This document shows, piece by piece, positions 1 through 64,000 of a DNA stretch of 64,000 bases (position 1 is the stretch's first letter; every line of letters starts with the position of its first letter). A model generated the notes under the pieces. The model had not been told where the DNA came from. It did not search any database and saw nothing but the letters and a program-made list of their open reading frames with translations. Source of the stretch: Glaciihabitans sp. dw_435 (GTDB lineage: Bacteria; Actinomycetota; Actinomycetes; Actinomycetales; Microbacteriaceae); assembly GCF_018449675.1 (NCBI RefSeq), contig NZ_JAAVUZ010000005.1, positions 62,001-126,000 on the forward strand, written 5' to 3'. The translations under genes were made by a program, and so were the position numbers.

Positions 1-75
1 GTCTAGGGTCATCCGCGCCGCATCCCGCCATCGGGAACCCGCGCGAAGCCGCAGGATCCGGTTGGATTTCCGGTT

Positions 76-191
76 GGCGGGAGAACGCGCGGGTTTCGGC
101 GGGAGAAGCTGGCGCGCGGCGGGAGCTATAGCTCCCGCCGCGTGCTTTTTTCTCCCGCCGGGTCGCAACGGGGTGGTTGTTTCTCCCGCCG
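76..191. repeat. Palindromic repeat array, family A copy 1
   Basis: A nested symmetrical array. GGCGGGAGAA occurs at 76-85 and CGGCGGGAGAA at 97-107. A perfect 28-bp palindrome with core GGGAGCTATAGCTCCC spans 115-142. The inverted motif TTCTCCCGCCG follows at 150-160 and 181-191. A T6 run just after the central palindrome could make it terminator-like on the plus strand. It lies downstream of the stop of the leftward SDR gene. The same arrangement recurs at 5320-5435. No coding sequence is supported in 1-239. Function is unknown; an intergenic REP-like element is the best inference. Confidence 0.85.
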
Positions 192-239
192 GGCTGCGCC
201 AGGCCGGGCCGGAACGGGGTGGAGTTTGCGGGGGTTCCG

Positions 240-1091
240 CTACTCCGGGGAGCCCTGCGCCTGGATCGAGACGGGCTGCCACTCTTCCCACAGCGCGATG
301 CGAGCCGCGTAGTCCGCCTTCGCGGTGGCGAGCGGGGTCTCGCCGAAGAAGATGCGCAGGGGCGGGGCATCCGCATCGACGACCTGCAGGATCGCGGCAC
401 CCGTCGCCGTCGGGTCGCCCTGCACCGACTGGCGGGTGGCGCGCAGCTTGTTGGCCTTCTCGCGCAGTGCGTCGTAGGCCGGGTTGGTCTCGGATCGGAG
501 AGCGGATGCTCCGCCCCAGTCGGTCGAGAATCCGCCGGGCTCCACGAGCGTGACGAAGATGCCGAAGTCCGCGACCTCCGCCGCGAGGGCCTGCGAGAAG
601 CCTTCCAGCGCCCACTTGGAGGAGTTGTAGATCCCGATGTTCGGGAACGCACTGATGCCGCCGATGGACGAGACCTGGATGATGTGGCCGCTGCCCTGCG
701 CGCGCAGGAACGGGAGTGCCGCCTGGGTCACCCACAGGGCGCCGAACACGTTCGTGTCGAACTGCGCGCGGGCCTCGGCCTCGGTGATCTCTTCGATGAC
801 GCCGAAGTGACCGTAGCCCGCGTTGTTAACGATGACGTCGAGGCGACCGAACTTCTCGTGGGCGGCGGCGACCGCGGCGAAAGATGCCTCGCGGTCGGTG
901 ACGTCCAACTGCAGGGGAAGAATCGCGTCCCCGTAGGTGGCGACGAGGTCGTCGAGGCTATCGGTGGAGCGGGCGGTCGCGGCGACCTTGTCCCCGCGGT
1001 CGAGGGCGGCGATCGCCCACTCGCGACCGAAGCCACGGGACGTGCCGGTAATGAACCAGACCTTGGAGGCGGCAGAATTCTCTGAAGACAT
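240..1091 (-). CDS. SDR family NAD(P)-dependent oxidoreductase
   Basis: A 283-residue classical short-chain dehydrogenase. The N-terminal dinucleotide motif TGTSRGFG is at residues 15-22, NNAG at 89-92, the catalytic Ser at 141-142, and the Tyr155-x3-Lys159 pair is intact. Members of this branch reduce or oxidise a carbonyl or alcohol with NAD(P). The ATG at 1091 is preceded by GAAAGG on the minus strand. It lies 113 nt downstream of the cytosine deaminase in the same direction, so it may be the third gene of that transcript. The substrate is not predictable. Reduction of a malonic-semialdehyde-type product of the neighbouring Rut pathway is possible but is inference. Confidence 0.85.
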   Translation of the reverse strand: MSSENSAASKVWFITGTSRGFGREWAIAALDRGDKVAATARSTDSLDDLVATYGDAILPLQLDVTDREASFAAVAAAHEKFGRLDVIVNNAGYGHFGVIEEITEAEARAQFDTNVFGALWVTQAALPFLRAQGSGHIIQVSSIGGISAFPNIGIYNSSKWALEGFSQALAAEVADFGIFVTLVEPGGFSTDWGGASALRSETNPAYDALREKANKLRATRQSVQGDPTATGAAILQVVDADAPPLRIFFGETPLATAKADYAARIALWEEWQPVSIQAQGSPE

Positions 1092-1204
1092 GGGGTGGGC
1101 CTTTCTCGCTCGGGAGGGGACTCGCGAGTCGAGACATACGTCTGGCCCGGGTCATCCGGAACTGTCTAAAACCGTGCCCGGTGCCGCCCCATTCCCGTTC
1201 CGGG

Positions 1205-1666
1205 TTATTCCTCGCCGATGTCTTCGTTCCACAGCACGGGGTTGGCCTCGATGAAGTCGCCCATGACGCGGATCATCTCCGGGTCGTTGATGGTGATGAC
1301 CTCGGTGCCGTTCTCGGCGAGCCAGTCCTGCCCGCCGAAGAAGTTCTCGGTGTCGCCGACGATCAGGCGGCCGATTCCGAACTGGCGGATGAGCCCCGAG
1401 CAGTACCAGCACGGCGACAGGGTCGTTACCATGGTGGTCTTGCGGTAGCTGCGCTGGCGCCCGGCGTTGATGAACGCGGCCGTCTCGCCGTGCACGGCGG
1501 GGTTGTCCTCCTGCACGCGCAAGTTGTGGCCGCTGCCGAGCAGCTTTCCGTGCTCGTCGAAGAGGGCTGCGCCGATCGGGATGCCTCCCTCCTCGAGTCC
1601 GAGGAGGGCTTCGTGCATCGCGACCCGGAACTTGGCGGCATCCGTGGGGTAAGACTTCTCGCTCAT
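1205..1666 (-). CDS. Cytosine deaminase, yeast Fcy1-like
   Basis: A 153-residue zinc nucleoside/nucleobase deaminase. Zinc ligands and the catalytic Glu are in HGE (His59, Glu61) and SPCWYC (Cys86, Cys89). GHN at 46-48 and the C-terminal WNEDIGE closely match the yeast cytosine deaminase fold and ending, so conversion of cytosine to uracil and ammonia is the likely reaction. This family is unrelated to the E. coli CodA amidohydrolase. Its start directly abuts the stop of the upstream NCS1 permease, giving a two-gene uptake-and-deamination unit. The product uracil is the substrate of the RutA encoded 8 kb away. A guanine or other nucleobase deaminase remains possible. Confidence 0.85.
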   Translation of the reverse strand: MSEKSYPTDAAKFRVAMHEALLGLEEGGIPIGAALFDEHGKLLGSGHNLRVQEDNPAVHGETAAFINAGRQRSYRKTTMVTTLSPCWYCSGLIRQFGIGRLIVGDTENFFGGQDWLAENGTEVITINDPEMIRVMGDFIEANPVLWNEDIGEE

Positions 1667-3058
1667 TTACGAGATCTTAGCCAGCGGCGCTCCCAGCGCG
1701 GGCTTGAGGATCTTGAACAGGACGAAGTACAGCACGGCCGAGATCACGAGTCCGACGACGGCGGTGAGGTCGCCGACCTCGGGCACTGCCTTCGGCACGA
1801 CGCCCACGTAGAACGTCTGGTTCGAGAACAGCCACACCGAGACAACGATGCCCACGAAGAGCGAGATTGCGCCGGCGGCGTTACGGTACTTGCGCTCCTC
1901 GGTCACAAGGGCGGAGATGTCGGTGCCGCGGCGCAGGTAGCGGTCGACGAAGACGACGCCGAGCCACGGGGTGATCCAGTACGCGATGACGAGCAGGAAG
2001 TTCTCGTACTTGTGCCCGGCGTCGGCCAGGGCGCTCCAGGCGAGGAAGAACCCGATGACGCCGAAGCCGACGGCGACGATCGCGCGGCGCAGGCGGAACG
2101 GGATCTTGATGCCGACGGCGAGGAACGACATCGAGCCCGAGTAGATGTTGAGCGCGTTGGCCGCGATCGCGCCGATGGCGATGGCCAGCAGCGTGATGTC
2201 GCGGATGAAGACCGGCATGCTCGCGGTAAACGAGTTCGTCGGGTCGCTCGCGTCGAAACCGGCGATCGTTGCGGCGGCGGCACCGGCGGCCATCAGGATC
2301 GTGCAGGAGACGAAGTTGCCGAGACCCGCGGCCAGACCGATGCTGCGTTTGCTCGTGGCCTTCGGCAGGTAGCGGGTGTAGTCGGACGCGTACGGGTTCC
2401 ATCCGGCGGCGTACCCGAACGCGGCACCCGCGGTGAGGGTGAACCCGGCGAAGCTGTACCCGCCACCGGCAACCGGGGCGGCGATGTTCGAGTGGATGAA
2501 CACCGTGATCGTCGCGATGAGGAAGATGACGCCGAGGATGTAGCTCGCGTAGCGCTCGAAGAGCTGCACGAAGTCGTGGCCGATGTAGGCGACGGCAACC
2601 TCGAGCACCACGATGATGAGCAGCGACGGCACCAGCGGGATGCCGGTCAGGGTCTCCAGCGCGAAGGCGCCGCTGACCGAGTTGACGGCGAACCAGCCGA
2701 TGCCCGCCATGACGGTGTTGAGGGCTGCCGGCAGGATGTTGCCGCGGTAGCCGAACGCGCTGCGCCCGATGACCATCTGCGCCAGTCCCTCGCGGGGACC
2801 CCAGGTGGACAGAATGCCCTGGGTCAGTCCGCCGAGCAGGTTGCCGAGGACCAGCGCGGCCATCGCCTGCCAGAAGCCGAGCCCGAAGAAGGCCACGGCG
2901 ATGACGCCGACGAAGATCGTGGCGAACTCGAGGTTCGGGGATGTCCACGTATTGAAAAGGGTCCACGGCTTGCCGTGGCGCCTGTCCGCGTGAATCGGTT
3001 CGATTCCTCCGGGCTCGACCTGGGTGGGCTGCACGAGCGGGGTGTCAATGATCGCCAT
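1667..3058 (-). CDS. NCS1-family cytosine/nucleobase permease
   Basis: A 463-residue polytopic membrane protein of the NCS1 (CodB/Fur/Mhp1) family, about 12 membrane segments. Family-typical stretches include FNTWTSPNLEFATIFVGV near the N-terminus, GWNPYASDYTRYLP in the middle and WITPWLGV late in the protein. It should import a nucleobase or related ring compound with a cation. The ATG at 3058 is chosen because the protein then begins with the usual hydrophilic leader (MAIIDTPLVQPT); no clear ribosome site is seen. It is followed without a gap by the cytosine deaminase, which makes cytosine the favoured substrate. Divergent from the dehydrogenase at 3199 across about 140 nt. Confidence 0.88.
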   Translation of the reverse strand: MAIIDTPLVQPTQVEPGGIEPIHADRRHGKPWTLFNTWTSPNLEFATIFVGVIAVAFFGLGFWQAMAALVLGNLLGGLTQGILSTWGPREGLAQMVIGRSAFGYRGNILPAALNTVMAGIGWFAVNSVSGAFALETLTGIPLVPSLLIIVVLEVAVAYIGHDFVQLFERYASYILGVIFLIATITVFIHSNIAAPVAGGGYSFAGFTLTAGAAFGYAAGWNPYASDYTRYLPKATSKRSIGLAAGLGNFVSCTILMAAGAAAATIAGFDASDPTNSFTASMPVFIRDITLLAIAIGAIAANALNIYSGSMSFLAVGIKIPFRLRRAIVAVGFGVIGFFLAWSALADAGHKYENFLLVIAYWITPWLGVVFVDRYLRRGTDISALVTEERKYRNAAGAISLFVGIVVSVWLFSNQTFYVGVVPKAVPEVGDLTAVVGLVISAVLYFVLFKILKPALGAPLAKIS

Positions 3059-3198
3059 CTGCACAGCGTAGAACTGTGGGACGGCTGCCCCAACAGCGCG
3101 GCACGCAGGAATGTGAGCTTTTACCCAGTGTTTACATGGGCACAGCGACATCCGCCCTACCCAGAAAAGTCCGGAATACCCGCCTGTACCCTGTACGG

Positions 3199-4248
3199 AT
3201 GCGCGCGACAGTGATCCACGGTGAACGAGATATTCGAGTCGAAGATGTTGCGGAGCCGCAGCTCTCCAGCGGTATCGACGCCATCGTGCGGGTCGTCGCG
3301 GCGTGCGTGTGCGGGTCGGATCTCTGGCCGTACCGCGGCATCACCGCCACCGCAAAGCCCCGTCGAATCGGGCACGAGTTCGTGGGAATCGTCGAGTCCG
3401 TCGGCGACGATGTCGCGCGCATCAAGGTGGGCGACTTCGTGATCGCCCCGTTCTACGACTGCGACATGACCTGCGCGAACTGCCTGAACGGCGTCAGCAC
3501 GTCGTGCCTGCACGGTGGATGGTGGGGAGCGGATGACCGTGACGGCGGTTTCGCCGATGGCGGCCAGGGTGAGCGCGTGCGGGTGCCCCACGCCGATGGT
3601 TCCCTCGTGGCGACCCCGGGCATGCCCGATGATTCCCTCGTCCCCAGCCTGCTCACCCTCTCCGACGTCATGGGGACCGGGCACCACGCCGCGGTCTCGG
3701 CCGGTGTCACCGTCGGAAGCACGGTCGTGGTGGTCGGCGATGGTGCTGTTGGCCTCTGCGCGGTGCTGGCCGCGAAGCGCCTCGGGGCATCCCGTGTCGT
3801 CGCCATGTCACGGCACGCGGACCGCCAGGCCATCGCCATCCAGTTCGGTGCGACCGACATCGTCGAGGAGCGCGGGGACGCGGGAGTCGCGCGCATCAAG
3901 GAGATGTTTGACGGCATCGGCGCGGACTGCGTGCTCGAGTGCGTCGGCACCGCCGAGTCGATGGACCAGGCGATCCGCTCGACCCGTCCCGGCGGAACCG
4001 TCGGCTACGTGGGTGTGCCCAACGGCGGGTCCGAGCTGCCGATTCGCACCCTGTTCGACAACAACGTCGGCGTGAACGGCGGTGTCGCCCCGGTGCGCAA
4101 CTACATCGACGAGCTGCTGCCCGAGGTGCTGTCGGGCGCGATCAACCCGGGCATCGTGTTCGACCTGCAGGTTCCCCTCGAGGAGGCCGCCGAGGCGTAC
4201 GCGGCCATGGACGAGCGCCGCGCGACAAAAGTGCTGCTGCGCCCGTAA
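3199..4248 (+). CDS. Zinc-dependent alcohol dehydrogenase family protein
   Basis: A 349-residue medium-chain dehydrogenase. The catalytic zinc region contains Cys38 (VCGSD) and GHE at 58-60. The structural zinc loop holds C92-x2-C95-x7-C103, but the usual first Cys at 89 is Asp, with a Cys at 88. A Rossmann motif (GDGAVG) follows in the middle. It oxidises an alcohol or reduces an aldehyde with NAD(P). A TACCCT box at 3187-3192 sits 6 nt before the ATG, suggesting a leaderless mRNA. The LacI gene begins 40 nt downstream. A role in aldehyde removal in the nucleobase pathway is inference from position only. Confidence 0.85.
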   Translation: MRATVIHGERDIRVEDVAEPQLSSGIDAIVRVVAACVCGSDLWPYRGITATAKPRRIGHEFVGIVESVGDDVARIKVGDFVIAPFYDCDMTCANCLNGVSTSCLHGGWWGADDRDGGFADGGQGERVRVPHADGSLVATPGMPDDSLVPSLLTLSDVMGTGHHAAVSAGVTVGSTVVVVGDGAVGLCAVLAAKRLGASRVVAMSRHADRQAIAIQFGATDIVEERGDAGVARIKEMFDGIGADCVLECVGTAESMDQAIRSTRPGGTVGYVGVPNGGSELPIRTLFDNNVGVNGGVAPVRNYIDELLPEVLSGAINPGIVFDLQVPLEEAAEAYAAMDERRATKVLLRP

Positions 4249-4288
4249 ATCGCCGTTCTTCGCAGGGTGTTGCCATAGGGTGAGACCC

Positions 4289-5311
4289 ATGGGTCCCAGT
4301 CACGCGACAAGCTACGACGTGGCTCGCGAAGCAGGGGTGTCCCAGTCGACGGTGTCCCGTGCTCTGCGCAACGATCCGCGAGTTTCCCTCGCAACCCGTG
4401 AGCGCATCCGTGAGATCGCGGACACCATTCACTATGTTCCCAACCTGGCCGCGCAGAGCCTCATCACCGGACACAGCAGGTCGATCGCCGTGTTCGTCGC
4501 CGACCTGCAAAACCCCGTCTATCCGCAGCTCGTCGACGCGGTGCAGAGCACGCTCAGCGAGCGGGGATACCGGATGCTCCTGCTGAGCGACAGCACGGAG
4601 GGCAGCCGCGAGGGCGACCTCGACGCACTGCGCGGAGGTCTCGTCGCCGGAACCCTGTTCATGCAGGCACGCGTCAACTCCACCCTCGCCGAGGATCTGC
4701 TGCAGCAGGGGCTTCCCCTCGTGGTGGTCAGCCGCGACGTGACGTCGTCGAAGGCCGAGGGGATCGACCGCTTCGTCGCCGACAGCTCCAACGGCGGCGT
4801 CATCATCGCCGACTACCTGCACGCCCTCGGCCACCGCAGGATCGCCGCCATCAGCGGTCCCGAATACATCCCCAGCATCCTGCGTCGCGACACCTCCTTT
4901 CGCACGCGTCTCGCGGAGCTGGGAAACCCGCTCGACGAGTCGCTCGTGCGCAGGGGCCCGATCGAGCACGCCACCGGCCTGACGTTCGGTACCGAACTGC
5001 TCTCCCTGCCCGATCGACCCACTGTCATCTACTGCGGAACCGACTACATCGCCTTCGGCGCGATCGACGCGGCAAACCGACTGGGGGTGCGCATCCCCGA
5101 GGACGTGCAGGTCATCGGCTACGACGACCTGGCGATGGCATCGTGGTCGATGTTCAACCTCACGACCGTGCGCCAGCCGCTGACCGAGATGGCGGTCGCG
5201 GGTACCCACCGGCTCATCGACCGCATCGAGGGCACCTACGTCGAGACGCCCGAGCGCGTCATGTTCCCGGTGAACCTCGTCGAGCGCGGAACGACGGCGC
5301 AGCTCTCCTAG
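4289..5311 (+). CDS. LacI family transcriptional regulator
   Basis: A 340-residue LacI/GalR repressor. The helix-turn-helix (DVAREAGVSQSTVSRAL) is at residues 10-26 and the hinge follows near 60. The remainder is a periplasmic-binding-protein-like sensor domain. A TAGGGT box at 4276-4281 lies 7 nt before the ATG, consistent with leaderless transcription; GTG at 4280 is an alternative start. It sits between the dehydrogenase and the ABC importer/Rut operon. Twin palindromes with a LacI-type central CG are found at 5577-5614, upstream of that operon, and are its most likely targets. The inducer is unknown, perhaps a nucleobase-derived metabolite. Confidence 0.9.
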   Translation: MGPSHATSYDVAREAGVSQSTVSRALRNDPRVSLATRERIREIADTIHYVPNLAAQSLITGHSRSIAVFVADLQNPVYPQLVDAVQSTLSERGYRMLLLSDSTEGSREGDLDALRGGLVAGTLFMQARVNSTLAEDLLQQGLPLVVVSRDVTSSKAEGIDRFVADSSNGGVIIADYLHALGHRRIAAISGPEYIPSILRRDTSFRTRLAELGNPLDESLVRRGPIEHATGLTFGTELLSLPDRPTVIYCGTDYIAFGAIDAANRLGVRIPEDVQVIGYDDLAMASWSMFNLTTVRQPLTEMAVAGTHRLIDRIEGTYVETPERVMFPVNLVERGTTAQLS

Positions 5312-5319
5312 CCAGCTTT

Positions 5320-5435
5320 TTCTCCCGCCGTGGGGTGGGCAGACGGGGCCGGCGGGAGAACCAAGCAATTGGAGGGAGCTATAGCTCCCGCCATCCGCCA
5401 GCTTCTCCCTCCGCAGCCTGGTTTTTCTCCCGCCG
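5320..5435. repeat. Palindromic repeat array, family A copy 2
   Basis: The second copy of the nested array seen at 76-191. TTCTCCCGCCG is at 5320-5330, GGCGGGAGAA at 5351-5360, the central 16-bp palindrome GGGAGCTATAGCTCCC at 5374-5389, the variant TTCTCCCTCCG at 5403-5413 and TTCTCCCGCCG again at 5425-5435. The order of arms differs slightly from copy 1 but the components are the same. It occupies the first part of the 477-nt non-coding gap after the LacI stop. The rest of that gap holds the twin operators and the leader of the ABC transporter operon. Confidence 0.85.
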
Positions 5436-5576
5436 CGGGGGAACGGGAGGGCGGATGTCCCGGTGCGGGGCGTCGATCGTGGAGCCGGCGGTGCCGCTGC
5501 GGCGCCTTAACGCGGACGAAACAATAACGACCCAAGACCGTTACAGGGGCGCCCGTTTTCCGCCTATTCACTGCTG

Positions 5577-5614
5577 TACATTCGAATGCATTCGGGAAGT
5601 GCATTCGAATGCAC
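5577..5614. promoter_or_regulatory. Twin LacI-type operators upstream of the ABC/Rut operon
   Basis: A perfect 16-bp palindrome, GTGCATTCGAATGCAC, spans 5599-5614. A second site with the perfect core CATTCGAATG lies at 5579-5588. Their centres are 23 bp apart, about two helical turns, so dimers would bind the same face. The central CG flanked by A/T and outer TG..CA fits the general LacI/GalR operator form. The LacI gene lies just upstream and the lipoprotein gene begins 175 nt downstream. No confident -35/-10 pair was identified between them. Assignment to this LacI protein is inference. Confidence 0.6.
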
Positions 5615-5788
5615 AACGACATTCCCGGCGGTTCTCGCCGGCTCTTCCGTCGTCTTTTTGCCGTGCCCTGGGTAAGACCCGCGGGTGGCCGCAGATTTTC
5701 CGAAACGCTCGTCACCACCGCTGATCTATCGCGCTACCTGCTTCATCCCCCGCCCTGCACACCACAGCACCGCAATGAGGAGAGACAC

Positions 5789-6952
5789 ATGCACCAGAGA
5801 TTCCGTCCGGTCCTGACAATGGCAGCGGTTGGCATCGCCAGCGCCCTGCTGCTGTCCGGCTGTTCCACCGAGACCACCGCGTCCGTGTCGTCGTCGACGA
5901 CCGATGAGGGCGTGGCATACGCCACCGCCCAGATCGAAAAGTTCAGCGTCGACCCGGCCTTCACGCTCGACGCTCCGGCGTTCCCGCTGAAAGACATCGC
6001 CGGTAAGACAATCTTCAACATCCCCAACACGAGCGGCATCCCGTTCATCGTGACCGTGGACGAAGAGGCCAAGAAGGTCGCGGAGACGTACGGCGCCAAG
6101 TGGGTGGAGTACACCAACCAGGGAAGCCCAACCGAGCACACCGCCGGCATCGACCAGGCGATCAGCCAGAAGGCCGACGTCATCATGCTGTCGCAGGGCA
6201 TCAACGGTGAGCTGCTGATCCCGGCGCTCCAGCGCGCGAAGGCCGCGGGAATCCCCGTGGTCATCACCCACACCTACGAGGACGGCGACCCCATCCCGGA
6301 CACGCTCAAGGACCTCGTCGCGGCGCAGATCACCGCACCGTTCAACGAGTCGGGTCGACTCAGCGCCGACTGGGCGATCAAGCAGACCAAGGGCAAGGGA
6401 AACATCCTCCTCATCAACACCGCCGAGGTCCCCGTCGCTCAGGGCATCATCGACGCGATGAAGGACGAGATCGCCACGCACTGCCCCGACTGCACGGTCA
6501 AGGACGTCAACGTTCCGATCGCCGACTGGGCAACCAAGATCTCCACGACAGTCCAGTCCGAGATCCAGATCAACCCCGAGCTTGACTACGTGCTCCCGGT
6601 GTTCGACTCGATGTCCCTCTTCGTTGAGGCCGGCGTCACGGCTGCCGGAAAGGTCGGATCCGTCTTCACCGCGTCGTTCAACGGAACTCCCGCCGTGCTG
6701 AAGATCATGCAGGACGGCGAAGTGCTCACGATGGACGCGGGTGAGTCGATGACGTGGCTCGCCTGGGCCTCCATCGACCAGGTCGGCCGCGTGCTGACCG
6801 GATCGCCCATCATCGAGGACGGAGCAGCCCACACGCCGCTCAAGGTCATCACGAAGGACAACGTCGACGAGACCGGCACCCCGCCCGAAGCGGGCAAGGG
6901 TTACGGCGACGCGTTCGAGACCGGCTACAAGGCACTGTGGGGCCAGCCGTAG
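5789..6952 (+). CDS. Ribose-type ABC transporter substrate-binding lipoprotein
   Basis: A 387-residue extracytoplasmic binding protein with a lipoprotein signal: a hydrophobic segment ending in LLSGC, lipidated Cys25. The remainder fits the periplasmic binding fold used by sugar/RbsB-type systems, two alternating alpha/beta lobes with repeated DQAISQKADVIML-like helices. The ATG at 5789 follows the ribosome site GAGGAGAG; an in-frame upstream start would precede the signal peptide unnaturally. The stop overlaps the ATPase start by one base. The ligand is unknown. Its place in front of rutA suggests a pyrimidine, nucleoside or ring-derived compound rather than a sugar, but this is inference. 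Confidence 0.88.
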   Translation: MHQRFRPVLTMAAVGIASALLLSGCSTETTASVSSSTTDEGVAYATAQIEKFSVDPAFTLDAPAFPLKDIAGKTIFNIPNTSGIPFIVTVDEEAKKVAETYGAKWVEYTNQGSPTEHTAGIDQAISQKADVIMLSQGINGELLIPALQRAKAAGIPVVITHTYEDGDPIPDTLKDLVAAQITAPFNESGRLSADWAIKQTKGKGNILLINTAEVPVAQGIIDAMKDEIATHCPDCTVKDVNVPIADWATKISTTVQSEIQINPELDYVLPVFDSMSLFVEAGVTAAGKVGSVFTASFNGTPAVLKIMQDGEVLTMDAGESMTWLAWASIDQVGRVLTGSPIIEDGAAHTPLKVITKDNVDETGTPPEAGKGYGDAFETGYKALWGQP

Positions 6953-8547
6953 TGAATTCCCTCCTGTCGAGCGGCACTGAGGACATCGTGGATGCCACGT
7001 CCACGCCCCTGCTGCGCATTGAAAATCTGACGAAGACCTTCGGTGGCCTCGCAGCGCTCTCCAGTGTCGATCTCGACATTCTCCCCGGGCAGATCCATGG
7101 TCTGCTCGGGGAGAACGGGTCGGGAAAATCGACCCTCATCAAAGTTCTCGCCGGCTTCTACACCCCGGACCCCGGCGCCCGCGCCTGGCTGCGCGGGGAG
7201 GTGCTGGAGCTGCCCATCGCTCCCGGCTACTTCCGCCAGCTCGGCATCAGCTTTGTGCACCAGGACCTCGGCCTCGTTCCCGAGCTGAGCGTGGTGGAGA
7301 ACCTCCGCCTCAGCACGATCGTCGCCGGGCATCGTCCGCTCATCAACTGGGCGAAGGAACGGGCGCTCGCGGCCGAGACGTTCGCCCGCTTCGGGCTCGA
7401 CATCGACCCGCGCGAAACCGTCGACCGGCTCAACAACACGCAGCGCGCGCTCATCGCGATCTTGCGGGCTGTCAACGACCTCGGCGACACGCGCGGACTG
7501 CTCGTGCTCGACGAACCGACGGTGTTCCTGCCAAAGGAAGACACCGAGCTGCTCTTCCGTGTCGTCAAGGAACTGGTGAGCGACGGCGGCATGAGTGCGC
7601 TCCTCGTCTCCCACGACATGACCGAGGTGCTCGAGCACACCGACCGCGTGACGGTCTTGCGCGCCGGGGAGGTGCAGGCGAGCCTCGCCACCGAGGACGT
7701 GACCGCCGACCAGCTCGTGCAGTTGATCGTCGGACGCAAGCTGCGACCGAGCAAGACCGCCGCGACCGCCGCCGCCCGTGGTGCCATCGCGGCCAGCGTC
7801 GACGGACTCTCGACCGGGCAGGTCGAGAACTTCAGCTTCGACGTGTCACAGGGCGAGATCGTCGGTATCACCGGCCTCGCAGGCTCCGGATTCGAGGACG
7901 TGCTCGCCGGCATCTACGGCGCGACCCCGGTGCGGGCAGGTAGCCTGGCGCTGGACGGCACGGCCCGCGCGATCGCCGATGCAACACCCCGCACGTCCAT
8001 CGCCTCCGGCATCGTCTACGTGCCCGCCGACCGCAAGGCACAGGGCGGCGTCGCCGAACTCACGGTCGAACAGAACGTCACCCTCCCGGTGCTCACGCAG
8101 TTCCGCTCCTGGTTCGGCCTCTCACCCGCCGGTCTGCACGCCCGCGGCACCGAGATCGCCGAGACCTACGACATCCGCCCCCGCAACACCGATGCGCTCT
8201 TCGGGACGCTGAGCGGCGGCAACCAGCAGAAGGCAGTCTTGGGCAAGTGGTTGCAGGATGACCCGAAACTGATCCTTCTGCAGGAACCCACACAGGGCGT
8301 GGACATCGGCGCCCGCAGCAACATCTTCGACATGCTCCGGTCGACTGCGGCCGGCGGAGTCCCCATCGTGTGCGCGTCGTCGGACTACGACCAGCTGGCC
8401 GCCGTGTGCGACCGCGTGATCGTGCTTGCCCACGGTCAGATCCACGCGGAACTCACCGGGGACGACCTCACCCACGAACTCATCGCCGCATCCGTCATCC
8501 GGAGCCTCACCGAGGTTCCCGCCGAAACCAAGGAGACGCTCTCATGA
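6952..8547 (+). CDS. Ribose-type ABC transporter ATP-binding protein (tandem domains)
   Basis: A 531-residue protein with two ABC domains, as in RbsA/MglA-type importers. Domain 1 has Walker A GENGSGKST at 53-61 and Walker B LLVLDEPT, but a poor signature motif (LNNTQRALIAI). Domain 2 has a degenerate Walker A (GLAGSGFED), a canonical signature LSGGNQQK and Walker B LILLQEPTQG. This division is normal for the family. The GTG start at 6952 overlaps the upstream stop by one base and the permease overlaps its end by four, so the three genes are translationally coupled. Confidence 0.92.
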   Translation: MNSLLSSGTEDIVDATSTPLLRIENLTKTFGGLAALSSVDLDILPGQIHGLLGENGSGKSTLIKVLAGFYTPDPGARAWLRGEVLELPIAPGYFRQLGISFVHQDLGLVPELSVVENLRLSTIVAGHRPLINWAKERALAAETFARFGLDIDPRETVDRLNNTQRALIAILRAVNDLGDTRGLLVLDEPTVFLPKEDTELLFRVVKELVSDGGMSALLVSHDMTEVLEHTDRVTVLRAGEVQASLATEDVTADQLVQLIVGRKLRPSKTAATAAARGAIAASVDGLSTGQVENFSFDVSQGEIVGITGLAGSGFEDVLAGIYGATPVRAGSLALDGTARAIADATPRTSIASGIVYVPADRKAQGGVAELTVEQNVTLPVLTQFRSWFGLSPAGLHARGTEIAETYDIRPRNTDALFGTLSGGNQQKAVLGKWLQDDPKLILLQEPTQGVDIGARSNIFDMLRSTAAGGVPIVCASSDYDQLAAVCDRVIVLAHGQIHAELTGDDLTHELIAASVIRSLTEVPAETKETLS

Positions 8548-9560
8548 CCAGCGCAACCGACACGGTCGCTCCCGCGGCCCGGCCCGTGCGGCCCGCCCGC
8601 AACCTTTGGCTGCACACCGAACGCTTCGCCCTGCTGTTCGCGTGGCTGATCGTCATCATCGGTTTCAGCATCGCCCTTCCCCACACCTTCTTCACCGTCG
8701 GCAACCTGCAGAACGTGCTGGGTTCGCAGGCCGTGCTGCTGGTGCTCGCGCTTGGCCTGCTCTTTCCGCTGACGGCGGGCGAGTTTGACCTGTCCGCCGC
8801 ATCGACCCTGTCCGTGTCATCCATGACCGTGGCCGTTCTCAACGCGAAGATGGGCGTGCCCATCATTCCGAGCATCATTGCGGCGCTCGTCGTGGGAATC
8901 CTCATCGGACTGATCAACGGCATCTTCGTCGTGGTCTTCAAGATTGACTCGTTCATCGTGACGCTCGGATCGGCGACGGTGCTGCTCGGCATCGTGCAGT
9001 GGATGAGCAACTCCTCCTCGGTCACCGGGGTCGACAGCGCGCTGGTGCAGGCCACCGTCGGGTACCGCGGCATTCTGGGCATGCCCATGCAGTTCTTCTA
9101 CGGGCTGATCGCCACGGCCGTCATCCTCGTGGTGCTGACCCTCACGCCCATCGGCCGCCGCCTGCTCTTCGTCGGGCGCGGGCGCCAGGTTGCCGAGCTC
9201 AGCGGCCTGAACGTCGGTCGCCTGCGCATCGGCGCGTTCACCGCGTCGGGTCTCATCGCCAGCGTCGCCGGAATCATCTACGCGGGAAGCCTGGGAGGTG
9301 CCGACCCGTCGTCCGGGCAGTCGTTCCTGCTGCCGGCCTTTGCCGCCTGCTACCTCGGGGCCACGGCCATTGTGCCCGGTCGCTTCAATGCGATTGGCAC
9401 CTTCATCGCGGTGTTCTTCCTGTTCTCCGGCGTCGTCGGGCTGCAGATGCTCGGCGCCCAGAACTACGTGCAGCAGCTGTTCTACGGCGGCGCCCTGATC
9501 GTCGCCGTGGCGCTGTCGCAGGCGATCCGCCGGCAGTCCGCCCGCTCCAAGATCAGCTGA
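8544..9560 (+). CDS. Ribose-type ABC transporter permease
   Basis: A 338-residue inner membrane permease of the RbsC/BPD_transp_2 family, about 8-10 hydrophobic helices. The family-typical [12 protein letters not shown] loop (compare GGIDLSVGS in sugar permeases) follows the second to third helix, and [22 protein letters not shown] is the cytoplasmic coupling region. The ATG lies in an ATGA overlap with the ATPase stop. RutA begins 83 nt downstream with no terminator between them, so transport and catabolism genes probably share a transcript. Only one permease gene is present, which would act as a homodimer. Confidence 0.9.
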
Positions 9561-9643
9561 CCGTCTCACCTCACCTCGCCTCACCTCCCGCACCCCTCAT
9601 AACTCGCACGATCCCCACCACAACCCTCGACAAGGAGAACCCC

Positions 9644-10729
9644 ATGGACATCGGTGTATTCATTCCGATCGGAAACAACGGCTGGCTCATTTCGAAGACC
9701 TCGCCCCAGTACAAGCCGTCCTATGACCTCAACCTCGAGGTCGTGCAGAAGGCGGAGTCCTACGGCTTCGAGTTCGCGCTGTCGATGATCAAGCTGCGCG
9801 GATTCGGTGGGGAGTCCGAATTCTGGGATTACAACCTCGAGTCGTTCACGCTGATGGCGGGTTTGGCCGCGGCCACCTCGAAGATCAAGCTCTACGCGTC
9901 CGCCGCGGTGCTTACCATGCCGCCGGCCTTCGCTGCCCGCATGGCAACGACCGTGGACTCCATCTCCCACGGCCGCTTCGGCGTCAACCTCGTCTCCGGC
10001 TGGGCCAAGGATGAGTACGCCCAGATGGACATCTGGCCCGGGGACATCCACTTCTCCCGCCGCTACCGGTACTCGGAAGAGTACGTGCGCGTCATGCAGG
10101 AGCTGTGGACCTCGGGCCAGTCCGACTTCAAGGGTGAGTTCTTCACCATGAACGACTGCCGCCTGCTGCCGATGCCGTCGACGCACATCCCGATCGTGAC
10201 CGCCGGGCAGAGCCACACCGGCATCGAGTTTGCGGCAAAGTTCGCCGACTACAACTTCGTGCTGGGATCGGGTGTCAACACACCCACCGCGCACGCGGAC
10301 GGCGTCTACGAACTGGTCGAGGCCGCGAAGGCGACCGGCCGCGACGTCGGCAGCTACGTGCTGTTCATGGTGATCGCGGACGAGACCGACGAGATCGCCC
10401 AGGCGAAGTGGAAGGACTACAACGACGGCATCGACATGGATGCCATCGCGTGGATGGGCTTCCAGGCGTCGAGCGACACCGGCGACGAGAAGTCGACCGC
10501 CAAGTCGATCGTTGCCCCCGAGGGTGCCGTCAACATGAACATGGGAACCATCGTCGGCTCCTACGAGACCTGCGCGCGCCTGCTCGATGAGGCGGCCGGT
10601 GTCGAGGGCACCAAGGGAATCATGCTCGTGTTCGATGACTTCATCATCGGCATGGACGACTTCGGAACGCGTATCCAGCCGCTCATGAAGTCGCGCGAGG
10701 GCGTGGTCACGGACCTGGCAGCAGTATGA
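9644..10729 (+). CDS. rutA: Pyrimidine monooxygenase RutA
   Basis: A 361-residue flavin-dependent luciferase-like monooxygenase. Many blocks match E. coli RutA as I remember it: [13 protein letters not shown] (residues 5-17), [26 protein letters not shown] followed by [30 protein letters not shown] and FDDF. RutA uses reduced FMN and oxygen to open the uracil ring between N3 and C4, giving a ureidoacrylate peracid/ureidoacrylate. The ATG at 9644 has CAAGGAG upstream. The next gene overlaps its stop (ATGA). Reduced flavin would come from the two flavin enzymes at 15686-16814. Thymine or a modified uracil could also be the substrate. Confidence 0.93.
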
Positions 10730-11625
10730 CCCGCGTTCCCCGCGAGCTGACGGTGGCAGTGGTGCAGTCGGGCAGCACATCGCCCGACCGTGCCACGGCG
10801 ATCGCCGACCTTCTCGACCTGTTCGAGACGGCGGCAACACCGGGCGTCGACGTGGTGGTGTTTCCCGAACTGTGCACGACCCCGTACTTCGGCTCGACCA
10901 ACGATGACCGGTACAAGGCGTGGGCGCAGACGATTCCCGGCCCCGACACGGACGCGTTCGCCGCGACCGCCAAGCGGCTGGGCGTCGGCGTCATCTTCGG
11001 GATGTTCGAGCTCGGCGAGGACGGCGTCGGATACAACTCCGCCGTAGTGATCGACGGAACAGGCACCATCGTGTCCGGCACCACGCTCGCGGGGGACCGC
11101 GTCTCCAGCTACCGCAAGATGTCGATCCCGAAGGGGCAGGTCGGCGTCACCGCCGTCAACGAGAAGTACTTCTTCACGCCGGGTGGCGGAACCGTCATCT
11201 TCGAGGCGTTCGGCGCGAGATTCGCCTGCCTCATCTGCTACGACAGGACCTTCCCCGAGTACTGGCTCGCGGCACGTGCCGCCGGTGCCGAGGTCGTCGT
11301 CGCCCTCGTGAGTTCCATGGGCAGCCGCGAAGCGCTCTTCGTGCAGGAGCTGCAGGTGCGTGCCATGGAAACCCAGGTCTACGTCATCGCTCCTAACCGG
11401 GGCGGTGCGGAAACCCTCGGAGAGACCACCACCGACTACTTCGGGCTCTCCTGCATCGCGACCCCCGAGGGAGAGATCGTGGCGCTCGCCGCGGCACACA
11501 CCAATCCCGAGATCCTCAGCGCGACCCTCGACCTGAACCGGGTCGCCGACGTGCGCGAGTACTTCGACATCGCCCGTGACCGCCGGGGTGACGTGTTCCA
11601 GTATCTGGCGACGGCCACCGCGTGA
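10726..11625 (+). CDS. Nitrilase-superfamily carbon-nitrogen hydrolase
   Basis: A 299-residue carbon-nitrogen hydrolase. The Glu-Lys-Cys triad is visible as Glu48 (FPEL), Lys131 (YRKM) and Cys171 ([10 protein letters not shown]). The overall motif pattern is closest to beta-ureidopropionase and N-carbamoylputrescine amidases, which remove a carbamoyl group as CO2 and ammonia. Coupled by ATGA to rutA upstream and GTGA to the amidase downstream. In this setting it may hydrolyse the ureido group released by RutA, a step done by isochorismatase-fold RutB in E. coli. That assignment is inference; the exact substrate is unknown. Confidence 0.85.
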
Positions 11626-13247
11626 GCGCGGCTGACGAGCAGGTGCGGCAGACCATCACCCCGCAGCTCGACCTTGCCCTCGCGGCCAGCCGCCGGCGGC
11701 CGCTACCGGCATCCCCGTCGTCGGCCGCCGACGAACCCGCCGACGCGGACCTGCTGTTTCGTGCGCTCCTCGCCGACGCCCCGGCCGCCGCTCACGACAG
11801 CGCCCCGGCGGCAACCACCACGTCAATCGCCAACCCCGCGATCGCGTCGGTCACTGAGCTTCTCGCCGCCTTCGCCGCGGGGCTGCTCACGCCCTCGGCG
11901 CTGATCGCGACCCTGCGTCCCCGCTGGTCTGCCGCTGGACCCGCGCCCGCCGCCGTGCTCGCGTCCATCCCCGGGATCGATGCCGCGGCAGCCGAGAGCG
12001 ACCGACGCTGGGCCGCCGGCACGCCCCGCCCGCTCGAGGGCGTTCCGTTTGCCGTTAAGGACATCATCGATGTCGGCGGGGCGATGGTCACCTCCGGTTC
12101 CTGGCAGACCGGTGACCGCATTGCGCCGGTGGATGCCACGGTCGTCGACAGATTGCGTCAGGCGGGGGCCATCCCGGTGTTCATGTCCGCGACCACCGAA
12201 TTCGCCTGCGGCGCCCCGGTCAACGGGCGCTACGGCGCTGTGCCGAACCCCTGGAACGAAGAGATGTGGACGGGTGGGTCATCCACCGGATCCGCCTCGG
12301 CTCTCGCCGCCGGTCTCGTGCCCTTCGCCCTCGGCAGCGACACCGGTGGCTCGATCCGTGTGCCCTCGGCCCTCTGCGGATTGACCGGCATCAAACCCAC
12401 CTACGGTCTCGTTCCGCGCACCGGCGTCTCGTCCCTCTCGTGGACCATGGACCACATCGGTCCCATGGCCCGCTCCGCCGCCGACCTCGCGCTGCTGCTG
12501 CCGGTCATGGCCGGCCCCGACGGGGTCGACGCCACCGCGGGCGCCACCGTGCCCGATCTCGCGCCCGACCCCGCGTCCGTGGCGGGACTGCGCATCGGCG
12601 TGCCGCGCGGCTGGTTCACCGAGCGCTGTGACGCCGAGGTGCTCGCCGCCCTCGAGTCCGCGATCGCCAGCTTCACCGCCCTCGGCGCCCAGATCGTGCC
12701 CATCGAGTTCGACGACCTCGACGCGATTCACGACGAATCCTGGAACGTCTTTTACGGCGAGCTCGCCTCCAACCAGGAGGCCAACGCCGATCGCCGCGAC
12801 CTCTTCGACGACGGTACAAACGCGCGGCTCGACTGCGGCTTCGTTCCGCTCGCCGTCGACTACCTGCGCGCCCTTCGCCGCCGACCGGTGGTGCAACGGG
12901 ACATGCTGGAGCGAATGGATGCCTCGGGCGTCGACCTCCTCCTGACCCCGGCCGTGGGCGCCACCGCCCCGAGCCTCGCCACCCTCACCATGGACGTGGA
13001 CGGCGTCAGCTACAACCTGCACGACGTCATTCCCCGCAACATGCGGATCTTCGACTACACCGGATTTCCCGCACTCGTGGCTCCCGCAGGACTCTCGTCG
13101 GACGGCATGCCCATCGGCATCCAGCTCGTCGCGCGCCCCTGGCAGGACCGCCTGTGCCTCGCGGCCGCGATGGCCTTCCAGTCCGCGACCGACCACCACC
13201 ACGCGCTCCCGCCCGTGACCTCGGCATGGAGTGACTCAGATCGTTAG
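11622..13247 (+). CDS. Amidase-signature family amidase
   Basis: A 541-residue amidase-signature enzyme. The Ser-cisSer-Lys triad can be placed at Lys146 (FAVKD), cis-Ser220 (TGGSSTGS) and nucleophile Ser244 (DTGGSIR), with spacing as expected for the family. The first 70 or so residues are low-complexity Ala/Pro/Asp and vary in such proteins. It hydrolyses an amide to acid plus ammonia in the cytoplasm. The GTG start overlaps the nitrilase stop. It is the second of three unrelated amide-hydrolase types in this operon. Canonical rut operons have no such gene, so this points to a modified pathway or a broader substrate. Confidence 0.88.
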   Translation: MSAADEQVRQTITPQLDLALAASRRRPLPASPSSAADEPADADLLFRALLADAPAAAHDSAPAATTTSIANPAIASVTELLAAFAAGLLTPSALIATLRPRWSAAGPAPAAVLASIPGIDAAAAESDRRWAAGTPRPLEGVPFAVKDIIDVGGAMVTSGSWQTGDRIAPVDATVVDRLRQAGAIPVFMSATTEFACGAPVNGRYGAVPNPWNEEMWTGGSSTGSASALAAGLVPFALGSDTGGSIRVPSALCGLTGIKPTYGLVPRTGVSSLSWTMDHIGPMARSAADLALLLPVMAGPDGVDATAGATVPDLAPDPASVAGLRIGVPRGWFTERCDAEVLAALESAIASFTALGAQIVPIEFDDLDAIHDESWNVFYGELASNQEANADRRDLFDDGTNARLDCGFVPLAVDYLRALRRRPVVQRDMLERMDASGVDLLLTPAVGATAPSLATLTMDVDGVSYNLHDVIPRNMRIFDYTGFPALVAPAGLSSDGMPIGIQLVARPWQDRLCLAAAMAFQSATDHHHALPPVTSAWSDSDR

Positions 13248-14721
13248 CGTTATGGAAAATTCACAGCAGTCCGCGCGAGTGGCGTGGAACATTCTCTTTG
13301 CCACGAGCCTCAGCGTCGTGCTCGTTTTCATCAACTCGAGCGGTCTGGCCATCGCGCTCCCGAACCTCTCCCGGGACCTCGACTCGACCGCGAGTCAGAC
13401 CACGTGGGTGCTGCTCAGCTACATGCTCTCCACCACCACCCTGATCCTCGTCTTCGGTCGCGTCACCGATATCGTCGGGCGCCGCCGGTTGTACATCCTC
13501 GGCATCGTGCTCTTTATGCTGGCGACCCTCGCCTGTGGTCTGGCGACGGATGCCACGTTCCTCATCGTCATGCGGTTCGTGCAGGGCATCGGCGCCGCCG
13601 CGATCATCACGAACACCACGGCCCTGCTCACCGACGTCTTTCCCAAGCACATCCTCAGCAGCGCCCTTGGTATCAACGCCTCGATCGCCGCCGTCGGGCA
13701 GGTGCTGGGCCCGCTGCTGGGAGGCGTCGTCACCGAGCTGTTCGGCTGGCGGTGGATCTTTCTCGCCGGAATCCCGATCAGCCTGCTCGGCCTCATCTGG
13801 TCGCTGAAGCTCATCCCGCACCAGGGTCCCCAGGTGCGCGGTGAGCGCATGGACTACCCGGGGAGCGTGCTGTCCGTCCTCAGCATCGCGCTCCTGGTGA
13901 TGGGGGTGTCGTGGGGCGGAAGCCTCGGCTGGGGAAGCCCGCTCGTCGTGGGAACGCTGGTCGCTGCGGTGGTGGCGCTCACCGCGTTCATCGTGCTGCA
14001 GCGGCACAAGACGCATCCGCTCATCGACATCGCCCTGTTCAAGGACCGCGTCGTCTCCTCCCTCTACATCGCGGCGTTCTTCAACTCGATCAGCAACTAC
14101 GCGATCGTGCTGCTCGCGTCGCTCTACCTGCAGGGGGTGCAGGGGCTCAGCGCCATCGACGCCGGCCTGATGATTTTGCCCTCGCCGATTGGCACGATGG
14201 TGGCGGCCGCGATCGCCGGGCGCCTGGCGCGCACCGTCAACCCGCGCTGGCTTACCGCGAGCGGCATGGTGCTGATCAGCGCCGGAGCCCTGCTGTTCGC
14301 CGCGAATCTTGGCGTACACACGCCCTATATCTTCCTAGCGATCGCGCTGTTCCTCGTCGGCATCGGGGTGGGGGTCTTCATGACGCCCAACACGACGGCG
14401 CTCATGGGGCGGGTCCCGTCCACCCGGCGGGGCATCGCCAACGCGATCCGCTCGACGCTGCAGAACGCCGGCTACCTGTTCAGCACGGCCCTCGCGCTGG
14501 CCATCGCCACCGGCGGGCTGACCGCGACGCAGCAGCTCGCCGCCTACAAGGGCACCCTGTTCGGCATGAAGCCACAGGACCTCGCCGCGTTCGTGGGCGG
14601 CGTCCACTCCGCGCTCGTGCTGTTCGGGGTGCTCGCCCTCGTCGGCGCCATCGTTAGCATTGTCGGCACCCGTCCGAGCTCGCCGGGCCGTGCCGACTCG
14701 GTCGTGATGACCGACCTGTGA
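13231..14721 (+). CDS. MFS transporter, DHA2 (EmrB/QacA) type
   Basis: A 496-residue polytopic protein of the 14-segment DHA2 drug:H+ antiporter group. Motif A appears as GRVTDIVGRRRLY after the second helix, motif C-like GINASIAAVGQVLGPLLGG later. From GTG 13231 it overlaps the amidase by 17 nt. ATG 13252 (MENSQQSARVAW) is an equally plausible start with no clear ribosome site. Located inside the operon, it might export a toxic intermediate or end product, or import a pathway substrate. E. coli rut encodes a different carrier (RutG, NCS2). Confidence 0.88.
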   Translation: MTQIVSVMENSQQSARVAWNILFATSLSVVLVFINSSGLAIALPNLSRDLDSTASQTTWVLLSYMLSTTTLILVFGRVTDIVGRRRLYILGIVLFMLATLACGLATDATFLIVMRFVQGIGAAAIITNTTALLTDVFPKHILSSALGINASIAAVGQVLGPLLGGVVTELFGWRWIFLAGIPISLLGLIWSLKLIPHQGPQVRGERMDYPGSVLSVLSIALLVMGVSWGGSLGWGSPLVVGTLVAAVVALTAFIVLQRHKTHPLIDIALFKDRVVSSLYIAAFFNSISNYAIVLLASLYLQGVQGLSAIDAGLMILPSPIGTMVAAAIAGRLARTVNPRWLTASGMVLISAGALLFAANLGVHTPYIFLAIALFLVGIGVGVFMTPNTTALMGRVPSTRRGIANAIRSTLQNAGYLFSTALALAIATGGLTATQQLAAYKGTLFGMKPQDLAAFVGGVHSALVLFGVLALVGAIVSIVGTRPSSPGRADSVVMTDL

Positions 14722-14768
14722 CAGTCACCTCCGCCCCGTGACATCCGCCCCTCCCCAAAGGACCTGAC

Positions 14769-15455
14769 ATGACGACCACCGACGGAACCCCCGCCACCAG
14801 CGCCGATACGACCGACACGGGTGCCGCCGATGCCGACTACGCCGCGGCCGGGTACACCGGTGCGCTCGAACCCGGGGCCCGCCCGGCACTCATCATCGTC
14901 GACCCCGTGCGTGCCTACATCGACAAGGACTGCGGCCTGTACGCCGGGGTTGAGGAACCCGTCGAGCAGATGAAGGTCGTTGCCGACGCGGCGCGCGCGG
15001 CCGGCATCCCCGTCTTCATCACGTCGGTGACGTACGAAGCGGATGGCTCGGACGGCGGCGTCTTCTTCCGCAAGGTGGCAGCCCTGAAGGCGTACCTGCC
15101 GGGCAGCCCGTTCGGCGCGTTCATCGATGGGCTCGAGCCGCAGCCGGGCGACACCCACCTCACCAAGCAGTACCCGAGCGCCTTCTTCGGCACGTCGCTG
15201 GCGGCCAACCTCGTCTCCCGCGGCATCGATACCCTGGTGATCACCGGACTCAGCACCAGCGGCTGCGTGCGGGCCACGACGCTCGACGCGATGCAGAGCG
15301 GGTTCATCCCGATCGTGGTTTCCGACGCCGTGGGCGACCGGCTCGAATCGGTGCACAACGCCAACCTCTTCGACATCGGCATGAAGATGGGCGAGGTGTG
15401 GTCGTCGCAGCGGGTCTTCGACTACTGGAACGGCCTTGCGAAATCCCCAGAGTGA
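14769..15455 (+). CDS. Isochorismatase-fold cysteine hydrolase (RutB/N-carbamoylsarcosine-amidase-like)
   Basis: A 228-residue cysteine hydrolase. The Asp-Lys-Cys triad is Asp45 (IIVDPV), Lys133 (LTKQYPSAF) and Cys166 (STSGCVRAT). The sequence TGLSTSGCVRAT and the closing YWNGL resemble N-carbamoylsarcosine and maleamate amidohydrolases more than E. coli RutB, which has an ATNVCVEST active site. The ATG has AAAGGA upstream; a Thr/Ala/Asp-rich tail of about 30 residues precedes the fold. In position it is the analogue of RutB, releasing carbamate from ureidoacrylate, but the substrate could be a different carbamoyl or amide compound. Confidence 0.85.
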   Translation: MTTTDGTPATSADTTDTGAADADYAAAGYTGALEPGARPALIIVDPVRAYIDKDCGLYAGVEEPVEQMKVVADAARAAGIPVFITSVTYEADGSDGGVFFRKVAALKAYLPGSPFGAFIDGLEPQPGDTHLTKQYPSAFFGTSLAANLVSRGIDTLVITGLSTSGCVRATTLDAMQSGFIPIVVSDAVGDRLESVHNANLFDIGMKMGEVWSSQRVFDYWNGLAKSPE

Positions 15456-15685
15456 TTAAACACACTCGTAATAAACGGGACTCCCACACGCAATGCATCG
15501 GGCGCATACTTTTATCAGCAACGTAAGCCGTTGCTCACCCATCTGAGACACAAAACCTCGGTGGCTAACTCATCGATTCTGGTGACGCGGCTTCGTTATG
15601 TCTGCACCGAACCTGGTGTCTCTCGTGTGGAACGCAGTGCCAGATCGTTTTGACCTAGCCGATTGGCTTTAAAGTTGGGAAAACG
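15456..15685 (+). other. Non-coding leader between hydrolase and flavin-enzyme genes
   Basis: A 230-nt gap that is distinctly less GC-rich than its surroundings and has no good reading frame. A hairpin with arms AGCAAC/GTTGCT lies at 15518-15536, preceded by TTTTAT. TTGACC at 15650-15655 is followed after 14 nt by TAAAGT, too short a spacer for a confident promoter. The downstream ATG has GGGA 5-8 nt before it. The region could contain a separate promoter or an RNA control element for the flavin reductase pair; nothing recognisable was identified. Confidence 0.4.
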
Positions 15686-16255
15686 ATGCTGAAAGTAACA
15701 ATTCTCGTGGGGAATCCAAAACCCCAGTCGCGCACGCTGAAGATCGCCGAAACCCTCGTCGACAAGCTGCTTGAGCCGGGTACCTACGCCACGCAGGTCA
15801 TCGACCTTGCGGAGCACTCCAGCCACATCTTCGAGTGGCCGTCTCCCGAGATGGCAGAGCTCAACCAGACCGTTGCCGACAGTGACCTGGTCGTTGTCGC
15901 GTCCCCCACCTACAAGGCGACCTACACCGGTCTGCTTAAGGGTTTCCTCGACCGTTACCCGGCCAACGGCCTGCGCGGCGTCACCGCGATCCCGCTGATG
16001 ACCGGTGCCGACCTCGGGCACTCGATGGCTCCCGACGTCAACCTTCGCCCGCTCCTCGTCGAGCTCGGCGCGAGCGTTCCCAGCAAGGGCCTCTTCTTCG
16101 TCACCGGTCAGATGGACCGCATGGAAGAAATCGTCGGCGAATGGGCCGCCGAGAACGTTGCGGTGCTGCGGATGACCCAGCCGCTGACCGAGGGCATGTT
16201 TGCGCGTCATCCCGAATCCGACAGTGTCGACAGCTCGACGAAGGTCGGTGCCTGA
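15686..16255 (+). CDS. NADPH-dependent FMN reductase
   Basis: A 189-residue flavodoxin-fold reductase of the SsuE/MsuE group. The phosphate-binding loop GNPKPQSRT is at residues 9-17, and SPTYKATYTGLLKGFLDR in the middle is the family signature for FMN and dimer contact. It would supply reduced FMN to a two-component monooxygenase, here most likely RutA. It is followed after one base by the RutF-like gene. Such reductases usually accompany sulfonate or sulfone monooxygenases. Its pairing with both RutA and RutF gives the cluster two candidate flavin donors. Confidence 0.88.
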   Translation: MLKVTILVGNPKPQSRTLKIAETLVDKLLEPGTYATQVIDLAEHSSHIFEWPSPEMAELNQTVADSDLVVVASPTYKATYTGLLKGFLDRYPANGLRGVTAIPLMTGADLGHSMAPDVNLRPLLVELGASVPSKGLFFVTGQMDRMEEIVGEWAAENVAVLRMTQPLTEGMFARHPESDSVDSSTKVGA

Positions 16256-16256
16256 G

Positions 16257-16814
16257 ATGACCCTCATCGACATCAACACCGGACTCGCTTCCGCCGCTGC
16301 CGCCGGCATCACCCGACCCCTGGATCCGATCGCCTCCGACCCGGCCGAAATTCGTGCCGCGTTCGGTCGCTTCCCGTCGGGTATCGCGGCCTTGTGTGCG
16401 GACATTGACGGCGTCCCGACCGGCCTCGTCGCGACATCCTTCTCCGTCGGCGTCTCCTACGACCCGCCGCTGGTGCTCTTCTCCGTGCAGAACAGCTCGA
16501 CCACGTGGCCCGTTCTGCGTGAGGCCGGACGCATCGGCGTCTCGATCCTCGGCAGCGAGCACGCGGCGATCGCCATGCAGCTCGCCTCCCGCAAGGGTGA
16601 CCGGTTCGCGGGCATCGAGACCATGGGATCCGACGACGGCGCGATCTTCATCCACGGCTCGCCGCTGTGGATGGAGTGCGAGATCGTCTCGGAGACCCCC
16701 GCGGGCGACCACAAGATCGTGCTGCTCGAGGTCAAGGCGCTTCGCGTCGAAGACCAGACCGAGCCGCTGATCTACCACTCGGCAGCCTTCCGCAACCTGG
16801 CTGCCGCGAGCTAA
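16257..16814 (+). CDS. rutF: Flavin reductase, RutF-like
   Basis: A 185-residue flavin reductase-like (FMN-binding split barrel) protein. FGRFPSGIAAL near residue 36 and TSFSVGVSYDPPLVLFSVQNSSTTWPVL are the typical HpaC/RutF blocks: acceptance of FMN or FAD and NAD(P)H. It should regenerate reduced flavin for RutA. The ATG lies two bases after the preceding stop. A strong terminator at 16835-16883 follows, marking the end of the pathway genes. The name rests on the association with rutA; other two-component monooxygenases use close relatives. Confidence 0.85.
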   Translation: MTLIDINTGLASAAAAGITRPLDPIASDPAEIRAAFGRFPSGIAALCADIDGVPTGLVATSFSVGVSYDPPLVLFSVQNSSTTWPVLREAGRIGVSILGSEHAAIAMQLASRKGDRFAGIETMGSDDGAIFIHGSPLWMECEIVSETPAGDHKIVLLEVKALRVEDQTEPLIYHSAAFRNLAAAS

Positions 16815-16834
16815 CCCTCACCCCAGTCAGCCGA

Positions 16835-16883
16835 ACGCCCCGCCCGCACGGAGATCCGAAATATCTCCGGGCAGGCGGGGCGT
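16835..16883. terminator. Intrinsic terminator after rutF
   Basis: A ten-pair outer stem (ACGCCCCGCC 16835-16844 with GGCGGGGCGT 16874-16883) continues into a second paired segment CGGAGAT/ATCTCCG around loop 16856-16862, followed by a short T run. It sits between the rightward rutF stop and the leftward lyase stop at 16905 and may serve both strands. Confidence 0.8.
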
Positions 16884-16904
16884 TTCGCTGCGGTCTGCGG
16901 GCGG

Positions 16905-17975
16905 TTACGCCGGGTTCGCCAGCTCGGCGGAGATCGCCGCGACGAACCCGTCGATGTCGGACTCGGTGGTGTCGAACGCGGTCATCCAGCGCACCTCGCC
17001 CGCGGCCCGGTCCCAGTCGTAGAAGCGGAACTGTTGCTTCAGCCGGTCCGCCGACTCGTTCGCCAGCGCCGCGAACACCGCGTTGGCCTGCGTCGGTCGC
17101 GTGAAGCTCAGCCCGTGGATGCGCCCGGCCGCGATGGCCTCCTCGAGCGATCCCCGCAGGCGTGCCGCCATTGCGTTCGAGTGTGCCGCCGACCGCAGGT
17201 ACAGGTCATCCTCGAGCAGCGCGAGCAGCTGCGCGCTGACGAACCGCATCTTGGAGGCGAGCTGCATGTTCAGCTTGCGCAAGAAGATCAGACCATCGGA
17301 TGCCTCGGGGTTGAGCACCACGACGGCCTCGCCATACAACAGGCCGTTCTTGGTTCCGCCGAAGCTCAGTACGTCCACGCCGGCGTCCGAGGTGAAGTCG
17401 CGCAGCGGTACGCCCAGGGCCGCCGCGGCGTTGGAGATCCGGGCACCGTCCATGTGGAGGGTCATCCCGAGCTTGTGAACGTGGTCGGCAATCGCGCGCA
17501 CCTCGTCGACCGTGTACAGCGTGCCGAGTTCCGTGGTCTGGGTGATGCTGACCGCGAGCGGCTGCGCGCGGTGCTCGTCGCCCCAGCCCCACGCCTCGAC
17601 GTCGATGAGCTCGGGGGTGAGCTTGCCGTCGGGGGTGTCGACCGTGAGCAGCTTGAGTCCGCTGATGCGCTCGGGTGCGCCGTTCTCGTCCGTGTGGATG
17701 TGCGCGGTGCTCGTGGCGACGACAGCTCCCCAGCGCGGGAGCATGCTGGTCAGCGCCGTGACGTTCGCGCCGGTGCCGTTGAACACCGGGAAGACCTCGG
17801 TGCGGTCACCGAACAGCCCGCGCATGACCTCGCCGAGCCTGGCGGTGTAGACGTCCTCGCCGTAGGCGATCTGGTGGCCGCCGTTGGCCTCGGCAATGGC
17901 CGCGATCACTTCTGGATGCGCGCCGGCGTAGTTGTCGCTGGCGAATCCGCGGTACTGGTCGTCATGAAGTTTCAC
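16905..17975 (-). CDS. Threonine-aldolase-like PLP-dependent beta-eliminating lyase
   Basis: A 356-residue fold-type I PLP enzyme of the low-specificity threonine aldolase group (Beta_elim_lyase). The PLP-binding Lys lies in FGGTKNGLLYGEAVV, and the substrate/PLP regions SDNYAGAHPEV, TGANV and HMDGARISNA match the family. It would cleave threonine-type beta-hydroxy amino acids to glycine and an aldehyde. GTG 17975 (MKLHDDQYRGF) is chosen; longer frames to 18188 are arginine/proline-rich and unlike the family. It is the last gene of a leftward DUF6421-SDR-lyase trio. Confidence 0.87.
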   Translation of the reverse strand: MKLHDDQYRGFASDNYAGAHPEVIAAIAEANGGHQIAYGEDVYTARLGEVMRGLFGDRTEVFPVFNGTGANVTALTSMLPRWGAVVATSTAHIHTDENGAPERISGLKLLTVDTPDGKLTPELIDVEAWGWGDEHRAQPLAVSITQTTELGTLYTVDEVRAIADHVHKLGMTLHMDGARISNAAAALGVPLRDFTSDAGVDVLSFGGTKNGLLYGEAVVVLNPEASDGLIFLRKLNMQLASKMRFVSAQLLALLEDDLYLRSAAHSNAMAARLRGSLEEAIAAGRIHGLSFTRPTQANAVFAALANESADRLKQQFRFYDWDRAAGEVRWMTAFDTTESDIDGFVAAISAELANPA

Positions 17976-18060
17976 GGGAGGCGTCTTTCGTTCGGAGGTT
18001 CGGCGGTGCGTGGGCGCACAGCCCTGCTGCGGTGAGGCGCTGCGGTGCGGATGACCCGCG

Positions 18061-18708
18061 CTACAGCGACCGGGTGGTGAGGCGGATCCTGGCGCCGTTG
18101 AGCTCGACCACCGGGGCATCCCAGAGACCGGCGACGCGGGTCGCGAGGGTGTCGACGGAGGTGTCGTTCTCGCCGGTGCCGAGGGCACGCACCACGAAGG
18201 TGACGGCGGCTGCCGTTCCGGCCTTCGCCCATCCGGATGCCACGGAGCCGACCCACGCCTCTGCGGCGGCCTTCGCGGTGGCGTAGTTGGCGCTGCTCCA
18301 GGTGGGGGAGTCGACGCTCGTGGAGCTCACGACGGCCAGGCGACCGGCGGGAGAGGCGACGAGATCGTCACGGAAGGCGAGGGTGGTGTTGCGCAGGGTG
18401 GTGATGAGGCGTTCCTCGAGCCAGGCCCAGGTTGCGTCGTCATTTCCGGGCTTCCAGCCACCGACGAGGTGCACGAGTCCATCGATCGGGCCGACCTCGG
18501 TGCGCACCGTTTCGGCAAGGGCGAGGACCGCGGCGGGGTCGGAGAGGTCGCACACGTAGGAGGCGTCGGCCGGGACATCCGCCAGCCTGCCCGCATCGGA
18601 TCCGACGGCGATGACCCGCACTCCCGTTGCCTGCAGGGCGGCGGCACACGCGTGCCCCGCCGCGCTCGACGCGCCGGCAATGAGGACGGTACGGGACGGC
18701 TCAGTCAT
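18061..18708 (-). CDS. SDR family oxidoreductase
   Basis: A 215-residue short-chain dehydrogenase-like protein. The dinucleotide motif is GASSAAG (residues 12-18), a departure from the usual GxxxGxG. VSSTSVDSPTW and Tyr142-x3-Lys146 (NYATAK) retain the catalytic arrangement. It is shorter than typical SDRs because the C-terminal substrate loop is reduced. It lies between DUF6421 (57 nt upstream) and the lyase (86 nt downstream), all leftward. The substrate is unknown. Confidence 0.82.
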   Translation of the reverse strand: MTEPSRTVLIAGASSAAGHACAAALQATGVRVIAVGSDAGRLADVPADASYVCDLSDPAAVLALAETVRTEVGPIDGLVHLVGGWKPGNDDATWAWLEERLITTLRNTTLAFRDDLVASPAGRLAVVSSTSVDSPTWSSANYATAKAAAEAWVGSVASGWAKAGTAAAVTFVVRALGTGENDTSVDTLATRVAGLWDAPVVELNGARIRLTTRSL

Positions 18709-18764
18709 GGCTTCTCATACTTCCAGTGTCCTCCATAGTGCGCGCCGGCGCGTCGGCAGCCCGA

Positions 18765-20159
18765 TTACGCCGTAATCCCGCTGGTCGATTCGATGACGGT
18801 CGCCATCTTTTTCGAGAGGGCTTCGTAGAACATCGAGAGGGGGAACTCGTCGTCCATGACCGCGTCGGTGAGTCCCTTCGGCGGTCCGTCCAGCGGGAGG
18901 TCGCGCACCGCCCAGCGGGAGGCGGGGTGGGGGGTGAGCGTGGCGGACACGAGGTCGTAGGCCGCGAGCCAGTGGGCGGCCTTGGGGCGGTCGATCGACG
19001 CCCAGTAGAGGTCGTCGATCTCCTTGCCGAGAGCGATGACGACGTCCGGGATCTCGTCCCAGTCGATGGTCAGCGCGGTGTCGGTCCAGTGCAGCACGTG
19101 GTGCTGGTGCAGCCAGGCGAACAGCAGCTGTCCGCCGAGGCCGTCGTAGTTACGCACGCGACTGCCGGTGATCGCGAAGCGGAAGTTCCTGTCGAAGATC
19201 ACGGCGTATTGCACGAGCTTCGCGCGATCGCGGGTGACGTCGTCTGTGTCATCCGCCCGCTCCAGGCGCACCGCCTCGCGGAACGCCGTCAGGTCACAGC
19301 GCAGTTCCTCGAGCGAGTAGAGGAAGAACGGCATGCGCTGCTTGATCATGAACGGGTCGAAGGGCAGGTCACCACGCATGTGGGTGCGGTCGTGGATGAG
19401 GTCCCACATCACGAAGGTCTCTTCGGCCAGGCGCTGGTCGTCGAGCAGGCGTGCGGCGTCCGCGGGCAGTTCTAGCCGGGTGATCTCGGCGGCGGCGCCC
19501 AGCACGCGGCGGAAGCGTGCGGCCTCGCGGTCGGCGAAGATCGCTCCCCAGGTGAAGGTGGGGATGGCGCGCATGGCGACAGATTCAGGGAACAGCACCG
19601 CGGCGTTGGTGTCGTAGCCGTCCGTGAAATCGATGAAGCGGATCGGCACGAACAGCGCGTTCGAATAGTCGCCCGCCTGCAGTTCGTCGATGAATTCGGG
19701 CCACAGCACCTCGATCAGCACGGCCTCGACGAGGCGATCGGTGCTGCCGTTCTGCGTGTACATCGGGAAGACGACCAGGTGGCGCAGGCCGTCAACGCGA
19801 TCGAGCTGGGGCTGGAACGCCAGCAGGGAGTCGAGAAAGTCGGGAACGCCGAACCCTTCCGCTGCCCAGCGCCGGAAGTCGGTGGCGACTGCCTCGAGGT
19901 ACGCGTCGTCGTGCGGGAACACCTCGCGGAAGTTCAGCGCCGCCGTCGCGATGGCCTCGACGTACCTGGCCGCATCGGCGTGGTGGGCAGGGTCGGGGAT
20001 GCTTCCGTCTTTGATCTGCAGGGGGCGGATGTCCCGGGCCGCGTCTTTCAGCGACTGCCAGTCGTCACTCGCGGCAAGGTCGGCATTCACGGCGGAACGG
20101 TCCTCGACAACCTCGGGTTCTCCGACGATGGTGCTGGTGAATTCTGCACTGCGTGACAT
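18765..20159 (-). CDS. DUF6421 family protein
   Basis: A 464-residue soluble protein that I recognise as DUF6421, an actinobacterial family without assigned function. It lacks a signal peptide or membrane helix. Histidine/acid-rich patches such as WDLIHDRTHMRGD (middle) and HQHHVLHWTDT (later) look like possible metal-binding or catalytic sites. GGAGGTCCC precedes the ATG at 20159. Followed closely by an SDR and a threonine-aldolase-like lyase, suggesting a joint role in amino-acid or aldehyde metabolism. The family name is from memory, not a search. Confidence 0.75.
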   Translation of the reverse strand: MSRSAEFTSTIVGEPEVVEDRSAVNADLAASDDWQSLKDAARDIRPLQIKDGSIPDPAHHADAARYVEAIATAALNFREVFPHDDAYLEAVATDFRRWAAEGFGVPDFLDSLLAFQPQLDRVDGLRHLVVFPMYTQNGSTDRLVEAVLIEVLWPEFIDELQAGDYSNALFVPIRFIDFTDGYDTNAAVLFPESVAMRAIPTFTWGAIFADREAARFRRVLGAAAEITRLELPADAARLLDDQRLAEETFVMWDLIHDRTHMRGDLPFDPFMIKQRMPFFLYSLEELRCDLTAFREAVRLERADDTDDVTRDRAKLVQYAVIFDRNFRFAITGSRVRNYDGLGGQLLFAWLHQHHVLHWTDTALTIDWDEIPDVVIALGKEIDDLYWASIDRPKAAHWLAAYDLVSATLTPHPASRWAVRDLPLDGPPKGLTDAVMDDEFPLSMFYEALSKKMATVIESTSGITA

Positions 20160-20436
20160 GGGACCTCCGATCCTTGCGATGAGTGGGGCGTACCGGGCGA
20201 GACGCGGGACGTGATGGTGCGTCGGAGCACCACCGCTGAGGGGTGATGCAACGAATCCGCGCTTGCATCGAGCCTAATGATGGATCTTCGGCGTTTGGTT
20301 GCACTGGGCGCCGGAAAGCTGCGCTACCCGACCCGTGCGCGCAGCTTCTCCTCCACCGGAGACGATACGGCCGAGTTGTCCACAGAGGGCGGCCCTCGGC
20401 ACCCGCGCTGTCGGCGGCGAGGAAGAGGGTCGTCCC

Positions 20437-20898
20437 ATGACAACGACACGGAACTCAGAACTCACCATTGCCCGACTGCTCGATGACTTCTTCGCGGAGG
20501 TTGCCGAGGGCGCACGACCGACCACGGTGCGGCGTCTTGCCACCGTGCGAATGCACCTGGAGGCGTATCTCGACGAGCACGCCTGGCACGTGCTCACCTC
20601 GCGGCAACTCGCGATCCTGCGCGCTGAACAGCAGCACAATCCCGTCGGGGCATTTGCCCGCACCATGGGCGCCGAAGACCTCTTCTTCGCCTTCTCCTGC
20701 TACCTGAGACCGGAATACCGGCTGCGCAACGTCGTGGATGCGCGCTGCCAGGTGCGGGTGATCGGTCAGCTCACCCAGTGGCTGTATGCCCGCGGACTGC
20801 TGGCCAACTGGCGCGATATGGCGTGCATCGCACTCGATATCGAGTGTGCGCTGCGCGAGGCCCGTCGCAGCCTCGCCACCGCGGCCGCCCAGCCGTGA
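20437..20898 (+). CDS. Small protein resembling a recombinase core-binding (SAM-like) domain
   Basis: A 153-residue protein of unknown function. The first 60 residues (LTIARLLDDFFAEVAEG, then TTVRRLATVRMHLEAYL) look like the SAM-like N-terminal core-binding domain of tyrosine recombinases: a helical bundle with the ARPTTVRR turn. No catalytic R-H-R-Y domain follows. The rest is helical (GQLTQWLYARGLLANWRD). The ATG at 20437 is preceded by GAGGAAGAGGG. The 277-nt gap upstream contains a palindromic GGTGGTGC/GCACCATC pair near 20215-20235. Could be a truncated integrase descendant or a DNA-binding domain in its own right. Confidence 0.6.
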   Translation: MTTTRNSELTIARLLDDFFAEVAEGARPTTVRRLATVRMHLEAYLDEHAWHVLTSRQLAILRAEQQHNPVGAFARTMGAEDLFFAFSCYLRPEYRLRNVVDARCQVRVIGQLTQWLYARGLLANWRDMACIALDIECALREARRSLATAAAQP

Positions 20899-20906
20899 GG
20901 CCCGGT

Positions 20907-21722
20907 CTACAGGCCGTGTGTGCCGAGCCAGTCCAGGAGCACGCGTTCGAATTCGTTCGCCTGCTCGACGCTCGGCAGGTGGGCGGCATTCGGGAAACGG
21001 CAGCCGTCGGCGTGCGGGATGGTGGTGACGAGGTACTCGTACTGCAGCAGCGCCGGAGTGATGTCGAAGTCACCCACCATGACGAGGGTGGGAACCTCGA
21101 TGTCGCTGACGCGTCCGTATGCCGACGGCTCCAGTCCGATCGGAATCGGCTGCTCGGCGATGTGGGAGATGTTGATCGCGTTCAGCTCGTAGGCGGTCGC
21201 GACGAACGCCGGGTCGAGATCCTCCTCGCGGCGTTCCGGGCCGAAATCCCAGAGCGCGGCCTCGAGCCGATTCTGGCGGATCCAGTCGCCGGCCTCCCAT
21301 GCCGCGTCGACTTCATCGAAGAGCTCGTCCTCACGATCGGTGAGTTCGACCTCGGGGAACCCGCTGGGCCCGGAGCCGATCACTACGAGTCCGAGCACCC
21401 GCCCGGGCGAATCGAGGGTGAGGTCAATGGCGATCCCGCCGCCGCGCGAGCAGCCAATCACCGTTGCCTTGTGCACACCGACGTGATCGAGCACCGCGAG
21501 GGCGTCCGCCCGGTTGGAGAACTCGATGTTCTGCGACTCCGTGAGGCCGAACCCGCGCATGTCCAGTCGCACCACGAAGTGGTCCGATGCCAGGGCGGCG
21601 ATCTGCGGATCCCACATGCGCAGCGACGCGATGCCCGCGTGGATGAGCAGCAGGCAGGGGCTGTCGGCGGCACCATCGGTCTCGTAGTAGAGCGAGGCGC
21701 CTTCGACGTCGAGGTAGGGCAT
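20907..21722 (-). CDS. Alpha/beta hydrolase
   Basis: A 271-residue alpha/beta hydrolase. The nucleophile elbow is GCSRGGG (G-x-S-x-G) around residue 95, the oxyanion region is LLIHAGIASLRMWDPQ, and the C-terminal half carries the acid (GDFDITPALL) and a late His in AHLPSVEQ. Esterase or C-C hydrolase activity is plausible; the substrate is unknown. TAATCT at 21729-21734 lies 6 nt before the ATG, suggesting leaderless expression. RutD is also of this fold, but this gene is separate, opposite in strand and next to unrelated genes. Confidence 0.85.
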   Translation of the reverse strand: MPYLDVEGASLYYETDGAADSPCLLLIHAGIASLRMWDPQIAALASDHFVVRLDMRGFGLTESQNIEFSNRADALAVLDHVGVHKATVIGCSRGGGIAIDLTLDSPGRVLGLVVIGSGPSGFPEVELTDREDELFDEVDAAWEAGDWIRQNRLEAALWDFGPERREEDLDPAFVATAYELNAINISHIAEQPIPIGLEPSAYGRVSDIEVPTLVMVGDFDITPALLQYEYLVTTIPHADGCRFPNAAHLPSVEQANEFERVLLDWLGTHGL

Positions 21723-21776
21723 GCTCCGAGATTACCGACCGAGCGTCTAGGCCGCACCGACGAATTTCGTGAGGGC

Positions 21777-21821
21777 TTGTTCTTTTCACAATCACGGCGT
21801 ACGGTGACTAAACCGGTTCAG
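21777..21821 (+). promoter_or_regulatory. Promoter and LacI-type operator of the sugar locus regulator
   Basis: TTGTTC at 21777-21782 and TACGGT at 21800-21805 form a -35/-10 pair with a 17-nt spacer. Immediately downstream, CTAAACCGGTTCAG at 21808-21821 is a near-perfect palindrome (one mismatched pair) with the central CCGG of LacI/GalR operators. It would cover the transcription start, so autorepression of the LacI gene beginning at 21874 is likely. Confidence 0.6.
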
Positions 21822-21873
21822 ACGACCCCGAACGGGGGCGGCCCCGGCCCGACGACTCGATGAGGAGAACGCG

Positions 21874-22899
21874 ATGATGAGCGAGCGCCCCACGATCGCC
21901 GACGTCGCCCGGGTCGCCGGAGTCAGCAAGGGGCTGGTGTCCTTCGCCCTCAACGACAAGCCGGGCGTCTCCGTCGAAACCCGGCAGCGCATCCTCTCTG
22001 TGGCCAGCGAGCTGGGCTGGAAGCCGAGCATGCGGGCCCGGTCGCTGAGCTCTCGCCGCGCGTACGCGGTGGGCCTCGTCATCGCCCGCGACCCCGGCAT
22101 CATCGCCGCCGATCCCTTCTTCCCCGCCCTGATCGCGGGCATCGAAATTGCCCTGGCTCCCGCCGGGCAGGTGCTGGTGCTCAGCATGGTCGCCGATGAG
22201 GAAGCGGAAATCGCGAGCTACCGCCAACTCGTCGAGAACGACCGCGTCGACGGGGTGATCCTCACCGACCTCCGAACGAATGACGCCCGCATCGCGCTCG
22301 CTGTCGAGCTGGGGCTTTCCGCCGTGACCCTCGGTCACCCGGACATCCCCTCGCCGTTTCCTGCCGTGACCGTTGACGATGCCGCGGGCATCCGGGCTGC
22401 CGTCGCCCACCTTGTAGCGCTCGGCCACACCCGCATCGCCCACGTCGGCGGACCGTCGCGCATGCTGCACGGCAGCCGTCGGCGGAACTCGTTCCTCGCC
22501 GCGCTCGCCGAAGCGGGACTCTCCGGCGAGCTCGCCATCGAGACCGACTTCAGTTCCGCCGACGGTGCCCGCGTGACCGCGGACCTGCTCGCGCTGGCGG
22601 AGCCGCCCACGGCAATCGTCTACTCCAATGACCCGATGGCTATCGCGGGCATGAGCGTCGCCCAGCGGGCCGGCTTCTCGATTCCGCAGGATCTCTCGGT
22701 AACCGGCTTTGACGGTAGCGACCTCGGCAACTTCACCAACCCGTCGCTCACCTCGGTGTCCACGCAGGTGCAGGAGTGGGGGCGTGCCGCCACGGATGCT
22801 CTCCTGCGCGTGATCGCCGGGGAGGACGTCGTCGACGTCGAGCTGGCGCCGGCGCAGCTCGTGCCCCGCGAATCCAGCGCCGGGCCGCCCCGAACTTAA
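21874..22899 (+). CDS. LacI family transcriptional regulator of the sugar locus
   Basis: A 341-residue LacI/GalR regulator. The HTH is at residues 8-27 (IADVARVAGVSKGLVSFAL), followed by the hinge and a sensor domain with VDGVILTD and TGFDGSDLGNFTNPSLTSV typical of sugar-responsive members. GAGGAG stands 6 nt before ATG 21874; ATG 21877 is equivalent. A probable operator lies over its own promoter. It precedes the ABC importer genes by 64 nt and probably represses them as well, responding to an oligosaccharide or its breakdown product. Confidence 0.9.
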   Translation: MMSERPTIADVARVAGVSKGLVSFALNDKPGVSVETRQRILSVASELGWKPSMRARSLSSRRAYAVGLVIARDPGIIAADPFFPALIAGIEIALAPAGQVLVLSMVADEEAEIASYRQLVENDRVDGVILTDLRTNDARIALAVELGLSAVTLGHPDIPSPFPAVTVDDAAGIRAAVAHLVALGHTRIAHVGGPSRMLHGSRRRNSFLAALAEAGLSGELAIETDFSSADGARVTADLLALAEPPTAIVYSNDPMAIAGMSVAQRAGFSIPQDLSVTGFDGSDLGNFTNPSLTSVSTQVQEWGRAATDALLRVIAGEDVVDVELAPAQLVPRESSAGPPRT

Positions 22900-22963
22900 T
22901 TTTCCGAACCCAACACCCCCGACGGCAGAGCTGCCGCCGTTCAGTTATACAAAGGAGTCAACT

Positions 22964-24262
22964 GTGCGAAGAAGAACAGTACGAACACGGACCGTGATCG
23001 GGGCGGCGCTGCTGGCCACCGCGATGGTCGGCCTCACCGCCTGCGGCAGTGGCGGATCCACGAGCGGTAACGCCTCGGCCAAGGGTCCGATCACGATCTG
23101 GTACTCGAACAACGAGCAGGAAGTGGCCTGGGGTAAGCAGATGGTTGCCGCCTGGAACGCCGCGAACCCCGACGAGCAGGTCAAGGGTCAGGAGATCCCG
23201 GCCGGCAAGAGCAGCGAAGAAGTCATCGGAGCCGCGATTGCCGCGGGTAATGCCCCGTGCCTGATCTACAACACTGCCCCCTCGGCGGTCGGCCAGTTCG
23301 AGAAGCAGGGCGGTCTCGTCGACCTGTCGAAGATTGACGGAGGTGCAGCGTACATCGAAGCGCGCAGCGGCGATGTGTCGAAGCAGTACCAGAACGCCGA
23401 TGGCGACTACTTCCAGATGCCCTGGAAGTCGAACCCGGTGGTCATTTTCTACAACAAGGACCTGTTCAAGAAGGCGGGCCTCGACCCGGAGAACCCGAAA
23501 CTGTCGACCTACGCCGACTTCCTCGCGACCTCCAAGACCCTCGTCGACAAGGGTGTCGCGCCCAACGCGATTCTCCCCGCTCCGACCAGTGAGTTCTTCC
23601 AGTCGCAGTTCGACTTCTACCCGCTGTACGCGGCGCAGACGGGCGGATCGCAGATCGTCGAAGACAACAAGGCAACCTTCGCCGACCAGGACGGCTACGA
23701 CGTGGCCGACTTCTGGGCGACGATGTACAAGGACAAGCTCGCCGGCCAGGAAAAGTACACCGGTGATGCGTTCGCCGATGGACAGGCCGCCATGGCGATC
23801 GTCGGTCCGTGGGCAGTCTCCATCTACAAGGACGTGAACTGGGGATCCGTTCCCGTTCCGACGAAGGACGGAACGAGCGCTGCCGACACCTGGACGTTCA
23901 GCGATGCCAAGAACATCGGGCTCTACTCCGCGTGCAAGAACCAGGGCACTGCGTGGGACGTCCTGAAGTTCTCGACCAGCGAGGAGCAGGATGGCAAGCT
24001 CCTTGAGCTGACCGGTCAGATGCCCCTCCGCACCGACCTGCAGACCACCTACGCCGACTACTTCACGGCCAACCCCGCCTACAAGGCGTTCGGTGACCAG
24101 GCCTCCCGCACCGTCGAGGTGCCGCCGGGACCGAACACGGTCGAGATGCTGCAGACCTTCCGTGACGCCTGGTCCAAGTCGGTGATCTTCGGCAAGGAAG
24201 ACGTGCACAAGGCCCTGGACGACGCGGCCGCCAAGATCGACACGATCGCGAAGCAGCCGTAG
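22964..24262 (+). CDS. Carbohydrate ABC transporter substrate-binding lipoprotein
   Basis: A 432-residue extracytoplasmic solute-binding protein of the MalE/UgpB (SBP_bac_1) type. The lipobox is LTAC with lipidated Cys27. ITIWYSNNEQEVAW and the late FSTSEEQDGKLLELTGQMPLRTDL are family-like. GTG 22964 follows AAAGGAG at 22951. Eight bases separate its stop from the first permease. It captures an oligosaccharide outside the membrane. The GH130 enzyme downstream suggests a beta-mannoside or related glycan; this is inference. Confidence 0.9.
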   Translation: MRRRTVRTRTVIGAALLATAMVGLTACGSGGSTSGNASAKGPITIWYSNNEQEVAWGKQMVAAWNAANPDEQVKGQEIPAGKSSEEVIGAAIAAGNAPCLIYNTAPSAVGQFEKQGGLVDLSKIDGGAAYIEARSGDVSKQYQNADGDYFQMPWKSNPVVIFYNKDLFKKAGLDPENPKLSTYADFLATSKTLVDKGVAPNAILPAPTSEFFQSQFDFYPLYAAQTGGSQIVEDNKATFADQDGYDVADFWATMYKDKLAGQEKYTGDAFADGQAAMAIVGPWAVSIYKDVNWGSVPVPTKDGTSAADTWTFSDAKNIGLYSACKNQGTAWDVLKFSTSEEQDGKLLELTGQMPLRTDLQTTYADYFTANPAYKAFGDQASRTVEVPPGPNTVEMLQTFRDAWSKSVIFGKEDVHKALDDAAAKIDTIAKQP

Positions 24263-24270
24263 GTCATCCG

Positions 24271-25245
24271 ATGACTGACGTCATTGCCGCGCCGGAGGCC
24301 AACGTGCCTCCGGCCGGCTCCCCGCCCCGGGCGTCGGGAACGGGTTCCGGCCCCAGCAAGCGGCGCAAGCGCCGCCTGTTGGGTAAGAACCCCCTCGGCC
24401 TCCTGTTCAGCGCGCCGTACCTTGTCTTCGTGATCGCGGTCTTCGCCGTGCCCCTGGTGTACTCGGTGTACATCGCGTTTCACGACTACTTCTTCTCGGC
24501 GCCCGGTGCCGTCGTTGACCGCCCGTTCGTCGGGCTGGACAACTTCGTCACCGCGCTCACCGATCCCGCGGTCATCCGCTCGTTTGGCAACGTCGGCATT
24601 TTCCTGCTGATCAACGTGCCGCTCACGGTGGTGCTGTCGATCGGGCTGGCGACGGCGCTTAACCGGGTCGTGCACTTCCGCACCTTCCTGCGGGTGAGTT
24701 ACTACGTGCCGTACGTCACGGCGTCGGTCGCCGTGGTGGGCGTCTGGCTGTTCCTCTTCAATGGGAGCGGCCTGGTCAACCAGATTCTCGGCCCGCTGGC
24801 GCCGGACCCGTCGTGGCTCGTCAACTCCACGTGGGCGATGCCGACCATTGCCATCTTCGTCACCTGGAAGCAGCTCGGGTTCTACATCCTGCTGTATCTG
24901 GCGGCGCTGCAGGCGGTGCCCAAGGAGCTCTACGAATCCGCCTCCACGGATGGGGCGGGCGCGATGCGCAGCTTCTTCTCGGTCACGGTGCCGGGTGTGC
25001 GGCCAGCCACGGTGCTGGTGCTGCTCGTCTCCACGGTCACGGGAGCGAACCTGTTCACCGAGCCCTACCTGCTCACGGGAGGTGGCGGCCCCGACGGGGC
25101 ATCCGCTTCACCGGTCTTGATCATGTACCAGCGGGGCCTGCAACAGGGTCAGCCGGACGTCGCGGCGGCCATCGGCATCATCCTGGTGGTTCTGGTGCTG
25201 ATCATCGCCTTACTGCAAAACCGCTTCGCGGGGGAGAGAGACTGA
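24271..25245 (+). CDS. Carbohydrate ABC transporter permease 1
   Basis: A 324-residue MalF/UgpA-like permease with six core helices. The EAA loop reads YESASTDGAGAMRSFFSVTVPGVRP. A cytoplasmic Lys/Arg-rich leader precedes helix 1. Its stop overlaps the start of the second permease by one base. It forms a heterodimeric channel with that protein. Confidence 0.92.
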   Translation: MTDVIAAPEANVPPAGSPPRASGTGSGPSKRRKRRLLGKNPLGLLFSAPYLVFVIAVFAVPLVYSVYIAFHDYFFSAPGAVVDRPFVGLDNFVTALTDPAVIRSFGNVGIFLLINVPLTVVLSIGLATALNRVVHFRTFLRVSYYVPYVTASVAVVGVWLFLFNGSGLVNQILGPLAPDPSWLVNSTWAMPTIAIFVTWKQLGFYILLYLAALQAVPKELYESASTDGAGAMRSFFSVTVPGVRPATVLVLLVSTVTGANLFTEPYLLTGGGGPDGASASPVLIMYQRGLQQGQPDVAAAIGIILVVLVLIIALLQNRFAGERD

Positions 25246-26078
25246 TGTCCAGATTCCAGACAGCGCTGCGCGGTGTCGTGTTGGCGGTGGGAGCCCTCGT
25301 GTTCCTGTTCCCGTTCTATTACATGATCATCGGGTCATTGCAGGCAAAGCCCGACCCGACGGTGGCGGGAGCGTTTCCCAACCCCGCCAACCTGACCGGC
25401 GAAAACTATGTGCAGATCAACGACCGCATCAACCTCTTCCAGGGGCTGCTGAACTCCGGCATTTTCACCGGCGGTGTGCTGATCGGCACGATGATCTTTG
25501 GGTTGCTCGTCGGGTACGCCCTGGCTCAGCTGCAGTGGAGGGGACGCGGGGTCACATTTGCCCTCGCGCTGCTCGTGCAGGTCGTGCCCTTCCAGCTGCT
25601 CATCATCCCGCTGTATGTGCTCATCGCACGCGACTACGGGCTGGCGGACAACTACCTCGGCATGATCCTTCCGTTCTTCATCAACTCGACGGCGGTGATC
25701 ATCTTCCGGCAGTACTTCCTGCAGGTGCCGAAGGAGCTGTTTGAGGCGGCCCGCATCGACGGTGCGAGCGAGCTGAGGCTGCTGTGGAAGATCGCCATCC
25801 CCCTGGTACGCCCGGCCATCATCACGGTCGTGCTGCTCACCTTCATCGGACCGTGGAACGAGTTCCTCTGGCCCTTCCTCATCACCAAGGATGCGTCCCT
25901 GCAACCGCTGGCCGTGTCCCTCGCCAACTACATCTCCAATGTGGCCGCCACGGCGTCGAATCCCTTCGGGGCGACGCTGGCGGGAGCTGCCGTGCTGGCT
26001 GCGCCCGTCGTCGTCCTCTTCATCGTGTTCCAGCGCTACTTCATCTCCACAGACATCGGTTCCGGTGTGAAAGGTTGA
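25245..26078 (+). CDS. Carbohydrate ABC transporter permease 2
   Basis: A 277-residue MalG/UgpE-like permease. The EAA loop is FEAARIDGASELRLLWKIAIPLVRPA, complete with the conserved Gly. ATG 25245 shares one base with the preceding stop and gives the expected short N-terminal tail before helix 1; longer frames are unlikely. No ATPase gene lies nearby, so a shared MsiK/MalK-type ATPase elsewhere in the genome must power the importer, as is common in actinobacteria. Confidence 0.92.
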   Translation: MSRFQTALRGVVLAVGALVFLFPFYYMIIGSLQAKPDPTVAGAFPNPANLTGENYVQINDRINLFQGLLNSGIFTGGVLIGTMIFGLLVGYALAQLQWRGRGVTFALALLVQVVPFQLLIIPLYVLIARDYGLADNYLGMILPFFINSTAVIIFRQYFLQVPKELFEAARIDGASELRLLWKIAIPLVRPAIITVVLLTFIGPWNEFLWPFLITKDASLQPLAVSLANYISNVAATASNPFGATLAGAAVLAAPVVVLFIVFQRYFISTDIGSGVKG

Positions 26079-26080
26079 CC

Positions 26081-27157
26081 ATGACAATGACAACTCGAAC
26101 TGCTTTTCCCTACGCCCTCACGCGCGCGGGAGTGATCATGACACCGGAAGACGGCAACGCACTCGAAGCCGAGGGGGTGCTGAATCCCGCTACCGGCCAC
26201 AATGCCGACGGCACGCTCTACCTGCTGCCCCGCATGGTGGCGACGGGCAATGTGAGCCGGGTGGGCCTTGCCCGCGTGGTGATCGAGAACGGTATCCCCA
26301 TCGGAGTCAAGCGTGAAGGAATCGTGCTCGAGCCCGACCGGGGCTGGGAACGGGGAGCAAACAACTCGGGCGTCGAGGACCCGCGGGTGACGTTCATCCC
26401 GCAGCTGGGCCTTCACGTCATGACGTACGTGGCGTACGGCCCACTCGGCCCGCGCACGGCCATCGCGACCTCCGTTGACCTGCGCGAATGGACCCGCCTC
26501 GGCCCGGCGCTCTTCGACTACGACGATGCCCTCGACATGGACCTGAACCTCTTCCACAACAAAGACACCGTCTTCTTCCCGGAGCCGATCACGGCCCCCG
26601 ACGGCGTGGAGAGCTTCGCCGTGCTGCACCGTCCGATGTGGGACCTGGGCGAGATTCGCCCGGGCGAGGGCATTCGTGTTCCAGCGGGGGTGGATGACGT
26701 GCGCCAGAGCATCTGGATCAGCTACATTCCCGTCGCCGAAGTGGTCGCCGACATCCGTGCCCTGGTGCGGTGGGGCCAGCACACGCTGCTCGCCGCACCG
26801 GAAGCACCGTTCGAGGAGGTCAAGATCGGGGGTGGACCTCCTCCCGTCCGCGTCGACGAGGGATGGCTCGTGCTGTACCACGGCGTCACCGGCGTCATCA
26901 ACAACGCTTTCGCACAGCAGCAGAACGTGAACTATTCCGCGGGCGGCATGATTCTCGATGCGCTTGACCCCCGGGTCATCCTGTCGCGGACTTCCGAGCC
27001 GCTGCTGGCGGCGGAAACCGAGGACGAACGCAGTGGGATCGTGCCGAACGTCGTGTTCCCGACGGCGATCGAGGAGATCGATGGCCAGAAGTATGTCTTC
27101 TACGGCATGGCCGACTCGAAGATCGGGGTCGCGCGGCTCGACCGCGCAGCTTCCTAA
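26081..27157 (+). CDS. GH130 family glycosidase/phosphorylase
   Basis: A 358-residue five-bladed beta-propeller enzyme of glycoside hydrolase family 130, acting on beta-mannosides by phosphorolysis or, in some subfamilies, hydrolysis. NSGVEDPRVTFI contains the catalytic-site Asp and Arg of the family. LPRMVATGNVSRVGLA, VLYHGV and PTAIEEIDGQKYVFYGMADSKIG are further family blocks. ATG 26081 is two bases after the permease stop. There is no signal peptide, so it works on imported oligosaccharide in the cytoplasm. Subfamily, and thus phosphorylase versus hydrolase, cannot be settled by eye. Confidence 0.82.
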   Translation: MTMTTRTAFPYALTRAGVIMTPEDGNALEAEGVLNPATGHNADGTLYLLPRMVATGNVSRVGLARVVIENGIPIGVKREGIVLEPDRGWERGANNSGVEDPRVTFIPQLGLHVMTYVAYGPLGPRTAIATSVDLREWTRLGPALFDYDDALDMDLNLFHNKDTVFFPEPITAPDGVESFAVLHRPMWDLGEIRPGEGIRVPAGVDDVRQSIWISYIPVAEVVADIRALVRWGQHTLLAAPEAPFEEVKIGGGPPPVRVDEGWLVLYHGVTGVINNAFAQQQNVNYSAGGMILDALDPRVILSRTSEPLLAAETEDERSGIVPNVVFPTAIEEIDGQKYVFYGMADSKIGVARLDRAAS

Positions 27158-27161
27158 CCGC

Positions 27162-27219
27162 CCGGGCTGGATCGCGAGTCACCGCGACCCAGCCCGGCAT
27201 CGCGCCCGTCACCGGGCGC
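27162..27219 (+). terminator. Double hairpin after the GH130 gene
   Basis: A long stem CCGGGCTGG/CCAGCCCGG (27162-27197, extended inward by TCGCG/CGCGA) is followed by GCGCCCG/CGGGCGC at 27202-27219. No T-run follows, so it may attenuate or protect the upstream mRNA rather than terminate fully. It separates the importer/GH130 unit from the secreted protein gene. Confidence 0.5.
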
Positions 27220-27259
27220 ACGCACGAAGATTTGTCCGCTTATGTGAAAGGACCGTTCA

Positions 27260-29347
27260 ATGAAGAACAGAACCCGCCGCGGAATCGCCGTCCTGGCGTC
27301 CGCGGTACTCGTGGCAGGGGTGACCGCAACGGCGGCCCCGGCCTTCGCCTCCGTCTCGCAGTCGGTGCCGGCCGCCGCGGCATCCGCCCGCCTCACCAAC
27401 CTGGCGCACCTCGACTTCCTGCTGGACACGGCGACCCCGGCCGCCCTGCCCGACCACACCACGTACAAGCTCGACACCGCACCCGCCATCACGATGCCGT
27501 GGACGTATGCGGATGCGCGGGACGGCGGCACGTTTGCCCGGGTGGGCGGAGGGCCGCTGGATCCGGCGACCGGACACTGGGGCCAGGGGTCGTACAACGT
27601 CGACGACATCGCGCGCGCTGCCGTCGTCTACCTGCGGGACTGGAAGCAGACGGGCTCGGCCGCGAGCAAGCAGAAGGCCTACGAGCTGCTGCGTTCGGTC
27701 GCGTACTTCCAGACGACCACTGGCCCCAACGCCGGCAACGTCGTGCTGTGGATGCAGCCCGACGGAACGCTCAACCCGAGTCCTGTGCCGGTCGAGCTGC
27801 CGAACCCCTCCGACAGCGGTGACAGCTACTGGCTGGCCCGTTCGATCTGGGCGTTCGGTGAGGGATACGCAGCCTTTCAGAAGCAGGATCCGGCCTTCGC
27901 GTCGTTCCTGCAGCAGCGCCTGCAGCTGGGAGTGACCGCCCTGAACCGCGAGTCGCTGAGTAAATACGGAAAATGGAATATAGCCGACGGAACCCGGGTT
28001 CCGGCGTGGCTGATCGTCGATGGGGCGGATGCCTCGGCCGAGGCTGTGCTCGGACTCTCCGCCTACTCCGCGGCTGTCCCCCGGGACACGCAGGCACGCA
28101 CCGCGTTGTCCGAGCTGTCCGAAGGCATCGCCGCGATGAGCTCGGGTGCAACCCAGAGCTGGCCGTACGGAGCGATTCTGCCGTGGGCGCAGTCGCGGTC
28201 AATGTGGCACGCGTGGTCGTCGCAGATGCCGGCGGCTCTCGCCGAGGCATCCACCGTCCTGAAGAAGAAGTCACTGCTCGCTCCGGCCGTAACCGACTCA
28301 GTCAGTTTCACGACGACTCTGTTGACGTCGGGTGGCCCGGACAACGCCTGGTACCCGACACCCATCGACACCACGCAGATCGCCTATGGCGTTGACTCCC
28401 GCCTGCAGTCGCTGCTCGCGGTGGCGGATGTCGGCAGGCTACCGGGTCTTCGCCAGGTGGCGGCCGTTGCGGCCAGCTGGTACTTCGGGGCCAACAAGTC
28501 GGGTGAACCTGTCTATAACCCGGCAACCGGGGTGACCTTCGACGGGGTGCAGGCCGATGGCACCGTGAACCACAACAGCGGTGCAGAATCCACCATCCAC
28601 GGATTGCTGTCGATGCTCGCGCTCGATGCCCACCCCGACGTGAAGGCGGCGGCGCAGGCAACCACCCACATCACCACCACCGACGGAATTCGCGTCGTCG
28701 AGGCCGAATCGGCGGCGCCGACCACCGGCACCGTCGTGACGCCGGCTTCGGCGTGGACGGGTGAGTCGCAGTACAGCGGCGGGGCGTACCTCGCGCTGAC
28801 GGCCGGGCAGAGCGCCACCATCGCTCTTGGCGCCACCGACCAGTCCGTTGCCCGGCTCGTGGAGCCCGTGGTGTTCCAGCCCGAGGTGGTGCGCGGTTCC
28901 GGAACTGCCGCGACGTCTCGCTGGAGCATCTGGCCGAATGCGGCTGGCCCGGCGACGCTGGGATCCCTCCGTCACGCGGTCGGCGCGCAGGGCATCACCG
29001 AGGTGCCCGGTGCTCTCCTGCCGCAGTCGCTGCGGCGCCCGGTGCCGGCAGGCGCAACGTCGGTCACCGTCGTGGGCACGGCAGGCACCGTCAACCTCGA
29101 CGCACTGATCGTGCGTCCCGTGGTGTCCAGGCTCGTGCTGACCGGCGCCGCAGGCGCCACGACCGAGCTTGTGCACTCGGCGGCAACCACGCGCACGAGG
29201 ACGGTCGTGGGGACGGCCGGCACCCGCTCCGTGGTGCGCAGTTACGACTCGCACGGAAAGCTCGTGCAGACGAAGAGCGTCGCGCGCGCGACATCCATCA
29301 CCCTTCAGGCCGGCGGATTTGCTGTGCTGACGGGCGCAACGCGGTAA
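27260..29347 (+). CDS. Secreted protein with alpha-barrel (six-hairpin-like) and carbohydrate-binding-like regions
   Basis: A 695-residue exported protein with a cleavable signal ending near APAFA (residue 30). Residues about 40-470 are rich in paired helices with aromatic, glycosidase-like segments (NVDDIARAAVVYLRDW, GDSYWLARSIWAFGEGYAAF, NSGAESTIHGLLSML), resembling an (alpha/alpha) six-hairpin glycoside hydrolase or lyase. From about 475 it turns to beta structure opening with RVVEAESA, a common start of CBM6/CBM35-type domains, and closing with LDALIVRPV. It belongs with the importer/GH130 genes and may trim an extracellular glycan. The catalytic residues and family were not identified. 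Confidence 0.7.
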   Translation: MKNRTRRGIAVLASAVLVAGVTATAAPAFASVSQSVPAAAASARLTNLAHLDFLLDTATPAALPDHTTYKLDTAPAITMPWTYADARDGGTFARVGGGPLDPATGHWGQGSYNVDDIARAAVVYLRDWKQTGSAASKQKAYELLRSVAYFQTTTGPNAGNVVLWMQPDGTLNPSPVPVELPNPSDSGDSYWLARSIWAFGEGYAAFQKQDPAFASFLQQRLQLGVTALNRESLSKYGKWNIADGTRVPAWLIVDGADASAEAVLGLSAYSAAVPRDTQARTALSELSEGIAAMSSGATQSWPYGAILPWAQSRSMWHAWSSQMPAALAEASTVLKKKSLLAPAVTDSVSFTTTLLTSGGPDNAWYPTPIDTTQIAYGVDSRLQSLLAVADVGRLPGLRQVAAVAASWYFGANKSGEPVYNPATGVTFDGVQADGTVNHNSGAESTIHGLLSMLALDAHPDVKAAAQATTHITTTDGIRVVEAESAAPTTGTVVTPASAWTGESQYSGGAYLALTAGQSATIALGATDQSVARLVEPVVFQPEVVRGSGTAATSRWSIWPNAAGPATLGSLRHAVGAQGITEVPGALLPQSLRRPVPAGATSVTVVGTAGTVNLDALIVRPVVSRLVLTGAAGATTELVHSAATTRTRTVVGTAGTRSVVRSYDSHGKLVQTKSVARATSITLQAGGFAVLTGATR

Positions 29348-29362
29348 ATTCTTCCTCGCAGC

Positions 29363-29409
29363 CACGAAGGGCCCGGGCCAACCACAGAGGGGTGTCCGGG
29401 CCTTTCGTG
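29363..29409 (+). terminator. Intrinsic terminator after the sugar locus
   Basis: Arms CACGAAGGGCCCGG (29363-29376) and CCGGGCCTTTCGTG (29396-29409) pair with one mismatch around a 19-nt loop. The T-rich part lies within the stem. It ends the locus that starts at 21777. Confidence 0.65.
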
Positions 29410-29479
29410 CGTGTGGAGCGCCGACCTCCCGGAGTTCGTTCGATTTCGGGGGACGGCGCGGGTGCCTCACACTGGGCGT

Positions 29480-30400
29480 ATGGGTGGGGTGCTGACGGGA
29501 TTCGGGATCATCGGTGCGATCATCCTCATCGGCTACATCGTGGGGCGCACCGGCATCCTCGGCGAGCACCAGAGATTTGTGCTCAGCCGTCTCGTGTTCT
29601 TCGTGCTCTCCCCGTGCCTGCTGTTCACGGTTCTCGCCGACGCGGATGTGCACACCCTCTTCTCGAAGACCCTCGCCGTCTCATCCATCGCGGCGATCCT
29701 CTCCTGCCTGATCTTCGCCGCGGTCGCGATCTTCGTCTGGCGTCGCCCGGCGGGAGACGTCGTCATCGGCTCCGCTGCCTCTGGCTACGTCAACGCGAAC
29801 AACATCGGAATCCCGGTCGCGGTCTATCTGCTGGGCGACCCTGCGCTGTCCGCACCGGTGGTGCTGTTGCAGCTTCTCGTTCTCGCCCCGGTCATTCTGA
29901 CGATTCTGGATGTCACGACCACGGGCACCGCGTCGCTTGGCCGTATCCTCCTCCAGCCCGTCAAGAACCCCCTCATCATCGGGTCTGCTTTGGGAGTGCT
30001 GCTGTCGGTCACCAACATTCACCTGCCCGCACCGGTGATGGAGCCGTTCCGCCTGATCGGGGCGGCGTCGGTTCCCGTCGTGCTGATCTCATTCGGGATG
30101 TCCCTGCACGGACAGAAGCTGCTCGAGGCCGGAAGCAACCGCCGCGACGTGATCCTCGCCTCGGTGATCAAGCTCGTGGTGATGCCGGTGATCGCGTGGT
30201 TCTTTGGTCACTTCGTCTTCGGGCTGGAGGGCACGCCGCTGTTTGCCGTCGTGATGCTCGCGGCACTGCCATCCGCTCAAAACGTGCTCAATTACGCCCA
30301 GCGCTACGACCGCGGAGAGACGCTCGCCCGGGATACCGTGCTCGTCACCACCGTCGGGTCTGTACCCGTGTTGATGCTGGCCGCGGTGCTGCTGCACTGA
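29480..30400 (+). CDS. AEC (auxin efflux carrier) family transporter
   Basis: A 306-residue membrane protein with about 10 helices of the AEC/BART superfamily. GYVNANNIGIPVAVYLLGD is the conserved broken-helix motif after helix 4, and LPSAQNVLNYAQRY is its counterpart in the second half. ATG 29480 places the start right at the first helix. Members transport small organic acids such as malate or malonate. It lies alone between the sugar locus terminator and the BLUF gene. The substrate is unknown. Confidence 0.88.
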   Translation: MGGVLTGFGIIGAIILIGYIVGRTGILGEHQRFVLSRLVFFVLSPCLLFTVLADADVHTLFSKTLAVSSIAAILSCLIFAAVAIFVWRRPAGDVVIGSAASGYVNANNIGIPVAVYLLGDPALSAPVVLLQLLVLAPVILTILDVTTTGTASLGRILLQPVKNPLIIGSALGVLLSVTNIHLPAPVMEPFRLIGAASVPVVLISFGMSLHGQKLLEAGSNRRDVILASVIKLVVMPVIAWFFGHFVFGLEGTPLFAVVMLAALPSAQNVLNYAQRYDRGETLARDTVLVTTVGSVPVLMLAAVLLH

Positions 30401-30504
30401 CGTCGAGGCGTGCCGGGCGTCGTGAGTGTTTGAGCACCGTGTGGTTCGCAACCGAGCCCCCGGCGGCGATAATCGTGGGTGAACACAATCCAACAGGAGG
30501 ACGC

Positions 30505-30942
30505 GTGTTATCGATCGCGTACGTGAGCGCCGCTACCAACCCGATGTCCGACGAGGACGTCGCGGCGATCCTGACGCAGGCGCGTGCCAATAACTCCAGC
30601 CGCGGGCTGACCGGGTCGTTGCTGTACCGCCGGGGCAGGTTCATCCAGATCCTCGAAGGACCCGACGACGAGGTGCGCGCCCGTTTCGCGGTGATTGCCG
30701 CCGACCCGCGTCACCGCAACGTGCAGACGGTGAGCGAGAAATTCATCGCGGAGCGCCAGTTTCCGGAGTGGACGATGGGTTTCCGTCCGCTCGGCGACAG
30801 CTCGGTGAAGCAGCTCGACGGGTTCGAGGACTACTTCGATGCCCGCACCGGGAGCGCGCGGCTCCGGTACGCCGACAACGAGGCTCAGCAGTTTCTCGAG
30901 TGGCTCGGCGAGTACTGGTTCCCGCCCGAGTACAGCGTCTAG
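30505..30942 (+). CDS. BLUF-domain blue-light sensor
   Basis: A 145-residue protein consisting of a BLUF domain plus a short tail. The flavin-contacting residues are present: Tyr6, Asn30 and Gln48 (FIQILEG), with the Trp/Met pair in FPEWTMGF. ERQFPEW and DPRH are also typical. AGGAGG stands 5 nt before GTG 30505. No output domain is fused, so it should signal through a protein partner or be a short BLUF like PixD or BlsA. Neighbours give no partner. Its end overlaps xth, which is convergent, by four bases. Confidence 0.93.
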   Translation: MLSIAYVSAATNPMSDEDVAAILTQARANNSSRGLTGSLLYRRGRFIQILEGPDDEVRARFAVIAADPRHRNVQTVSEKFIAERQFPEWTMGFRPLGDSSVKQLDGFEDYFDARTGSARLRYADNEAQQFLEWLGEYWFPPEYSV

Positions 30943-31778
30943 AAGATCATCGGGCGGTCGTCGTCATCCTCGGTCGCAACATCGAGGTCGACGACAACGG
31001 GAACGTGGTCGCTCGGCGCCTCGCCCTTGCGCTCGTTGCGGTGGATCGTGGCGCCGGTGACCGAGTCCGCGAAGGACTGGCTTCCCAGGATGAAGTCGAT
31101 GCGCACACCCTCGTTGCGGGGGAAGCGCAGCTGCTTGTAGTCCCAGTAGGTGTAGCCGGTCGGGATGAACGGACGAACGGTGTCGACGAGCCCGATGTCG
31201 GCGAACGAGGCGAAGGCGGCGCGCTCCTCGGGCGAGACATGGGTGGACTGCCCGACGACGATCGTCGGGTCGCCGTTGTCCTCGTCGGTCGGGATGACGT
31301 TGAAGTCACCCATCAGGGCGATCGGACCATTGTTGTTCGCCAGTGACCAGGCCTGCGTGGCATCCCGCAGCTTGGCCAGCCAGTCGAGCTTGTAGATCAA
31401 GTGTGGGTCTTCGAGGCTGCGACCGTTGGGAATGTACAGCGACCACAGCCGCAGGCCCGCGACCGTCACGCCGAGCGCGCGTGCCTCGAGCGGCTGGTCG
31501 GGACCCTCTGCTCCCTTGAGAAAGCCGGGCTGACCGGCGAAATTTGTTTCGACGTCTTCCATGGGGATGCGGCTGGCGAAAGCCACACCGTTCCACTGGT
31601 TGAGTCCGTGCGCGATGATCTCGTAGCCCGCGGCCTCGAACGCTTCGGTCGGGAACTGCACGGGCTTGCACTTGATCTCCTGCATGGCGAGAACGTCGAT
31701 GTCCTCGCGCTCGAGCCAGTCGACAACCCGTCCGACGCGGGCACGGATCGAGTTCACATTCCAGGTGGCAACACGCAT
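30939..31778 (-). CDS. xth: Exodeoxyribonuclease III
   Basis: A 279-residue member of the exonuclease/endonuclease/phosphatase family. WNVNSIRAR gives Asn7, MQEIKCKPVQFP the metal-binding Glu34, LYIPNGR and LMGDFNVIPTDED the middle motifs and SDHVPVVVDL the catalytic His. It acts as AP endonuclease and 3'-5' exonuclease in base-excision repair. TAGCGT (complement of 31785-31790) is 6 nt before the ATG, consistent with leaderless expression. It is divergent from pyrE. Confidence 0.93.
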   Translation of the reverse strand: MRVATWNVNSIRARVGRVVDWLEREDIDVLAMQEIKCKPVQFPTEAFEAAGYEIIAHGLNQWNGVAFASRIPMEDVETNFAGQPGFLKGAEGPDQPLEARALGVTVAGLRLWSLYIPNGRSLEDPHLIYKLDWLAKLRDATQAWSLANNNGPIALMGDFNVIPTDEDNGDPTIVVGQSTHVSPEERAAFASFADIGLVDTVRPFIPTGYTYWDYKQLRFPRNEGVRIDFILGSQSFADSVTGATIHRNERKGEAPSDHVPVVVDLDVATEDDDDRPMIF

Positions 31779-31784
31779 GCCTCC

Positions 31785-31869
31785 ACGCTAGTTGGTGGGG
31801 GATCATGCTGCGGGATGCCACGGCCGCAGGCAGCCCCAATGTTGGGCTCACCAGCACGATCAGTATTCT
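31785..31869. promoter_or_regulatory. Divergent xth/pyrE promoter region
   Basis: On the minus strand TAGCGT occupies 31785-31790, positioned for a transcript starting at the xth ATG. On the plus strand TTGGGC (31842-31847), a 16-nt spacer and TATTCT (31864-31869) would start transcription at or next to the pyrE GTG at 31877. Neither gene has room for a ribosome site in a leader. Confidence 0.55.
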
Positions 31870-31876
31870 GGTCTGT

Positions 31877-32428
31877 GTGAACAATGCCAAGCAGCAGCTG
31901 ATCGATGCCATTTCCGCCAACGCGGTCTTCCACGGGGACTTCACTCTCACCAGTGGAAAGAAGGCAACCTATTACATCGACCTTCGCAAGGTCAGCCTCG
32001 ACTACCGTGTTGCTCCCCTCATCGGCCAGGTGATGGTCGACCTCATCGCGGAGGTTCCCGACGTCTTCGCCGTGGGCGGCCTCACGATGGGCGCCGACCC
32101 CATTGCCACCGCGGTCATGCACCAGGCCGCCGCCGTCGGCAAGGGATACCACGCGTTCGTGGTGCGCAAGGAGCCGAAGGACCACGGCCGTGGCCGTCAG
32201 GTCGAGGGCCCCGAGCTCGAGGGCAAGCGTGTCATCGTGCTGGAGGACACCTCCACCACCGGCGGATCGCCGCTTGCCGCCATCGAAGCACTCAAGAAGG
32301 TCGGCGCCGACGTCGTGGGTGTCGCCGTGGTCGTCGACCGCAACACCGGTGCGAAGGAAGTCATCGAAGCGGCCGGCTATCCCTACTACTACGCAATCGG
32401 ATTGAAGGATCTGGGCCTCGAGCAGTGA
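31877..32428 (+). CDS. pyrE: Orotate phosphoribosyltransferase
   Basis: A 183-residue OPRTase. The PRPP loop VIVLEDTSTTGGS is at residues 119-131. TSGKKATYYIDLRKVSLD near the start binds orotate and PRPP, and VVRKEPKDHGRGRQVEG is the flexible catalytic loop. It makes OMP from orotate in pyrimidine synthesis. GTG 31877 is preferred over an upstream ATG at 31805 because the extra 24 residues are unlike the family and a TATTCT box sits 7 nt before the GTG. A GTGA overlap links it to the next gene. Confidence 0.94.
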   Translation: MNNAKQQLIDAISANAVFHGDFTLTSGKKATYYIDLRKVSLDYRVAPLIGQVMVDLIAEVPDVFAVGGLTMGADPIATAVMHQAAAVGKGYHAFVVRKEPKDHGRGRQVEGPELEGKRVIVLEDTSTTGGSPLAAIEALKKVGADVVGVAVVVDRNTGAKEVIEAAGYPYYYAIGLKDLGLEQ

Positions 32429-33549
32429 GTGACGGGGCCGCCGACAACGAGAACGAACACCGCGACCACGGTGATTCGGCGGCCAAGCACGCCTCTGCCC
32501 CGGAGAGCGCCGACGTGCAGCACGATGACGCTCCTCCCACGGAGGCGATGTCGCTAGAGGACATCGCCGCGGCATCCGGAGTGTTGTCGAGCCCAGAGCC
32601 GCCGCCCCTGGTGGAGCCGCCGACGCGGCCGCCGCTGGCGCGCGCGATGCCCGCGGTCGACCTCACCACCCAGCCCATGACCCAGCAGGACCTCGAGGAT
32701 GCGGCGGAACCCCCCGAGGAGGGCCCCGCCACCCAGCCGATGTCGCGCCGTGAACTCGCCGAATCCCTCAGCGCCGAGGAAGCGACCGAGGTCATGCGCC
32801 GGCCGCCGATTCCGCAGCCTGTCGCCAAGAAGCCCGTCGGGGAGAACACGTCGGCCATCGATTCGCTCTTCGGCGAGGGGCACTTCGTCGAGTACGAGGA
32901 CCAGAGCCTGCTGCCCAGCATCGCGCCGCTCGTCGCCCCGCTGCGTGAACCGAAGAAGATTCTCCAGACGCCGCCCGGCGGTGGCCTCAGCCACTCGCAG
33001 AAGGTCCTGCTCTGGGTCGCCGGAGTGCTGGTCGCGGTTCTCGCGATCATCGCCCTGTTCCTGCTCGGCACCCGCATCGGCCAGCGGGCCGAGGTGGCGG
33101 CACCGACGCCCACTCCGACCAGCACCCCGACGCCGACCGCCGCCCCCGCCGACGGAGCACCGGCCGTCGCCCCGGGCATCTACGGCTGGCAGGCGCTCGC
33201 CGGGGGCGAATGCCTGCAACCCTTCACCTCCGTCTGGGCCGAGACGTTCACCGTTGTCGACTGCACCACGGATCACACGGGCCAGCTGATCGCCCGGGGA
33301 CAGCTACCGGATGCCTCGGGCGCCGCGTATCCCGGAGCACCCGCGCTACAGGCCTCCATCGCCAAGACCTGCTCGACCCCGACGGTTCTCAATTTCGAGG
33401 CGCTGCAGACGGTGGCGGACACCCAGGTGACGGCGAGCTTCCCGCCCACCGAGGAATCCTGGAACTCGGGCGACCGCTGGTACTACTGCTTCGTCTCCCG
33501 CAAGGGCGGCGGGCTGCTCCCCGGCGACCTGAAGGTGGCGGCCGGGTAA
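32425..33549 (+). CDS. Membrane-anchored septum-formation-domain protein
   Basis: A 374-residue protein with three parts. An acidic/Pro-rich cytoplasmic half (1-190) repeats TTQPMTQQDLEDA and ATQPMSRRELAES. A single membrane helix lies at about 195-215. A Thr/Pro linker then leads to an extracytoplasmic domain (from about 250) with GECLQPF..VVDCTTDHTGQLIARG and paired Cys, matching the septum formation domain (Septum_form). The start overlaps pyrE by four bases. Function in actinobacteria is not established; a cell-envelope or division role is inferred from the domain name. Confidence 0.75.
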   Translation: MSDGAADNENEHRDHGDSAAKHASAPESADVQHDDAPPTEAMSLEDIAAASGVLSSPEPPPLVEPPTRPPLARAMPAVDLTTQPMTQQDLEDAAEPPEEGPATQPMSRRELAESLSAEEATEVMRRPPIPQPVAKKPVGENTSAIDSLFGEGHFVEYEDQSLLPSIAPLVAPLREPKKILQTPPGGGLSHSQKVLLWVAGVLVAVLAIIALFLLGTRIGQRAEVAAPTPTPTSTPTPTAAPADGAPAVAPGIYGWQALAGGECLQPFTSVWAETFTVVDCTTDHTGQLIARGQLPDASGAAYPGAPALQASIAKTCSTPTVLNFEALQTVADTQVTASFPPTEESWNSGDRWYYCFVSRKGGGLLPGDLKVAAG

Positions 33550-33613
33550 CACAGTCGCGTCGCGCCGCCGCCGATTCCCGCCACGGATATCGCCCGTGCC
33601 CTACGCTGAGCCT

Positions 33614-34900
33614 GTGTTCTCCATTGTGATGTCGACTCTCAGACTGGCCGCATCGCGGTGGCCGGTGCTGTTGGCCTGGTATCTCGCCGGATGGCTCGCG
33701 CGATTCGTCATCATCGAACTGGCCGCGACCGTGGGAACGACGAACGCGCTCCTCGCGTTCTTGATCATGCCGCTCGCCATCCTCGCGAGGCTCGCGAGCT
33801 TCATCGCGATGTTCCTCGCGTTGCGGGGAGGCATGCCTGCATTCACCGCCCTCGCCGCAACCGGCGGCGACAGCGTCGACCGCACCGACGGCGGGGCAGG
33901 TGCGTCGCGGACGGGTGTATCCGACCTGTTCCTGGCGAGCATCCTGCCGTTCTTCGCGTTTTACGCGGCCTGGCAGTTCATGCAGGAAGACACCCTGCGC
34001 TACGCCGCATCGGCGCTCGAGAAGATCAACTGGTTCAGCAACGTCGACACCTCCGGCGGGGTGTTGTCCCTTCAGCTGACATGGGGATCCGGAGCCGCCA
34101 TCGTCGCGGCCTTCATCGGGCGATTCCTGCTGAAGCGATATGGCCCGCGCCTGCCGCGGTGGACGGTCATCGTCTCCGTCTACCTCGAAGCCGTCTGGGT
34201 GTACCTCACCCTGTTCCTGATCAATGCCTATCTGAGTCGCTTCAACAACTGGGTCGATTCCCGGGCTGCCGTGCATTGGGCAGCGGATGCCAGGGCCGCC
34301 GTTGACGGAATCTTCGCGCCACTCGGACAGCTCTGGGACGGCGTGGCATGGGTCATCGGCGAAGCAGGTGGTCTCATTTTGCTGCCCGTCGCGTGGCTGG
34401 CCCTCGCCGGAATCGTCTACGGTCGCGCGTTGGACAGTGCCCCCATCGGCCTTCGCATACCGAGCAACCGCTACGTCGAGAGGGCACGCGCCGGTTACGC
34501 GCGAGTGCCCTCGGTGATCGCCCGGAGGGTCGGTGACGTGGGGTCCGACTTCATCGGTCGCTGGAAACCGCTCGCGAACGCGCTGACCCTGATCTGGCGG
34601 GCCGGCGTCGTGCCGATGGGCATCTTTGTGCTCGCCTACACGGTGCTGCAGGCCGCCAGCGGCTGGATCTCCTTTGGCGCCATTCGACTGATCGGTGCCC
34701 ATGACCTGGTCATGTGGTGGGGCAATGTCGACAACGCGCTGGGATTCGTCATCGACGTGGCGCTTGAGCCGATTCGGATCTGCCTCATCGCGGCGGCCTA
34801 CGATTTCACCCTGCGTCGCCTGGCCGAACGCCGGGTGGCTGCCGAGTTGGTCGCCGAGGTGCGCCCGACCGACGGCGTGGGCGCTATCGCGGAAGCGTAA
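33614..34900 (+). CDS. Polytopic membrane protein of unknown function
   Basis: A 428-residue membrane protein with roughly eight hydrophobic helices and no family I recognise. Helix-rich blocks include WPVLLAWYLAGWLARFVII near the start and WTVIVSVYLEAVWVYLTLFL in the middle. The GTG at 33614 is chosen because TACGCT at 33602-33607 lies 6 nt upstream, fitting a leaderless start. GTG 33596 and ATG 33629 are alternatives. It is 64 nt after the septum-formation gene and overlaps the convergent gene by 17 nt. Confidence 0.75.
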   Translation: MFSIVMSTLRLAASRWPVLLAWYLAGWLARFVIIELAATVGTTNALLAFLIMPLAILARLASFIAMFLALRGGMPAFTALAATGGDSVDRTDGGAGASRTGVSDLFLASILPFFAFYAAWQFMQEDTLRYAASALEKINWFSNVDTSGGVLSLQLTWGSGAAIVAAFIGRFLLKRYGPRLPRWTVIVSVYLEAVWVYLTLFLINAYLSRFNNWVDSRAAVHWAADARAAVDGIFAPLGQLWDGVAWVIGEAGGLILLPVAWLALAGIVYGRALDSAPIGLRIPSNRYVERARAGYARVPSVIARRVGDVGSDFIGRWKPLANALTLIWRAGVVPMGIFVLAYTVLQAASGWISFGAIRLIGAHDLVMWWGNVDNALGFVIDVALEPIRICLIAAAYDFTLRRLAERRVAAELVAEVRPTDGVGAIAEA

Positions 34901-35510
34901 GGCGCAGGTAGTCGGGGAACTCGCTGACCACGGCGATGCTGAGGGCGAGATCGGAGTCGCTTCCGGCAGTGGGTGGAACAACGAATTCGGCCGTGAACGA
35001 GTACGGCCCCGACTCCTCCGAGTCGCAGCCCACATTGTCGGGCCCATTACCGGCGAGACTGATCGCCCCGCTGGTCACCGTCGACCAGCTCCGGTCCTCC
35101 CCGGTGCCGTGAAAGTCTTCCAGCCGCACCGTGCACATGGGCGAATTGTCGTCGCCGGAGAGCCCGTGGGGAGTCACATCGACCGTGACCGACACCAGGT
35201 CGGTTCCGGGCGGGAGGGCGCGGTCGGCTCCTTCGGAGCTTGACGCGGCTACGCGCGTCGTGGAGACGATGCGCCAGCCCGTGTCGGCGAAGTCCACTGT
35301 CTTCGACGTGCTGAGATCGACCGGACGACTGGGGCGCTGATCGAAGTAGCTCAGCCACTGCTGCGCAAAGGTGATGGCGAGCGTCGCGGGTAGCAACACC
35401 ACAACGACCAGGAGGGCAATGCGGTTACGCCGCCACCACGATCGTGGCGCCGGCGGCGTGGCCACTGTCGCGGGCGTGGGCGCTGCGGTCTGCCCGGATG
35501 GCTGCGTCAT
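34884..35510 (-). CDS. Membrane-anchored extracytoplasmic protein, operon gene 5
   Basis: A 208-residue protein of unknown function. A Pro/Thr-rich cytoplasmic tail precedes one membrane helix (NRIALLVVVVLLPATLAI, about residues 29-46). The rest is an exported beta-rich domain with two Cys (SPMCTVRLE and NVGCDSEE) that could form a disulfide. Its ATG overlaps the stop of the preceding operon gene by four bases. It shares architecture with the two proteins upstream, so they may form a complex at the cell surface. Confidence 0.75.
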   Translation of the reverse strand: MTQPSGQTAAPTPATVATPPAPRSWWRRNRIALLVVVVLLPATLAITFAQQWLSYFDQRPSRPVDLSTSKTVDFADTGWRIVSTTRVAASSSEGADRALPPGTDLVSVTVDVTPHGLSGDDNSPMCTVRLEDFHGTGEDRSWSTVTSGAISLAGNGPDNVGCDSEESGPYSFTAEFVVPPTAGSDSDLALSIAVVSEFPDYLRLTLPR

Positions 35511-36109
35511 TTGGTGCCCCAGGTGGGAAATTCCGTGGTGATGGTGGGTTGGATGTCGAGGCTCGACAGGTCGACGGGAAACACGAGAAGGGAGTCTGCT
35601 CGCGGGTCGGAATCGATCGCGAGTTCCAGCTGCGCCGTCGCGGCTGCTGCGCCGGTGAGCACGTCACGGGGAAGTTCGAACATCAGCGGTCCGGACCTCG
35701 CAATGCCGGTGGCGAGTCCTCCGACCGCCACCGTCGCGTCGCCCGGGCGGGTCGACGCGCTGAAGGTCACGTCTCCCGCCCGCAGAACGGCGGTGCCCAA
35801 TGGCGCCGACTCATCGTCGACGACGGCCTGCGCCGAAATCTCTGCAACCACCCAGACTCCCGGAGTGGTGCCCTTCCAGCCGTTTCCGGCGGTGACCGAG
35901 GTGGCGGCTTCGATCGAGTGCACAGTGGCCGTGATGTTGCGTCCGGTCGCGGCTGTGTCCATGATGCCCGCCACCGTGATCGGCGACTGCTGCATCGCGG
36001 CATCCGGCGTCGAATGCGACACGACCGCGGCCACCGCGAGGATGGCGGCGAGCAGCGCGCCGTTGCCCACGTGGCGCAGGCGGGAACCGCGTGTAGCCGA
36101 ATCAGCCAT
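35507..36109 (-). CDS. Membrane-anchored extracytoplasmic protein, operon gene 4
   Basis: A 200-residue protein of unknown function. A short basic N-terminus (SATRGSRLRHVG) leads into one hydrophobic segment (NGALLAAILAVAAVVSH), followed by an exported domain of predicted beta strands (GVWVVAEISAQAVVDDES). ATG 36109 overlaps the stop of the upstream gene; longer frames read into it and are arginine/serine-rich. The domain resembles DUF4352-like immunoglobulin folds only loosely. Confidence 0.72.
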   Translation of the reverse strand: MADSATRGSRLRHVGNGALLAAILAVAAVVSHSTPDAAMQQSPITVAGIMDTAATGRNITATVHSIEAATSVTAGNGWKGTTPGVWVVAEISAQAVVDDESAPLGTAVLRAGDVTFSASTRPGDATVAVGGLATGIARSGPLMFELPRDVLTGAAAATAQLELAIDSDPRADSLLVFPVDLSSLDIQPTITTEFPTWGTK

Positions 36110-36758
36110 CGGTGTTCGCCCCCGCTCCGACGTCGCCGAGGGTGAGGGTGAGCGTCGCAGCGGTGACCGGATCGCCGTACAGCGGGCCGAAGGTAAGTTT
36201 GCCCTGTCCGACCACCACGCGGTCCAGGAGGTCGATGTGCGCAACGTCGCCGGCGGAGACCGCCTCGGTCGGCACCTGCCACATGAACGCGAGCGTCACC
36301 GGCACGCCGGGCTGTACGACGACCTCCTGGCTGCCGTCGTCGACCACCGCAATAGCAAATGGTGGTGCGCCGTCGACAACGCCGGGTGTGTCCGACAGCG
36401 CGATGGCGTCGGCCTCCGTTGTGCTGAGACGGCGTGGCTCGTTCGTGGTGTTCTCCACCGTGGCGGTCACGACGAGCAGCCGGTTTCCGGAGTCGGGGAT
36501 GATGTACTGCTCGGGGAAACCATCGATGAGCAACGCCCGCTCGACGGTGATCGTCAGCTCGGATCCCGCGTGTGCGGCGCCGACCTCGACCACCGGTACG
36601 GCCGCGACGGGGGAGTCGTTCAGGCCGCCGAGTAGTGCGGAGATGGCGAGGAGGATCGCCGCGATGCCGGTGATGAGCCACTTGGTCGGCAGACGGTCGA
36701 AGCCCGAGCGCGCATGCTTACGCCAGCCGGTCGGTGTGGGAGGAGGCGTCGACGTCAC
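36102..36758 (-). CDS. Membrane-anchored extracytoplasmic protein, operon gene 3
   Basis: A 218-residue protein of unknown function with one membrane helix (WLITGIAAILLAISALLGGL, about 27-46) and an exported domain. ELTITVERALLIDGF and NRLLVVTATVENTTNEPRRL have the strand pattern of DUF4352/telomeric-repeat-factor-like surface domains in Gram-positives. It starts 11 nt after the HAD gene stop and overlaps the next gene by eight bases. First of three sister proteins. Confidence 0.75.
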   Translation of the reverse strand: MTSTPPPTPTGWRKHARSGFDRLPTKWLITGIAAILLAISALLGGLNDSPVAAVPVVEVGAAHAGSELTITVERALLIDGFPEQYIIPDSGNRLLVVTATVENTTNEPRRLSTTEADAIALSDTPGVVDGAPPFAIAVVDDGSQEVVVQPGVPVTLAFMWQVPTEAVSAGDVAHIDLLDRVVVGQGKLTFGPLYGDPVTAATLTLTLGDVGAGANTDG

Positions 36759-36769
36759 CGGCGTGGGGG

Positions 36770-37567
36770 CTACAGCTCGGACTCGACGGGCTCGGTCTCG
36801 AGCAGGTCGGCGACCGAGTTGAGCACCTCGTCGGGCCGGAATGGGTAGCGCTCCAGTTCTGCCTGGTCGCTGATGCCGGTGAGCACGAGCACTGTGTGCA
36901 GGCCGGCCTCGATGCCGGCGATGATGTCGGTGTCCATGCGGTCACCGATCATGCCGGTGTTCTCAGAGTGTGCGCCGATCTTGTTCATCGCCGAGCGGAA
37001 CATCATCGGGTTCGGCTTGCCCACGATGTAGGGCTCCTTGCCGGTGGCCTTGGTGATCAGGGCGGCGATGGCGCCGGTGGCGGGCATCGGGCCGTCGGCG
37101 CTCGGGCCGGTGGCGTCGGGGTTCGTCGCGATGAAGCGGGCGCCGCTGCCGATCAGGCGAATGGCCTTCGTGATCGCCTCGAACGAGTAATTGCGGGTTT
37201 CCCCCACCACCACGTAGTCGGGGTTGCTCTCGGTCATGATGAAGCCCGCCTCGTGCAGGGCCGTGGTCAGGCCCGCTTCTCCGATGACGAAGGCGCTGCC
37301 GCCGGGCATCTGTGACTTGAGGAAGTCGGCGGTGGCGAGGGCCGAGGTCCAGATGGACTCCTCGGGAACCTCGAGGCCCGACGCACGCAGACGCGCGCTC
37401 AGGTCACGCGGGGTGAAGATCGAGTTGTTCGTGAGCACGAGGTACGGCTTGCCCTCGTCGCGCCACTGCTGCAGAAGTTCGGCCGCTCCGGGAACCGGGT
37501 GGTTTTCGTGGACGAGCACCCCGTCCATGTCGGTAAGCCAGCATTCGATTTCGCCGCGTTTACTCAT
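36770..37567 (-). CDS. HAD-IIA family hydrolase, NagD-like
   Basis: A 265-residue HAD phosphatase of the NagD/pNPPase type. Motif I is WLTDMDGVL (nucleophile Asp then Asp). Motif II is VLTNNS. KPNPMMF carries the motif III Lys and IGDRMDTDIIAG is motif IV. A C2 cap domain lies between. These enzymes dephosphorylate small phosphometabolites such as nucleotides. ATG 37567 overlaps the methyltransferase stop by eight bases; the longer frame to 37597 adds an unlikely Cys/Arg leader. Its substrate is unknown. Confidence 0.88.
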   Translation of the reverse strand: MSKRGEIECWLTDMDGVLVHENHPVPGAAELLQQWRDEGKPYLVLTNNSIFTPRDLSARLRASGLEVPEESIWTSALATADFLKSQMPGGSAFVIGEAGLTTALHEAGFIMTESNPDYVVVGETRNYSFEAITKAIRLIGSGARFIATNPDATGPSADGPMPATGAIAALITKATGKEPYIVGKPNPMMFRSAMNKIGAHSENTGMIGDRMDTDIIAGIEAGLHTVLVLTGISDQAELERYPFRPDEVLNSVADLLETEPVESEL

Positions 37568-38426
37568 GCGGCAATAGTACCGAGCGCACCTGCTCACCCA
37601 ACCGTCGCGTCATGACCGAGATTGCGTCGGGATTCTGGTCGATGACGACGAAGCGCCTGCCGAGGCTGCCGGCGACAGCGCCGGTGGTGCCGCTGCCGGC
37701 GAAGAAGTCGAGCACCCAGTCATCCGCTGCGCTCGATGCCTGAATGATGCGCCGCAAAATGCCCTCGGGCTTCTGTGTGGCGTACCCGGTCTTCTCGCGG
37801 CCCGTGGGGGAAACGATGGTGTGCCACCAGACGTCGGTAGGCAGCTTGCCCCGGGCGACCTTCTCGGGGGTGACCAGTCCGGGAGCCATGTAGGGCTCGC
37901 GGTCGACCTCCTCGTTGTTGAAGTAGTACCCGGTGGGATTCTTCACATAGACGAGGATCGTGTCGTGCTTGGCGGGCCAGCGGCTCTGCGACTTGGCGCC
38001 GTAGTCGTAGGCCCAGATGATCTCGTTGAGAAAGTTCTCGCGGCCGAACAACGCGTCGAGCACGACCTTGGCGTAGTGAACCTCGCGGTAGTCGAGGTGC
38101 AGGTAGAGGGTGCCGGCGTCGTCGAGCAGGCGCCAGGCCTCTTCGAGCCGCGGCTCCAGAAACTCCCAGTAGTCGGCGAACGCATCGTCATACGAGTAGA
38201 GGAGTCCCTTGACCGACTCGTAGGTGTTGCCCTTGAAGCCCTTGCGGGTGCCCTCCGCCGAGCGTTTCGTCGTCATTGCCTGGCGGCTCTGCACGCGCCC
38301 GGTGTTGAACGGCGGGTCGATGTAGATGAGGCGGAACGATTCGTCCGGCAGCTGCGCGAGCGCGTCGAGGTTGTTCGCCTCGACGAGCAGGTTGGGTCCG
38401 TCGGGCGCCCAGCCCAGCTCAGTCAT
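37560..38426 (-). CDS. Orphan site-specific DNA adenine methyltransferase
   Basis: A 288-residue beta-class N6-adenine methyltransferase. Motif IV IYIDPPFNTG comes first (about residues 34-43) and motif I FFAGSGTTGAV late, as in type III/CcrM-like enzymes. TQKPEGILRRII and FVVIDQNPDA are motifs X and II. No restriction subunit or specificity gene is nearby, so it is probably an orphan epigenetic regulator or a remnant. TAATCT (complement of 38434-38439) is 7 nt before the ATG. It heads a leftward operon with a HAD hydrolase and three surface proteins. Confidence 0.88.
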   Translation of the reverse strand: MTELGWAPDGPNLLVEANNLDALAQLPDESFRLIYIDPPFNTGRVQSRQAMTTKRSAEGTRKGFKGNTYESVKGLLYSYDDAFADYWEFLEPRLEEAWRLLDDAGTLYLHLDYREVHYAKVVLDALFGRENFLNEIIWAYDYGAKSQSRWPAKHDTILVYVKNPTGYYFNNEEVDREPYMAPGLVTPEKVARGKLPTDVWWHTIVSPTGREKTGYATQKPEGILRRIIQASSAADDWVLDFFAGSGTTGAVAGSLGRRFVVIDQNPDAISVMTRRLGEQVRSVLLPHE

Positions 38427-38499
38427 GGTCCCCAGATTAACAGTGTTGGTGGATGACCCTGCACCGCAGCCACCCCGCCGGTGAGCTAGCGTCGACTGC

Positions 38500-39210
38500 G
38501 TGACTGACCTGCCGAATGACACCGCGCCCGGGACGGCTGCCGCCGACGAGCCGGGCGACCCCGGGTCATCCGCCCCTCGTCCCGGCGACAGCACACACGA
38601 ACTCTCCACCTACGGCGTCGGACCGTGGCCGGGGGAGTTACCCACCGACGCCCGCTACGACCCCGACCTGCTGGCGCGCGGTGACACCCGCAACGTGATC
38701 GACCGGTACCGCTACTGGTCGATGGACGCGATCGTCGCCGACCTCGACGAGCATCGCCATCCGTTCTCGGTTGCCATCGAGAACTGGCAGCACGACATGA
38801 ACATCGGGTCTATCGTGCGCACCGCCAACGCGTTCGCAGCGGACACCGTGCACATCATCGGACGCCGCCGCTGGAACAAGCGCGGCGCAATGGTGACCGA
38901 TCGCTACCAGCACGTGATGAACCACCCCACCGTCGCCGACTTTGCCGCGTGGGCGAAGAGCGAGGGGCTGCCGATCATCGCGATCGACAACGTTCCCGGC
39001 AGCGTGATCATCGAGACGTACGACTTTCCCGAGCGGTGCGTGCTGCTGTTCGGCCAGGAGGGGCCAGGCCTGTCGGAAGAGGCCATCGCCGCGGCCGACG
39101 TCATCGTCGAGATCAGCCAGTTCGGGTCGACCCGCAGCATGAACGCCTCTGCCGCCGCCGCGGTCGCCATGCACAACTGGATCCTGCAGCACGCGTTCCC
39201 GCGACGCTGA
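38500..39210 (+). CDS. TrmH/SpoU family RNA 2'-O-methyltransferase
   Basis: A 236-residue SPOUT methyltransferase. Motif 1 is NWQHDMNIGSIVRTANAF, motif 2 LLFGQEGPGLSEE and motif 3 GSTRSMNASAAAAVAMHNW, together forming the knotted SAM site. An acidic, Pro-rich tail of about 60 residues precedes the domain. It methylates a ribose in tRNA or rRNA. TAGCGT at 38487-38492 is 7 nt before GTG 38500, consistent with leaderless expression. The target is unknown. Confidence 0.88.
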   Translation: MTDLPNDTAPGTAAADEPGDPGSSAPRPGDSTHELSTYGVGPWPGELPTDARYDPDLLARGDTRNVIDRYRYWSMDAIVADLDEHRHPFSVAIENWQHDMNIGSIVRTANAFAADTVHIIGRRRWNKRGAMVTDRYQHVMNHPTVADFAAWAKSEGLPIIAIDNVPGSVIIETYDFPERCVLLFGQEGPGLSEEAIAAADVIVEISQFGSTRSMNASAAAAVAMHNWILQHAFPRR

Positions 39211-39237
39211 TCCTGCCCCTGCGGGTAGCGTTGCTGC

Positions 39238-39663
39238 ATGACCACGAACCTGCTCGGCATGCCAGAAACCCGTCTTCCCGCGGAGCCCGAGGTGCTCGCC
39301 TCGATCGCGAACCCGGAGCTCGATGCATCCGACGTCGTTATCGGACATCCGACGTCCTCGCTCGCCTGGGCGCTGCTGGCGGATGACGCGTGGTCGAAGG
39401 GCAAGACGCTCGAGTCCTACGCCTTCGCGCGGGTCGGGTACCACCGGGGTCTCGACGCCCTGCGCAAGGGCGGTTGGAAGGGCCAGGGCCCCGTGCCGTG
39501 GTCGCACGAACCCAACCGCGGAGTGCTGCGTGCCCTCTACGCGTTGCGTCGCGCGGCCGACGCGATCGGCGAGGAGTCCGAGGTTGAACGCCTCGACGCG
39601 TTCCTGCGCGATGCCGACCCCACGGTCGACCGCATCATCGAAGACGAGAACATGACGTTCTGA
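39238..39663 (+). CDS. DUF3151 family protein
   Basis: A 141-residue cytoplasmic protein of the actinobacterial DUF3151 family. Typical blocks are WALLADDAWSKGKTLESYAFARVGYHRGLDALR and GWKGQGPVPWSHEPNRGVLRAL. Function unknown. TAGCGT at 39226-39231 is 6 nt before the ATG. It lies just upstream of purA, an arrangement I recall from other actinobacteria. Confidence 0.85.
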   Translation: MTTNLLGMPETRLPAEPEVLASIANPELDASDVVIGHPTSSLAWALLADDAWSKGKTLESYAFARVGYHRGLDALRKGGWKGQGPVPWSHEPNRGVLRALYALRRAADAIGEESEVERLDAFLRDADPTVDRIIEDENMTF

Positions 39664-39791
39664 GGCTCACCACGTGAGATTGGGGCATCTCGCCGGGCGG
39701 ATCGCGCTTAGCACAGGCGCCCGTCCGTGTGGTCGGGGTCACACTGAGCAATAGAATGGGGTGTAATCCCGTTTTATCGAGAGGATCCCCC

Positions 39792-41078
39792 GTGCCTGCA
39801 ATTGTCATCATCGGCGCCCAATGGGGCGACGAGGGTAAGGGCAAGGCAACCGACCTGCTCGGAAGCCGCATCGACTACGTCGTCAAGTTCAACGGCGGTA
39901 ACAACGCCGGTCACACGGTCGTCATCGGCGACGAGAAGTACGCGCTGCACCTGCTGCCGTCCGGCATTCTGACCGACGGAGTCATCCCCGTCATCGCCAA
40001 CGGCGTCGTCATCGACATCGAGGTTCTCTTCGAAGAACTCGACGCGTTGATTGCGCGCGGGGTGGATGTCTCGAAGCTCGTCGTCAGCGCGAACGCCCAC
40101 GTCATCACCCAGTACCACCGCACCCTCGACAAGGTGACGGAGCGCTTCCTCGGCAAGCGCCAGATCGGTACAACCGGTCGCGGCATCGGACCCTCGTACG
40201 CGGACAAGATCAACCGCGTGGGCATCCGCATCCAGGACATCTTCGACGAGAACATCCTCCGCCAGAAGGTCGAGGGTGCCCTGCACTCGAAGAATCAGCT
40301 GCTGGTCAAGCTGTACAACCGTCGTGCCATCACCGTCGATGAGATCGTCGATGACCTCACCAGCTACGCCGAGCGCCTGCGCCCGATGGTCACCGACACC
40401 GGCCTGCTGCTCAACCAGGCACTCGACGCCGGCAAGACCGTGCTGTTTGAGGGTGGGCAGGCCACCATGCTCGACGTCGACCACGGAACCTACCCGTTCG
40501 TCACCTCGTCCAACTCGACGTCGGGCGGAGCATCGACCGGTTCCGGCATCGGGCCCAACCGCATCGAGCGCGTCATCGGCATCGTTAAGGCGTACACCAC
40601 GCGCGTCGGCGCCGGCCCCTTCCCGACCGAGCTCGATGACGAGTGGGGCGAGTACCTGCGCGCCCAGGGCCACGAGTACGGCACCACAACGGGTCGCCCG
40701 CGGCGCACCGGTTGGTATGACGCACCGATCGCGCGCTACTCGGCGCGCATCAACGGTGTCACCGACTTCGTGATGACCAAGCTCGACGTGCTCTCCGGTC
40801 TCGAGAAGATCCCTGTCTGCGTCGCGTACGACGTCGACGGCGTGCGGGTCGAGGAGGTGCCGGTGTCGCAGTCGGACTTCCACCACGCGATCCCGATCTA
40901 CGAAGATTTCCCGGGCTGGTCGGAAGACATCACCGGCGCGCGCACGTTCGAGGATCTGCCGAAGAACGCGCAAGAGTACGTGCTTGCCATCGAGGCGATG
41001 AGCGGTGCACGGATCTCCGCGATCGGTGTTGGTCCCGGACGCGACGAGATCGTCGTGCGCCACGACCTTCTCGGCTAG
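39792..41078 (+). CDS. purA: Adenylosuccinate synthetase
   Basis: A 428-residue enzyme joining IMP and aspartate with GTP. The P-loop [11 protein letters not shown] is at 8-18 with catalytic Asp13, NNAGHT contains His41, and [13 protein letters not shown] and [13 protein letters not shown] are further motifs. GTG 39792 gives the standard N-terminus ([12 protein letters not shown]) and has GAGAGGA upstream. TAGAAT at 39752-39757 is a candidate -10 box. It overlaps the convergent downstream gene by four bases. Confidence 0.96.
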
Positions 41079-41728
41079 AGAATCGTAAAGTCTGCCGGAA
41101 GCGGACCGCGGCCGGTCAGGGCGAGCAACAGGTCCGGACCGGCGCCGCGCAGCACGGCGACCTCGGCGGCGAGCTGAGTCATTTCGACGAGCAACGAATC
41201 GGGGATCGACGCGTCGACGCCCGCGGCCCGCGCGATGTCGATGCTGTGCACCACCAGCTCGAAGGTGCGGGTGCGCAGATACTCGTCGAGGGGGATGGTG
41301 ACTGCCCCCACGGTAACGACGGGGTTATCGGCGTGTAAACGCAGGGCCATCGCGGTGCGGTCGAGTTCGCGCTGAATCGTCGCGGCCGGGTCATCACCGA
41401 GCGCTGCGCCGGCCTCGAATCCCCGCTGCGCCACCGCATCGTTGTCGGTGTACGCGGTGAATATCGCCGGGTAATACGCGGCCGCAGACGTCACCGTCGG
41501 TTCCTCCACGACGGGCGGGTGGGCCAGCGCTTCGGCGTATGCGCCGGGATCCACGACGATCGCCGACAGGTAGGTGTTGACGGTCGTGATGGCCCGTGAG
41601 GTGTGTCCCACGAGGTCCCGGACCGTCCATACTCCCAGTCCCGGCTTCGCCCACGCCTCCGCGGGGATGCGCTCGACGAGCGCGACGAGTCCGGAGGCGG
41701 CGAGTTCGAAACTTGAGGATTTGGTCAC
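41075..41728 (-). CDS. Maleylpyruvate isomerase N-terminal domain (DinB-like) protein
   Basis: A 217-residue four-helix-bundle protein of the mycothiol-dependent maleylpyruvate isomerase/TIGR03086-like group. [14 protein letters not shown] carries the first metal-binding His and [14 protein letters not shown] the second. Such proteins act as mycothiol S-transferases or isomerases in actinobacteria; the substrate is unknown. GTG 41728 is the only reasonable start. Confidence 0.82.
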
Positions 41729-41896
41729 GCCCCCATCGTGGCATGCAGTTCTGCGCTGACGCCCCCGTTTTCACAATGTACCCCGGAAGGGGGTGGAACG
41801 TATGGTTTCCTTATGTTCACCATCCCGATGCCGAACCGCAACGTACGCGCGCTGGGATGAGAAGGATCACCATTTCAGACACCTAGGGGCTATTTG

Positions 41897-44800
41897 ATGA
41901 GCAATTCGCAGCGGACACGATCGAAGGCCGGCCTCGCCGGCATCTTGGGGGTGGCGCTGGCAATCGCTCCACTCGGCATGCTGCCGGCCCAGGCCAATAC
42001 CGCCGGCACCGGCGTGGTCATCAATGAAATTCACCCGTACGGCGGAACCGGCGGCACCACGTACTCGCGTTTCGTTGAGCTCTACAACCCGACAGATGCC
42101 GCCATCAGCCTCGAGTCGATGTCGCTGCAGTACCGCCCCGCCGCGGGAATCGTGAACCCCACGTCAACCTTCAAGTTGAGCGGGTCGATCGCGCCCAAGG
42201 GGCACTTCCTCGTGTCCGGTACCGGAGCCACAGGCTCGACGCTCCCGACTCCCGATCTCGCCACCACCCTCGCCGCTGGCGGCGCTGGGGGCACGCTCTT
42301 CCTCGCCAACCAGATCGCTCCGCTTACCGCTCCCGCAGCCGGCGGCGTGGTGACCGACCCCGCCATCCTTGATGAGGTTGGCTGGGGCACCTCCAACACC
42401 TACGAGACCAAGGCCGTCACCGGCGGTTCGGTGACCTTGTCGTACGCCCGAACCTCGGGCACCGACACCGACGACAACTCCGCGGATTTCACCGCCGTTG
42501 CGCCGACACCGCAGAACGCGGCATCCGACGCTCCTCCAACGTCCACGCCGACAGCAACGCCGACCGGCACTGCCACGCCGACGGAAAGCCCGACTCCGAC
42601 AGTCACGCCGTCGAGCACCCCGACCCCGTCGGCGACGCCCACGAGCACCCCGACGGCCGCACCGACCGTGACCATCGCCGCCATCCAGGGCACGACCGAC
42701 ACGAGTCCGCTCGCCGGAACGACGGTGGTCACGCGCGGTATCGTCACCGCGAGCTACCCCACCGGCGGCTTCAGTGGCTACACGATCCAGACGCCCGGCA
42801 CCGGTGGTGCCGTCAACCTGACGACGCACACCGCCTCTGACGGACTGTTCGTCTTCTCGTCCGCCACCGTTGGCGCTGCCACGATCGGCGACTACGTCGA
42901 GGTCACGGGCGCCGTCAGCGAGTACCAGGGATTGACCGAGCTGTCGGTGGCCGCCGGCGGACTGAAGGTTCTCACCGACACCGCCGCAGCAGTCACCCCC
43001 GTCTCGACGGAGATTCCGCTCGCCGCCGCGCAGCGCGAGAGCCTCGAGAGCATGGTGGTGAAGCCGACGTCGGCGTTCACCATCACTGACAACTACGACA
43101 CCAACTACTACGGCTCGATCGTCCTCAACCCCGGAACGCGCCCGCTCAACACCCCCACGGCAGTGGTCGAACCGGGTAGCGCGGCCATCGCGCTCGCGGC
43201 GGCCAACGTCGCCCGCGTCATCACGCTCGACGACGGCTCCTCGCTCAACTTCAACTCGACCGCCAACAAGGGCACCCCGCTTCCGTACCTGTCGACCACC
43301 AACCCGGTTCGTATCGGCGCCGCGGTCACGTTCACGAAGCCCGTGATTCTCGACTACCGCTTCTCCGGCTGGACCTTCCAGCCCACGCAGCAGCTCACCA
43401 CCGCCAATGCGGCGACGGTGCAGCCCGCCACCTTCGCCAACACTCGCACCGCCAAGCCCGACGACGTGGGCGGCGACGTCACCCTCGCCTCGTTCAACGT
43501 GCTGAACTACTTCACCACCACCGGCGACACCCTCACCGGGTGCAGCTACTACACCGACCGCGCGGGCAACCCGATCACCGTCAACACGGGCTGCGATGCC
43601 CGTGGTGCTGCCAACGCGACGAGCCTCGCGCGCCAGCAGGCCAAGATCGTCGCCGCGATCAACGGTCTCGGCGCCGACGTCGTCTCCCTCGAAGAGATCG
43701 AGAACTCGGCCCGCTTCGGCAAGCCGCGCGACACCGCCCTCGCGGCTCTCGTCGATGCCCTCAACGCGGCGGCGGGTGAGGGAACGTGGAACTACGTGGC
43801 CTCCCCGGCGACGCTCCCGGCGGCACAGGAAGACGTGATTCGCACGGCGTACATTTACAAGCCCGCCGTGGTAAAGACCGTCGGTGCCTCGGTCATCCTC
43901 GATGACCCTGCCTTCGTCAACGCGCGCGCCCCGCTCGCCCAGGAATTCGAGCTGGCAACGGGCACCGCGGACTCCACGTTCCTCGCGATCGTCAACCACT
44001 TCAAGTCGAAGGGGTCGGGCGAGGGGGATGACGCGGACAAGGGCGACGGCCAGGGTGCTTCCAACCTCTCCCGCGTCAACCAGGCCAAGGCGCTCGTGAA
44101 GTTCGCCGACACCCTCAAGGCGGAGCGCGGCACCGACCGCGTGCTGCTCGGCGGCGACTTCAACGCCTACCTCAAGGAAGACCCGATCGACGTGCTCACC
44201 GCCGCCGGTTACGTCGACCTCGGCAGCCAGACGGGCAAGCAGACCTACGCCTTCGACGGTGCGGTCGGATCTCTCGACCACATCTTCGCGTCGGCCGGAG
44301 CCGCCGGCAACGTGCACGACGTCGACGTCTGGAACATCAACTCCGTCGAGTCGATCGCGCTCGAGTACAGCCGGTACAACTACAACGCGCTTGACCTCTA
44401 CAAGGCCGACGCGTACCGCTCGTCCGACCACGACCCGATTTTGGTGGGTCTGGAGTTTGGAACCCCGGCAACCGTCGACCTCAACCTGCTCAACATCAAT
44501 GACTTCCACGGACGCATCGACGAGAACACCGTCAAGTTCGCGGGAACCATCGAGAGCCTGAAGCGGGCCGGAGGGGAGAACAACACCCTCTTCCTCTCGG
44601 ATGGCGACAATATCGGGGCATCCGTCTTCGCCTCATCCTCACAGCAGGACGAACCGACGATCGACGTGCTGAACACCCTGGGGCTGAAGGCGTCTGCCGT
44701 CGGCAACCACGAGTTCGATCAGGGCCTCGATGACCTCACCGGTCGCGTCGAGGACAACGCCGACTGGAGCTACCTCGGGGCGAACGTCTACAAGAAGGGC

Positions 44801-47149
44801 ACCACAGAACCGGCGCTCGACGAGTACGACATCTTCACGGTCAAGGGCGTCCGCGTTGCGGTCATTGGGGCGGTGACGCAGGAGACTCCGTCCCTGGTGT
44901 CGCCCGGTGGAATCGCGACCCTCGACTTCGGTGACCCCGTCGTCGCGGTCAACCGAGTGGTGACGCAGCTGAAGGCCGCGAACCTCGCGGACGTCTTCAT
45001 CGCCGAGTACCACGAGGGTGCGAGCGCCGGCACGCCGGAGAAGGCAACGCTGGAGCAGGAACTCGCTCTCAACAACGCCTTCACAAACATCGTTACCAAG
45101 ACCTCCGCCGATGTTGACGCCATCTTCACCGGGCACACGCACAAGCAGTACGCGTGGGACGCCCAGGTTCCGGGAGCCGCGGCGGGCGTCACTCGCCCGG
45201 TGCTGCAGACCGGTAACTACGGCGAGAACATTGGCCAAATCGTCCTCACGGTCGACACCGCCACGAAGGACGTGACGAAGTACACCGCGAAGAACGTGGC
45301 GCGCCTCACCACGGCCGACGATGCGCTCATCGCCGACTATCCGCGGGTCGCCCAGGTCGACACGATCACCAAGGCGGCCCTGGCCGCGGCGGCGATTATC
45401 GGCAACAAGCCGGTTGGCTCAATCACGAAGGACATCACGCGGGCATCAACCAGCGCGACGGCGGTGTCCGAGGATCGTGGCGCCGAGTCATCCCTCGGAA
45501 ATCTCGTTGCCGACTCGCTCGTCTCGACCCTCAGCTCTGAGGCCCTGGGCAGCGCCGAAATCGGCGTCGTCAACCCGGGTGGTCTGCGTGCAGACCTCAC
45601 CTACAAGGGATCCTCGGTCGGCGAGGGCGATGGCGTGGTCACCTATGCCGAGGCCAACGCGGTGCTGCCGTTCGTGAACAACCTGTGGACCACGACGCTC
45701 ACGGGCGCCCAGTTCAAGAAGGTGCTCGAGCAGCAGTGGCAGACAAACGCCGACGGCACGGTGCCGTCGCGTCCGTTCCTCAACCTGGGCCTCTCCAAGA
45801 ACGTGACCTACACCTACGACGCGACAAAGCCGCAGGACAGCCACATCACGAGCATCTCGGTCGACGGCAAGCCGATCGACCCGGCCAAGACCTACCGGGT
45901 GGGGTCGTTCAGCTTCCTCCTGCAGGGTGGCGACAACTTCCGGGAGTTCGCGAACGGCACGAACACGCGCGACTCGGGTCTCATCGACCGTGACGCGTGG
46001 ATCAGCTACATCACCGCCAAGAGCCCGATCAGCCCGTCGTTCGATCGTCGGGGAGTTCAGGTGACGGATGTCCCGACCGCCGCACTCGTGCCGGGAAGTC
46101 TCGCCTCGGTGAAGTTGTCGAAGCTCGACCTGACGTCGCTCGGAAGCCCGGCCAACACGCTGGTCACGGCGAGCTTCGAGGGAAGCACCGCCGCCCCGAC
46201 GACCTCGGTTGTCACGGCGGGAGCCTCGACCGTCTCGTTCGTGGTGCCCACCGGGCTTCCGGAGTCGGCGACCCTCGTGATTGTCGCCAAGGAGTCGAAC
46301 ACCACGGTGCGCGTGCCCCTAACGATCGCGCCCGTCGCCCCGGCTCCCGTGATCACCGGAACCACTCCGGTGATCGCCGGAGTCACGCAGGTGGGCCGCA
46401 CGCTCACCGCCGTCGCCGGTGAGTGGACGCCCGCAGGGGTAACGCTCTCCTACCAGTGGATGCGGAACGGCAGCCCGATCGCGAAGGCGACGAGCAACCG
46501 CTACATGCCCGTGACGGCGGATGGCGGTACGGCGATCACGGTGCAGGTGACCGGCACGCTGGCCGGTTCCGAGCCGCTGGTGAAGACCAGTGAGGCCGTG
46601 GTGATCACGCGGCTGTTCGAGGTGATCCCGATTCCGACCCTCACCGGTTCCCACAACGTCGGGGCCATCCTGACGGCGCATCCCGGCACGTGGAAGCCCT
46701 CCGGCGCGACGCTCACCTACCAGTGGACGCGCAACGGAGTCGCCATCCCGAAGCAGACGGTGTCGATGTATCGCACGACACCGGAAGACATCGGTCAGGT
46801 CATCCGTGTCACCGTCACCGGATCGAAGGAGGGCTACCTCACGCAGGCGCGCACCAGCGCCGGCGTACAGGTGCTGCAGCTGTTCACCGCAACGCCGGCT
46901 CCGAAGATCGCCGGAGTGGCGAAGGTGGGCCGCACTCTCAACGCGGTCGTCACGCGCTGGACGCCGTCCGCCGGGGTCAGCTACCACTACCAGTGGAAGC
47001 GCAACGGCGCATCGATCGCCGGGGCAACCGGCGCCCGCTACAAGCTCACGACGAAGGACAAGGGCAAGTCCATCACCCTGGTCGTGACGGGAACGAAGAC
47101 GAACTATATCCCCGCCGCGAAATCGAGCGCGCGGGTGGTCGTCAAGTAA
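41897..47149 (+). CDS. Secreted ExeM/NucH-type endonuclease fused to 5'-nucleotidase
   Basis: A 1750-residue exported protein. A signal peptide ends at PAQA (about 30). A lamin-tail-like domain starts VVINEIHPYGG (about 39-180). A Thr/Pro linker covers about 214-255, then an OB/DUF-like region. The nuclease domain runs from LASFNVLNYF (about 528) to SDHDPILVGLEF (about 844). A calcineurin-type 5'-nucleotidase follows with NINDFHGRID, GNHEFDQG and GHTHKQY (about 860-1080) and its C-terminal domain (NPGGLRADL, to about 1380). Three Ig-like repeats of about 88 residues (SYQWMRNG, TYQWTRNG, HYQWKRNG) end it. No LPXTG is present. It probably scavenges phosphate and nucleosides from extracellular DNA. 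TATGGT at 41801 is a candidate -10. Confidence 0.9.
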   Translation: MSNSQRTRSKAGLAGILGVALAIAPLGMLPAQANTAGTGVVINEIHPYGGTGGTTYSRFVELYNPTDAAISLESMSLQYRPAAGIVNPTSTFKLSGSIAPKGHFLVSGTGATGSTLPTPDLATTLAAGGAGGTLFLANQIAPLTAPAAGGVVTDPAILDEVGWGTSNTYETKAVTGGSVTLSYARTSGTDTDDNSADFTAVAPTPQNAASDAPPTSTPTATPTGTATPTESPTPTVTPSSTPTPSATPTSTPTAAPTVTIAAIQGTTDTSPLAGTTVVTRGIVTASYPTGGFSGYTIQTPGTGGAVNLTTHTASDGLFVFSSATVGAATIGDYVEVTGAVSEYQGLTELSVAAGGLKVLTDTAAAVTPVSTEIPLAAAQRESLESMVVKPTSAFTITDNYDTNYYGSIVLNPGTRPLNTPTAVVEPGSAAIALAAANVARVITLDDGSSLNFNSTANKGTPLPYLSTTNPVRIGAAVTFTKPVILDYRFSGWTFQPTQQLTTANAATVQPATFANTRTAKPDDVGGDVTLASFNVLNYFTTTGDTLTGCSYYTDRAGNPITVNTGCDARGAANATSLARQQAKIVAAINGLGADVVSLEEIENSARFGKPRDTALAALVDALNAAAGEGTWNYVASPATLPAAQEDVIRTAYIYKPAVVKTVGASVILDDPAFVNARAPLAQEFELATGTADSTFLAIVNHFKSKGSGEGDDADKGDGQGASNLSRVNQAKALVKFADTLKAERGTDRVLLGGDFNAYLKEDPIDVLTAAGYVDLGSQTGKQTYAFDGAVGSLDHIFASAGAAGNVHDVDVWNINSVESIALEYSRYNYNALDLYKADAYRSSDHDPILVGLEFGTPATVDLNLLNINDFHGRIDENTVKFAGTIESLKRAGGENNTLFLSDGDNIGASVFASSSQQDEPTIDVLNTLGLKASAVGNHEFDQGLDDLTGRVEDNADWSYLGANVYKKGTTEPALDEYDIFTVKGVRVAVIGAVTQETPSLVSPGGIATLDFGDPVVAVNRVVTQLKAANLADVFIAEYHEGASAGTPEKATLEQELALNNAFTNIVTKTSADVDAIFTGHTHKQYAWDAQVPGAAAGVTRPVLQTGNYGENIGQIVLTVDTATKDVTKYTAKNVARLTTADDALIADYPRVAQVDTITKAALAAAAIIGNKPVGSITKDITRASTSATAVSEDRGAESSLGNLVADSLVSTLSSEALGSAEIGVVNPGGLRADLTYKGSSVGEGDGVVTYAEANAVLPFVNNLWTTTLTGAQFKKVLEQQWQTNADGTVPSRPFLNLGLSKNVTYTYDATKPQDSHITSISVDGKPIDPAKTYRVGSFSFLLQGGDNFREFANGTNTRDSGLIDRDAWISYITAKSPISPSFDRRGVQVTDVPTAALVPGSLASVKLSKLDLTSLGSPANTLVTASFEGSTAAPTTSVVTAGASTVSFVVPTGLPESATLVIVAKESNTTVRVPLTIAPVAPAPVITGTTPVIAGVTQVGRTLTAVAGEWTPAGVTLSYQWMRNGSPIAKATSNRYMPVTADGGTAITVQVTGTLAGSEPLVKTSEAVVITRLFEVIPIPTLTGSHNVGAILTAHPGTWKPSGATLTYQWTRNGVAIPKQTVSMYRTTPEDIGQVIRVTVTGSKEGYLTQARTSAGVQVLQLFTATPAPKIAGVAKVGRTLNAVVTRWTPSAGVSYHYQWKRNGASIAGATGARYKLTTKDKGKSITLVVTGTKTNYIPAAKSSARVVVK

Positions 47150-47166
47150 CTGCATAGAGAGATGAG

Positions 47167-47194
47167 AGTGGCGGATGTCTCGGCATCCGCCACT
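47167..47194 (+). terminator. Intrinsic terminator after the nuclease gene
   Basis: A perfect 11-bp stem, AGTGGCGGATG (47167-47177) with CATCCGCCACT (47184-47194), around a six-base loop and followed by TTCGTGTT. Confidence 0.85.
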
Positions 47195-47220
47195 TTCGTG
47201 TTCGCTGGCATCATGGTCAC

Positions 47221-47859
47221 ATGAGCGCAATTCGACCTGTCTACGGTGATCTCGAGGGGCGGTTCATCCGCCTGTCCCCACTGCACCGGGAGGAGTTGCC
47301 CGAACTGTACGCGGCCATTGGGCATCCGATCGTGTTCGCGGGTGGGTTCGGCGGCGGCAGTGCCGGATACCGCGACAACGTGGATGACTTCGTGGAGTGG
47401 GCGCTCGGGTACTTCGCGTGGGACGTCAGCAACGTGTACGGCGTGCGGGTGTCCGGCGGGCCACACGACGGTCAGCTGGTGGGCACCTCGACGCTGGGTG
47501 ATTTCGAGCTCGCGTTCGAGCACACCCACGTCGGCTGGACCGCCTACGATCCGCGGGTGTGGGGCACCCAGGTGAACGCGGAGGCCAAGCTGCTGATGCT
47601 CACCCACGCGTTCGAGTCGGGGTTCGGGCGCGTGAAGATCCAGGCCGACGTGATCAACGAGCGGTCGCGGGCGGCCATCGCTGGTATCGGCGCGACCTTC
47701 GAGGGCATCGTGCGGCGGGACAGGCCGAGGGCGGATGGCTCGTGGCGCGACAGCGCGGTGTTCTCGATCATCGACGAGGACTGGCCCCGCGTGCGCGCTG
47801 GTCTTCTCGCGCGACTTGAGCCCTTCGGCGACCAGCCGGTGCACTTCCGTACCCGGTAG
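47221..47859 (+). CDS. GNAT family N-acetyltransferase
   Basis: A 212-residue RimJ/RimL-type acetyltransferase. It opens with LEGRFIRLSPLHREELPELY, and the acetyl-CoA region is VGWTAYDPRVWGTQVNAEAKLLML, followed by INERSRAAIAGIGATFEGI. Acetylation of a protein N-terminus or a small amine is likely. Its TAG stop is part of a TAGATT box that could drive the downstream gene. Confidence 0.88.
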   Translation: MSAIRPVYGDLEGRFIRLSPLHREELPELYAAIGHPIVFAGGFGGGSAGYRDNVDDFVEWALGYFAWDVSNVYGVRVSGGPHDGQLVGTSTLGDFELAFEHTHVGWTAYDPRVWGTQVNAEAKLLMLTHAFESGFGRVKIQADVINERSRAAIAGIGATFEGIVRRDRPRADGSWRDSAVFSIIDEDWPRVRAGLLARLEPFGDQPVHFRTR

Positions 47860-47868
47860 ATTCGAACC

Positions 47869-48219
47869 ATGGATTTGACCGACGGCGCGCTCGGAGCGCA
47901 GGACAACGAACTGATCGACGAGCTTCTCGACATTCGTCAGAGCATCGACAACATTGACGCCGCCCTCGTGCACCTGCTCGCGGAGCGGTTCAAGTTCACC
48001 CAGCGCGTCGGCAGGCTCAAGGCTGCCGGCGGGCTTCCGGCGTCGGACCCCGAGCGCGAGCGCGTGCAGATCCAGCGCCTGCGCAGCCTGGCGGAGGAGT
48101 CGCACCTCGACCCCGCGTTCGCGGAGAAGTTCCTCGGATTCATCGTCGCCGAGGTCATCCACCATCACGAGCAGATCGCCAGCAACACGGCCGCGATCAC
48201 CACGACGCCCGACGCATAG
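47869..48219 (+). CDS. Chorismate mutase, AroQ class
   Basis: A 116-residue all-helical protein. IRQSIDNIDAALVHLLAERFKFTQRVGRLKA has the Arg, Lys and Asp positions of AroQ mutases and RERVQIQRLRSLAEESHLDPAFAEKFLGFIVAEVIHHH continues the fold. It converts chorismate to prephenate for Phe and Tyr. TAGATT at 47857-47862 lies 6 nt before the ATG, suggesting a leaderless transcript starting within the upstream stop. Confidence 0.88.
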   Translation: MDLTDGALGAQDNELIDELLDIRQSIDNIDAALVHLLAERFKFTQRVGRLKAAGGLPASDPERERVQIQRLRSLAEESHLDPAFAEKFLGFIVAEVIHHHEQIASNTAAITTTPDA

Positions 48220-48404
48220 TCGCTGTCGGGGCATCCGCTCGCCGCTTCTTCCAGAAGAGGACTACTGAGCGACAACGTGACCCAGAGTCCGCAGCTGAGT
48301 GCAATTGCGCAGAACTTCCTCATCTGGCGAAAAGGGCGGGGCCTCAGCGCGCTGCTGACGCCAGGCTTGGAGTGCACTGTGGTGGCGGGCCTGGAGCGCT
48401 CTGA

Positions 48405-49322
48405 CTAGGCGGCGGGCCGGTCGTGGATGAGGCCGGTCGCGATGGCCCTGATGTGTGACAGGACGGTCGCGACGGTGGCGCGCTCGAGTGTTTCGGGTCG
48501 GGCAAGGCAGTCGATGTAACGACCGAGGCCGGGCGACGAGAGCGGGCGGAGCACCAGCTCCGGGTGGTCGCGCAAGTCGGTCGTGTACCGCGGCATCAGG
48601 GCAACACTGCCGCTCGCGGAGATGACGGCGGCGGCGAGGGCGAAGTCATTGATCCGGTGGATGATCCGGGCCTCGCTGCCACCGATGCCGGCAATCACGG
48701 TGATGGCTTGCTCGAGCGGGAATCCCTCGTGCACCGCCACCCACTCCGCATCGCGAAGGTCGGCCGGTTCGACCGAGGATTGCGCCGCCAGGGGATGGTC
48801 GCGGCGGACGGCGATATCCAGGGGCTCGAACAGCAGCGGTTCGACGCGCACGGACGTCGGCCACGGCGGGCTGCCGACCAGGCGATGCGCGAGGACGAGG
48901 TCGTGATCGGGCGTGAGGGACGGGAACGCCTCCTGGGCCACGTCGAAGTCGGTCAGTCGCACCTGCGGCTGGTCGCGCCCGGCTGTTGCGGCGATCAGTG
49001 GGCCGAAGAGCGCGAGACCTGCGCTGTGGAAGGCCGCGACCGATACGGCGCCGGAGAGGTCGCCCTGAAAACTCGCCACCGCCTGGCCCGCGCGCTCGAG
49101 CGCCACCTCGACGTCGATGGCTGCTGCGGCGAGAGCCCGCCCGGCGTCGGTGAGGGCGGTGCGGCGTCCGCTCTTGAACGTCAACGGCGCGGGCGACTGG
49201 CGTTGCAGGGCGCTGATCTGCTGGGAGACCGATGACGGCGTGACGTGCAGAGCCGCGGCGACGGCGGCAATGCTGCCCCGATCGCCCAACTCCCTCAACG
49301 CGCGAAGCTGACCCTGTTCCAT
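48405..49322 (-). CDS. LysR family transcriptional regulator
   Basis: A 305-residue LysR regulator. The winged HTH is at the N-terminus (LRALRELGDRGSIAAVAAALHVTPSSVSQQISAL), followed by the coinducer-binding domain. TAGTTT (complement of 49329-49334) is 6 nt before the ATG. It is divergent from an EamA exporter with a 45-nt shared region, so control of that gene in response to an exported metabolite is likely. Confidence 0.9.
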   Translation of the reverse strand: MEQGQLRALRELGDRGSIAAVAAALHVTPSSVSQQISALQRQSPAPLTFKSGRRTALTDAGRALAAAAIDVEVALERAGQAVASFQGDLSGAVSVAAFHSAGLALFGPLIAATAGRDQPQVRLTDFDVAQEAFPSLTPDHDLVLAHRLVGSPPWPTSVRVEPLLFEPLDIAVRRDHPLAAQSSVEPADLRDAEWVAVHEGFPLEQAITVIAGIGGSEARIIHRINDFALAAAVISASGSVALMPRYTTDLRDHPELVLRPLSSPGLGRYIDCLARPETLERATVATVLSHIRAIATGLIHDRPAA

Positions 49323-49367
49323 AAGTTCAAACTAAACCATGCGTCACAAAACTGCTGTCTTGTCTAA

Positions 49368-50369
49368 ATGCCGAGCACGCCCGACGATGGGGGAGTGACC
49401 ACACTCCTGACCAGATTCCGCGTCGATATCCTTCTGCTTCTTGTCGCCGCGTCGTGGGGGTCGACCTACCTCGTTGCCAAGGAGCTGGTGACCCCGAATT
49501 CCGGGGTCGCGCTCCTTGCCGTCCGCATGGTGCTCGCCGCGGTGGTCATGGGCGCGATCGTGGGCGCTCGCCGTAACCGCGTGACCGCCGCCGAGCTGCG
49601 GGTCGGTGTAGTGCTGGGAACCCTGCTGGCCGCAGTCTTCGCGTTCGAAACGTTCGGCATCGCGCACACCTCCGCGACCAACGCCGGGCTCATCATCAGC
49701 CTGACCATCGTGTTCACGCCGATCCTCGACTCCGTCGTCTCCGGTCGTCGGCTGCCGGGCCGATTCTTTGTCGCCGCGCTGATCGCGGTGATCGGAGTGG
49801 CCCTGCTCGCGGGCAACGGCGCCCTCCGTCCGCCCGGTCTCGGCGATCTGCTCGTGCTCGTCGCGGCCGTCATTCGCGCCGTCCATGTCACCACGATGCA
49901 CAGGCTGACGGCCGGTAAGCCGATGGACTCGCTGCACCTCACCACGGTGCAGCTGGCCACCTGCGCGGCACTATTCTCCGTGGCATCCACTGTTTCCGGC
50001 GACTCAATCCCGCACTTTCTGTCGCGTCTCGACCCGGGGCGCGGGACGCTCTTTCTCTACCTCGTGCTGGTCTGTACGGTGTTCGCGTTCTTCGTGCAGA
50101 CCTGGGCGGTGCGACGCACGTCGCCGTCGAGGGTCAGCCTGCTGCTCGGAACCGAGCCCATCTGGGCAGCTGTCATCGGGGTAGCCATTGCCCATGACAG
50201 CGTCACCGCCGCGGGGTTCTGCGGTATCGCCCTGATCCTCGCCGGCACGGCGTGGGGTCGCTCGATCGAGCAGCGTCATCGGCTCGCGGCTCTCGCGGCT
50301 CTCGTGGCTCTCGCGGACGACGCATCCGACCGGTCAGGTCACCACCCGGTCGCGGTGCCCGGGGAGTAG
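49368..50369 (+). CDS. EamA/DMT family transporter
   Basis: A 333-residue protein with two EamA repeats, ten helices. VAASWGSTYLVAKELVTP marks the first repeat, GLGDLLVLVAAVIRAVHVTTMHRLTAGKP the second, and LLLGTEPIWAAVIGVAI the last helices. A drug/metabolite exporter, perhaps of an amino acid, controlled by the adjacent LysR. ATG 49368 is used; GTG 49395 is an alternative start. Confidence 0.88.
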   Translation: MPSTPDDGGVTTLLTRFRVDILLLLVAASWGSTYLVAKELVTPNSGVALLAVRMVLAAVVMGAIVGARRNRVTAAELRVGVVLGTLLAAVFAFETFGIAHTSATNAGLIISLTIVFTPILDSVVSGRRLPGRFFVAALIAVIGVALLAGNGALRPPGLGDLLVLVAAVIRAVHVTTMHRLTAGKPMDSLHLTTVQLATCAALFSVASTVSGDSIPHFLSRLDPGRGTLFLYLVLVCTVFAFFVQTWAVRRTSPSRVSLLLGTEPIWAAVIGVAIAHDSVTAAGFCGIALILAGTAWGRSIEQRHRLAALAALVALADDASDRSGHHPVAVPGE

Positions 50370-50372
50370 GGC

Positions 50373-50401
50373 GCCCTCGTCCGACAGTGCCGAACGAGGG
50401 C
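50373..50401. terminator. Bidirectional hairpin between EamA and MFS genes
   Basis: GCCCTCGT (50373-50380) pairs with ACGAGGGC (50394-50401), with three further pairs inside. It is placed between two convergent stops, without a strong T-run. Confidence 0.6.
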
Positions 50402-50409
50402 CGCCGTGC

Positions 50410-51873
50410 TTACTGGCCCGGCTGCGTCGGGATGCTGGATGTCTCGTACCGCGGCTCATGACGCGGAAGGAAGAACCCGAACACGGCGCCGGCGGCTCCG
50501 ATGATGGCGCCCAGGACGAAGATCAGGTGGAACGCGCCCCCGGTGGGGATCACGATTCCGCCCGTGCTCGTGACACTGGACGCGAGGATGACCCCGGCCA
50601 GCGTCGCCGCGATGGTGGAGCCGAGCGTGCGCATGACCGAGTTCAGGCCGTTGGCTGCCGCGGTCTCTGACGCGGGAACTGCGCGCATGATGAGCGTCGG
50701 CATGGCGGCGTAGGCAAATCCCACGCCGAAGCCCACGAGGGTGGCGATGAGCACGATGTGCCAGATCTCGTGATCGAGGAACAGCGCGAGGATGTAGGCG
50801 ACAGAGATGATCGAGCTGCCGAGGATCAGGCTGGTGCGGGGCCCTCGGGTGGCCGAGAGCTTCGCGGCGGTCGGGGAGAGGAAGAACATCACCAGTCCGC
50901 TGGGCATCAGGCAGAGGCTCGCCACGATGAGGGAAACGCCGAGTCCGACTCCCGTGACGGTCGGGGCCTCGAGCAGCACCGGCAGGGTTGCCGCGGTGAT
51001 GAAGAATCCGAAGCCGACGCAGATCGAGGCGAGGTTGGTCAGCAGCACCGGGCGGCGGGCAGCGACCCTCAGGTCAACGAGCGGGTTGGAGGTGCGCAGC
51101 TCGAAGAAACCCCAGATCAGCAGCACCACGACACCGCCGATGGCGAGCACGAGGGTTCCCGGCGAGGTCCATCCCCACTCGTGACCCTTCGAGAGTGCGA
51201 GCAGCAGGCCCACCAGGCCAATCGCAAAACCCACGGCGCCGACGTAGTCGAAGCTGCCCCCGGTGCGCAGTGTGCTCACGGGGATGATGGTCAGCACCGC
51301 GACGAATGCGACGACCGTCAGCAGGGCCGCGAGCCAGAACAGAAAATGAAAGTCGAGGTTCTGCGCGATGACGGCCGAGACGGGCAGGCCGACGGCCCCA
51401 CCGACACCCAGCGTCGCGCTCACCAGCGCAATGGCGCCGCCGAGGTTCTTCGGGTGAATGATGTCGCGCAGAATGCTGATACCGATCGCGATGGCGCCGA
51501 GCCCGATGCCCTGCAGCACGCGGCCGGCGATCATCGGGATAACGGTGTTCGAGAGCGCGGCTACGATAGAGCCGGCGAGCATGAGGCCAATGAGCAGCAA
51601 CAGGATGCGGCGCTTGCCGTACATGTCGCCCAGGCGTCCGCTGATCGGCGTCGTGATGGCGGCGGCCAGCAGCGTGGATGTCAACACCCACGAGGCATCC
51701 GCCGACGTCGTATTCAACAGGGCGGGCAGCTGCGGCACGATCGGGGTCACGAGGGTCTGCATGAACGCGGCGATCAGGCCGGTGAAGGCGAGCGTCGAGA
51801 TCATCACCCGGTCGCTGGGCTTGCGCGTCAGGCGCTTGCGTTCGGGGTGCGGATCTTCAGGTACAGAGGTCAT
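50410..51873 (-). CDS. MFS transporter, DHA2 type
   Basis: A 487-residue exporter with about 14 helices. Motif A is GRLGDMYGKRRILLL after helix 2, and VSATLGVGGAVGLPVSAVI is the antiporter motif C. It resembles EmrB/LfrA-like multidrug efflux proteins. ATG 51873 gives the usual short charged leader (MTSVPEDPHPERK). The 51874-52050 stretch is non-coding, with TAGAGT on the minus strand near 51993 as a candidate -10. Substrate unknown. Confidence 0.88.
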   Translation of the reverse strand: MTSVPEDPHPERKRLTRKPSDRVMISTLAFTGLIAAFMQTLVTPIVPQLPALLNTTSADASWVLTSTLLAAAITTPISGRLGDMYGKRRILLLLIGLMLAGSIVAALSNTVIPMIAGRVLQGIGLGAIAIGISILRDIIHPKNLGGAIALVSATLGVGGAVGLPVSAVIAQNLDFHFLFWLAALLTVVAFVAVLTIIPVSTLRTGGSFDYVGAVGFAIGLVGLLLALSKGHEWGWTSPGTLVLAIGGVVVLLIWGFFELRTSNPLVDLRVAARRPVLLTNLASICVGFGFFITAATLPVLLEAPTVTGVGLGVSLIVASLCLMPSGLVMFFLSPTAAKLSATRGPRTSLILGSSIISVAYILALFLDHEIWHIVLIATLVGFGVGFAYAAMPTLIMRAVPASETAAANGLNSVMRTLGSTIAATLAGVILASSVTSTGGIVIPTGGAFHLIFVLGAIIGAAGAVFGFFLPRHEPRYETSSIPTQPGQ

Positions 51874-52050
51874 GCGGCGGAGCCTTTCGGGGTGCAGAAC
51901 GCCACGACACTGGGACGAAAGGGGGGAGTTCAAAGCAGTCACGGTCAACGACTCGTACGGGAGCCGGACAGCTGCGGAGGACTCTCCCACTCTAAGGCCG
52001 CGGACCCTCGAAAGTTGCACGCGCTGCACATATTGCGCAGAAATGAAGAA

Positions 52051-52091
52051 CCCGGCACGCCGCATCCGAGAAGTGGATGCCTCGTGCCGGG
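52051..52091 (-). terminator. Intrinsic terminator after purL
   Basis: A 17-nt stem with two mismatched pairs: CCCGGCACGCCGCATCC (52051-52067) opposite GGATGCCTCGTGCCGGG (52075-52091). Read on the minus strand it is followed by TTCTTCATTTCT, a good terminator tail for the leftward purL transcript. Confidence 0.8.
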
Positions 52092-52106
52092 CTCTCGACG
52101 TGGGTG

Positions 52107-54431
52107 CTACTGGCCGATGACCGCGCCAAACCGCTCGCTCATCGTCGCGCGGTGCGTGCCGCGCAGCTCATCGAGCGAGATGGTGAACAGGTCCTGGATC
52201 TCGAGCGCCGGCGTCTGCGCGTCGGTGACTCCGATGCGCAGGACGGGGTATCCGCGGCCCTCGCACAGCCCCTGGAACTTGACGTCTTCCTCGCGCGGGA
52301 CGCTGACGATCACGCGGCCGGTCGACTCGCTGAACAGTGCTGTCGCGGCGTCCACGCCGTCACGTTCCATGATCTCGCCGAGCCAGATGCGGGCTCCGAC
52401 GCCGAAGCGCATCGTGGCCTCGGCCAGCGACTGCGCGAGCCCGCCGTCGGCAAGGTCGTGGGCGCTGGCGATGAGGCTTTGCTCGCTGCCGGCCGCGATG
52501 AGCGACGCGAGGCGCTGCTCGGCGCCGAGGTCGACGGCCGGGGGACGGCCGCCGAGGTGGTCGTGGATGACTCCTGCCCAGGCCGAGCCGTCCAGCTCGA
52601 GCTTGGTCGTGCCGAGGAGGTAGATGTTGTCGCCCTCGTCCTGCCAGCCGGACGGGATGCGCTTGGCAACGTCGTCCATCACGCCGAGCACGGCGATGAC
52701 GGGGGTCGGGTGGATCGGCACATCGCCGGTCTGGTTGTAGAAGCTGACGTTACCGCCCGTGACGGGGATCTCCAGCTCGAGGCATCCGTCGCTCAAGGCC
52801 TCGACGGTCTTGCTGAACTGCCACATGACCTCCGGGTTCTCGGGGGAGCCGAAGTTGAGGCAGTCGCTGACGGCGACCGGGGTCGCTCCCGTGACGGCGA
52901 CGTTGCGGAAGGCCTCCGCGAGGGCGAGCTGCGCGCCGACGTAGGGGTCGAGCTGGCAGTAGCGTCCGTTGGCGTCGGTGGCGACGGCGAAACCGAGACC
53001 GGACTCCTCGTCGACGCGGACCATGCCGCCGTCGTCGGGGAAGCTCAGGGCGGTGTTGCCCATGACGTAGGTGTCGTACTGATTGGTGATCCAGCTCTTG
53101 TCGCTGAGGTTGGCGCTGCCGAGAAGGCGAAGGGCCTGCTCGCGCAGGGCCGCGCCCTCGGTCGGGCGCACGAACTTGGAGGCGGAATCGGCCTGCAGCG
53201 CTTCGATCCAGGTGGGGTAGCTGACCGGACGGTCGTAGACCGGGCCGTCGATCGCGACGGTGCGCGGCTCGACATTGACGATCTCTTCGCCGTACCAGTT
53301 GATGATGAGGCGGCCGGTATCGGTCACTTCGCCGAGCACGCTGGTCTCGACATCCCACTTCTTGACGACGGCGAGGAAGCCGTCGAGCTTCTCGGGAGTC
53401 ACGATCGCCATCATGCGCTCCTGGCTCTCGGACATCAGGATCTCTTCGGCCGTCAGGCTCGGGTCGCGCAGCAGCACCTTGGACAGCTCGATGAACATTC
53501 CACCGTCACCGTTCGAGGCGAGCTCGCTCGTCGCGCAGCTGATGCCGGCGGCGCCCAGGTCCTGGATGCCCTCGACGAGGTCCTGCGCGAACAGCTCGAG
53601 GCAGCACTCGATGAGCACCTTCTCGGCGAACGGGTCGCCGACCTGAACCGCGGGGCGCTTGGTCGGGCCGCCTGCAGAGAAGGAGTCGGAGGCAAGAATG
53701 GATGCCCCGCCGATACCGTCTCCGCCGGTGCGGGCCCCGAACAACACGACCTTGTTGCCCACGCCGCGGGCATTGGCCAGGTGCAGGTCTTCGTGGCGAA
53801 GCACGCCCACGGCGAGTGCGTTCACGAGCGGGTTGGCCTGGTAGACCGAGTCGAAGTAGGTCTCACCGCCGATGTTCGGCAGCCCAAGGCAGTTGGCGTA
53901 GAAGCTGATGCCGCTGGTGACGCCGTGCACGACACGGGCGGTGTCGGGGTGGTCGATGTCGCCGAAGCGCAGGGCGTCCATGACGGCGACCGGGCGAGCG
54001 CCCATCGAGATGATGTCGCGCACGATGCCGCCGACGCCGGTGGCTGCGCCCTGGAACGGCTCGATGTAGCTGGGGTGGTTGTGTGACTCGATCTTGAAAG
54101 TGACGGCCCAGCCTTCACCGACGTCCACGACGCCCGCGTTCTCGCCCATGCCCACCATGAGGTTCTTCTTCATCTTGGGCGAAACCTTCTGGCCGAACTG
54201 GCGCAGGTAGTTCTTGCTCGACTTGTACGAGCAATGTTCGCTCCACATCACGGAGTACATCGCCAACTCACCGCTGGTGGGGCGGCGCCCGAGGATCTCG
54301 CGGATGCTCGCGTACTCATCTGCCTTCAGACCCAGAGCGCCGTAGGGCTGCTCCCGATCCGGCGTTGCCTGAGCGTTTGCGACGGTGTCGGGCGCAGCTG
54401 TGCTGGCCCCAAGACTGGTGGGGGTACTCAC
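52107..54431 (-). CDS. purL: Phosphoribosylformylglycinamidine synthase subunit PurL
   Basis: A 774-residue small-type PurL, which needs separate PurQ and Pur[21 protein letters not shown] carries the catalytic His region. [38 protein letters not shown] and [33 protein letters not shown] are the ATP and metal sites. It makes FGAM from FGAR in purine synthesis. The start is GTG 54431. Its partners purS and purQ lie at 60-61 kb, unusually separated by about 5.6 kb of unrelated genes. Confidence 0.96.
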
Positions 54432-54576
54432 GAGGGAGAGGGCTCCTGTATCGAGGGTGTGCCGGAAGCCCCAATTCTAGTCGAGTGCGCTCCCGGCGGT
54501 ACGGGATGGCCCATCGTGCCCATTCGGCGCAAAACCCACGACGCGGCCCGCGCGCGCGTTGCCTGCCGTCCGCATC

Positions 54577-54639
54577 CATCGAAGGAGCAAAGATGGTCTG
54601 CATCTCACCGGATCAACGACCATCTGCGCTCCTTCGGTG
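54577..54639. repeat. Inverted repeat, family B copy 1
   Basis: Arms 54577-54598 and 54618-54639 pair at 19 of 22 positions around a 19-nt loop. Each arm contains GAAGGAG followed by ATGG. It lies between the 5' end of purL and the 3' end of the DUF559 nuclease gene. Spacing from the left ATG to the right-arm CCA is 27 nt, the same as in the other two copies. Confidence 0.85.
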
Positions 54640-54647
54640 CAATTTCG

Positions 54648-55616
54648 TCAACCGGGCCACCCACCGCGGCGTAGTGCTCGCGTGACCCTTGCCACCACGT
54701 CATCGGGAGCGCCAAAGAGAGCTGCCTTTCTGACCCGCACCGTGCTCCACCCCTCCTCATTGAAGCGTTCGATGCGCGTGATGTCCTTGTTGTACTGGAA
54801 CGCATTCGTGCGATGGTGGTCGCCGTCGTACTCAATCAACGTGCGCCAGAGCCTGTAGACCAGATCGCCCCGCCCCAGCAACCTTCCGTTGGCATCCCGA
54901 ATCTCGACGTTTATTTCCGGCTCCGGCAGGCCGGCGCGAACCAGTAGCAAACGCACCAGGGTCTCTGGTCGCGATTCAGATCCTTGGCGGAGCATTCGCA
55001 GCGCGGCATCCGCATCCCGGGTACCCCGCACATGCGACGATGCCACGGCTTGCGCGAGTGCTTCGATGCTGGTGTGGGGCCTGAGGTCGTGGGGGTCGAG
55101 AACGACAGGGTCGAGGATGAGATGGTCTCCGGCGACCACAAGTTCGTCGAGCGGAAGGGAACTCGCCATGCTGAGCCATGTTGTCGGTGCGTCGCTCACC
55201 GGCAATCCAAACCTCCACGTGATTCGGGCGAGGTGCGGTTCAATTCGGTGGCCAACAACCCCCGCCCTCCGAGGGGCTCCGGACTGATGGGGGCCAGTGA
55301 CGTGGAGCGGTTCCGTGGGGCCCGATCGAGTGGGGAGCGGGCAACCCCAGAGGCGGGCGGCCGTCACATGACTGAAAAACTGCCCCGGCTTGAGGAGCGG
55401 CAGGTAGGCGCGGCAACGGTCGACGATCAGGGCCAGTTCGGTCGGCTGTGCTGCCGGTGGGCGCATTTGGGGTGACGGGGGAACGCGCAGGCCGTAAAAC
55501 GGCCGACCGAATTTCGGGTTGCGAAGTTGGCCTCGGGTGATGCCGGCGCCAATGGCGTCACCAACGGTGAAGGGAACAGCACGGAACTCCGGGGGCAATC
55601 GATCACGAGGAGACAT
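54648..55616 (-). CDS. DUF559/Vsr-fold endonuclease-domain protein with AbiEi-like N-terminus
   Basis: A 322-residue protein. The N-terminal part (FTVGDAIGAGITRGQLRN, then FYGLRVP) resembles the winged-helix region of AbiEi-type antitoxins. The C-terminal part (GRGDLVYRLWRTLIEYDGDHHR, then VRKAALFG) is a DUF559/Vsr-like PD-(D/E)XK nuclease domain with the EYDGDHH core. Such proteins are common in actinobacteria and uncharacterised; a toxin or DNA-repair role is only inferred. ATG 55616 is preferred because the longer frame to 55682 begins inside repeat copy 2. The gene is bracketed by family B repeats. Confidence 0.75.
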   Translation of the reverse strand: MSPRDRLPPEFRAVPFTVGDAIGAGITRGQLRNPKFGRPFYGLRVPPSPQMRPPAAQPTELALIVDRCRAYLPLLKPGQFFSHVTAARLWGCPLPTRSGPTEPLHVTGPHQSGAPRRAGVVGHRIEPHLARITWRFGLPVSDAPTTWLSMASSLPLDELVVAGDHLILDPVVLDPHDLRPHTSIEALAQAVASSHVRGTRDADAALRMLRQGSESRPETLVRLLLVRAGLPEPEINVEIRDANGRLLGRGDLVYRLWRTLIEYDGDHHRTNAFQYNKDITRIERFNEEGWSTVRVRKAALFGAPDDVVARVTRALRRGGWPG

Positions 55617-55680
55617 CTGGCTAGCGTGCAGCGAGTACCGGACGCGCTGCCGCACCTGTACACAGGCATGCCGAGGATGC

Positions 55681-55741
55681 ATCGAAGGAGCAGAGATGGT
55701 CGCTGTGGCAAGACCATGGCGACCATCTTTGCTCCTTCGAT
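55681..55741. repeat. Inverted repeat, family B copy 2
   Basis: The best-preserved copy: arms 55681-55703 and 55719-55741 pair at 22 of 23 positions around a 15-nt loop. On either strand the sequence AAGGAGCARAGATGG looks like a well-spaced ribosome site and ATG. It lies between the 5' end of the nuclease gene and the 3' end of the SDR gene. Confidence 0.9.
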
Positions 55742-55766
55742 CGAGCGGAGCGCGTCAGTCGGCTGG

Positions 55767-56486
55767 CTAGCCGAGCAGCTGCGCCATCTTGGCGTAGAAC
55801 TCTGCGGGGTCTCCGGCGAGGGAGGCCTTCACCATTGCCGTCCAGTCGTCGACGATCACTTCGATCGAGCCGGTGGCAAGGCCGTCAAATGACAGACGCG
55901 GGACGTCGCGAGGGTCGATCTTGGGCCCGTCGTACCCGGCGGTGAGGTCGGTGTCCGCGGCGCCGAGCAGCACACCCTGCACGAGCGTGCCCTGGCCAGC
56001 GAGCTCGCCGCGCACGCCATTGGTCATGTTCCACTCGGCCGCCTTTGCCGCGGCGTAGGAACCCCCGGTAGAAGTCGAGAACCACGACAGCGCTGACAGC
56101 ACGTTGACGATCGCTCCGCCGCCGTTGGTGGCGAGGATCGGCGCGAACTCGCGAATGACGCCGAGCGTTCCCCAGAAGTGGGTGTCCATCTCGCGGTGGA
56201 TCTCTGCGAGATCGCCGGTAATGAGGGAGGCGCCCGTCGAGATGCCCGCGTTGTTCACGAGCAGGGTCACGTCCTGGGCAGCCGCGGCTGCCGCCGTCAC
56301 CGACGCCGGGTCGACGAGATCGAGCCGCAGCGGCACCACGCGGCTGTCTTCGAATGCGAGCTCCTCGGGGCGACGCGACGTGGCGTAGACCTTGCTCGCC
56401 CCGCGATCGAGCAGCTCAAGGACGAACTGACGGCCGATGCCGCGGTTGGCTCCGGTGACGAGGGCGATCTGGTCGGTGACGATCAT
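55767..56486 (-). CDS. SDR family oxidoreductase under a MerR-type promoter
   Basis: A 239-residue classical SDR. TGANRGIG is at 11-18, NNAG at 78-81, Ser131, and Tyr144-x3-Lys148. It is divergent from a MerR regulator, and its promoter has the 20-nt spacer typical of MerR-activated genes (56550-56581). The TSS would be near 56543, leaving a leader of about 57 nt. It is probably induced by the stress or ligand sensed by that regulator. Confidence 0.88.
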   Translation of the reverse strand: MIVTDQIALVTGANRGIGRQFVLELLDRGASKVYATSRRPEELAFEDSRVVPLRLDLVDPASVTAAAAAAQDVTLLVNNAGISTGASLITGDLAEIHREMDTHFWGTLGVIREFAPILATNGGGAIVNVLSALSWFSTSTGGSYAAAKAAEWNMTNGVRGELAGQGTLVQGVLLGAADTDLTAGYDGPKIDPRDVPRLSFDGLATGSIEVIVDDWTAMVKASLAGDPAEFYAKMAQLLG

Positions 56487-56549
56487 GTGTTCAGGCTTTC
56501 TGTAGTCGTTCTGTGTGGGCTGCCGGGCGCGGGCGCACCGGCGAGGGCT

Positions 56550-56591
56550 ACGCTAAACGTTGACGTTGACGTTAAGGTCAAGTCGTAAGCG
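56550..56591. promoter_or_regulatory. MerR-type overlapping divergent promoters
   Basis: On the minus strand TTGACC (complement of 56576-56581), a 20-nt spacer and TAGCGT (complement of 56550-56555) form an over-long promoter, the hallmark of MerR-activated genes. The spacer holds tandem ACGTCA units. On the plus strand TTGACG at 56560-56565 with TAAGCG at 56586-56591, again 20 nt apart, may serve the regulator's own gene. Confidence 0.6.
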
Positions 56592-56618
56592 AAACTGCAA
56601 AGAGAAGGAGTCCGTCTG

Positions 56619-57050
56619 ATGCGGATTGGCGATGTGGCGCGGCAGGCCGGAGTGAGCACCAGGGCCCTCCGCTACTACGAGGAGCAGGGCCTGCTGTCCC
56701 CGGAGCGCACCGCCAGCGACCAGCGCACCTACGCCGAGTCCGCGGTCGAGCGTGTGCGGCTGATCCAGCAGTTCTTCACCGCCGGGCTGTCCAGCCGCAC
56801 GATCCTGCAGCTGCTGCCGTGTATCGAGAGCGCAACGGCGTCGCCCGAAGTGTTCGAGGTGCTGGCCGCCGAGCGCGACCGGATCAGCGCCGCGATGGCT
56901 GACCTCGAGGCGGCACGTGGAGCACTCGACCACATGATCCACATCGTCAGCCATCCGACGCCGGAACACTGCCCCGCGCTGCGCACGACCCCGTGGGGTC
57001 CGTACGACGCGGTGGCGGAGGCCGGTGCTGCTGCTGTGAGCCAGCGATGA
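56619..57050 (+). CDS. MerR family transcriptional regulator
   Basis: A 143-residue MerR regulator. The HTH is RIGDVARQAGVSTRALRYYEEQGLL, then the wing (ERTASDQRTYAESAVERV) and a coiled coil (about 80-120). A single Cys-containing segment (LLPCIES) and the closing HCPALR do not form a clear metal site. GAAGGAG is upstream. It probably activates the divergent SDR gene. The inducer is unknown. Confidence 0.9.
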   Translation: MRIGDVARQAGVSTRALRYYEEQGLLSPERTASDQRTYAESAVERVRLIQQFFTAGLSSRTILQLLPCIESATASPEVFEVLAAERDRISAAMADLEAARGALDHMIHIVSHPTPEHCPALRTTPWGPYDAVAEAGAAAVSQR

Positions 57051-57139
57051 ATCCCCTTGCCGGTTGCCGCAAAGTGACGCGCGCGCCACGGGCGAGTTTG
57101 GGCGCGGAGTCATCCGCCACCTAGCCTTGAAGCACGCCG

Positions 57140-58363
57140 ATGGGATGGGGCCTCATGTTCGAGTGGAAGTCATGGCTTGGGTTGGCGGTCGCGGTCGCGA
57201 TCGCTGTTGTCGCCGCGCTGATCGTCATCGCGTTTATCGCGCTGATCGTGCGGGGTGCGGCCCGCCGCCGCGAGTGGCCCGGTGCGCTCGCCAGCGGTGC
57301 CCGCCACCCGTTCCGGCTGCTGATCGTGCTGATCGCCGCGTGGAGCGCAGTCACCGCGACCCTTCCCGATGAGGAGTGGCGCGCGGGCCTCAACCACACC
57401 TTCCTCATCGCCGTCATCGCGACGGCAGGGTGGCTTGCCGCCCGGCTGATCGCCTTCGCGGCAGGACTCGGGATGGCGCGCTACCGCACCGACATCCCCG
57501 ACAACAAGGTCGCCCGCCGCATGCAGACCCAGCTCGCGCTGGTGCGTCGGCTGGGTGTCGTCATCGTCGCGGTGCTCACCTTTGGATCAATCCTGCTGAC
57601 GTTCCCGGGTGTGCAGGCGCTCGGCACGAGCCTGCTTGCCTCGGCCGGCCTCGTCAGTATCGTGGCCGGTCTCGCCGCCCAGTCCACCCTTGCGAACGTC
57701 TTCGCCGGGGTGCAGCTGGCCTTCAGCGACGCAATCCGCGTTGACGACGTCGTCATCGCCCAGGGCGAGTGGGGCCGCATCGAAGAGATCACGCTGACCT
57801 ACGTCGTCGTGCACATCTGGGATGACCGCCGCATGGTGCTCCCCTCCACGTACTTCACGACCACGCCCTTTGAGAACTGGACGCGCAACAGCAGCGAGCT
57901 CCTCGGCTCGGTCGAGCTCGACCTCGACTGGCGCGTCAGCCCGGTCGCCATGCGCCAGGAACTCGCGGACATCCTCACCCGCACCACCATCTGGGACGGC
58001 CGCGCCTCTGTGCTGCAGGTCACCGACGCCGTCGGCGGCTTCGTGCGCGTGCGCATCCTCGTGACCGCGATCGACGCACCCACGCTGTTCGACCTGCGCT
58101 GCTTCGTGCGCGAAGAGATGATCGAGTGGATCCAGTCGCAAGACGAGGCCGCAATCCCGCGCACCCGCGTGCAGACGGTCACCGAGAGCCCGCGTCCCAA
58201 GCAGAAGGTCAAGGAACAGGCCGCGCACACCGACCAGATCGGCCTGTTCACGGGCACCGCCGAGGCAGAAGAGCGCGCCAACCAGTTCACGCAGGCGATC
58301 CCGATCATCACCCAGTCGATGCCCATCATTGAAGTGGATGACCCGCCCGCTGCAAAACCGTAG
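57140..58363 (+). CDS. MscS-family mechanosensitive ion channel protein
   Basis: A 407-residue protein. Four helices are followed by the pore-lining helix (LLASAGLVSIVAGLAAQSTLANVFAGVQLAFSDAIRVDD), the MscS signature with its Ala/Gly packing. A beta domain and a C-terminal alpha/beta domain follow, and the last 70 residues are a charged, low-complexity tail. It would release solutes on osmotic downshock. TAGCCT at 57122-57127 is a candidate -10. The 251-nt gap downstream is C-rich, with a 13-nt direct repeat GGCACCGCCCGCC at 58402 and 58432 and no recognisable gene. Confidence 0.88.
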   Translation: MGWGLMFEWKSWLGLAVAVAIAVVAALIVIAFIALIVRGAARRREWPGALASGARHPFRLLIVLIAAWSAVTATLPDEEWRAGLNHTFLIAVIATAGWLAARLIAFAAGLGMARYRTDIPDNKVARRMQTQLALVRRLGVVIVAVLTFGSILLTFPGVQALGTSLLASAGLVSIVAGLAAQSTLANVFAGVQLAFSDAIRVDDVVIAQGEWGRIEEITLTYVVVHIWDDRRMVLPSTYFTTTPFENWTRNSSELLGSVELDLDWRVSPVAMRQELADILTRTTIWDGRASVLQVTDAVGGFVRVRILVTAIDAPTLFDLRCFVREEMIEWIQSQDEAAIPRTRVQTVTESPRPKQKVKEQAAHTDQIGLFTGTAEAEERANQFTQAIPIITQSMPIIEVDDPPAAKP

Positions 58364-58614
58364 GCGGGCGCACCCCGCCTCGCCCCACCCAGCCCACCCC
58401 AGGCACCGCCCGCCTCGCGCCGACCCACCCTGGCACCGCCCGCCAGCCCAGCCCTCCGCCCCAGCGCACGACCGACACCCCCCGTTTACCGCGAGTTCAG
58501 TGACGTGGACTTAGCTAAACCGTTAACCGGACGGTGCGACCGGTGACAACGTCGGCGTGGATTTGATCGGGGGAGCAGAGGCGCGTTCTCAATTGGATCC
58601 CGCCGACGGGACTC

Positions 58615-59793
58615 GTGACCATGCCTAGGCGGGCGACCCTGCCCCACCCCGGGCAGTTCGAATTCACCCCTCCGGCCTTTGCCATGGCGTGGCCCGGCAC
58701 CGGCCGCGCACACGAACTCGTCGCCATCCCCCACGTGAAGCTTGAAACCGGGGACGTCCTCGTCGCCATCGAGCTGGCCGCCATCTGCGGGTCGGACGTG
58801 CGCACCACCGCCGGCCATCGCGTCCCGCCCGCGCCCGCTCCGTCGGTGCTCGGCCACGAACGCATCGGCCGCGTCGTCGCGATCGGCGGCGGAGCCCGCG
58901 TGAAAGCCGTCGATGGCCGCCCGGTCGAGATCGGTTCCCGCGTCGCATGGTCGGCCATCGCCCCCTGCGGCAAGTGCTACCGCTGCAAGGCAGGTCTCAG
59001 CTCCACGTGCCTGACCCTCAAAGAATATGGACATGAGCGGATGGCCCGGGGCTGGGAGCTCTCGGGAGCCTTCGCCTCCCATTCCCACGTCCTCGCCGGT
59101 ACCGGCATCGTGTTGCTCGGAGACGAGCTGCCTGCCGCCGTGGCCGTTCCCGTGTCCTGTGCGACCGCGACAGTGGTGGCCGCGCTCGAGGCGGCACAGA
59201 AGACCGTGTCCCTCGCCGGGGCGACCGTGGTGATCACGGGCGCGGGCGTCCGCGGGCTCACGGCTACCGCCATGGCGACGGACGCCGGTGCCCGGGTCGT
59301 CGTGAGTGACCCCGACCCCGAGCGTCGTGCCCTCGCCCTGAGCTTCGGTGCCGTTGCGGTCGCGGACCCGCTCGCGACATCCGCTTCCCGCTACAGCCTG
59401 GCGAGCGTGTTGCGGTCCCTGGGCGTGCAACGGTCGCGGGTGACGATCGGGCTGGAGATGTCGGGAGCGAACCTGGCCGTGCGTCCGCTCGTGGATGCGG
59501 TGGATGTCGGGGGCGTTGTGGTGCTCGCGGGTGCGCAGAAGTCCGGGGCGGAGAAGGCGGCGGCCGAGGTCAGCATCGACCCGCGGCGGATCGTGTCGGG
59601 GCTACTCACGGTGACGGGCGTGCACAACTACTCCCCGCGGCATCTGCAGGCAGCGGTCGACTATCTGCAGGGCGCGTGGCAGCGCTGGCCCTTCGCGGGC
59701 CTGGTCGGCGAGGTGCTCCCGTTGCTGAGCGTCGACGAAGCGATCGAGCTCGCGGCGATGGGCAGCGCGCCCCGCATCGGTATCGCGCCGTAG
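58615..59793 (+). CDS. Zinc-binding alcohol dehydrogenase family protein
   Basis: A 392-residue medium-chain dehydrogenase. Catalytic zinc ligands lie in AAICGSDVR and GHERIGRVV. A full structural zinc loop C-x2-C-x2-C-x7-C is present (CGKCYRCKAGLSSTC). The Rossmann motif reads GAGVRG. The second half resembles dehydrogenases linked to phosphonate or polyol metabolism, but no partner genes are present. GTG 58615 or ATG 58621 may start it. Substrate unknown. Confidence 0.85.
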   Translation: MTMPRRATLPHPGQFEFTPPAFAMAWPGTGRAHELVAIPHVKLETGDVLVAIELAAICGSDVRTTAGHRVPPAPAPSVLGHERIGRVVAIGGGARVKAVDGRPVEIGSRVAWSAIAPCGKCYRCKAGLSSTCLTLKEYGHERMARGWELSGAFASHSHVLAGTGIVLLGDELPAAVAVPVSCATATVVAALEAAQKTVSLAGATVVITGAGVRGLTATAMATDAGARVVVSDPDPERRALALSFGAVAVADPLATSASRYSLASVLRSLGVQRSRVTIGLEMSGANLAVRPLVDAVDVGGVVVLAGAQKSGAEKAAAEVSIDPRRIVSGLLTVTGVHNYSPRHLQAAVDYLQGAWQRWPFAGLVGEVLPLLSVDEAIELAAMGSAPRIGIAP

Positions 59794-59912
59794 GGGTCGC
59801 GCCCCCCCCCGGTCGGCAGCGCCCCGGGGCCGCGCCCAAGCGTCGCGCCGCCCGGGAGAACCCATCCGGGCCCCTTCGGCGGGGTTATGGCGCCGCGGTA
59901 CGCCATTCCTCC

Positions 59913-59971
59913 TCGAAGGAGCACAAATGGTTGTGATCCGGCGCGCGAGACAACCATTTCTGCGCCTTCGA
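59913..59971. repeat. Inverted repeat, family B copy 3
   Basis: Arms 59913-59934 and 59950-59971 pair at 20 of 22 positions around a 15-nt loop. It carries the same AAGGAG..ATGG pattern and the same 27-nt spacing from ATG to the opposing CCA as the other copies. It lies between two convergent genes, the zinc dehydrogenase and purQ. A C9 run lies about 100 nt upstream. Confidence 0.85.
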
Positions 59972-60058
59972 TGCTCTTATGTCAAGAGATGCCGGCTGGC
60001 GGGACTGTGCTCGGCGGAATCCCGCCTGTCCAGAGCCCCGCGAGGCACGGAATTACGC

Positions 60059-60754
60059 CTACGCGGTAACGAAGGAGCGGATGACGCTGGTGAAGAAGCC
60101 CAGCCCGTCGGTGCCGGATGCCATCGCGGCAGCGGTGTCGGGGCCAAAGCCCTCCTCGACCGCGTGCTCGGGGTGGGGCATGAGGCCGACCACGTTACCG
60201 GCGGAGTTGGAGACACCCGCGATGTCGTTCATCGAGCCGTTGGGGTTGATGTCCACGTAGCGGAACACGACCTGGCCCTCGCCCTCGACGCGGGCGATGG
60301 TCTCCGCGTCTGCGACGTAGCGGCCGTCGGCGTTCTTCAGCGGGATGATGATCTCGGCGCCGGTGGAGTACTCGTTGGTCCAGGCGGTCGACGCGTTCTC
60401 GACGCGCAGCTTCTGGTCACGGCGGATGAACTGCTGGTGCGCGTTCCGCGTGTGGGCGCCCGGGACGAGGCGCGCCTCGGCGAGCATCTGGAATCCGTTG
60501 CAGATGCCAAGTACCGGAACACCCTTGTTGGCAGCGTCGATGACCTCGGCCATGATCGGGGCGTGGCTGGCAATGGCGCCGGCCCGCAGGTAGTCGCCGT
60601 AGCTGAAACCACCGGGAAGGATGACGGCGTCAACACCCTGCAGGTCGTGGTCGCCGTGCCAGAGGGCAACGGGAGTCGCACCGGCAACACGCACGGCACG
60701 CTGGGCATCGCGATCGTCGAGCGATCCCGGGAAGGTGATGACTCCGACGCGCAT
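60059..60754 (-). CDS. purQ: Phosphoribosylformylglycinamidine synthase subunit PurQ
   Basis: A 231-residue class I glutamine amidotransferase. The nucleophile Cys is in GICNGFQML, the oxyanion loop is [15 protein letters not shown], and the His/Glu pair is PHPEHA. It supplies ammonia to PurL. Its ATG overlaps the purS stop by one base (TAATG). In most relatives purL follows directly; here it is about 5.6 kb away. Confidence 0.95.
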
Positions 60755-61026
60755 TACGCGGACACTGCCTCGACGGCGACACCGTCGACGGTGATCTCGA
60801 CGACGTCCTCGATGACCGAGTTGGAGAACATGTCCTCGGCGAGCTCGCGGATCTCGGCGATCGTGCTGGCGTCAACCGTGCCATCGACGACGACCTCGAA
60901 GCGCTTGCCGATGCGGACGGAGGAGAACTGGGACTTACCGAGACGCGCGAGTGCGCCGCCTACGGCCTTGCCCTGCGGGTCGAGCAGTTCAGCCTTGGGC
61001 ATGATCTCGACGACGATTGTAGGCAC
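60754..61026 (-). CDS. purS: Phosphoribosylformylglycinamidine synthase subunit PurS
   Basis: A 90-residue protein beginning [21 protein letters not shown], the conserved PurS opening, and ending in [11 protein letters not shown]. It bridges PurL and PurQ. GTG 61026 is chosen because TTGGAG lies 6 nt upstream and the N-terminus then matches the family; a TTG at 61038 would add four residues. TAGACT (complement of 61066-61071) is a likely -10 box with a leader of about 33 nt. Confidence 0.92.
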
Positions 61027-61154
61027 GAAATACTCCAAAAAATTTGGCAGTCGGTGGATGCGGCCAGTCTACCTGAGCGGCAGTATCCCCCGCCGGGTCG
61101 CTGTAGCCCGGTCCGCGGGTGATCGCGGCCGCCGCGATTGCCGCCCCGGCCGGG

Positions 61155-61829
61155 TCAGTGCAACAGGCGGATGACGTGGTCCGCGCTCGCCGCGGTGCCC
61201 TCGATCAGCCGCGCGTTGGCCTCGTCTGGTCCGAGCGACCACTCCAGCGCGGCATCCGGAGTCTTTCCATACCTGACATGCCGCTCGATGAGACGCTGCT
61301 GCCGAATCGCGGGGTCGACATCCACGTAAAAGGTGACGTCGAGGTGGGGCGCGACGTACTCCCAGCCGTCGGTATCGAGCAGCAGGTAGTTGCCCTCCAC
61401 GACGACGATGGGCGTGGCGGCATCGATCGCGATGGCGTCGGGCACTGCCTCCTCGATGGTTCGGTCGAAGCCCGGGGCCAGCACGCGGTCGGCGGGAGCG
61501 CCCGTCGCGGTGCCTCCGTCGGAGCTGGCTCCGGATTCCCACCCCGCCAGCGCCGTGAGCACCCGCAGAAAGCCGGGCACATCGAACGTGTCGGGCGCCC
61601 CCATGCGCTCGCGCCTGCCCAGCTCGACGAGGCGCGCCTGCGGCAGGTGAAAGCCATCCATCGGAAGCAGCGTGGCGATCGGTCCCAGACGCTCGACCAC
61701 GAGGGCGGCGACGGTCGACTTGCCCGCGCCGGGAGGTCCGACGATGCCAACGATGGTGCGCGAAGCGGATGCCCCGGCCGTCGCGATCACGTCGGCAACT
61801 TCTTCGACCGTGGACAGTGTGGTCATCAC
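61155..61829 (-). CDS. Nucleoside/nucleotide kinase family P-loop protein
   Basis: A 224-residue kinase of the uridine kinase/pantothenate kinase-like group (FrcK/YfdH-like). The Walker A is GPPGAGKST at 31-39, the substrate region MDGFHLPQARL, Walker B-like IVVVEGNYLLLD, and an Arg-rich lid is RQQRLIERHVRYGK. It phosphorylates a small hydroxyl compound such as fructose or a nucleoside. Its ATG overlaps the SGNH hydrolase stop by four bases. Confidence 0.82.
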   Translation of the reverse strand: MMTTLSTVEEVADVIATAGASASRTIVGIVGPPGAGKSTVAALVVERLGPIATLLPMDGFHLPQARLVELGRRERMGAPDTFDVPGFLRVLTALAGWESGASSDGGTATGAPADRVLAPGFDRTIEEAVPDAIAIDAATPIVVVEGNYLLLDTDGWEYVAPHLDVTFYVDVDPAIRQQRLIERHVRYGKTPDAALEWSLGPDEANARLIEGTAASADHVIRLLH

Positions 61830-62722
61830 GCCACCGCCCCATCATCGGCGGGGGTGCCCAGTGTCGTGGCGGCCCCGGGGGTCCCGTGCGCTGCGGGAGT
61901 GGCGGCCGCTGCGGGCGCCGTAGTCGCGGCCGGCTGGGCCGCTGCGGTCGCCGTGGTCGCGGCCGGCGGGATGATCCCCGCGTCTTCGAGGGCGAAGTGC
62001 GCCCAGTCGCGGTATCCGCTGGAGCTGGGGTGGAACCGGTCGCTGGCGAAGAACCCCGCTGTGTAGGGAGGCGGAGGTGGGGACATCCGCACCCCCGGTT
62101 CCTGCTCGACCACAGCGCGGGCGGCGTTCTCGAGCGACATCGAGTGCAGGTAGAGCGTGCGGCGCAGCGGGTCGGGCAGCGCCTCGAAGCGGAAGAACGC
62201 GGGCAGGCTCGACACGAGAATCGTCGCGGTCGGACTGGCGGCGCGCAGGCGGCGCAGGATGGTGCGGATGTCCCGGCGGAAGGCACCCCGCGTGCGCAGC
62301 CCGAGCGCATCGTTGGCCCCGATGCTCAGGAAGATGAAGTCGTATCGGTCCAGGGTGGCCGGACCAATGAAACGGTGAGCGATGTCCCACGACGTGGCGC
62401 CGTTCTCGCCGATCGCCCGCCAGGTGTACGGGCGACCGCTGTCGGCGGTGAGCGCGCGGGCGAGGTGGCCGGGGAGCGCGTCATCCTGGGTGTCGGCGCC
62501 CACGCCGGCGGCCGTCGAATCGCCGAGCACGAGGATCCGCAGCGGGGTGACCTTGCTCGAGGCCGGAGCGTCGGTGGCGGATGCGCCGGTCCACGGCTGC
62601 GCCGCGTCAGGCAGGCGGGGGATGACCCTGCGCATTCGCCGCGCCTGTGCGAGCAATACCGGCGCCTGCAGGGCCGCGACCACGAGGCTCCACCGTGGGT
62701 CGATCGTCGGCGCATCACTCAT
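61826..62722 (-). CDS. SGNH/GDSL hydrolase family protein
   Basis: A 298-residue SGNH esterase. Block I is LGDSTAAGVG, block III GAND (IGANDALG) and block V FHPSSSGY with the Asp/His pair. The last 50 residues are an Ala/Thr-rich tail of low complexity. There is a hydrophobic patch but no clear signal peptide. TAAACT (complement of 62730-62735) is 7 nt before the ATG, suggesting leaderless mRNA. Confidence 0.85.
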   Translation of the reverse strand: MSDAPTIDPRWSLVVAALQAPVLLAQARRMRRVIPRLPDAAQPWTGASATDAPASSKVTPLRILVLGDSTAAGVGADTQDDALPGHLARALTADSGRPYTWRAIGENGATSWDIAHRFIGPATLDRYDFIFLSIGANDALGLRTRGAFRRDIRTILRRLRAASPTATILVSSLPAFFRFEALPDPLRRTLYLHSMSLENAARAVVEQEPGVRMSPPPPPYTAGFFASDRFHPSSSGYRDWAHFALEDAGIIPPAATTATAAAQPAATTAPAAAATPAAHGTPGAATTLGTPADDGAVA

Positions 62723-62841
62723 GCAGTGGAGTTTATCGAGCCGGTGTTCCGTTCACGCAGCTATTCCTGTCCTCGAGAAGTCATGGAGGAAGAGAGCGAC
62801 CAGCCGGGATAGGGTGACGTTTATTCACGGATGGGGGATCC

Positions 62842-63474
62842 ATGGCTCGACGTTCACGGCTGGTTCTGACATTGACCCTTTCGGTCATCGGACTCGGCGT
62901 CGTTGCGGCGTCGGTCGTGGCGGTCGTCGCGAACCAGCCCCCGCTCGCGCGGGGCGAGAACGGCCTCGTCGTGCCTCGTGCCGACCGCGGCGATGCGGCG
63001 GATATCGCGGCGCTGCGGGCTTCCGTCCCCGCCATGCTCGCCGTCGAGACGTCAATGGGACGCACCGACGTGGCGCTCTCGCACGAAAGCCAGCAGGCAC
63101 AGTACGACTACGCGGTCTCGCCCGAGGGACAGCGCGAGCGGCGGAAGTTGCTCGCCACCGTTGCCACGCCCCGGTTTGTCGCCAGCGACAGTCTCGAGTG
63201 GGATGCGGGCATGGCTGACAACAGGCCGGGTGGCACGTTTACCGATTGGACGTCCAACCGCTTCGAGGCCACGAGATGGGATGGCGTCGTCGTTGACGGT
63301 GACACCGCCACCGTCGTGGTGGTCGGCAAGAACTGGTTCTATGACGACGACCGTGGTGGATGGACATCCACGCCCAGGTCGCAGGATGTGATCACGCTCG
63401 TGCGGGATCCCTCGGCGGAATACGGCTGGCTCATCGACGCCCGTTCCAGTGCGGACGTCGACAGCCCCGCCTAG
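62842..63474 (+). CDS. Exported protein of unknown function
   Basis: A 210-residue protein with an N-terminal membrane helix or signal (LVLTLTLSVIGLGVVAASVVAVVA, about 7-30) and an extracytoplasmic domain ending in ITLVRDPSAEYGWLIDAR, a pattern seen in SnoaL/NTF2-like folds that accompany Mce or conjugation proteins. TAGGGT at 62810-62815 is a candidate -10 and GGGGGAT a ribosome site. No family assigned. Confidence 0.75.
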   Translation: MARRSRLVLTLTLSVIGLGVVAASVVAVVANQPPLARGENGLVVPRADRGDAADIAALRASVPAMLAVETSMGRTDVALSHESQQAQYDYAVSPEGQRERRKLLATVATPRFVASDSLEWDAGMADNRPGGTFTDWTSNRFEATRWDGVVVDGDTATVVVVGKNWFYDDDRGGWTSTPRSQDVITLVRDPSAEYGWLIDARSSADVDSPA

Positions 63475-63485
63475 CCGCCAACGGG

Positions 63486-64000
63486 TCAGGAGGCTGTTGT
63501 CACCCGGATCAGGTTCGCCCACGGGTCATCGAAGGCAACGGTCTGACCATCGTCGCGCGTGCTGACGCCGAAGTGGGACATCCGCTCGGTCAACGCTCCC
63601 AGGTCGTCCGCGGAGGGCACGACGATGTCGACCTGTCCGAGGCCGAGGGTGCGCTGGCGGCGGCCGGCACCGCGGCTGTTCCACACGTTCATTGCCATGT
63701 GGTGGTGATACTTGCCGGCGCTGACGAACAGCGCCTGTCCCGGAATCTCGATCGTCGACTCGAAGCCGAGGCGGTCGATGTAGAACTCGCGGGCGCTGGC
63801 GGTGTCGCCGACGGAGAGGTGCACGTGACCGACGACGGCGCCACCGTCGACCGGGTTGGCGATGAGTTCCTCGGTGATGTTGTCCTGGATGAACTGGTTG
63901 GGGTCGAGGTAGATGGTGGCCATCTCGATGACGCCGTGGGTCCAGCTCCACAGCGAGCGGTCACGGTCCCAGTAGAGCTCGACGCCGTTGCCCTCGGGGT
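63486..64000 (-). CDS. VOC family protein, catechol-2,3-dioxygenase-like (5' end beyond window)
   Basis: The frame runs off the right edge, so only the last 171 codons are seen. Reading in from 64000 it begins EGNGVELYWDRDRSLW, the end of a first vicinal-oxygen-chelate domain. A linker (DPNQFIQDNITEELIAN) and the second domain (VVGHVHLSVGDTASAREFYIDRLGF, then HHMAMNVWNSRG) follow. Metal ligands would be His in GHVHLSV and HHHMA. The internal ATG at 63923 is not the true start. Resembles CatE-like two-domain proteins. Substrate unknown. Confidence 0.85.
   Translation of the reverse strand, partial: PEGNGVELYWDRDRSLWSWTHGVIEMATIYLDPNQFIQDNITEELIANPVDGGAVVGHVHLSVGDTASAREFYIDRLGFESTIEIPGQALFVSAGKYHHHMAMNVWNSRGAGRRQRTLGLGQVDIVVPSADDLGALTERMSHFGVSTRDDGQTVAFDDPWANLIRVTTAS

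Follow-up and report, generated by a model that had tools for sequence, protein, structure and literature searches.

Which compound is consumed by an operon in which a RutA-type monooxygenase stands beside amide-cutting enzymes other than those of the Rut pathway? The question is raised by a locus of the soil-type actinobacterium Glaciihabitans sp. dw_435, contained in a window of 64,000 nucleotides, the stretch of DNA to which the coordinates below refer. The locus is predicted to be an intact operon that couples this enzyme type to different hydrolases and to its own importer. The curated RutA model labels all proteins of this kind as "pyrimidine utilization protein A", so the genomes carrying them are annotated as uracil degraders, although RutB to RutD are missing and many of these genomes also have a true rut operon. 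The open-access literature searched contained no account of such a RutA operon. With the operon, flavin-N5-peroxide chemistry would gain a new substrate that can be tested, probably a nitrogen source for leaf, soil and freshwater bacteria.

Organisation and regulation of the operon

Positions 5789 to 16814 of the forward strand hold a dense series of genes running from the importer to two flavin reductases (Table 1). All the genes of the original prediction were found where it had placed them, as were the nine catalytic residues that it had assigned to the three hydrolases. Up to and including the MFS gene, neighbouring genes overlap or abut, with the sole exception of 83 bp ahead of RutA, and the GTG start of the ATP-binding gene lies within a TAGTG overlap. 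Gaps of 47 bp and 230 bp separate the isochorismatase gene from the MFS gene and the FMN reductase gene, respectively. The LacI-family gene upstream is part of the operon unit, and its product is likely to be the local regulator.

Table 1. Features of the operon and of its control region (window coordinates).
Feature	Position	Strand	Basis
LacI-family transcription regulator	4289-5311	+	ORF; orthologue with 76% identity at the equivalent location in Cryobacterium (L020)
GlnR-type box TTAAC-n6-GAAAC-n6-GACCC-n6-GTTAC	5507-5544	+	
Paired palindromic LacI-type operators	5577-5613	.	TACATTCGAATGCA (5577-5590); TGCATTCGAATGCA (5600-5613)
CUT2-type lipoprotein substrate-binding protein	5789-6952	+	PF13407; synteny
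CUT2 importer double ATP-binding protein	6952-8547	+	PF00005 (two copies), RbsA/AraG-like
CUT2 permease	8544-9560	+	PF02653; junction
Variant RutA, FMN-dependent group C monooxygenase	9644-10729	+	TIGR03612 above cut-off; N5-peroxide residues; tree
Nitrilase-superfamily amidohydrolase	10726-11625	+	PF00795; E48/K131/C171
Amidase-signature hydrolase, AtzE/biuret-hydrolase-like	11622-13247	+	PF01425; K146/S220/S244
DHA2/EmrB-family MFS exporter	13231-14721	+	TIGR00711: 245 (cut-off 230.2)
Isochorismatase-fold amidohydrolase, NicF/N-carbamoylsarcosine amidohydrolase group	14769-15455	+	PF00857; D45/K133/C166
NAD(P)H-dependent FMN reductase, flavodoxin fold	15686-16255	+	PF03358; orthologues in L020 (80%) and L101 (49%)
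Flavin reductase, HpaC/HsaB-like	16257-16814	+	PF01613; orthologues in L020 (67%) and L101 (53%)

The operon is apparently under nitrogen-starvation control, as suggested by a putative GlnR box. The promoter follows the a-b-a-b pattern of 5-mers with spacing 6 by which GlnR boxes have been defined (PMC10704036); such a box occurs on average 0.005 times in shuffled windows. It is conserved in the related loci L020, L024 and L027, and partly in L021 and L101. Six exact TTAAC-n6-GAAAC half-boxes exist genome-wide, that of the operon included, and none of the other five forms a clear four-part box ahead of any nitrogen gene; GTAAC-n6-GAAAC-n6-ACCTA-n6-GAAAC was found upstream of amtB in the same genome. 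The LacI-type operator pair is conserved in L020, and no site with 0-1 mismatches occurs elsewhere in the whole genome.

The RutA-type monooxygenase

The residues of the active site indicate that RutA-type chemistry is retained in the operon. The protein is ~62% identical to E. coli RutA, with which it aligns over the full length, and reaches 566.6 bits with the NCBIfam RutA equivalog TIGR03612 (cut-off 498.3), a model that does not tell canonical from non-canonical RutA. The residues with roles in flavin-N5-peroxide formation (PMC10005588, PMC7662398), i.e. L65, T/S105, N134, V136, W139 and F224, are retained across all RutA groups, V136 conservatively; at position 105 the window protein shares Ser with most non-canonical RutAs. 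The nearby positions 108, 137, 205, 225, 226, 228, 304 and 305 are changed in non-canonical with respect to canonical RutA. Canonical RutAs, encoded in rutBCD operons, form a single clade (support 100/99) from which the window type is excluded, having support of its own (98/98); a sister relation between the window type and canonical RutA was not rejected by the AU test (p 0.29). Another actinobacterium (L140) carries a minimal RutA-isochorismatase pair (60% identity).

Hydrolases, transporters and flavin reductases

The isochorismatase-fold enzyme belongs to the maleamate/N-carbamoylsarcosine amidohydrolase (NicF/CSHase) group. It reaches 61.4 bits against the 377.95 required by the RutB model, and the partner isochorismatases cluster with NicF and CSHase, while the branch leading to RutB measures 2.4 changes per site; its identification as RutB was rejected on both grounds. 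Besides the Asp-Lys-Cys triad, it carries the (T/S)TSGC motif as STSGC and VGDR...NLFD as VGDR...HNANLFD (VGDR...PHExNLFD is retained in most partner isochorismatases), and its closest solved relative is N-carbamoylsarcosine amidohydrolase. The closest solved relative of the nitrilase is N-carbamoyl-D-amino acid amidohydrolase, and this enzyme falls below the curated N-carbamoylputrescine amidase model (128.2 vs 410.25 bits). The amidase, with biuret hydrolase among its closest solved relatives, similarly falls below the AtzE model (266.9 vs 461 bits).

The final gene, previously called RutF, does not bear that name: it scores 49.6 bits where the curated model requires 254.75, HsaB/HpaC-type reductases score better, and it was reclassified as a generic flavin reductase. 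Another flavin reductase may act in RutF's role. Matches of the CUT2 substrate-binding protein to solved structures are distant and of ribose type, giving no hint of the ligand.

Rut genes and pyrimidine routes elsewhere in the genome

None of RutB, RutC, RutD and RutG is encoded in the operon, and in the genome, which is 99.99% complete, the best scores are 76.6 bits for RutB (cut-off 377.95), 59.8 for the 3-aminoacrylate deaminase RutC (169.1) and 45.9 for RutD (238.5). The absence of RutC, RutD and RutE from the operon had been foreseen; a RutE homologue above cut-off, from a broad nitroreductase family, exists only elsewhere (C1:371546). The predicted replacement of the NCS2 carrier RutG was likewise borne out by the CUT2 ABC importer and the DHA2 MFS protein, and no canonical rut operon was found in the rest of the genome. 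On contig C48, a dihydropyrimidinase (536.6 vs 393.25 bits) is located beside a nitrilase, a transporter and an aminotransferase. About 2.6 kb upstream of the operon (1205-3151) are genes for an NCS1 permease and a cytosine-deaminase-like protein; this pair was rejected as a supplier of uracil from cytosine, as it adjoins the operon in no relative.

Relatives and distribution

The arrangement extends beyond a single strain and is repeated in further Microbacteriaceae. The loci L021, L024, L027 and L101 have an identical gene order, with identities to the window of 57-60% (nitrilase), 67-69% (amidase) and 66-67% (isochorismatase). The operon is rearranged in L023 and devoid of nitrilase in L020, and in L020 and L101 the FMN reductase pair is located away from the remaining genes. 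Operons of a related type, combining RutA with an amidase and an importer, are present in Rhizobiales, Rhodobacterales and Nanopelagicales.

The search proposed originally, for RutA neighbourhoods lacking the canonical partners, gave RutB or RutC close to RutA in 0/89 non-canonical loci, against 8/8 canonical ones. The 89 loci contain a CUT2 permease (50), an amidase (36) or an isochorismatase (35) of the window kind, and in five cases a RutE-like reductase. True RutB is also present in 17 of the 36 genomes bearing a window-type operon; in all eight inspected genomes with both, RutA-B-C are clustered.

Probable substrate and alternatives

It is fairly probable that the operon serves nitrogen-scavenging catabolism of a small ring compound, either an imide or a ureide. 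This substrate probably resembles uracil, and uracil itself would not be the main one. The neighbours of RutA in other genomes (a NicF orthologue, the maleate-isomerase/AMDase family, LeuCD, the alkylmalate-lyase family and HyuA-like proteins) point to this class. Also in its favour are the N5-peroxide residues retained beside changed neighbouring positions, the canonical clade that excludes the window type, the non-canonical loci devoid of RutB and RutC, the NicF/CSHase grouping of the partner isochorismatases, the coexistence with true RutB, the separate dihydropyrimidinase, the GlnR- and LacI-type sites and the minimal pair of L140. In the proposed order of steps, the CUT2 importer would take up the compound, and the two flavin reductases would provide FMNH2 for the variant RutA, which would make the flavin-N5-peroxide and cleave a ring N-C(=O) bond. 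This would yield a linear acid ending in a carboxamide or ureido group, whose nitrogen would be freed by the NicF/CSHase-type isochorismatase. The nitrilase and the amidase-signature enzyme would hydrolyse remaining or side-chain amide or ureido groups, and the MFS pump would expel a by-product or surplus substrate. GlnR and the linked LacI protein would switch the operon on when nitrogen is limited and the inducer is present.

The original prediction, a variant Rut operon with a distinct route for uracil or a modified pyrimidine or cyclic ureide, is supported as a class where it names a modified pyrimidine or cyclic ureide. Its reading as a uracil variant is unsupported because RutA is outside the canonical clade, the isochorismatase is of NicF/CSHase type, relatives have an additional rut operon and a separate dihydropyrimidinase operon exists.

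Degradation of uracil or thymine, with unrelated enzymes standing in for RutB to RutE, is considered unlikely. RutA would produce ureidoacrylate, the isochorismatase or the nitrilase would take off the carbamoyl group, aminoacrylate would decay spontaneously and the genomic RutE homologue would reduce the aldehyde. In favour of uracil, and against a cyclic imide or ureide, are i) the scoring of window-type proteins as RutA by TIGR03612, ii) the RutE homologue in the genome and the RutE-like reductases of five non-canonical loci, and iii) the deaminase-like gene and NCS1 permease directly upstream, though this pair is unconserved. The retained catalytic residues fit uracil as well. The AU result, which leaves a sister position to canonical RutA possible, also counts against the imide or ureide. 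On the other hand, canonical RutB in 17 of the 36 operon genomes and the organism's own dihydropyrimidinase operon make uracil unlikely as main substrate, and the isochorismatase falls outside the RutB clade.

As a sub-case of the cyclic imide or ureide, the neighbour genes suggest that the substrate is perhaps a substituted maleimide, for example an oxidation product of chlorophyll or heme (methyl ethyl maleimide, hematinic acid), a proposal that we regard as doubtful. Maleimides of this type have been reported from senescent leaves and lake sediments (PMC7318184). RutA would open the imide to maleamate and the NicF-type enzyme would yield maleate. The dicarboxylate would then be split in certain lineages, either by a LeuCD-type hydratase together with a PEP-mutase/ICL-superfamily lyase or by a CoA-transferase with an HMG-CoA-lyase-like enzyme. 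Consistent with this, RutA of L059 is bordered by an orthologue of NicF (62% to 3ot4) and by a protein of the maleate-isomerase/AMDase family, which is also encoded beside RutA in L094 and L120, and with ISO and PEPM in L065 and L032. L032 has an unbroken isomerase-PEPM-LeuC-LeuD-ISO operon, PEPM (closest solved relative, petal death protein) occurs in 14 loci, and Nanopelagicales loci contain CoA-transferase and HMG-CoA-lyase family genes. The alpha/beta hydrolase of the Nanopelagicales was uninformative. However, these downstream genes (isomerase, PEPM, LeuCD, CoA-transferase, lyase) are all missing from the window-type operon, ureide-type hydrolases are encoded in the same operons, and hydrolysis without O2 could suffice for a simple imide. 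Besides, sequence does not distinguish AMDase, EutA and maleate isomerase here, and LeuCD, found at one locus only, scores as ordinary LeuC/LeuD. It can be put forward tentatively that an oxidative pathway, widespread though undescribed, uses a RutA-type flavin-N5-peroxide enzyme and a NicF-type hydrolase to open natural maleimides from tetrapyrrole breakdown and to remove their nitrogen, with lineage-specific endings of hydratase/lyase or CoA-transferase/lyase type. If the maleimide reading is true, bacteria would provide a sink for the final fragments in which chlorophyll and heme can still be recognised.

A second sub-case, a five-membered cyclic ureide such as hydantoin or an N-substituted hydantoin, appears rather improbable. 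After ring opening by RutA, the N-carbamoyl group would be stripped by the isochorismatase of CSHase type or by the nitrilase. The solved relatives of the three hydrolases agree with it, as do HyuA-like genes within 9 kb in nine loci, a hydantoinase-like gene in L054 and an Asp/Glu/hydantoin-racemase family gene in L110, but these neighbours come from distant alphaproteobacterial loci and several may be there by chance. Moreover, the ring of hydantoins is normally opened by hydrolysis. Finally, chance adjacency of independent genes, to which the 47 and 230 bp gaps and the detached FMN reductase pair of L020 and L101 could be ascribed, is hardly credible and was rejected on synteny and overlapping junctions, the common promoter element also opposing it.

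Comparison with known systems

Like E. coli RutABCDEFG, the operon encodes a flavin-N5-peroxide monooxygenase of the RutA family together with a flavin reductase and a hydrolase of isochorismatase fold, and it probably has the same nitrogen-scavenging role. It differs in lacking RutB, RutC, RutD and RutG, in having a RutA outside the canonical clade and an isochorismatase from a different one, and in adding a nitrilase, an amidase-signature hydrolase, a CUT2 importer and an MFS exporter; GlnR- and LacI-type sites are found in place of RutR control. With the lower nicotinate pathway (maleamate amidohydrolase NicF, maleate isomerase NicE) it shares a NicF-group amidohydrolase, here near RutA, and L059 has counterparts of both enzyme families. 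Ring opening is due to NicX/NicD in that pathway and, as proposed, to RutA here, and the window-type isochorismatase is no more than a cousin of NicF.

The creatinine/N-methylhydantoin route also has a CSHase-group hydrolase, and HyuA-like genes occur at some distant RutA loci; an oxygenase would here replace, or act alongside, the ATP-dependent hydantoinase of that route. The amidase-signature hydrolase is closest to AtzE and biuret hydrolase (BiuH) of the cyanuric acid and biuret pathways, whereas it scores below the AtzE cut-off and its operon has no cyanuric acid hydrolase.

Gene content of the operon

The window belongs to contig C44 of an actinobacterial genome of 3.7 Mb (99.99% complete). 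Open reading frames and profile matches showed every reported operon gene to be present, with each catalytic residue of the original prediction at its position. RutA gives a full-length alignment with its E. coli counterpart and passes the curated RutA model (566.6 bits, cut-off 498.3). The label RutF, originally given to the last gene, falls below the curated cut-off (49.6 vs 254.75 bits) and was ruled out, as was RutB for the isochorismatase (61.4 vs 377.95 bits). The cytosine-deaminase-type/NCS1 pair adjoining the operon is not kept beside it in relatives.

Coordinates and junctions of the operon and related loci (own genome: Glaciihabitans sp. dw_435)
Feature	Locus	Position (strand)	Detail
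Deaminase/permease pair	window	1205-3151 (-)	yeast-FCY1-like cytosine-deaminase-type gene coupled to NCS1 nucleobase permease
GlnR-type box	window	5507-5544	TTAAC-n6-GAAAC-n6-GACCC-n6-GTTAC, upstream of first operon gene
Substrate-binding protein/ATPase	window		TAGTG
ATPase/permease	window	8544	permease ATG within ATPase end
Permease/RutA	window		83 bp
TIGR03612 match	window	9644-10729	
RutA/nitrilase	window		overlap 4 bp
Nitrilase/amidase	window		overlap 4 bp
Amidase/MFS	window		overlap 17 bp
MFS/isochorismatase	window		47 bp
Isochorismatase/FMN reductase	window		230 bp
FMN reductase/flavin reductase	window		1 bp
Dihydropyrimidinase operon	L174 (own genome C48)	8322-16811	nitrilase-type amidohydrolase, F420-type LLM oxidoreductase (TIGR03842), ABC transporter, aminotransferase
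Second cluster	L108 (own genome C9:15000-34900)	5600-11000	two RutA-like LLM monooxygenases (36-40% to RutA), Rid-family proteins with RutC-like scores, amidohydrolase, cupin, THI5-type ABC importer
RutA-like cluster	L109 (own genome C2:1-17000)	4939-8101	RutA-like LLM (39%), isochorismatase (genome's best RutB score, 76.6 bits), NtaA-type LLM
RutA-isochorismatase pair	L140 (large-genome actinobacterium)	8968-10670 (+)	isochorismatase 60% identical
Isomerase-to-SDR run beside RutA	L032 (Rhodobacterales)	13239-18414 (-)	contiguous maleate-isomerase/AMDase family gene, PEPM lyase, LeuC, LeuD, NicF-group isochorismatase, SDR

Conservation and separation from the Rut pathway

The arrangement is not restricted to one strain. 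A RutA-centred scan yielded 80 named loci. The order importer-RutA-nitrilase-amidase-MFS-isochorismatase is shared by Rathayibacter (L021), by two Microbacteriaceae, L024 and L027, and by genome G105 (L101); Zafaria (L023) has a rearranged version, and the operon of Cryobacterium arcticum (L020) is without the nitrilase at that place. Few genomes hold a RutA that passes the curated model (3/300 of the family and 9/395 of the class, own genome counted). The L140 pair is possibly a minimal core system. Each of L022, L057 and L058 holds two or three divergent RutA paralogues in one 20-kb locus, with asparaginase-like genes and ABC genes of the polyamine type in some.

Further counts rest on 97 RutA loci, those that match the window RutA best. 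Rhizobiales are numerous in this set, a few contigs are duplicates or short, and gene calls are rough, so the counts are no natural frequencies: RutB and RutC relatives lie near RutA in 8/8 canonical and 0/89 non-canonical loci, and near RutA the latter carry a CUT2 permease (50), a substrate-binding protein (49), a window-type amidase (36), an isochorismatase of the window's kind (35), a nitrilase (16) or a PEP-mutase/ICL-superfamily (PEPM) lyase (14).

A route distinct from the canonical one had been proposed, and the canonical rut operon sought in the window's genome is absent; no protein passed the RutB, RutC or RutD cut-offs genome-wide, and a RutE homologue over cut-off lies on a different contig. 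RutB was found in none of five window-type relatives. It passes the cut-off in 17 of the 36 genomes with a non-canonical RutA operon, and in all eight inspected it accompanies RutC and a canonical RutA that matches E. coli RutA at 68-74% and the window RutA at 58-60%. In the window's genome, a dihydropyrimidinase that passes its cut-off lies in an operon of its own, and the content of this operon would fit the reductive pyrimidine route. This operon and the coexistence with canonical rut genes in other genomes suggest that the substrate is not simply uracil.

In a maximum-likelihood tree the RutAs of rutBCD operons form a single clade (support 100/99; similar in another tree) and window-type RutAs a separate one (98/98). 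The deep branch order is not resolved, and a sister relationship of both types is not rejected (p-AU 0.29). The residues holding oxygen beside flavin N5 (L65, T/S105, N134, V136, W139, F224; PMC10005588, PMC7662398) are retained in canonical and other RutAs, whereas adjacent positions and positions within stretches 204-228 and 300-314 differ between the two groups, from which we infer unchanged oxygen chemistry and an altered substrate pocket.

Regulation

The box upstream of the operon matches the published a-b-a-b GlnR pattern (PMC10704036) and is kept wholly or partly in the promoters of five relatives; GTAAC-n6-GAAAC-n6-ACCTA-n6-GAAAC precedes amtB in the same genome. Downstream of the box, two palindromes around TGCATTCGAATGCA are conserved in Cryobacterium, as is the LacI gene (76%), and no other such site with fewer than two mismatches was found genome-wide. 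Together these elements make nitrogen control combined with a specific inducer likely.

Nature of the substrate

The isochorismatases of non-canonical operons are distant from RutB and group with the maleamate amidohydrolase NicF (3ot4) and N-carbamoylsarcosine amidohydrolases (26st, 1nba). Most keep the motif VGDR...PHExNLFD, absent from RutB; the motif's arginine presumably binds the substrate carboxylate, as in 1nba. If so, this carboxylate would lie three bonds from the scissile carbonyl, which would fit an opened five-membered imide or ureide and not opened uracil, where the distance is four.

RutA neighbours give mixed clues. In L059 (Acetobacteraceae) RutA has a NicF orthologue on one side and a gene of the maleate-isomerase/arylmalonate-decarboxylase family on the other; L065 has an isomerase-family gene, PEPM and isochorismatase, and Nanopelagicales loci encode an HMG-CoA-lyase family protein and a type III CoA-transferase. 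A pathway for uracil, which gives a three-carbon product, would have little use for C-C lyases that act on hydroxy-dicarboxylates; a C4 dicarboxylate skeleton, for example an alkylated maleate, would suit them better. Maleimides are found in nature. Methyl maleimide, methyl ethyl maleimide and hematinic acid are listed among the oxidation products of chlorophyll and heme, and senescent leaves and lake sediments are reported to contain maleimides and hematinic acid (PMC7318184). Against the C4 reading counts a RutE-like reductase in five non-canonical loci, and HyuA-like, hydantoinase-like and hydantoin-racemase-family genes at other RutA loci, together with the ureide-type relatives of the operon's three hydrolases, favour a ureide. 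Different lineages may have different substrates. Because the clues are mixed, we commit to a class, cyclic imides or ureides and not mainly uracil, rather than to a single compound.

Comparison with known systems

TIGR03612, the NCBIfam curated RutA equivalog, scores RutAs from non-rut operons far above cut-off, which leads to their over-annotation as pyrimidine utilization protein A. No description of this enzyme combination, its conservation or its separation from the Rut pathway was found in the open-access papers searched; the enzyme families themselves are already known.
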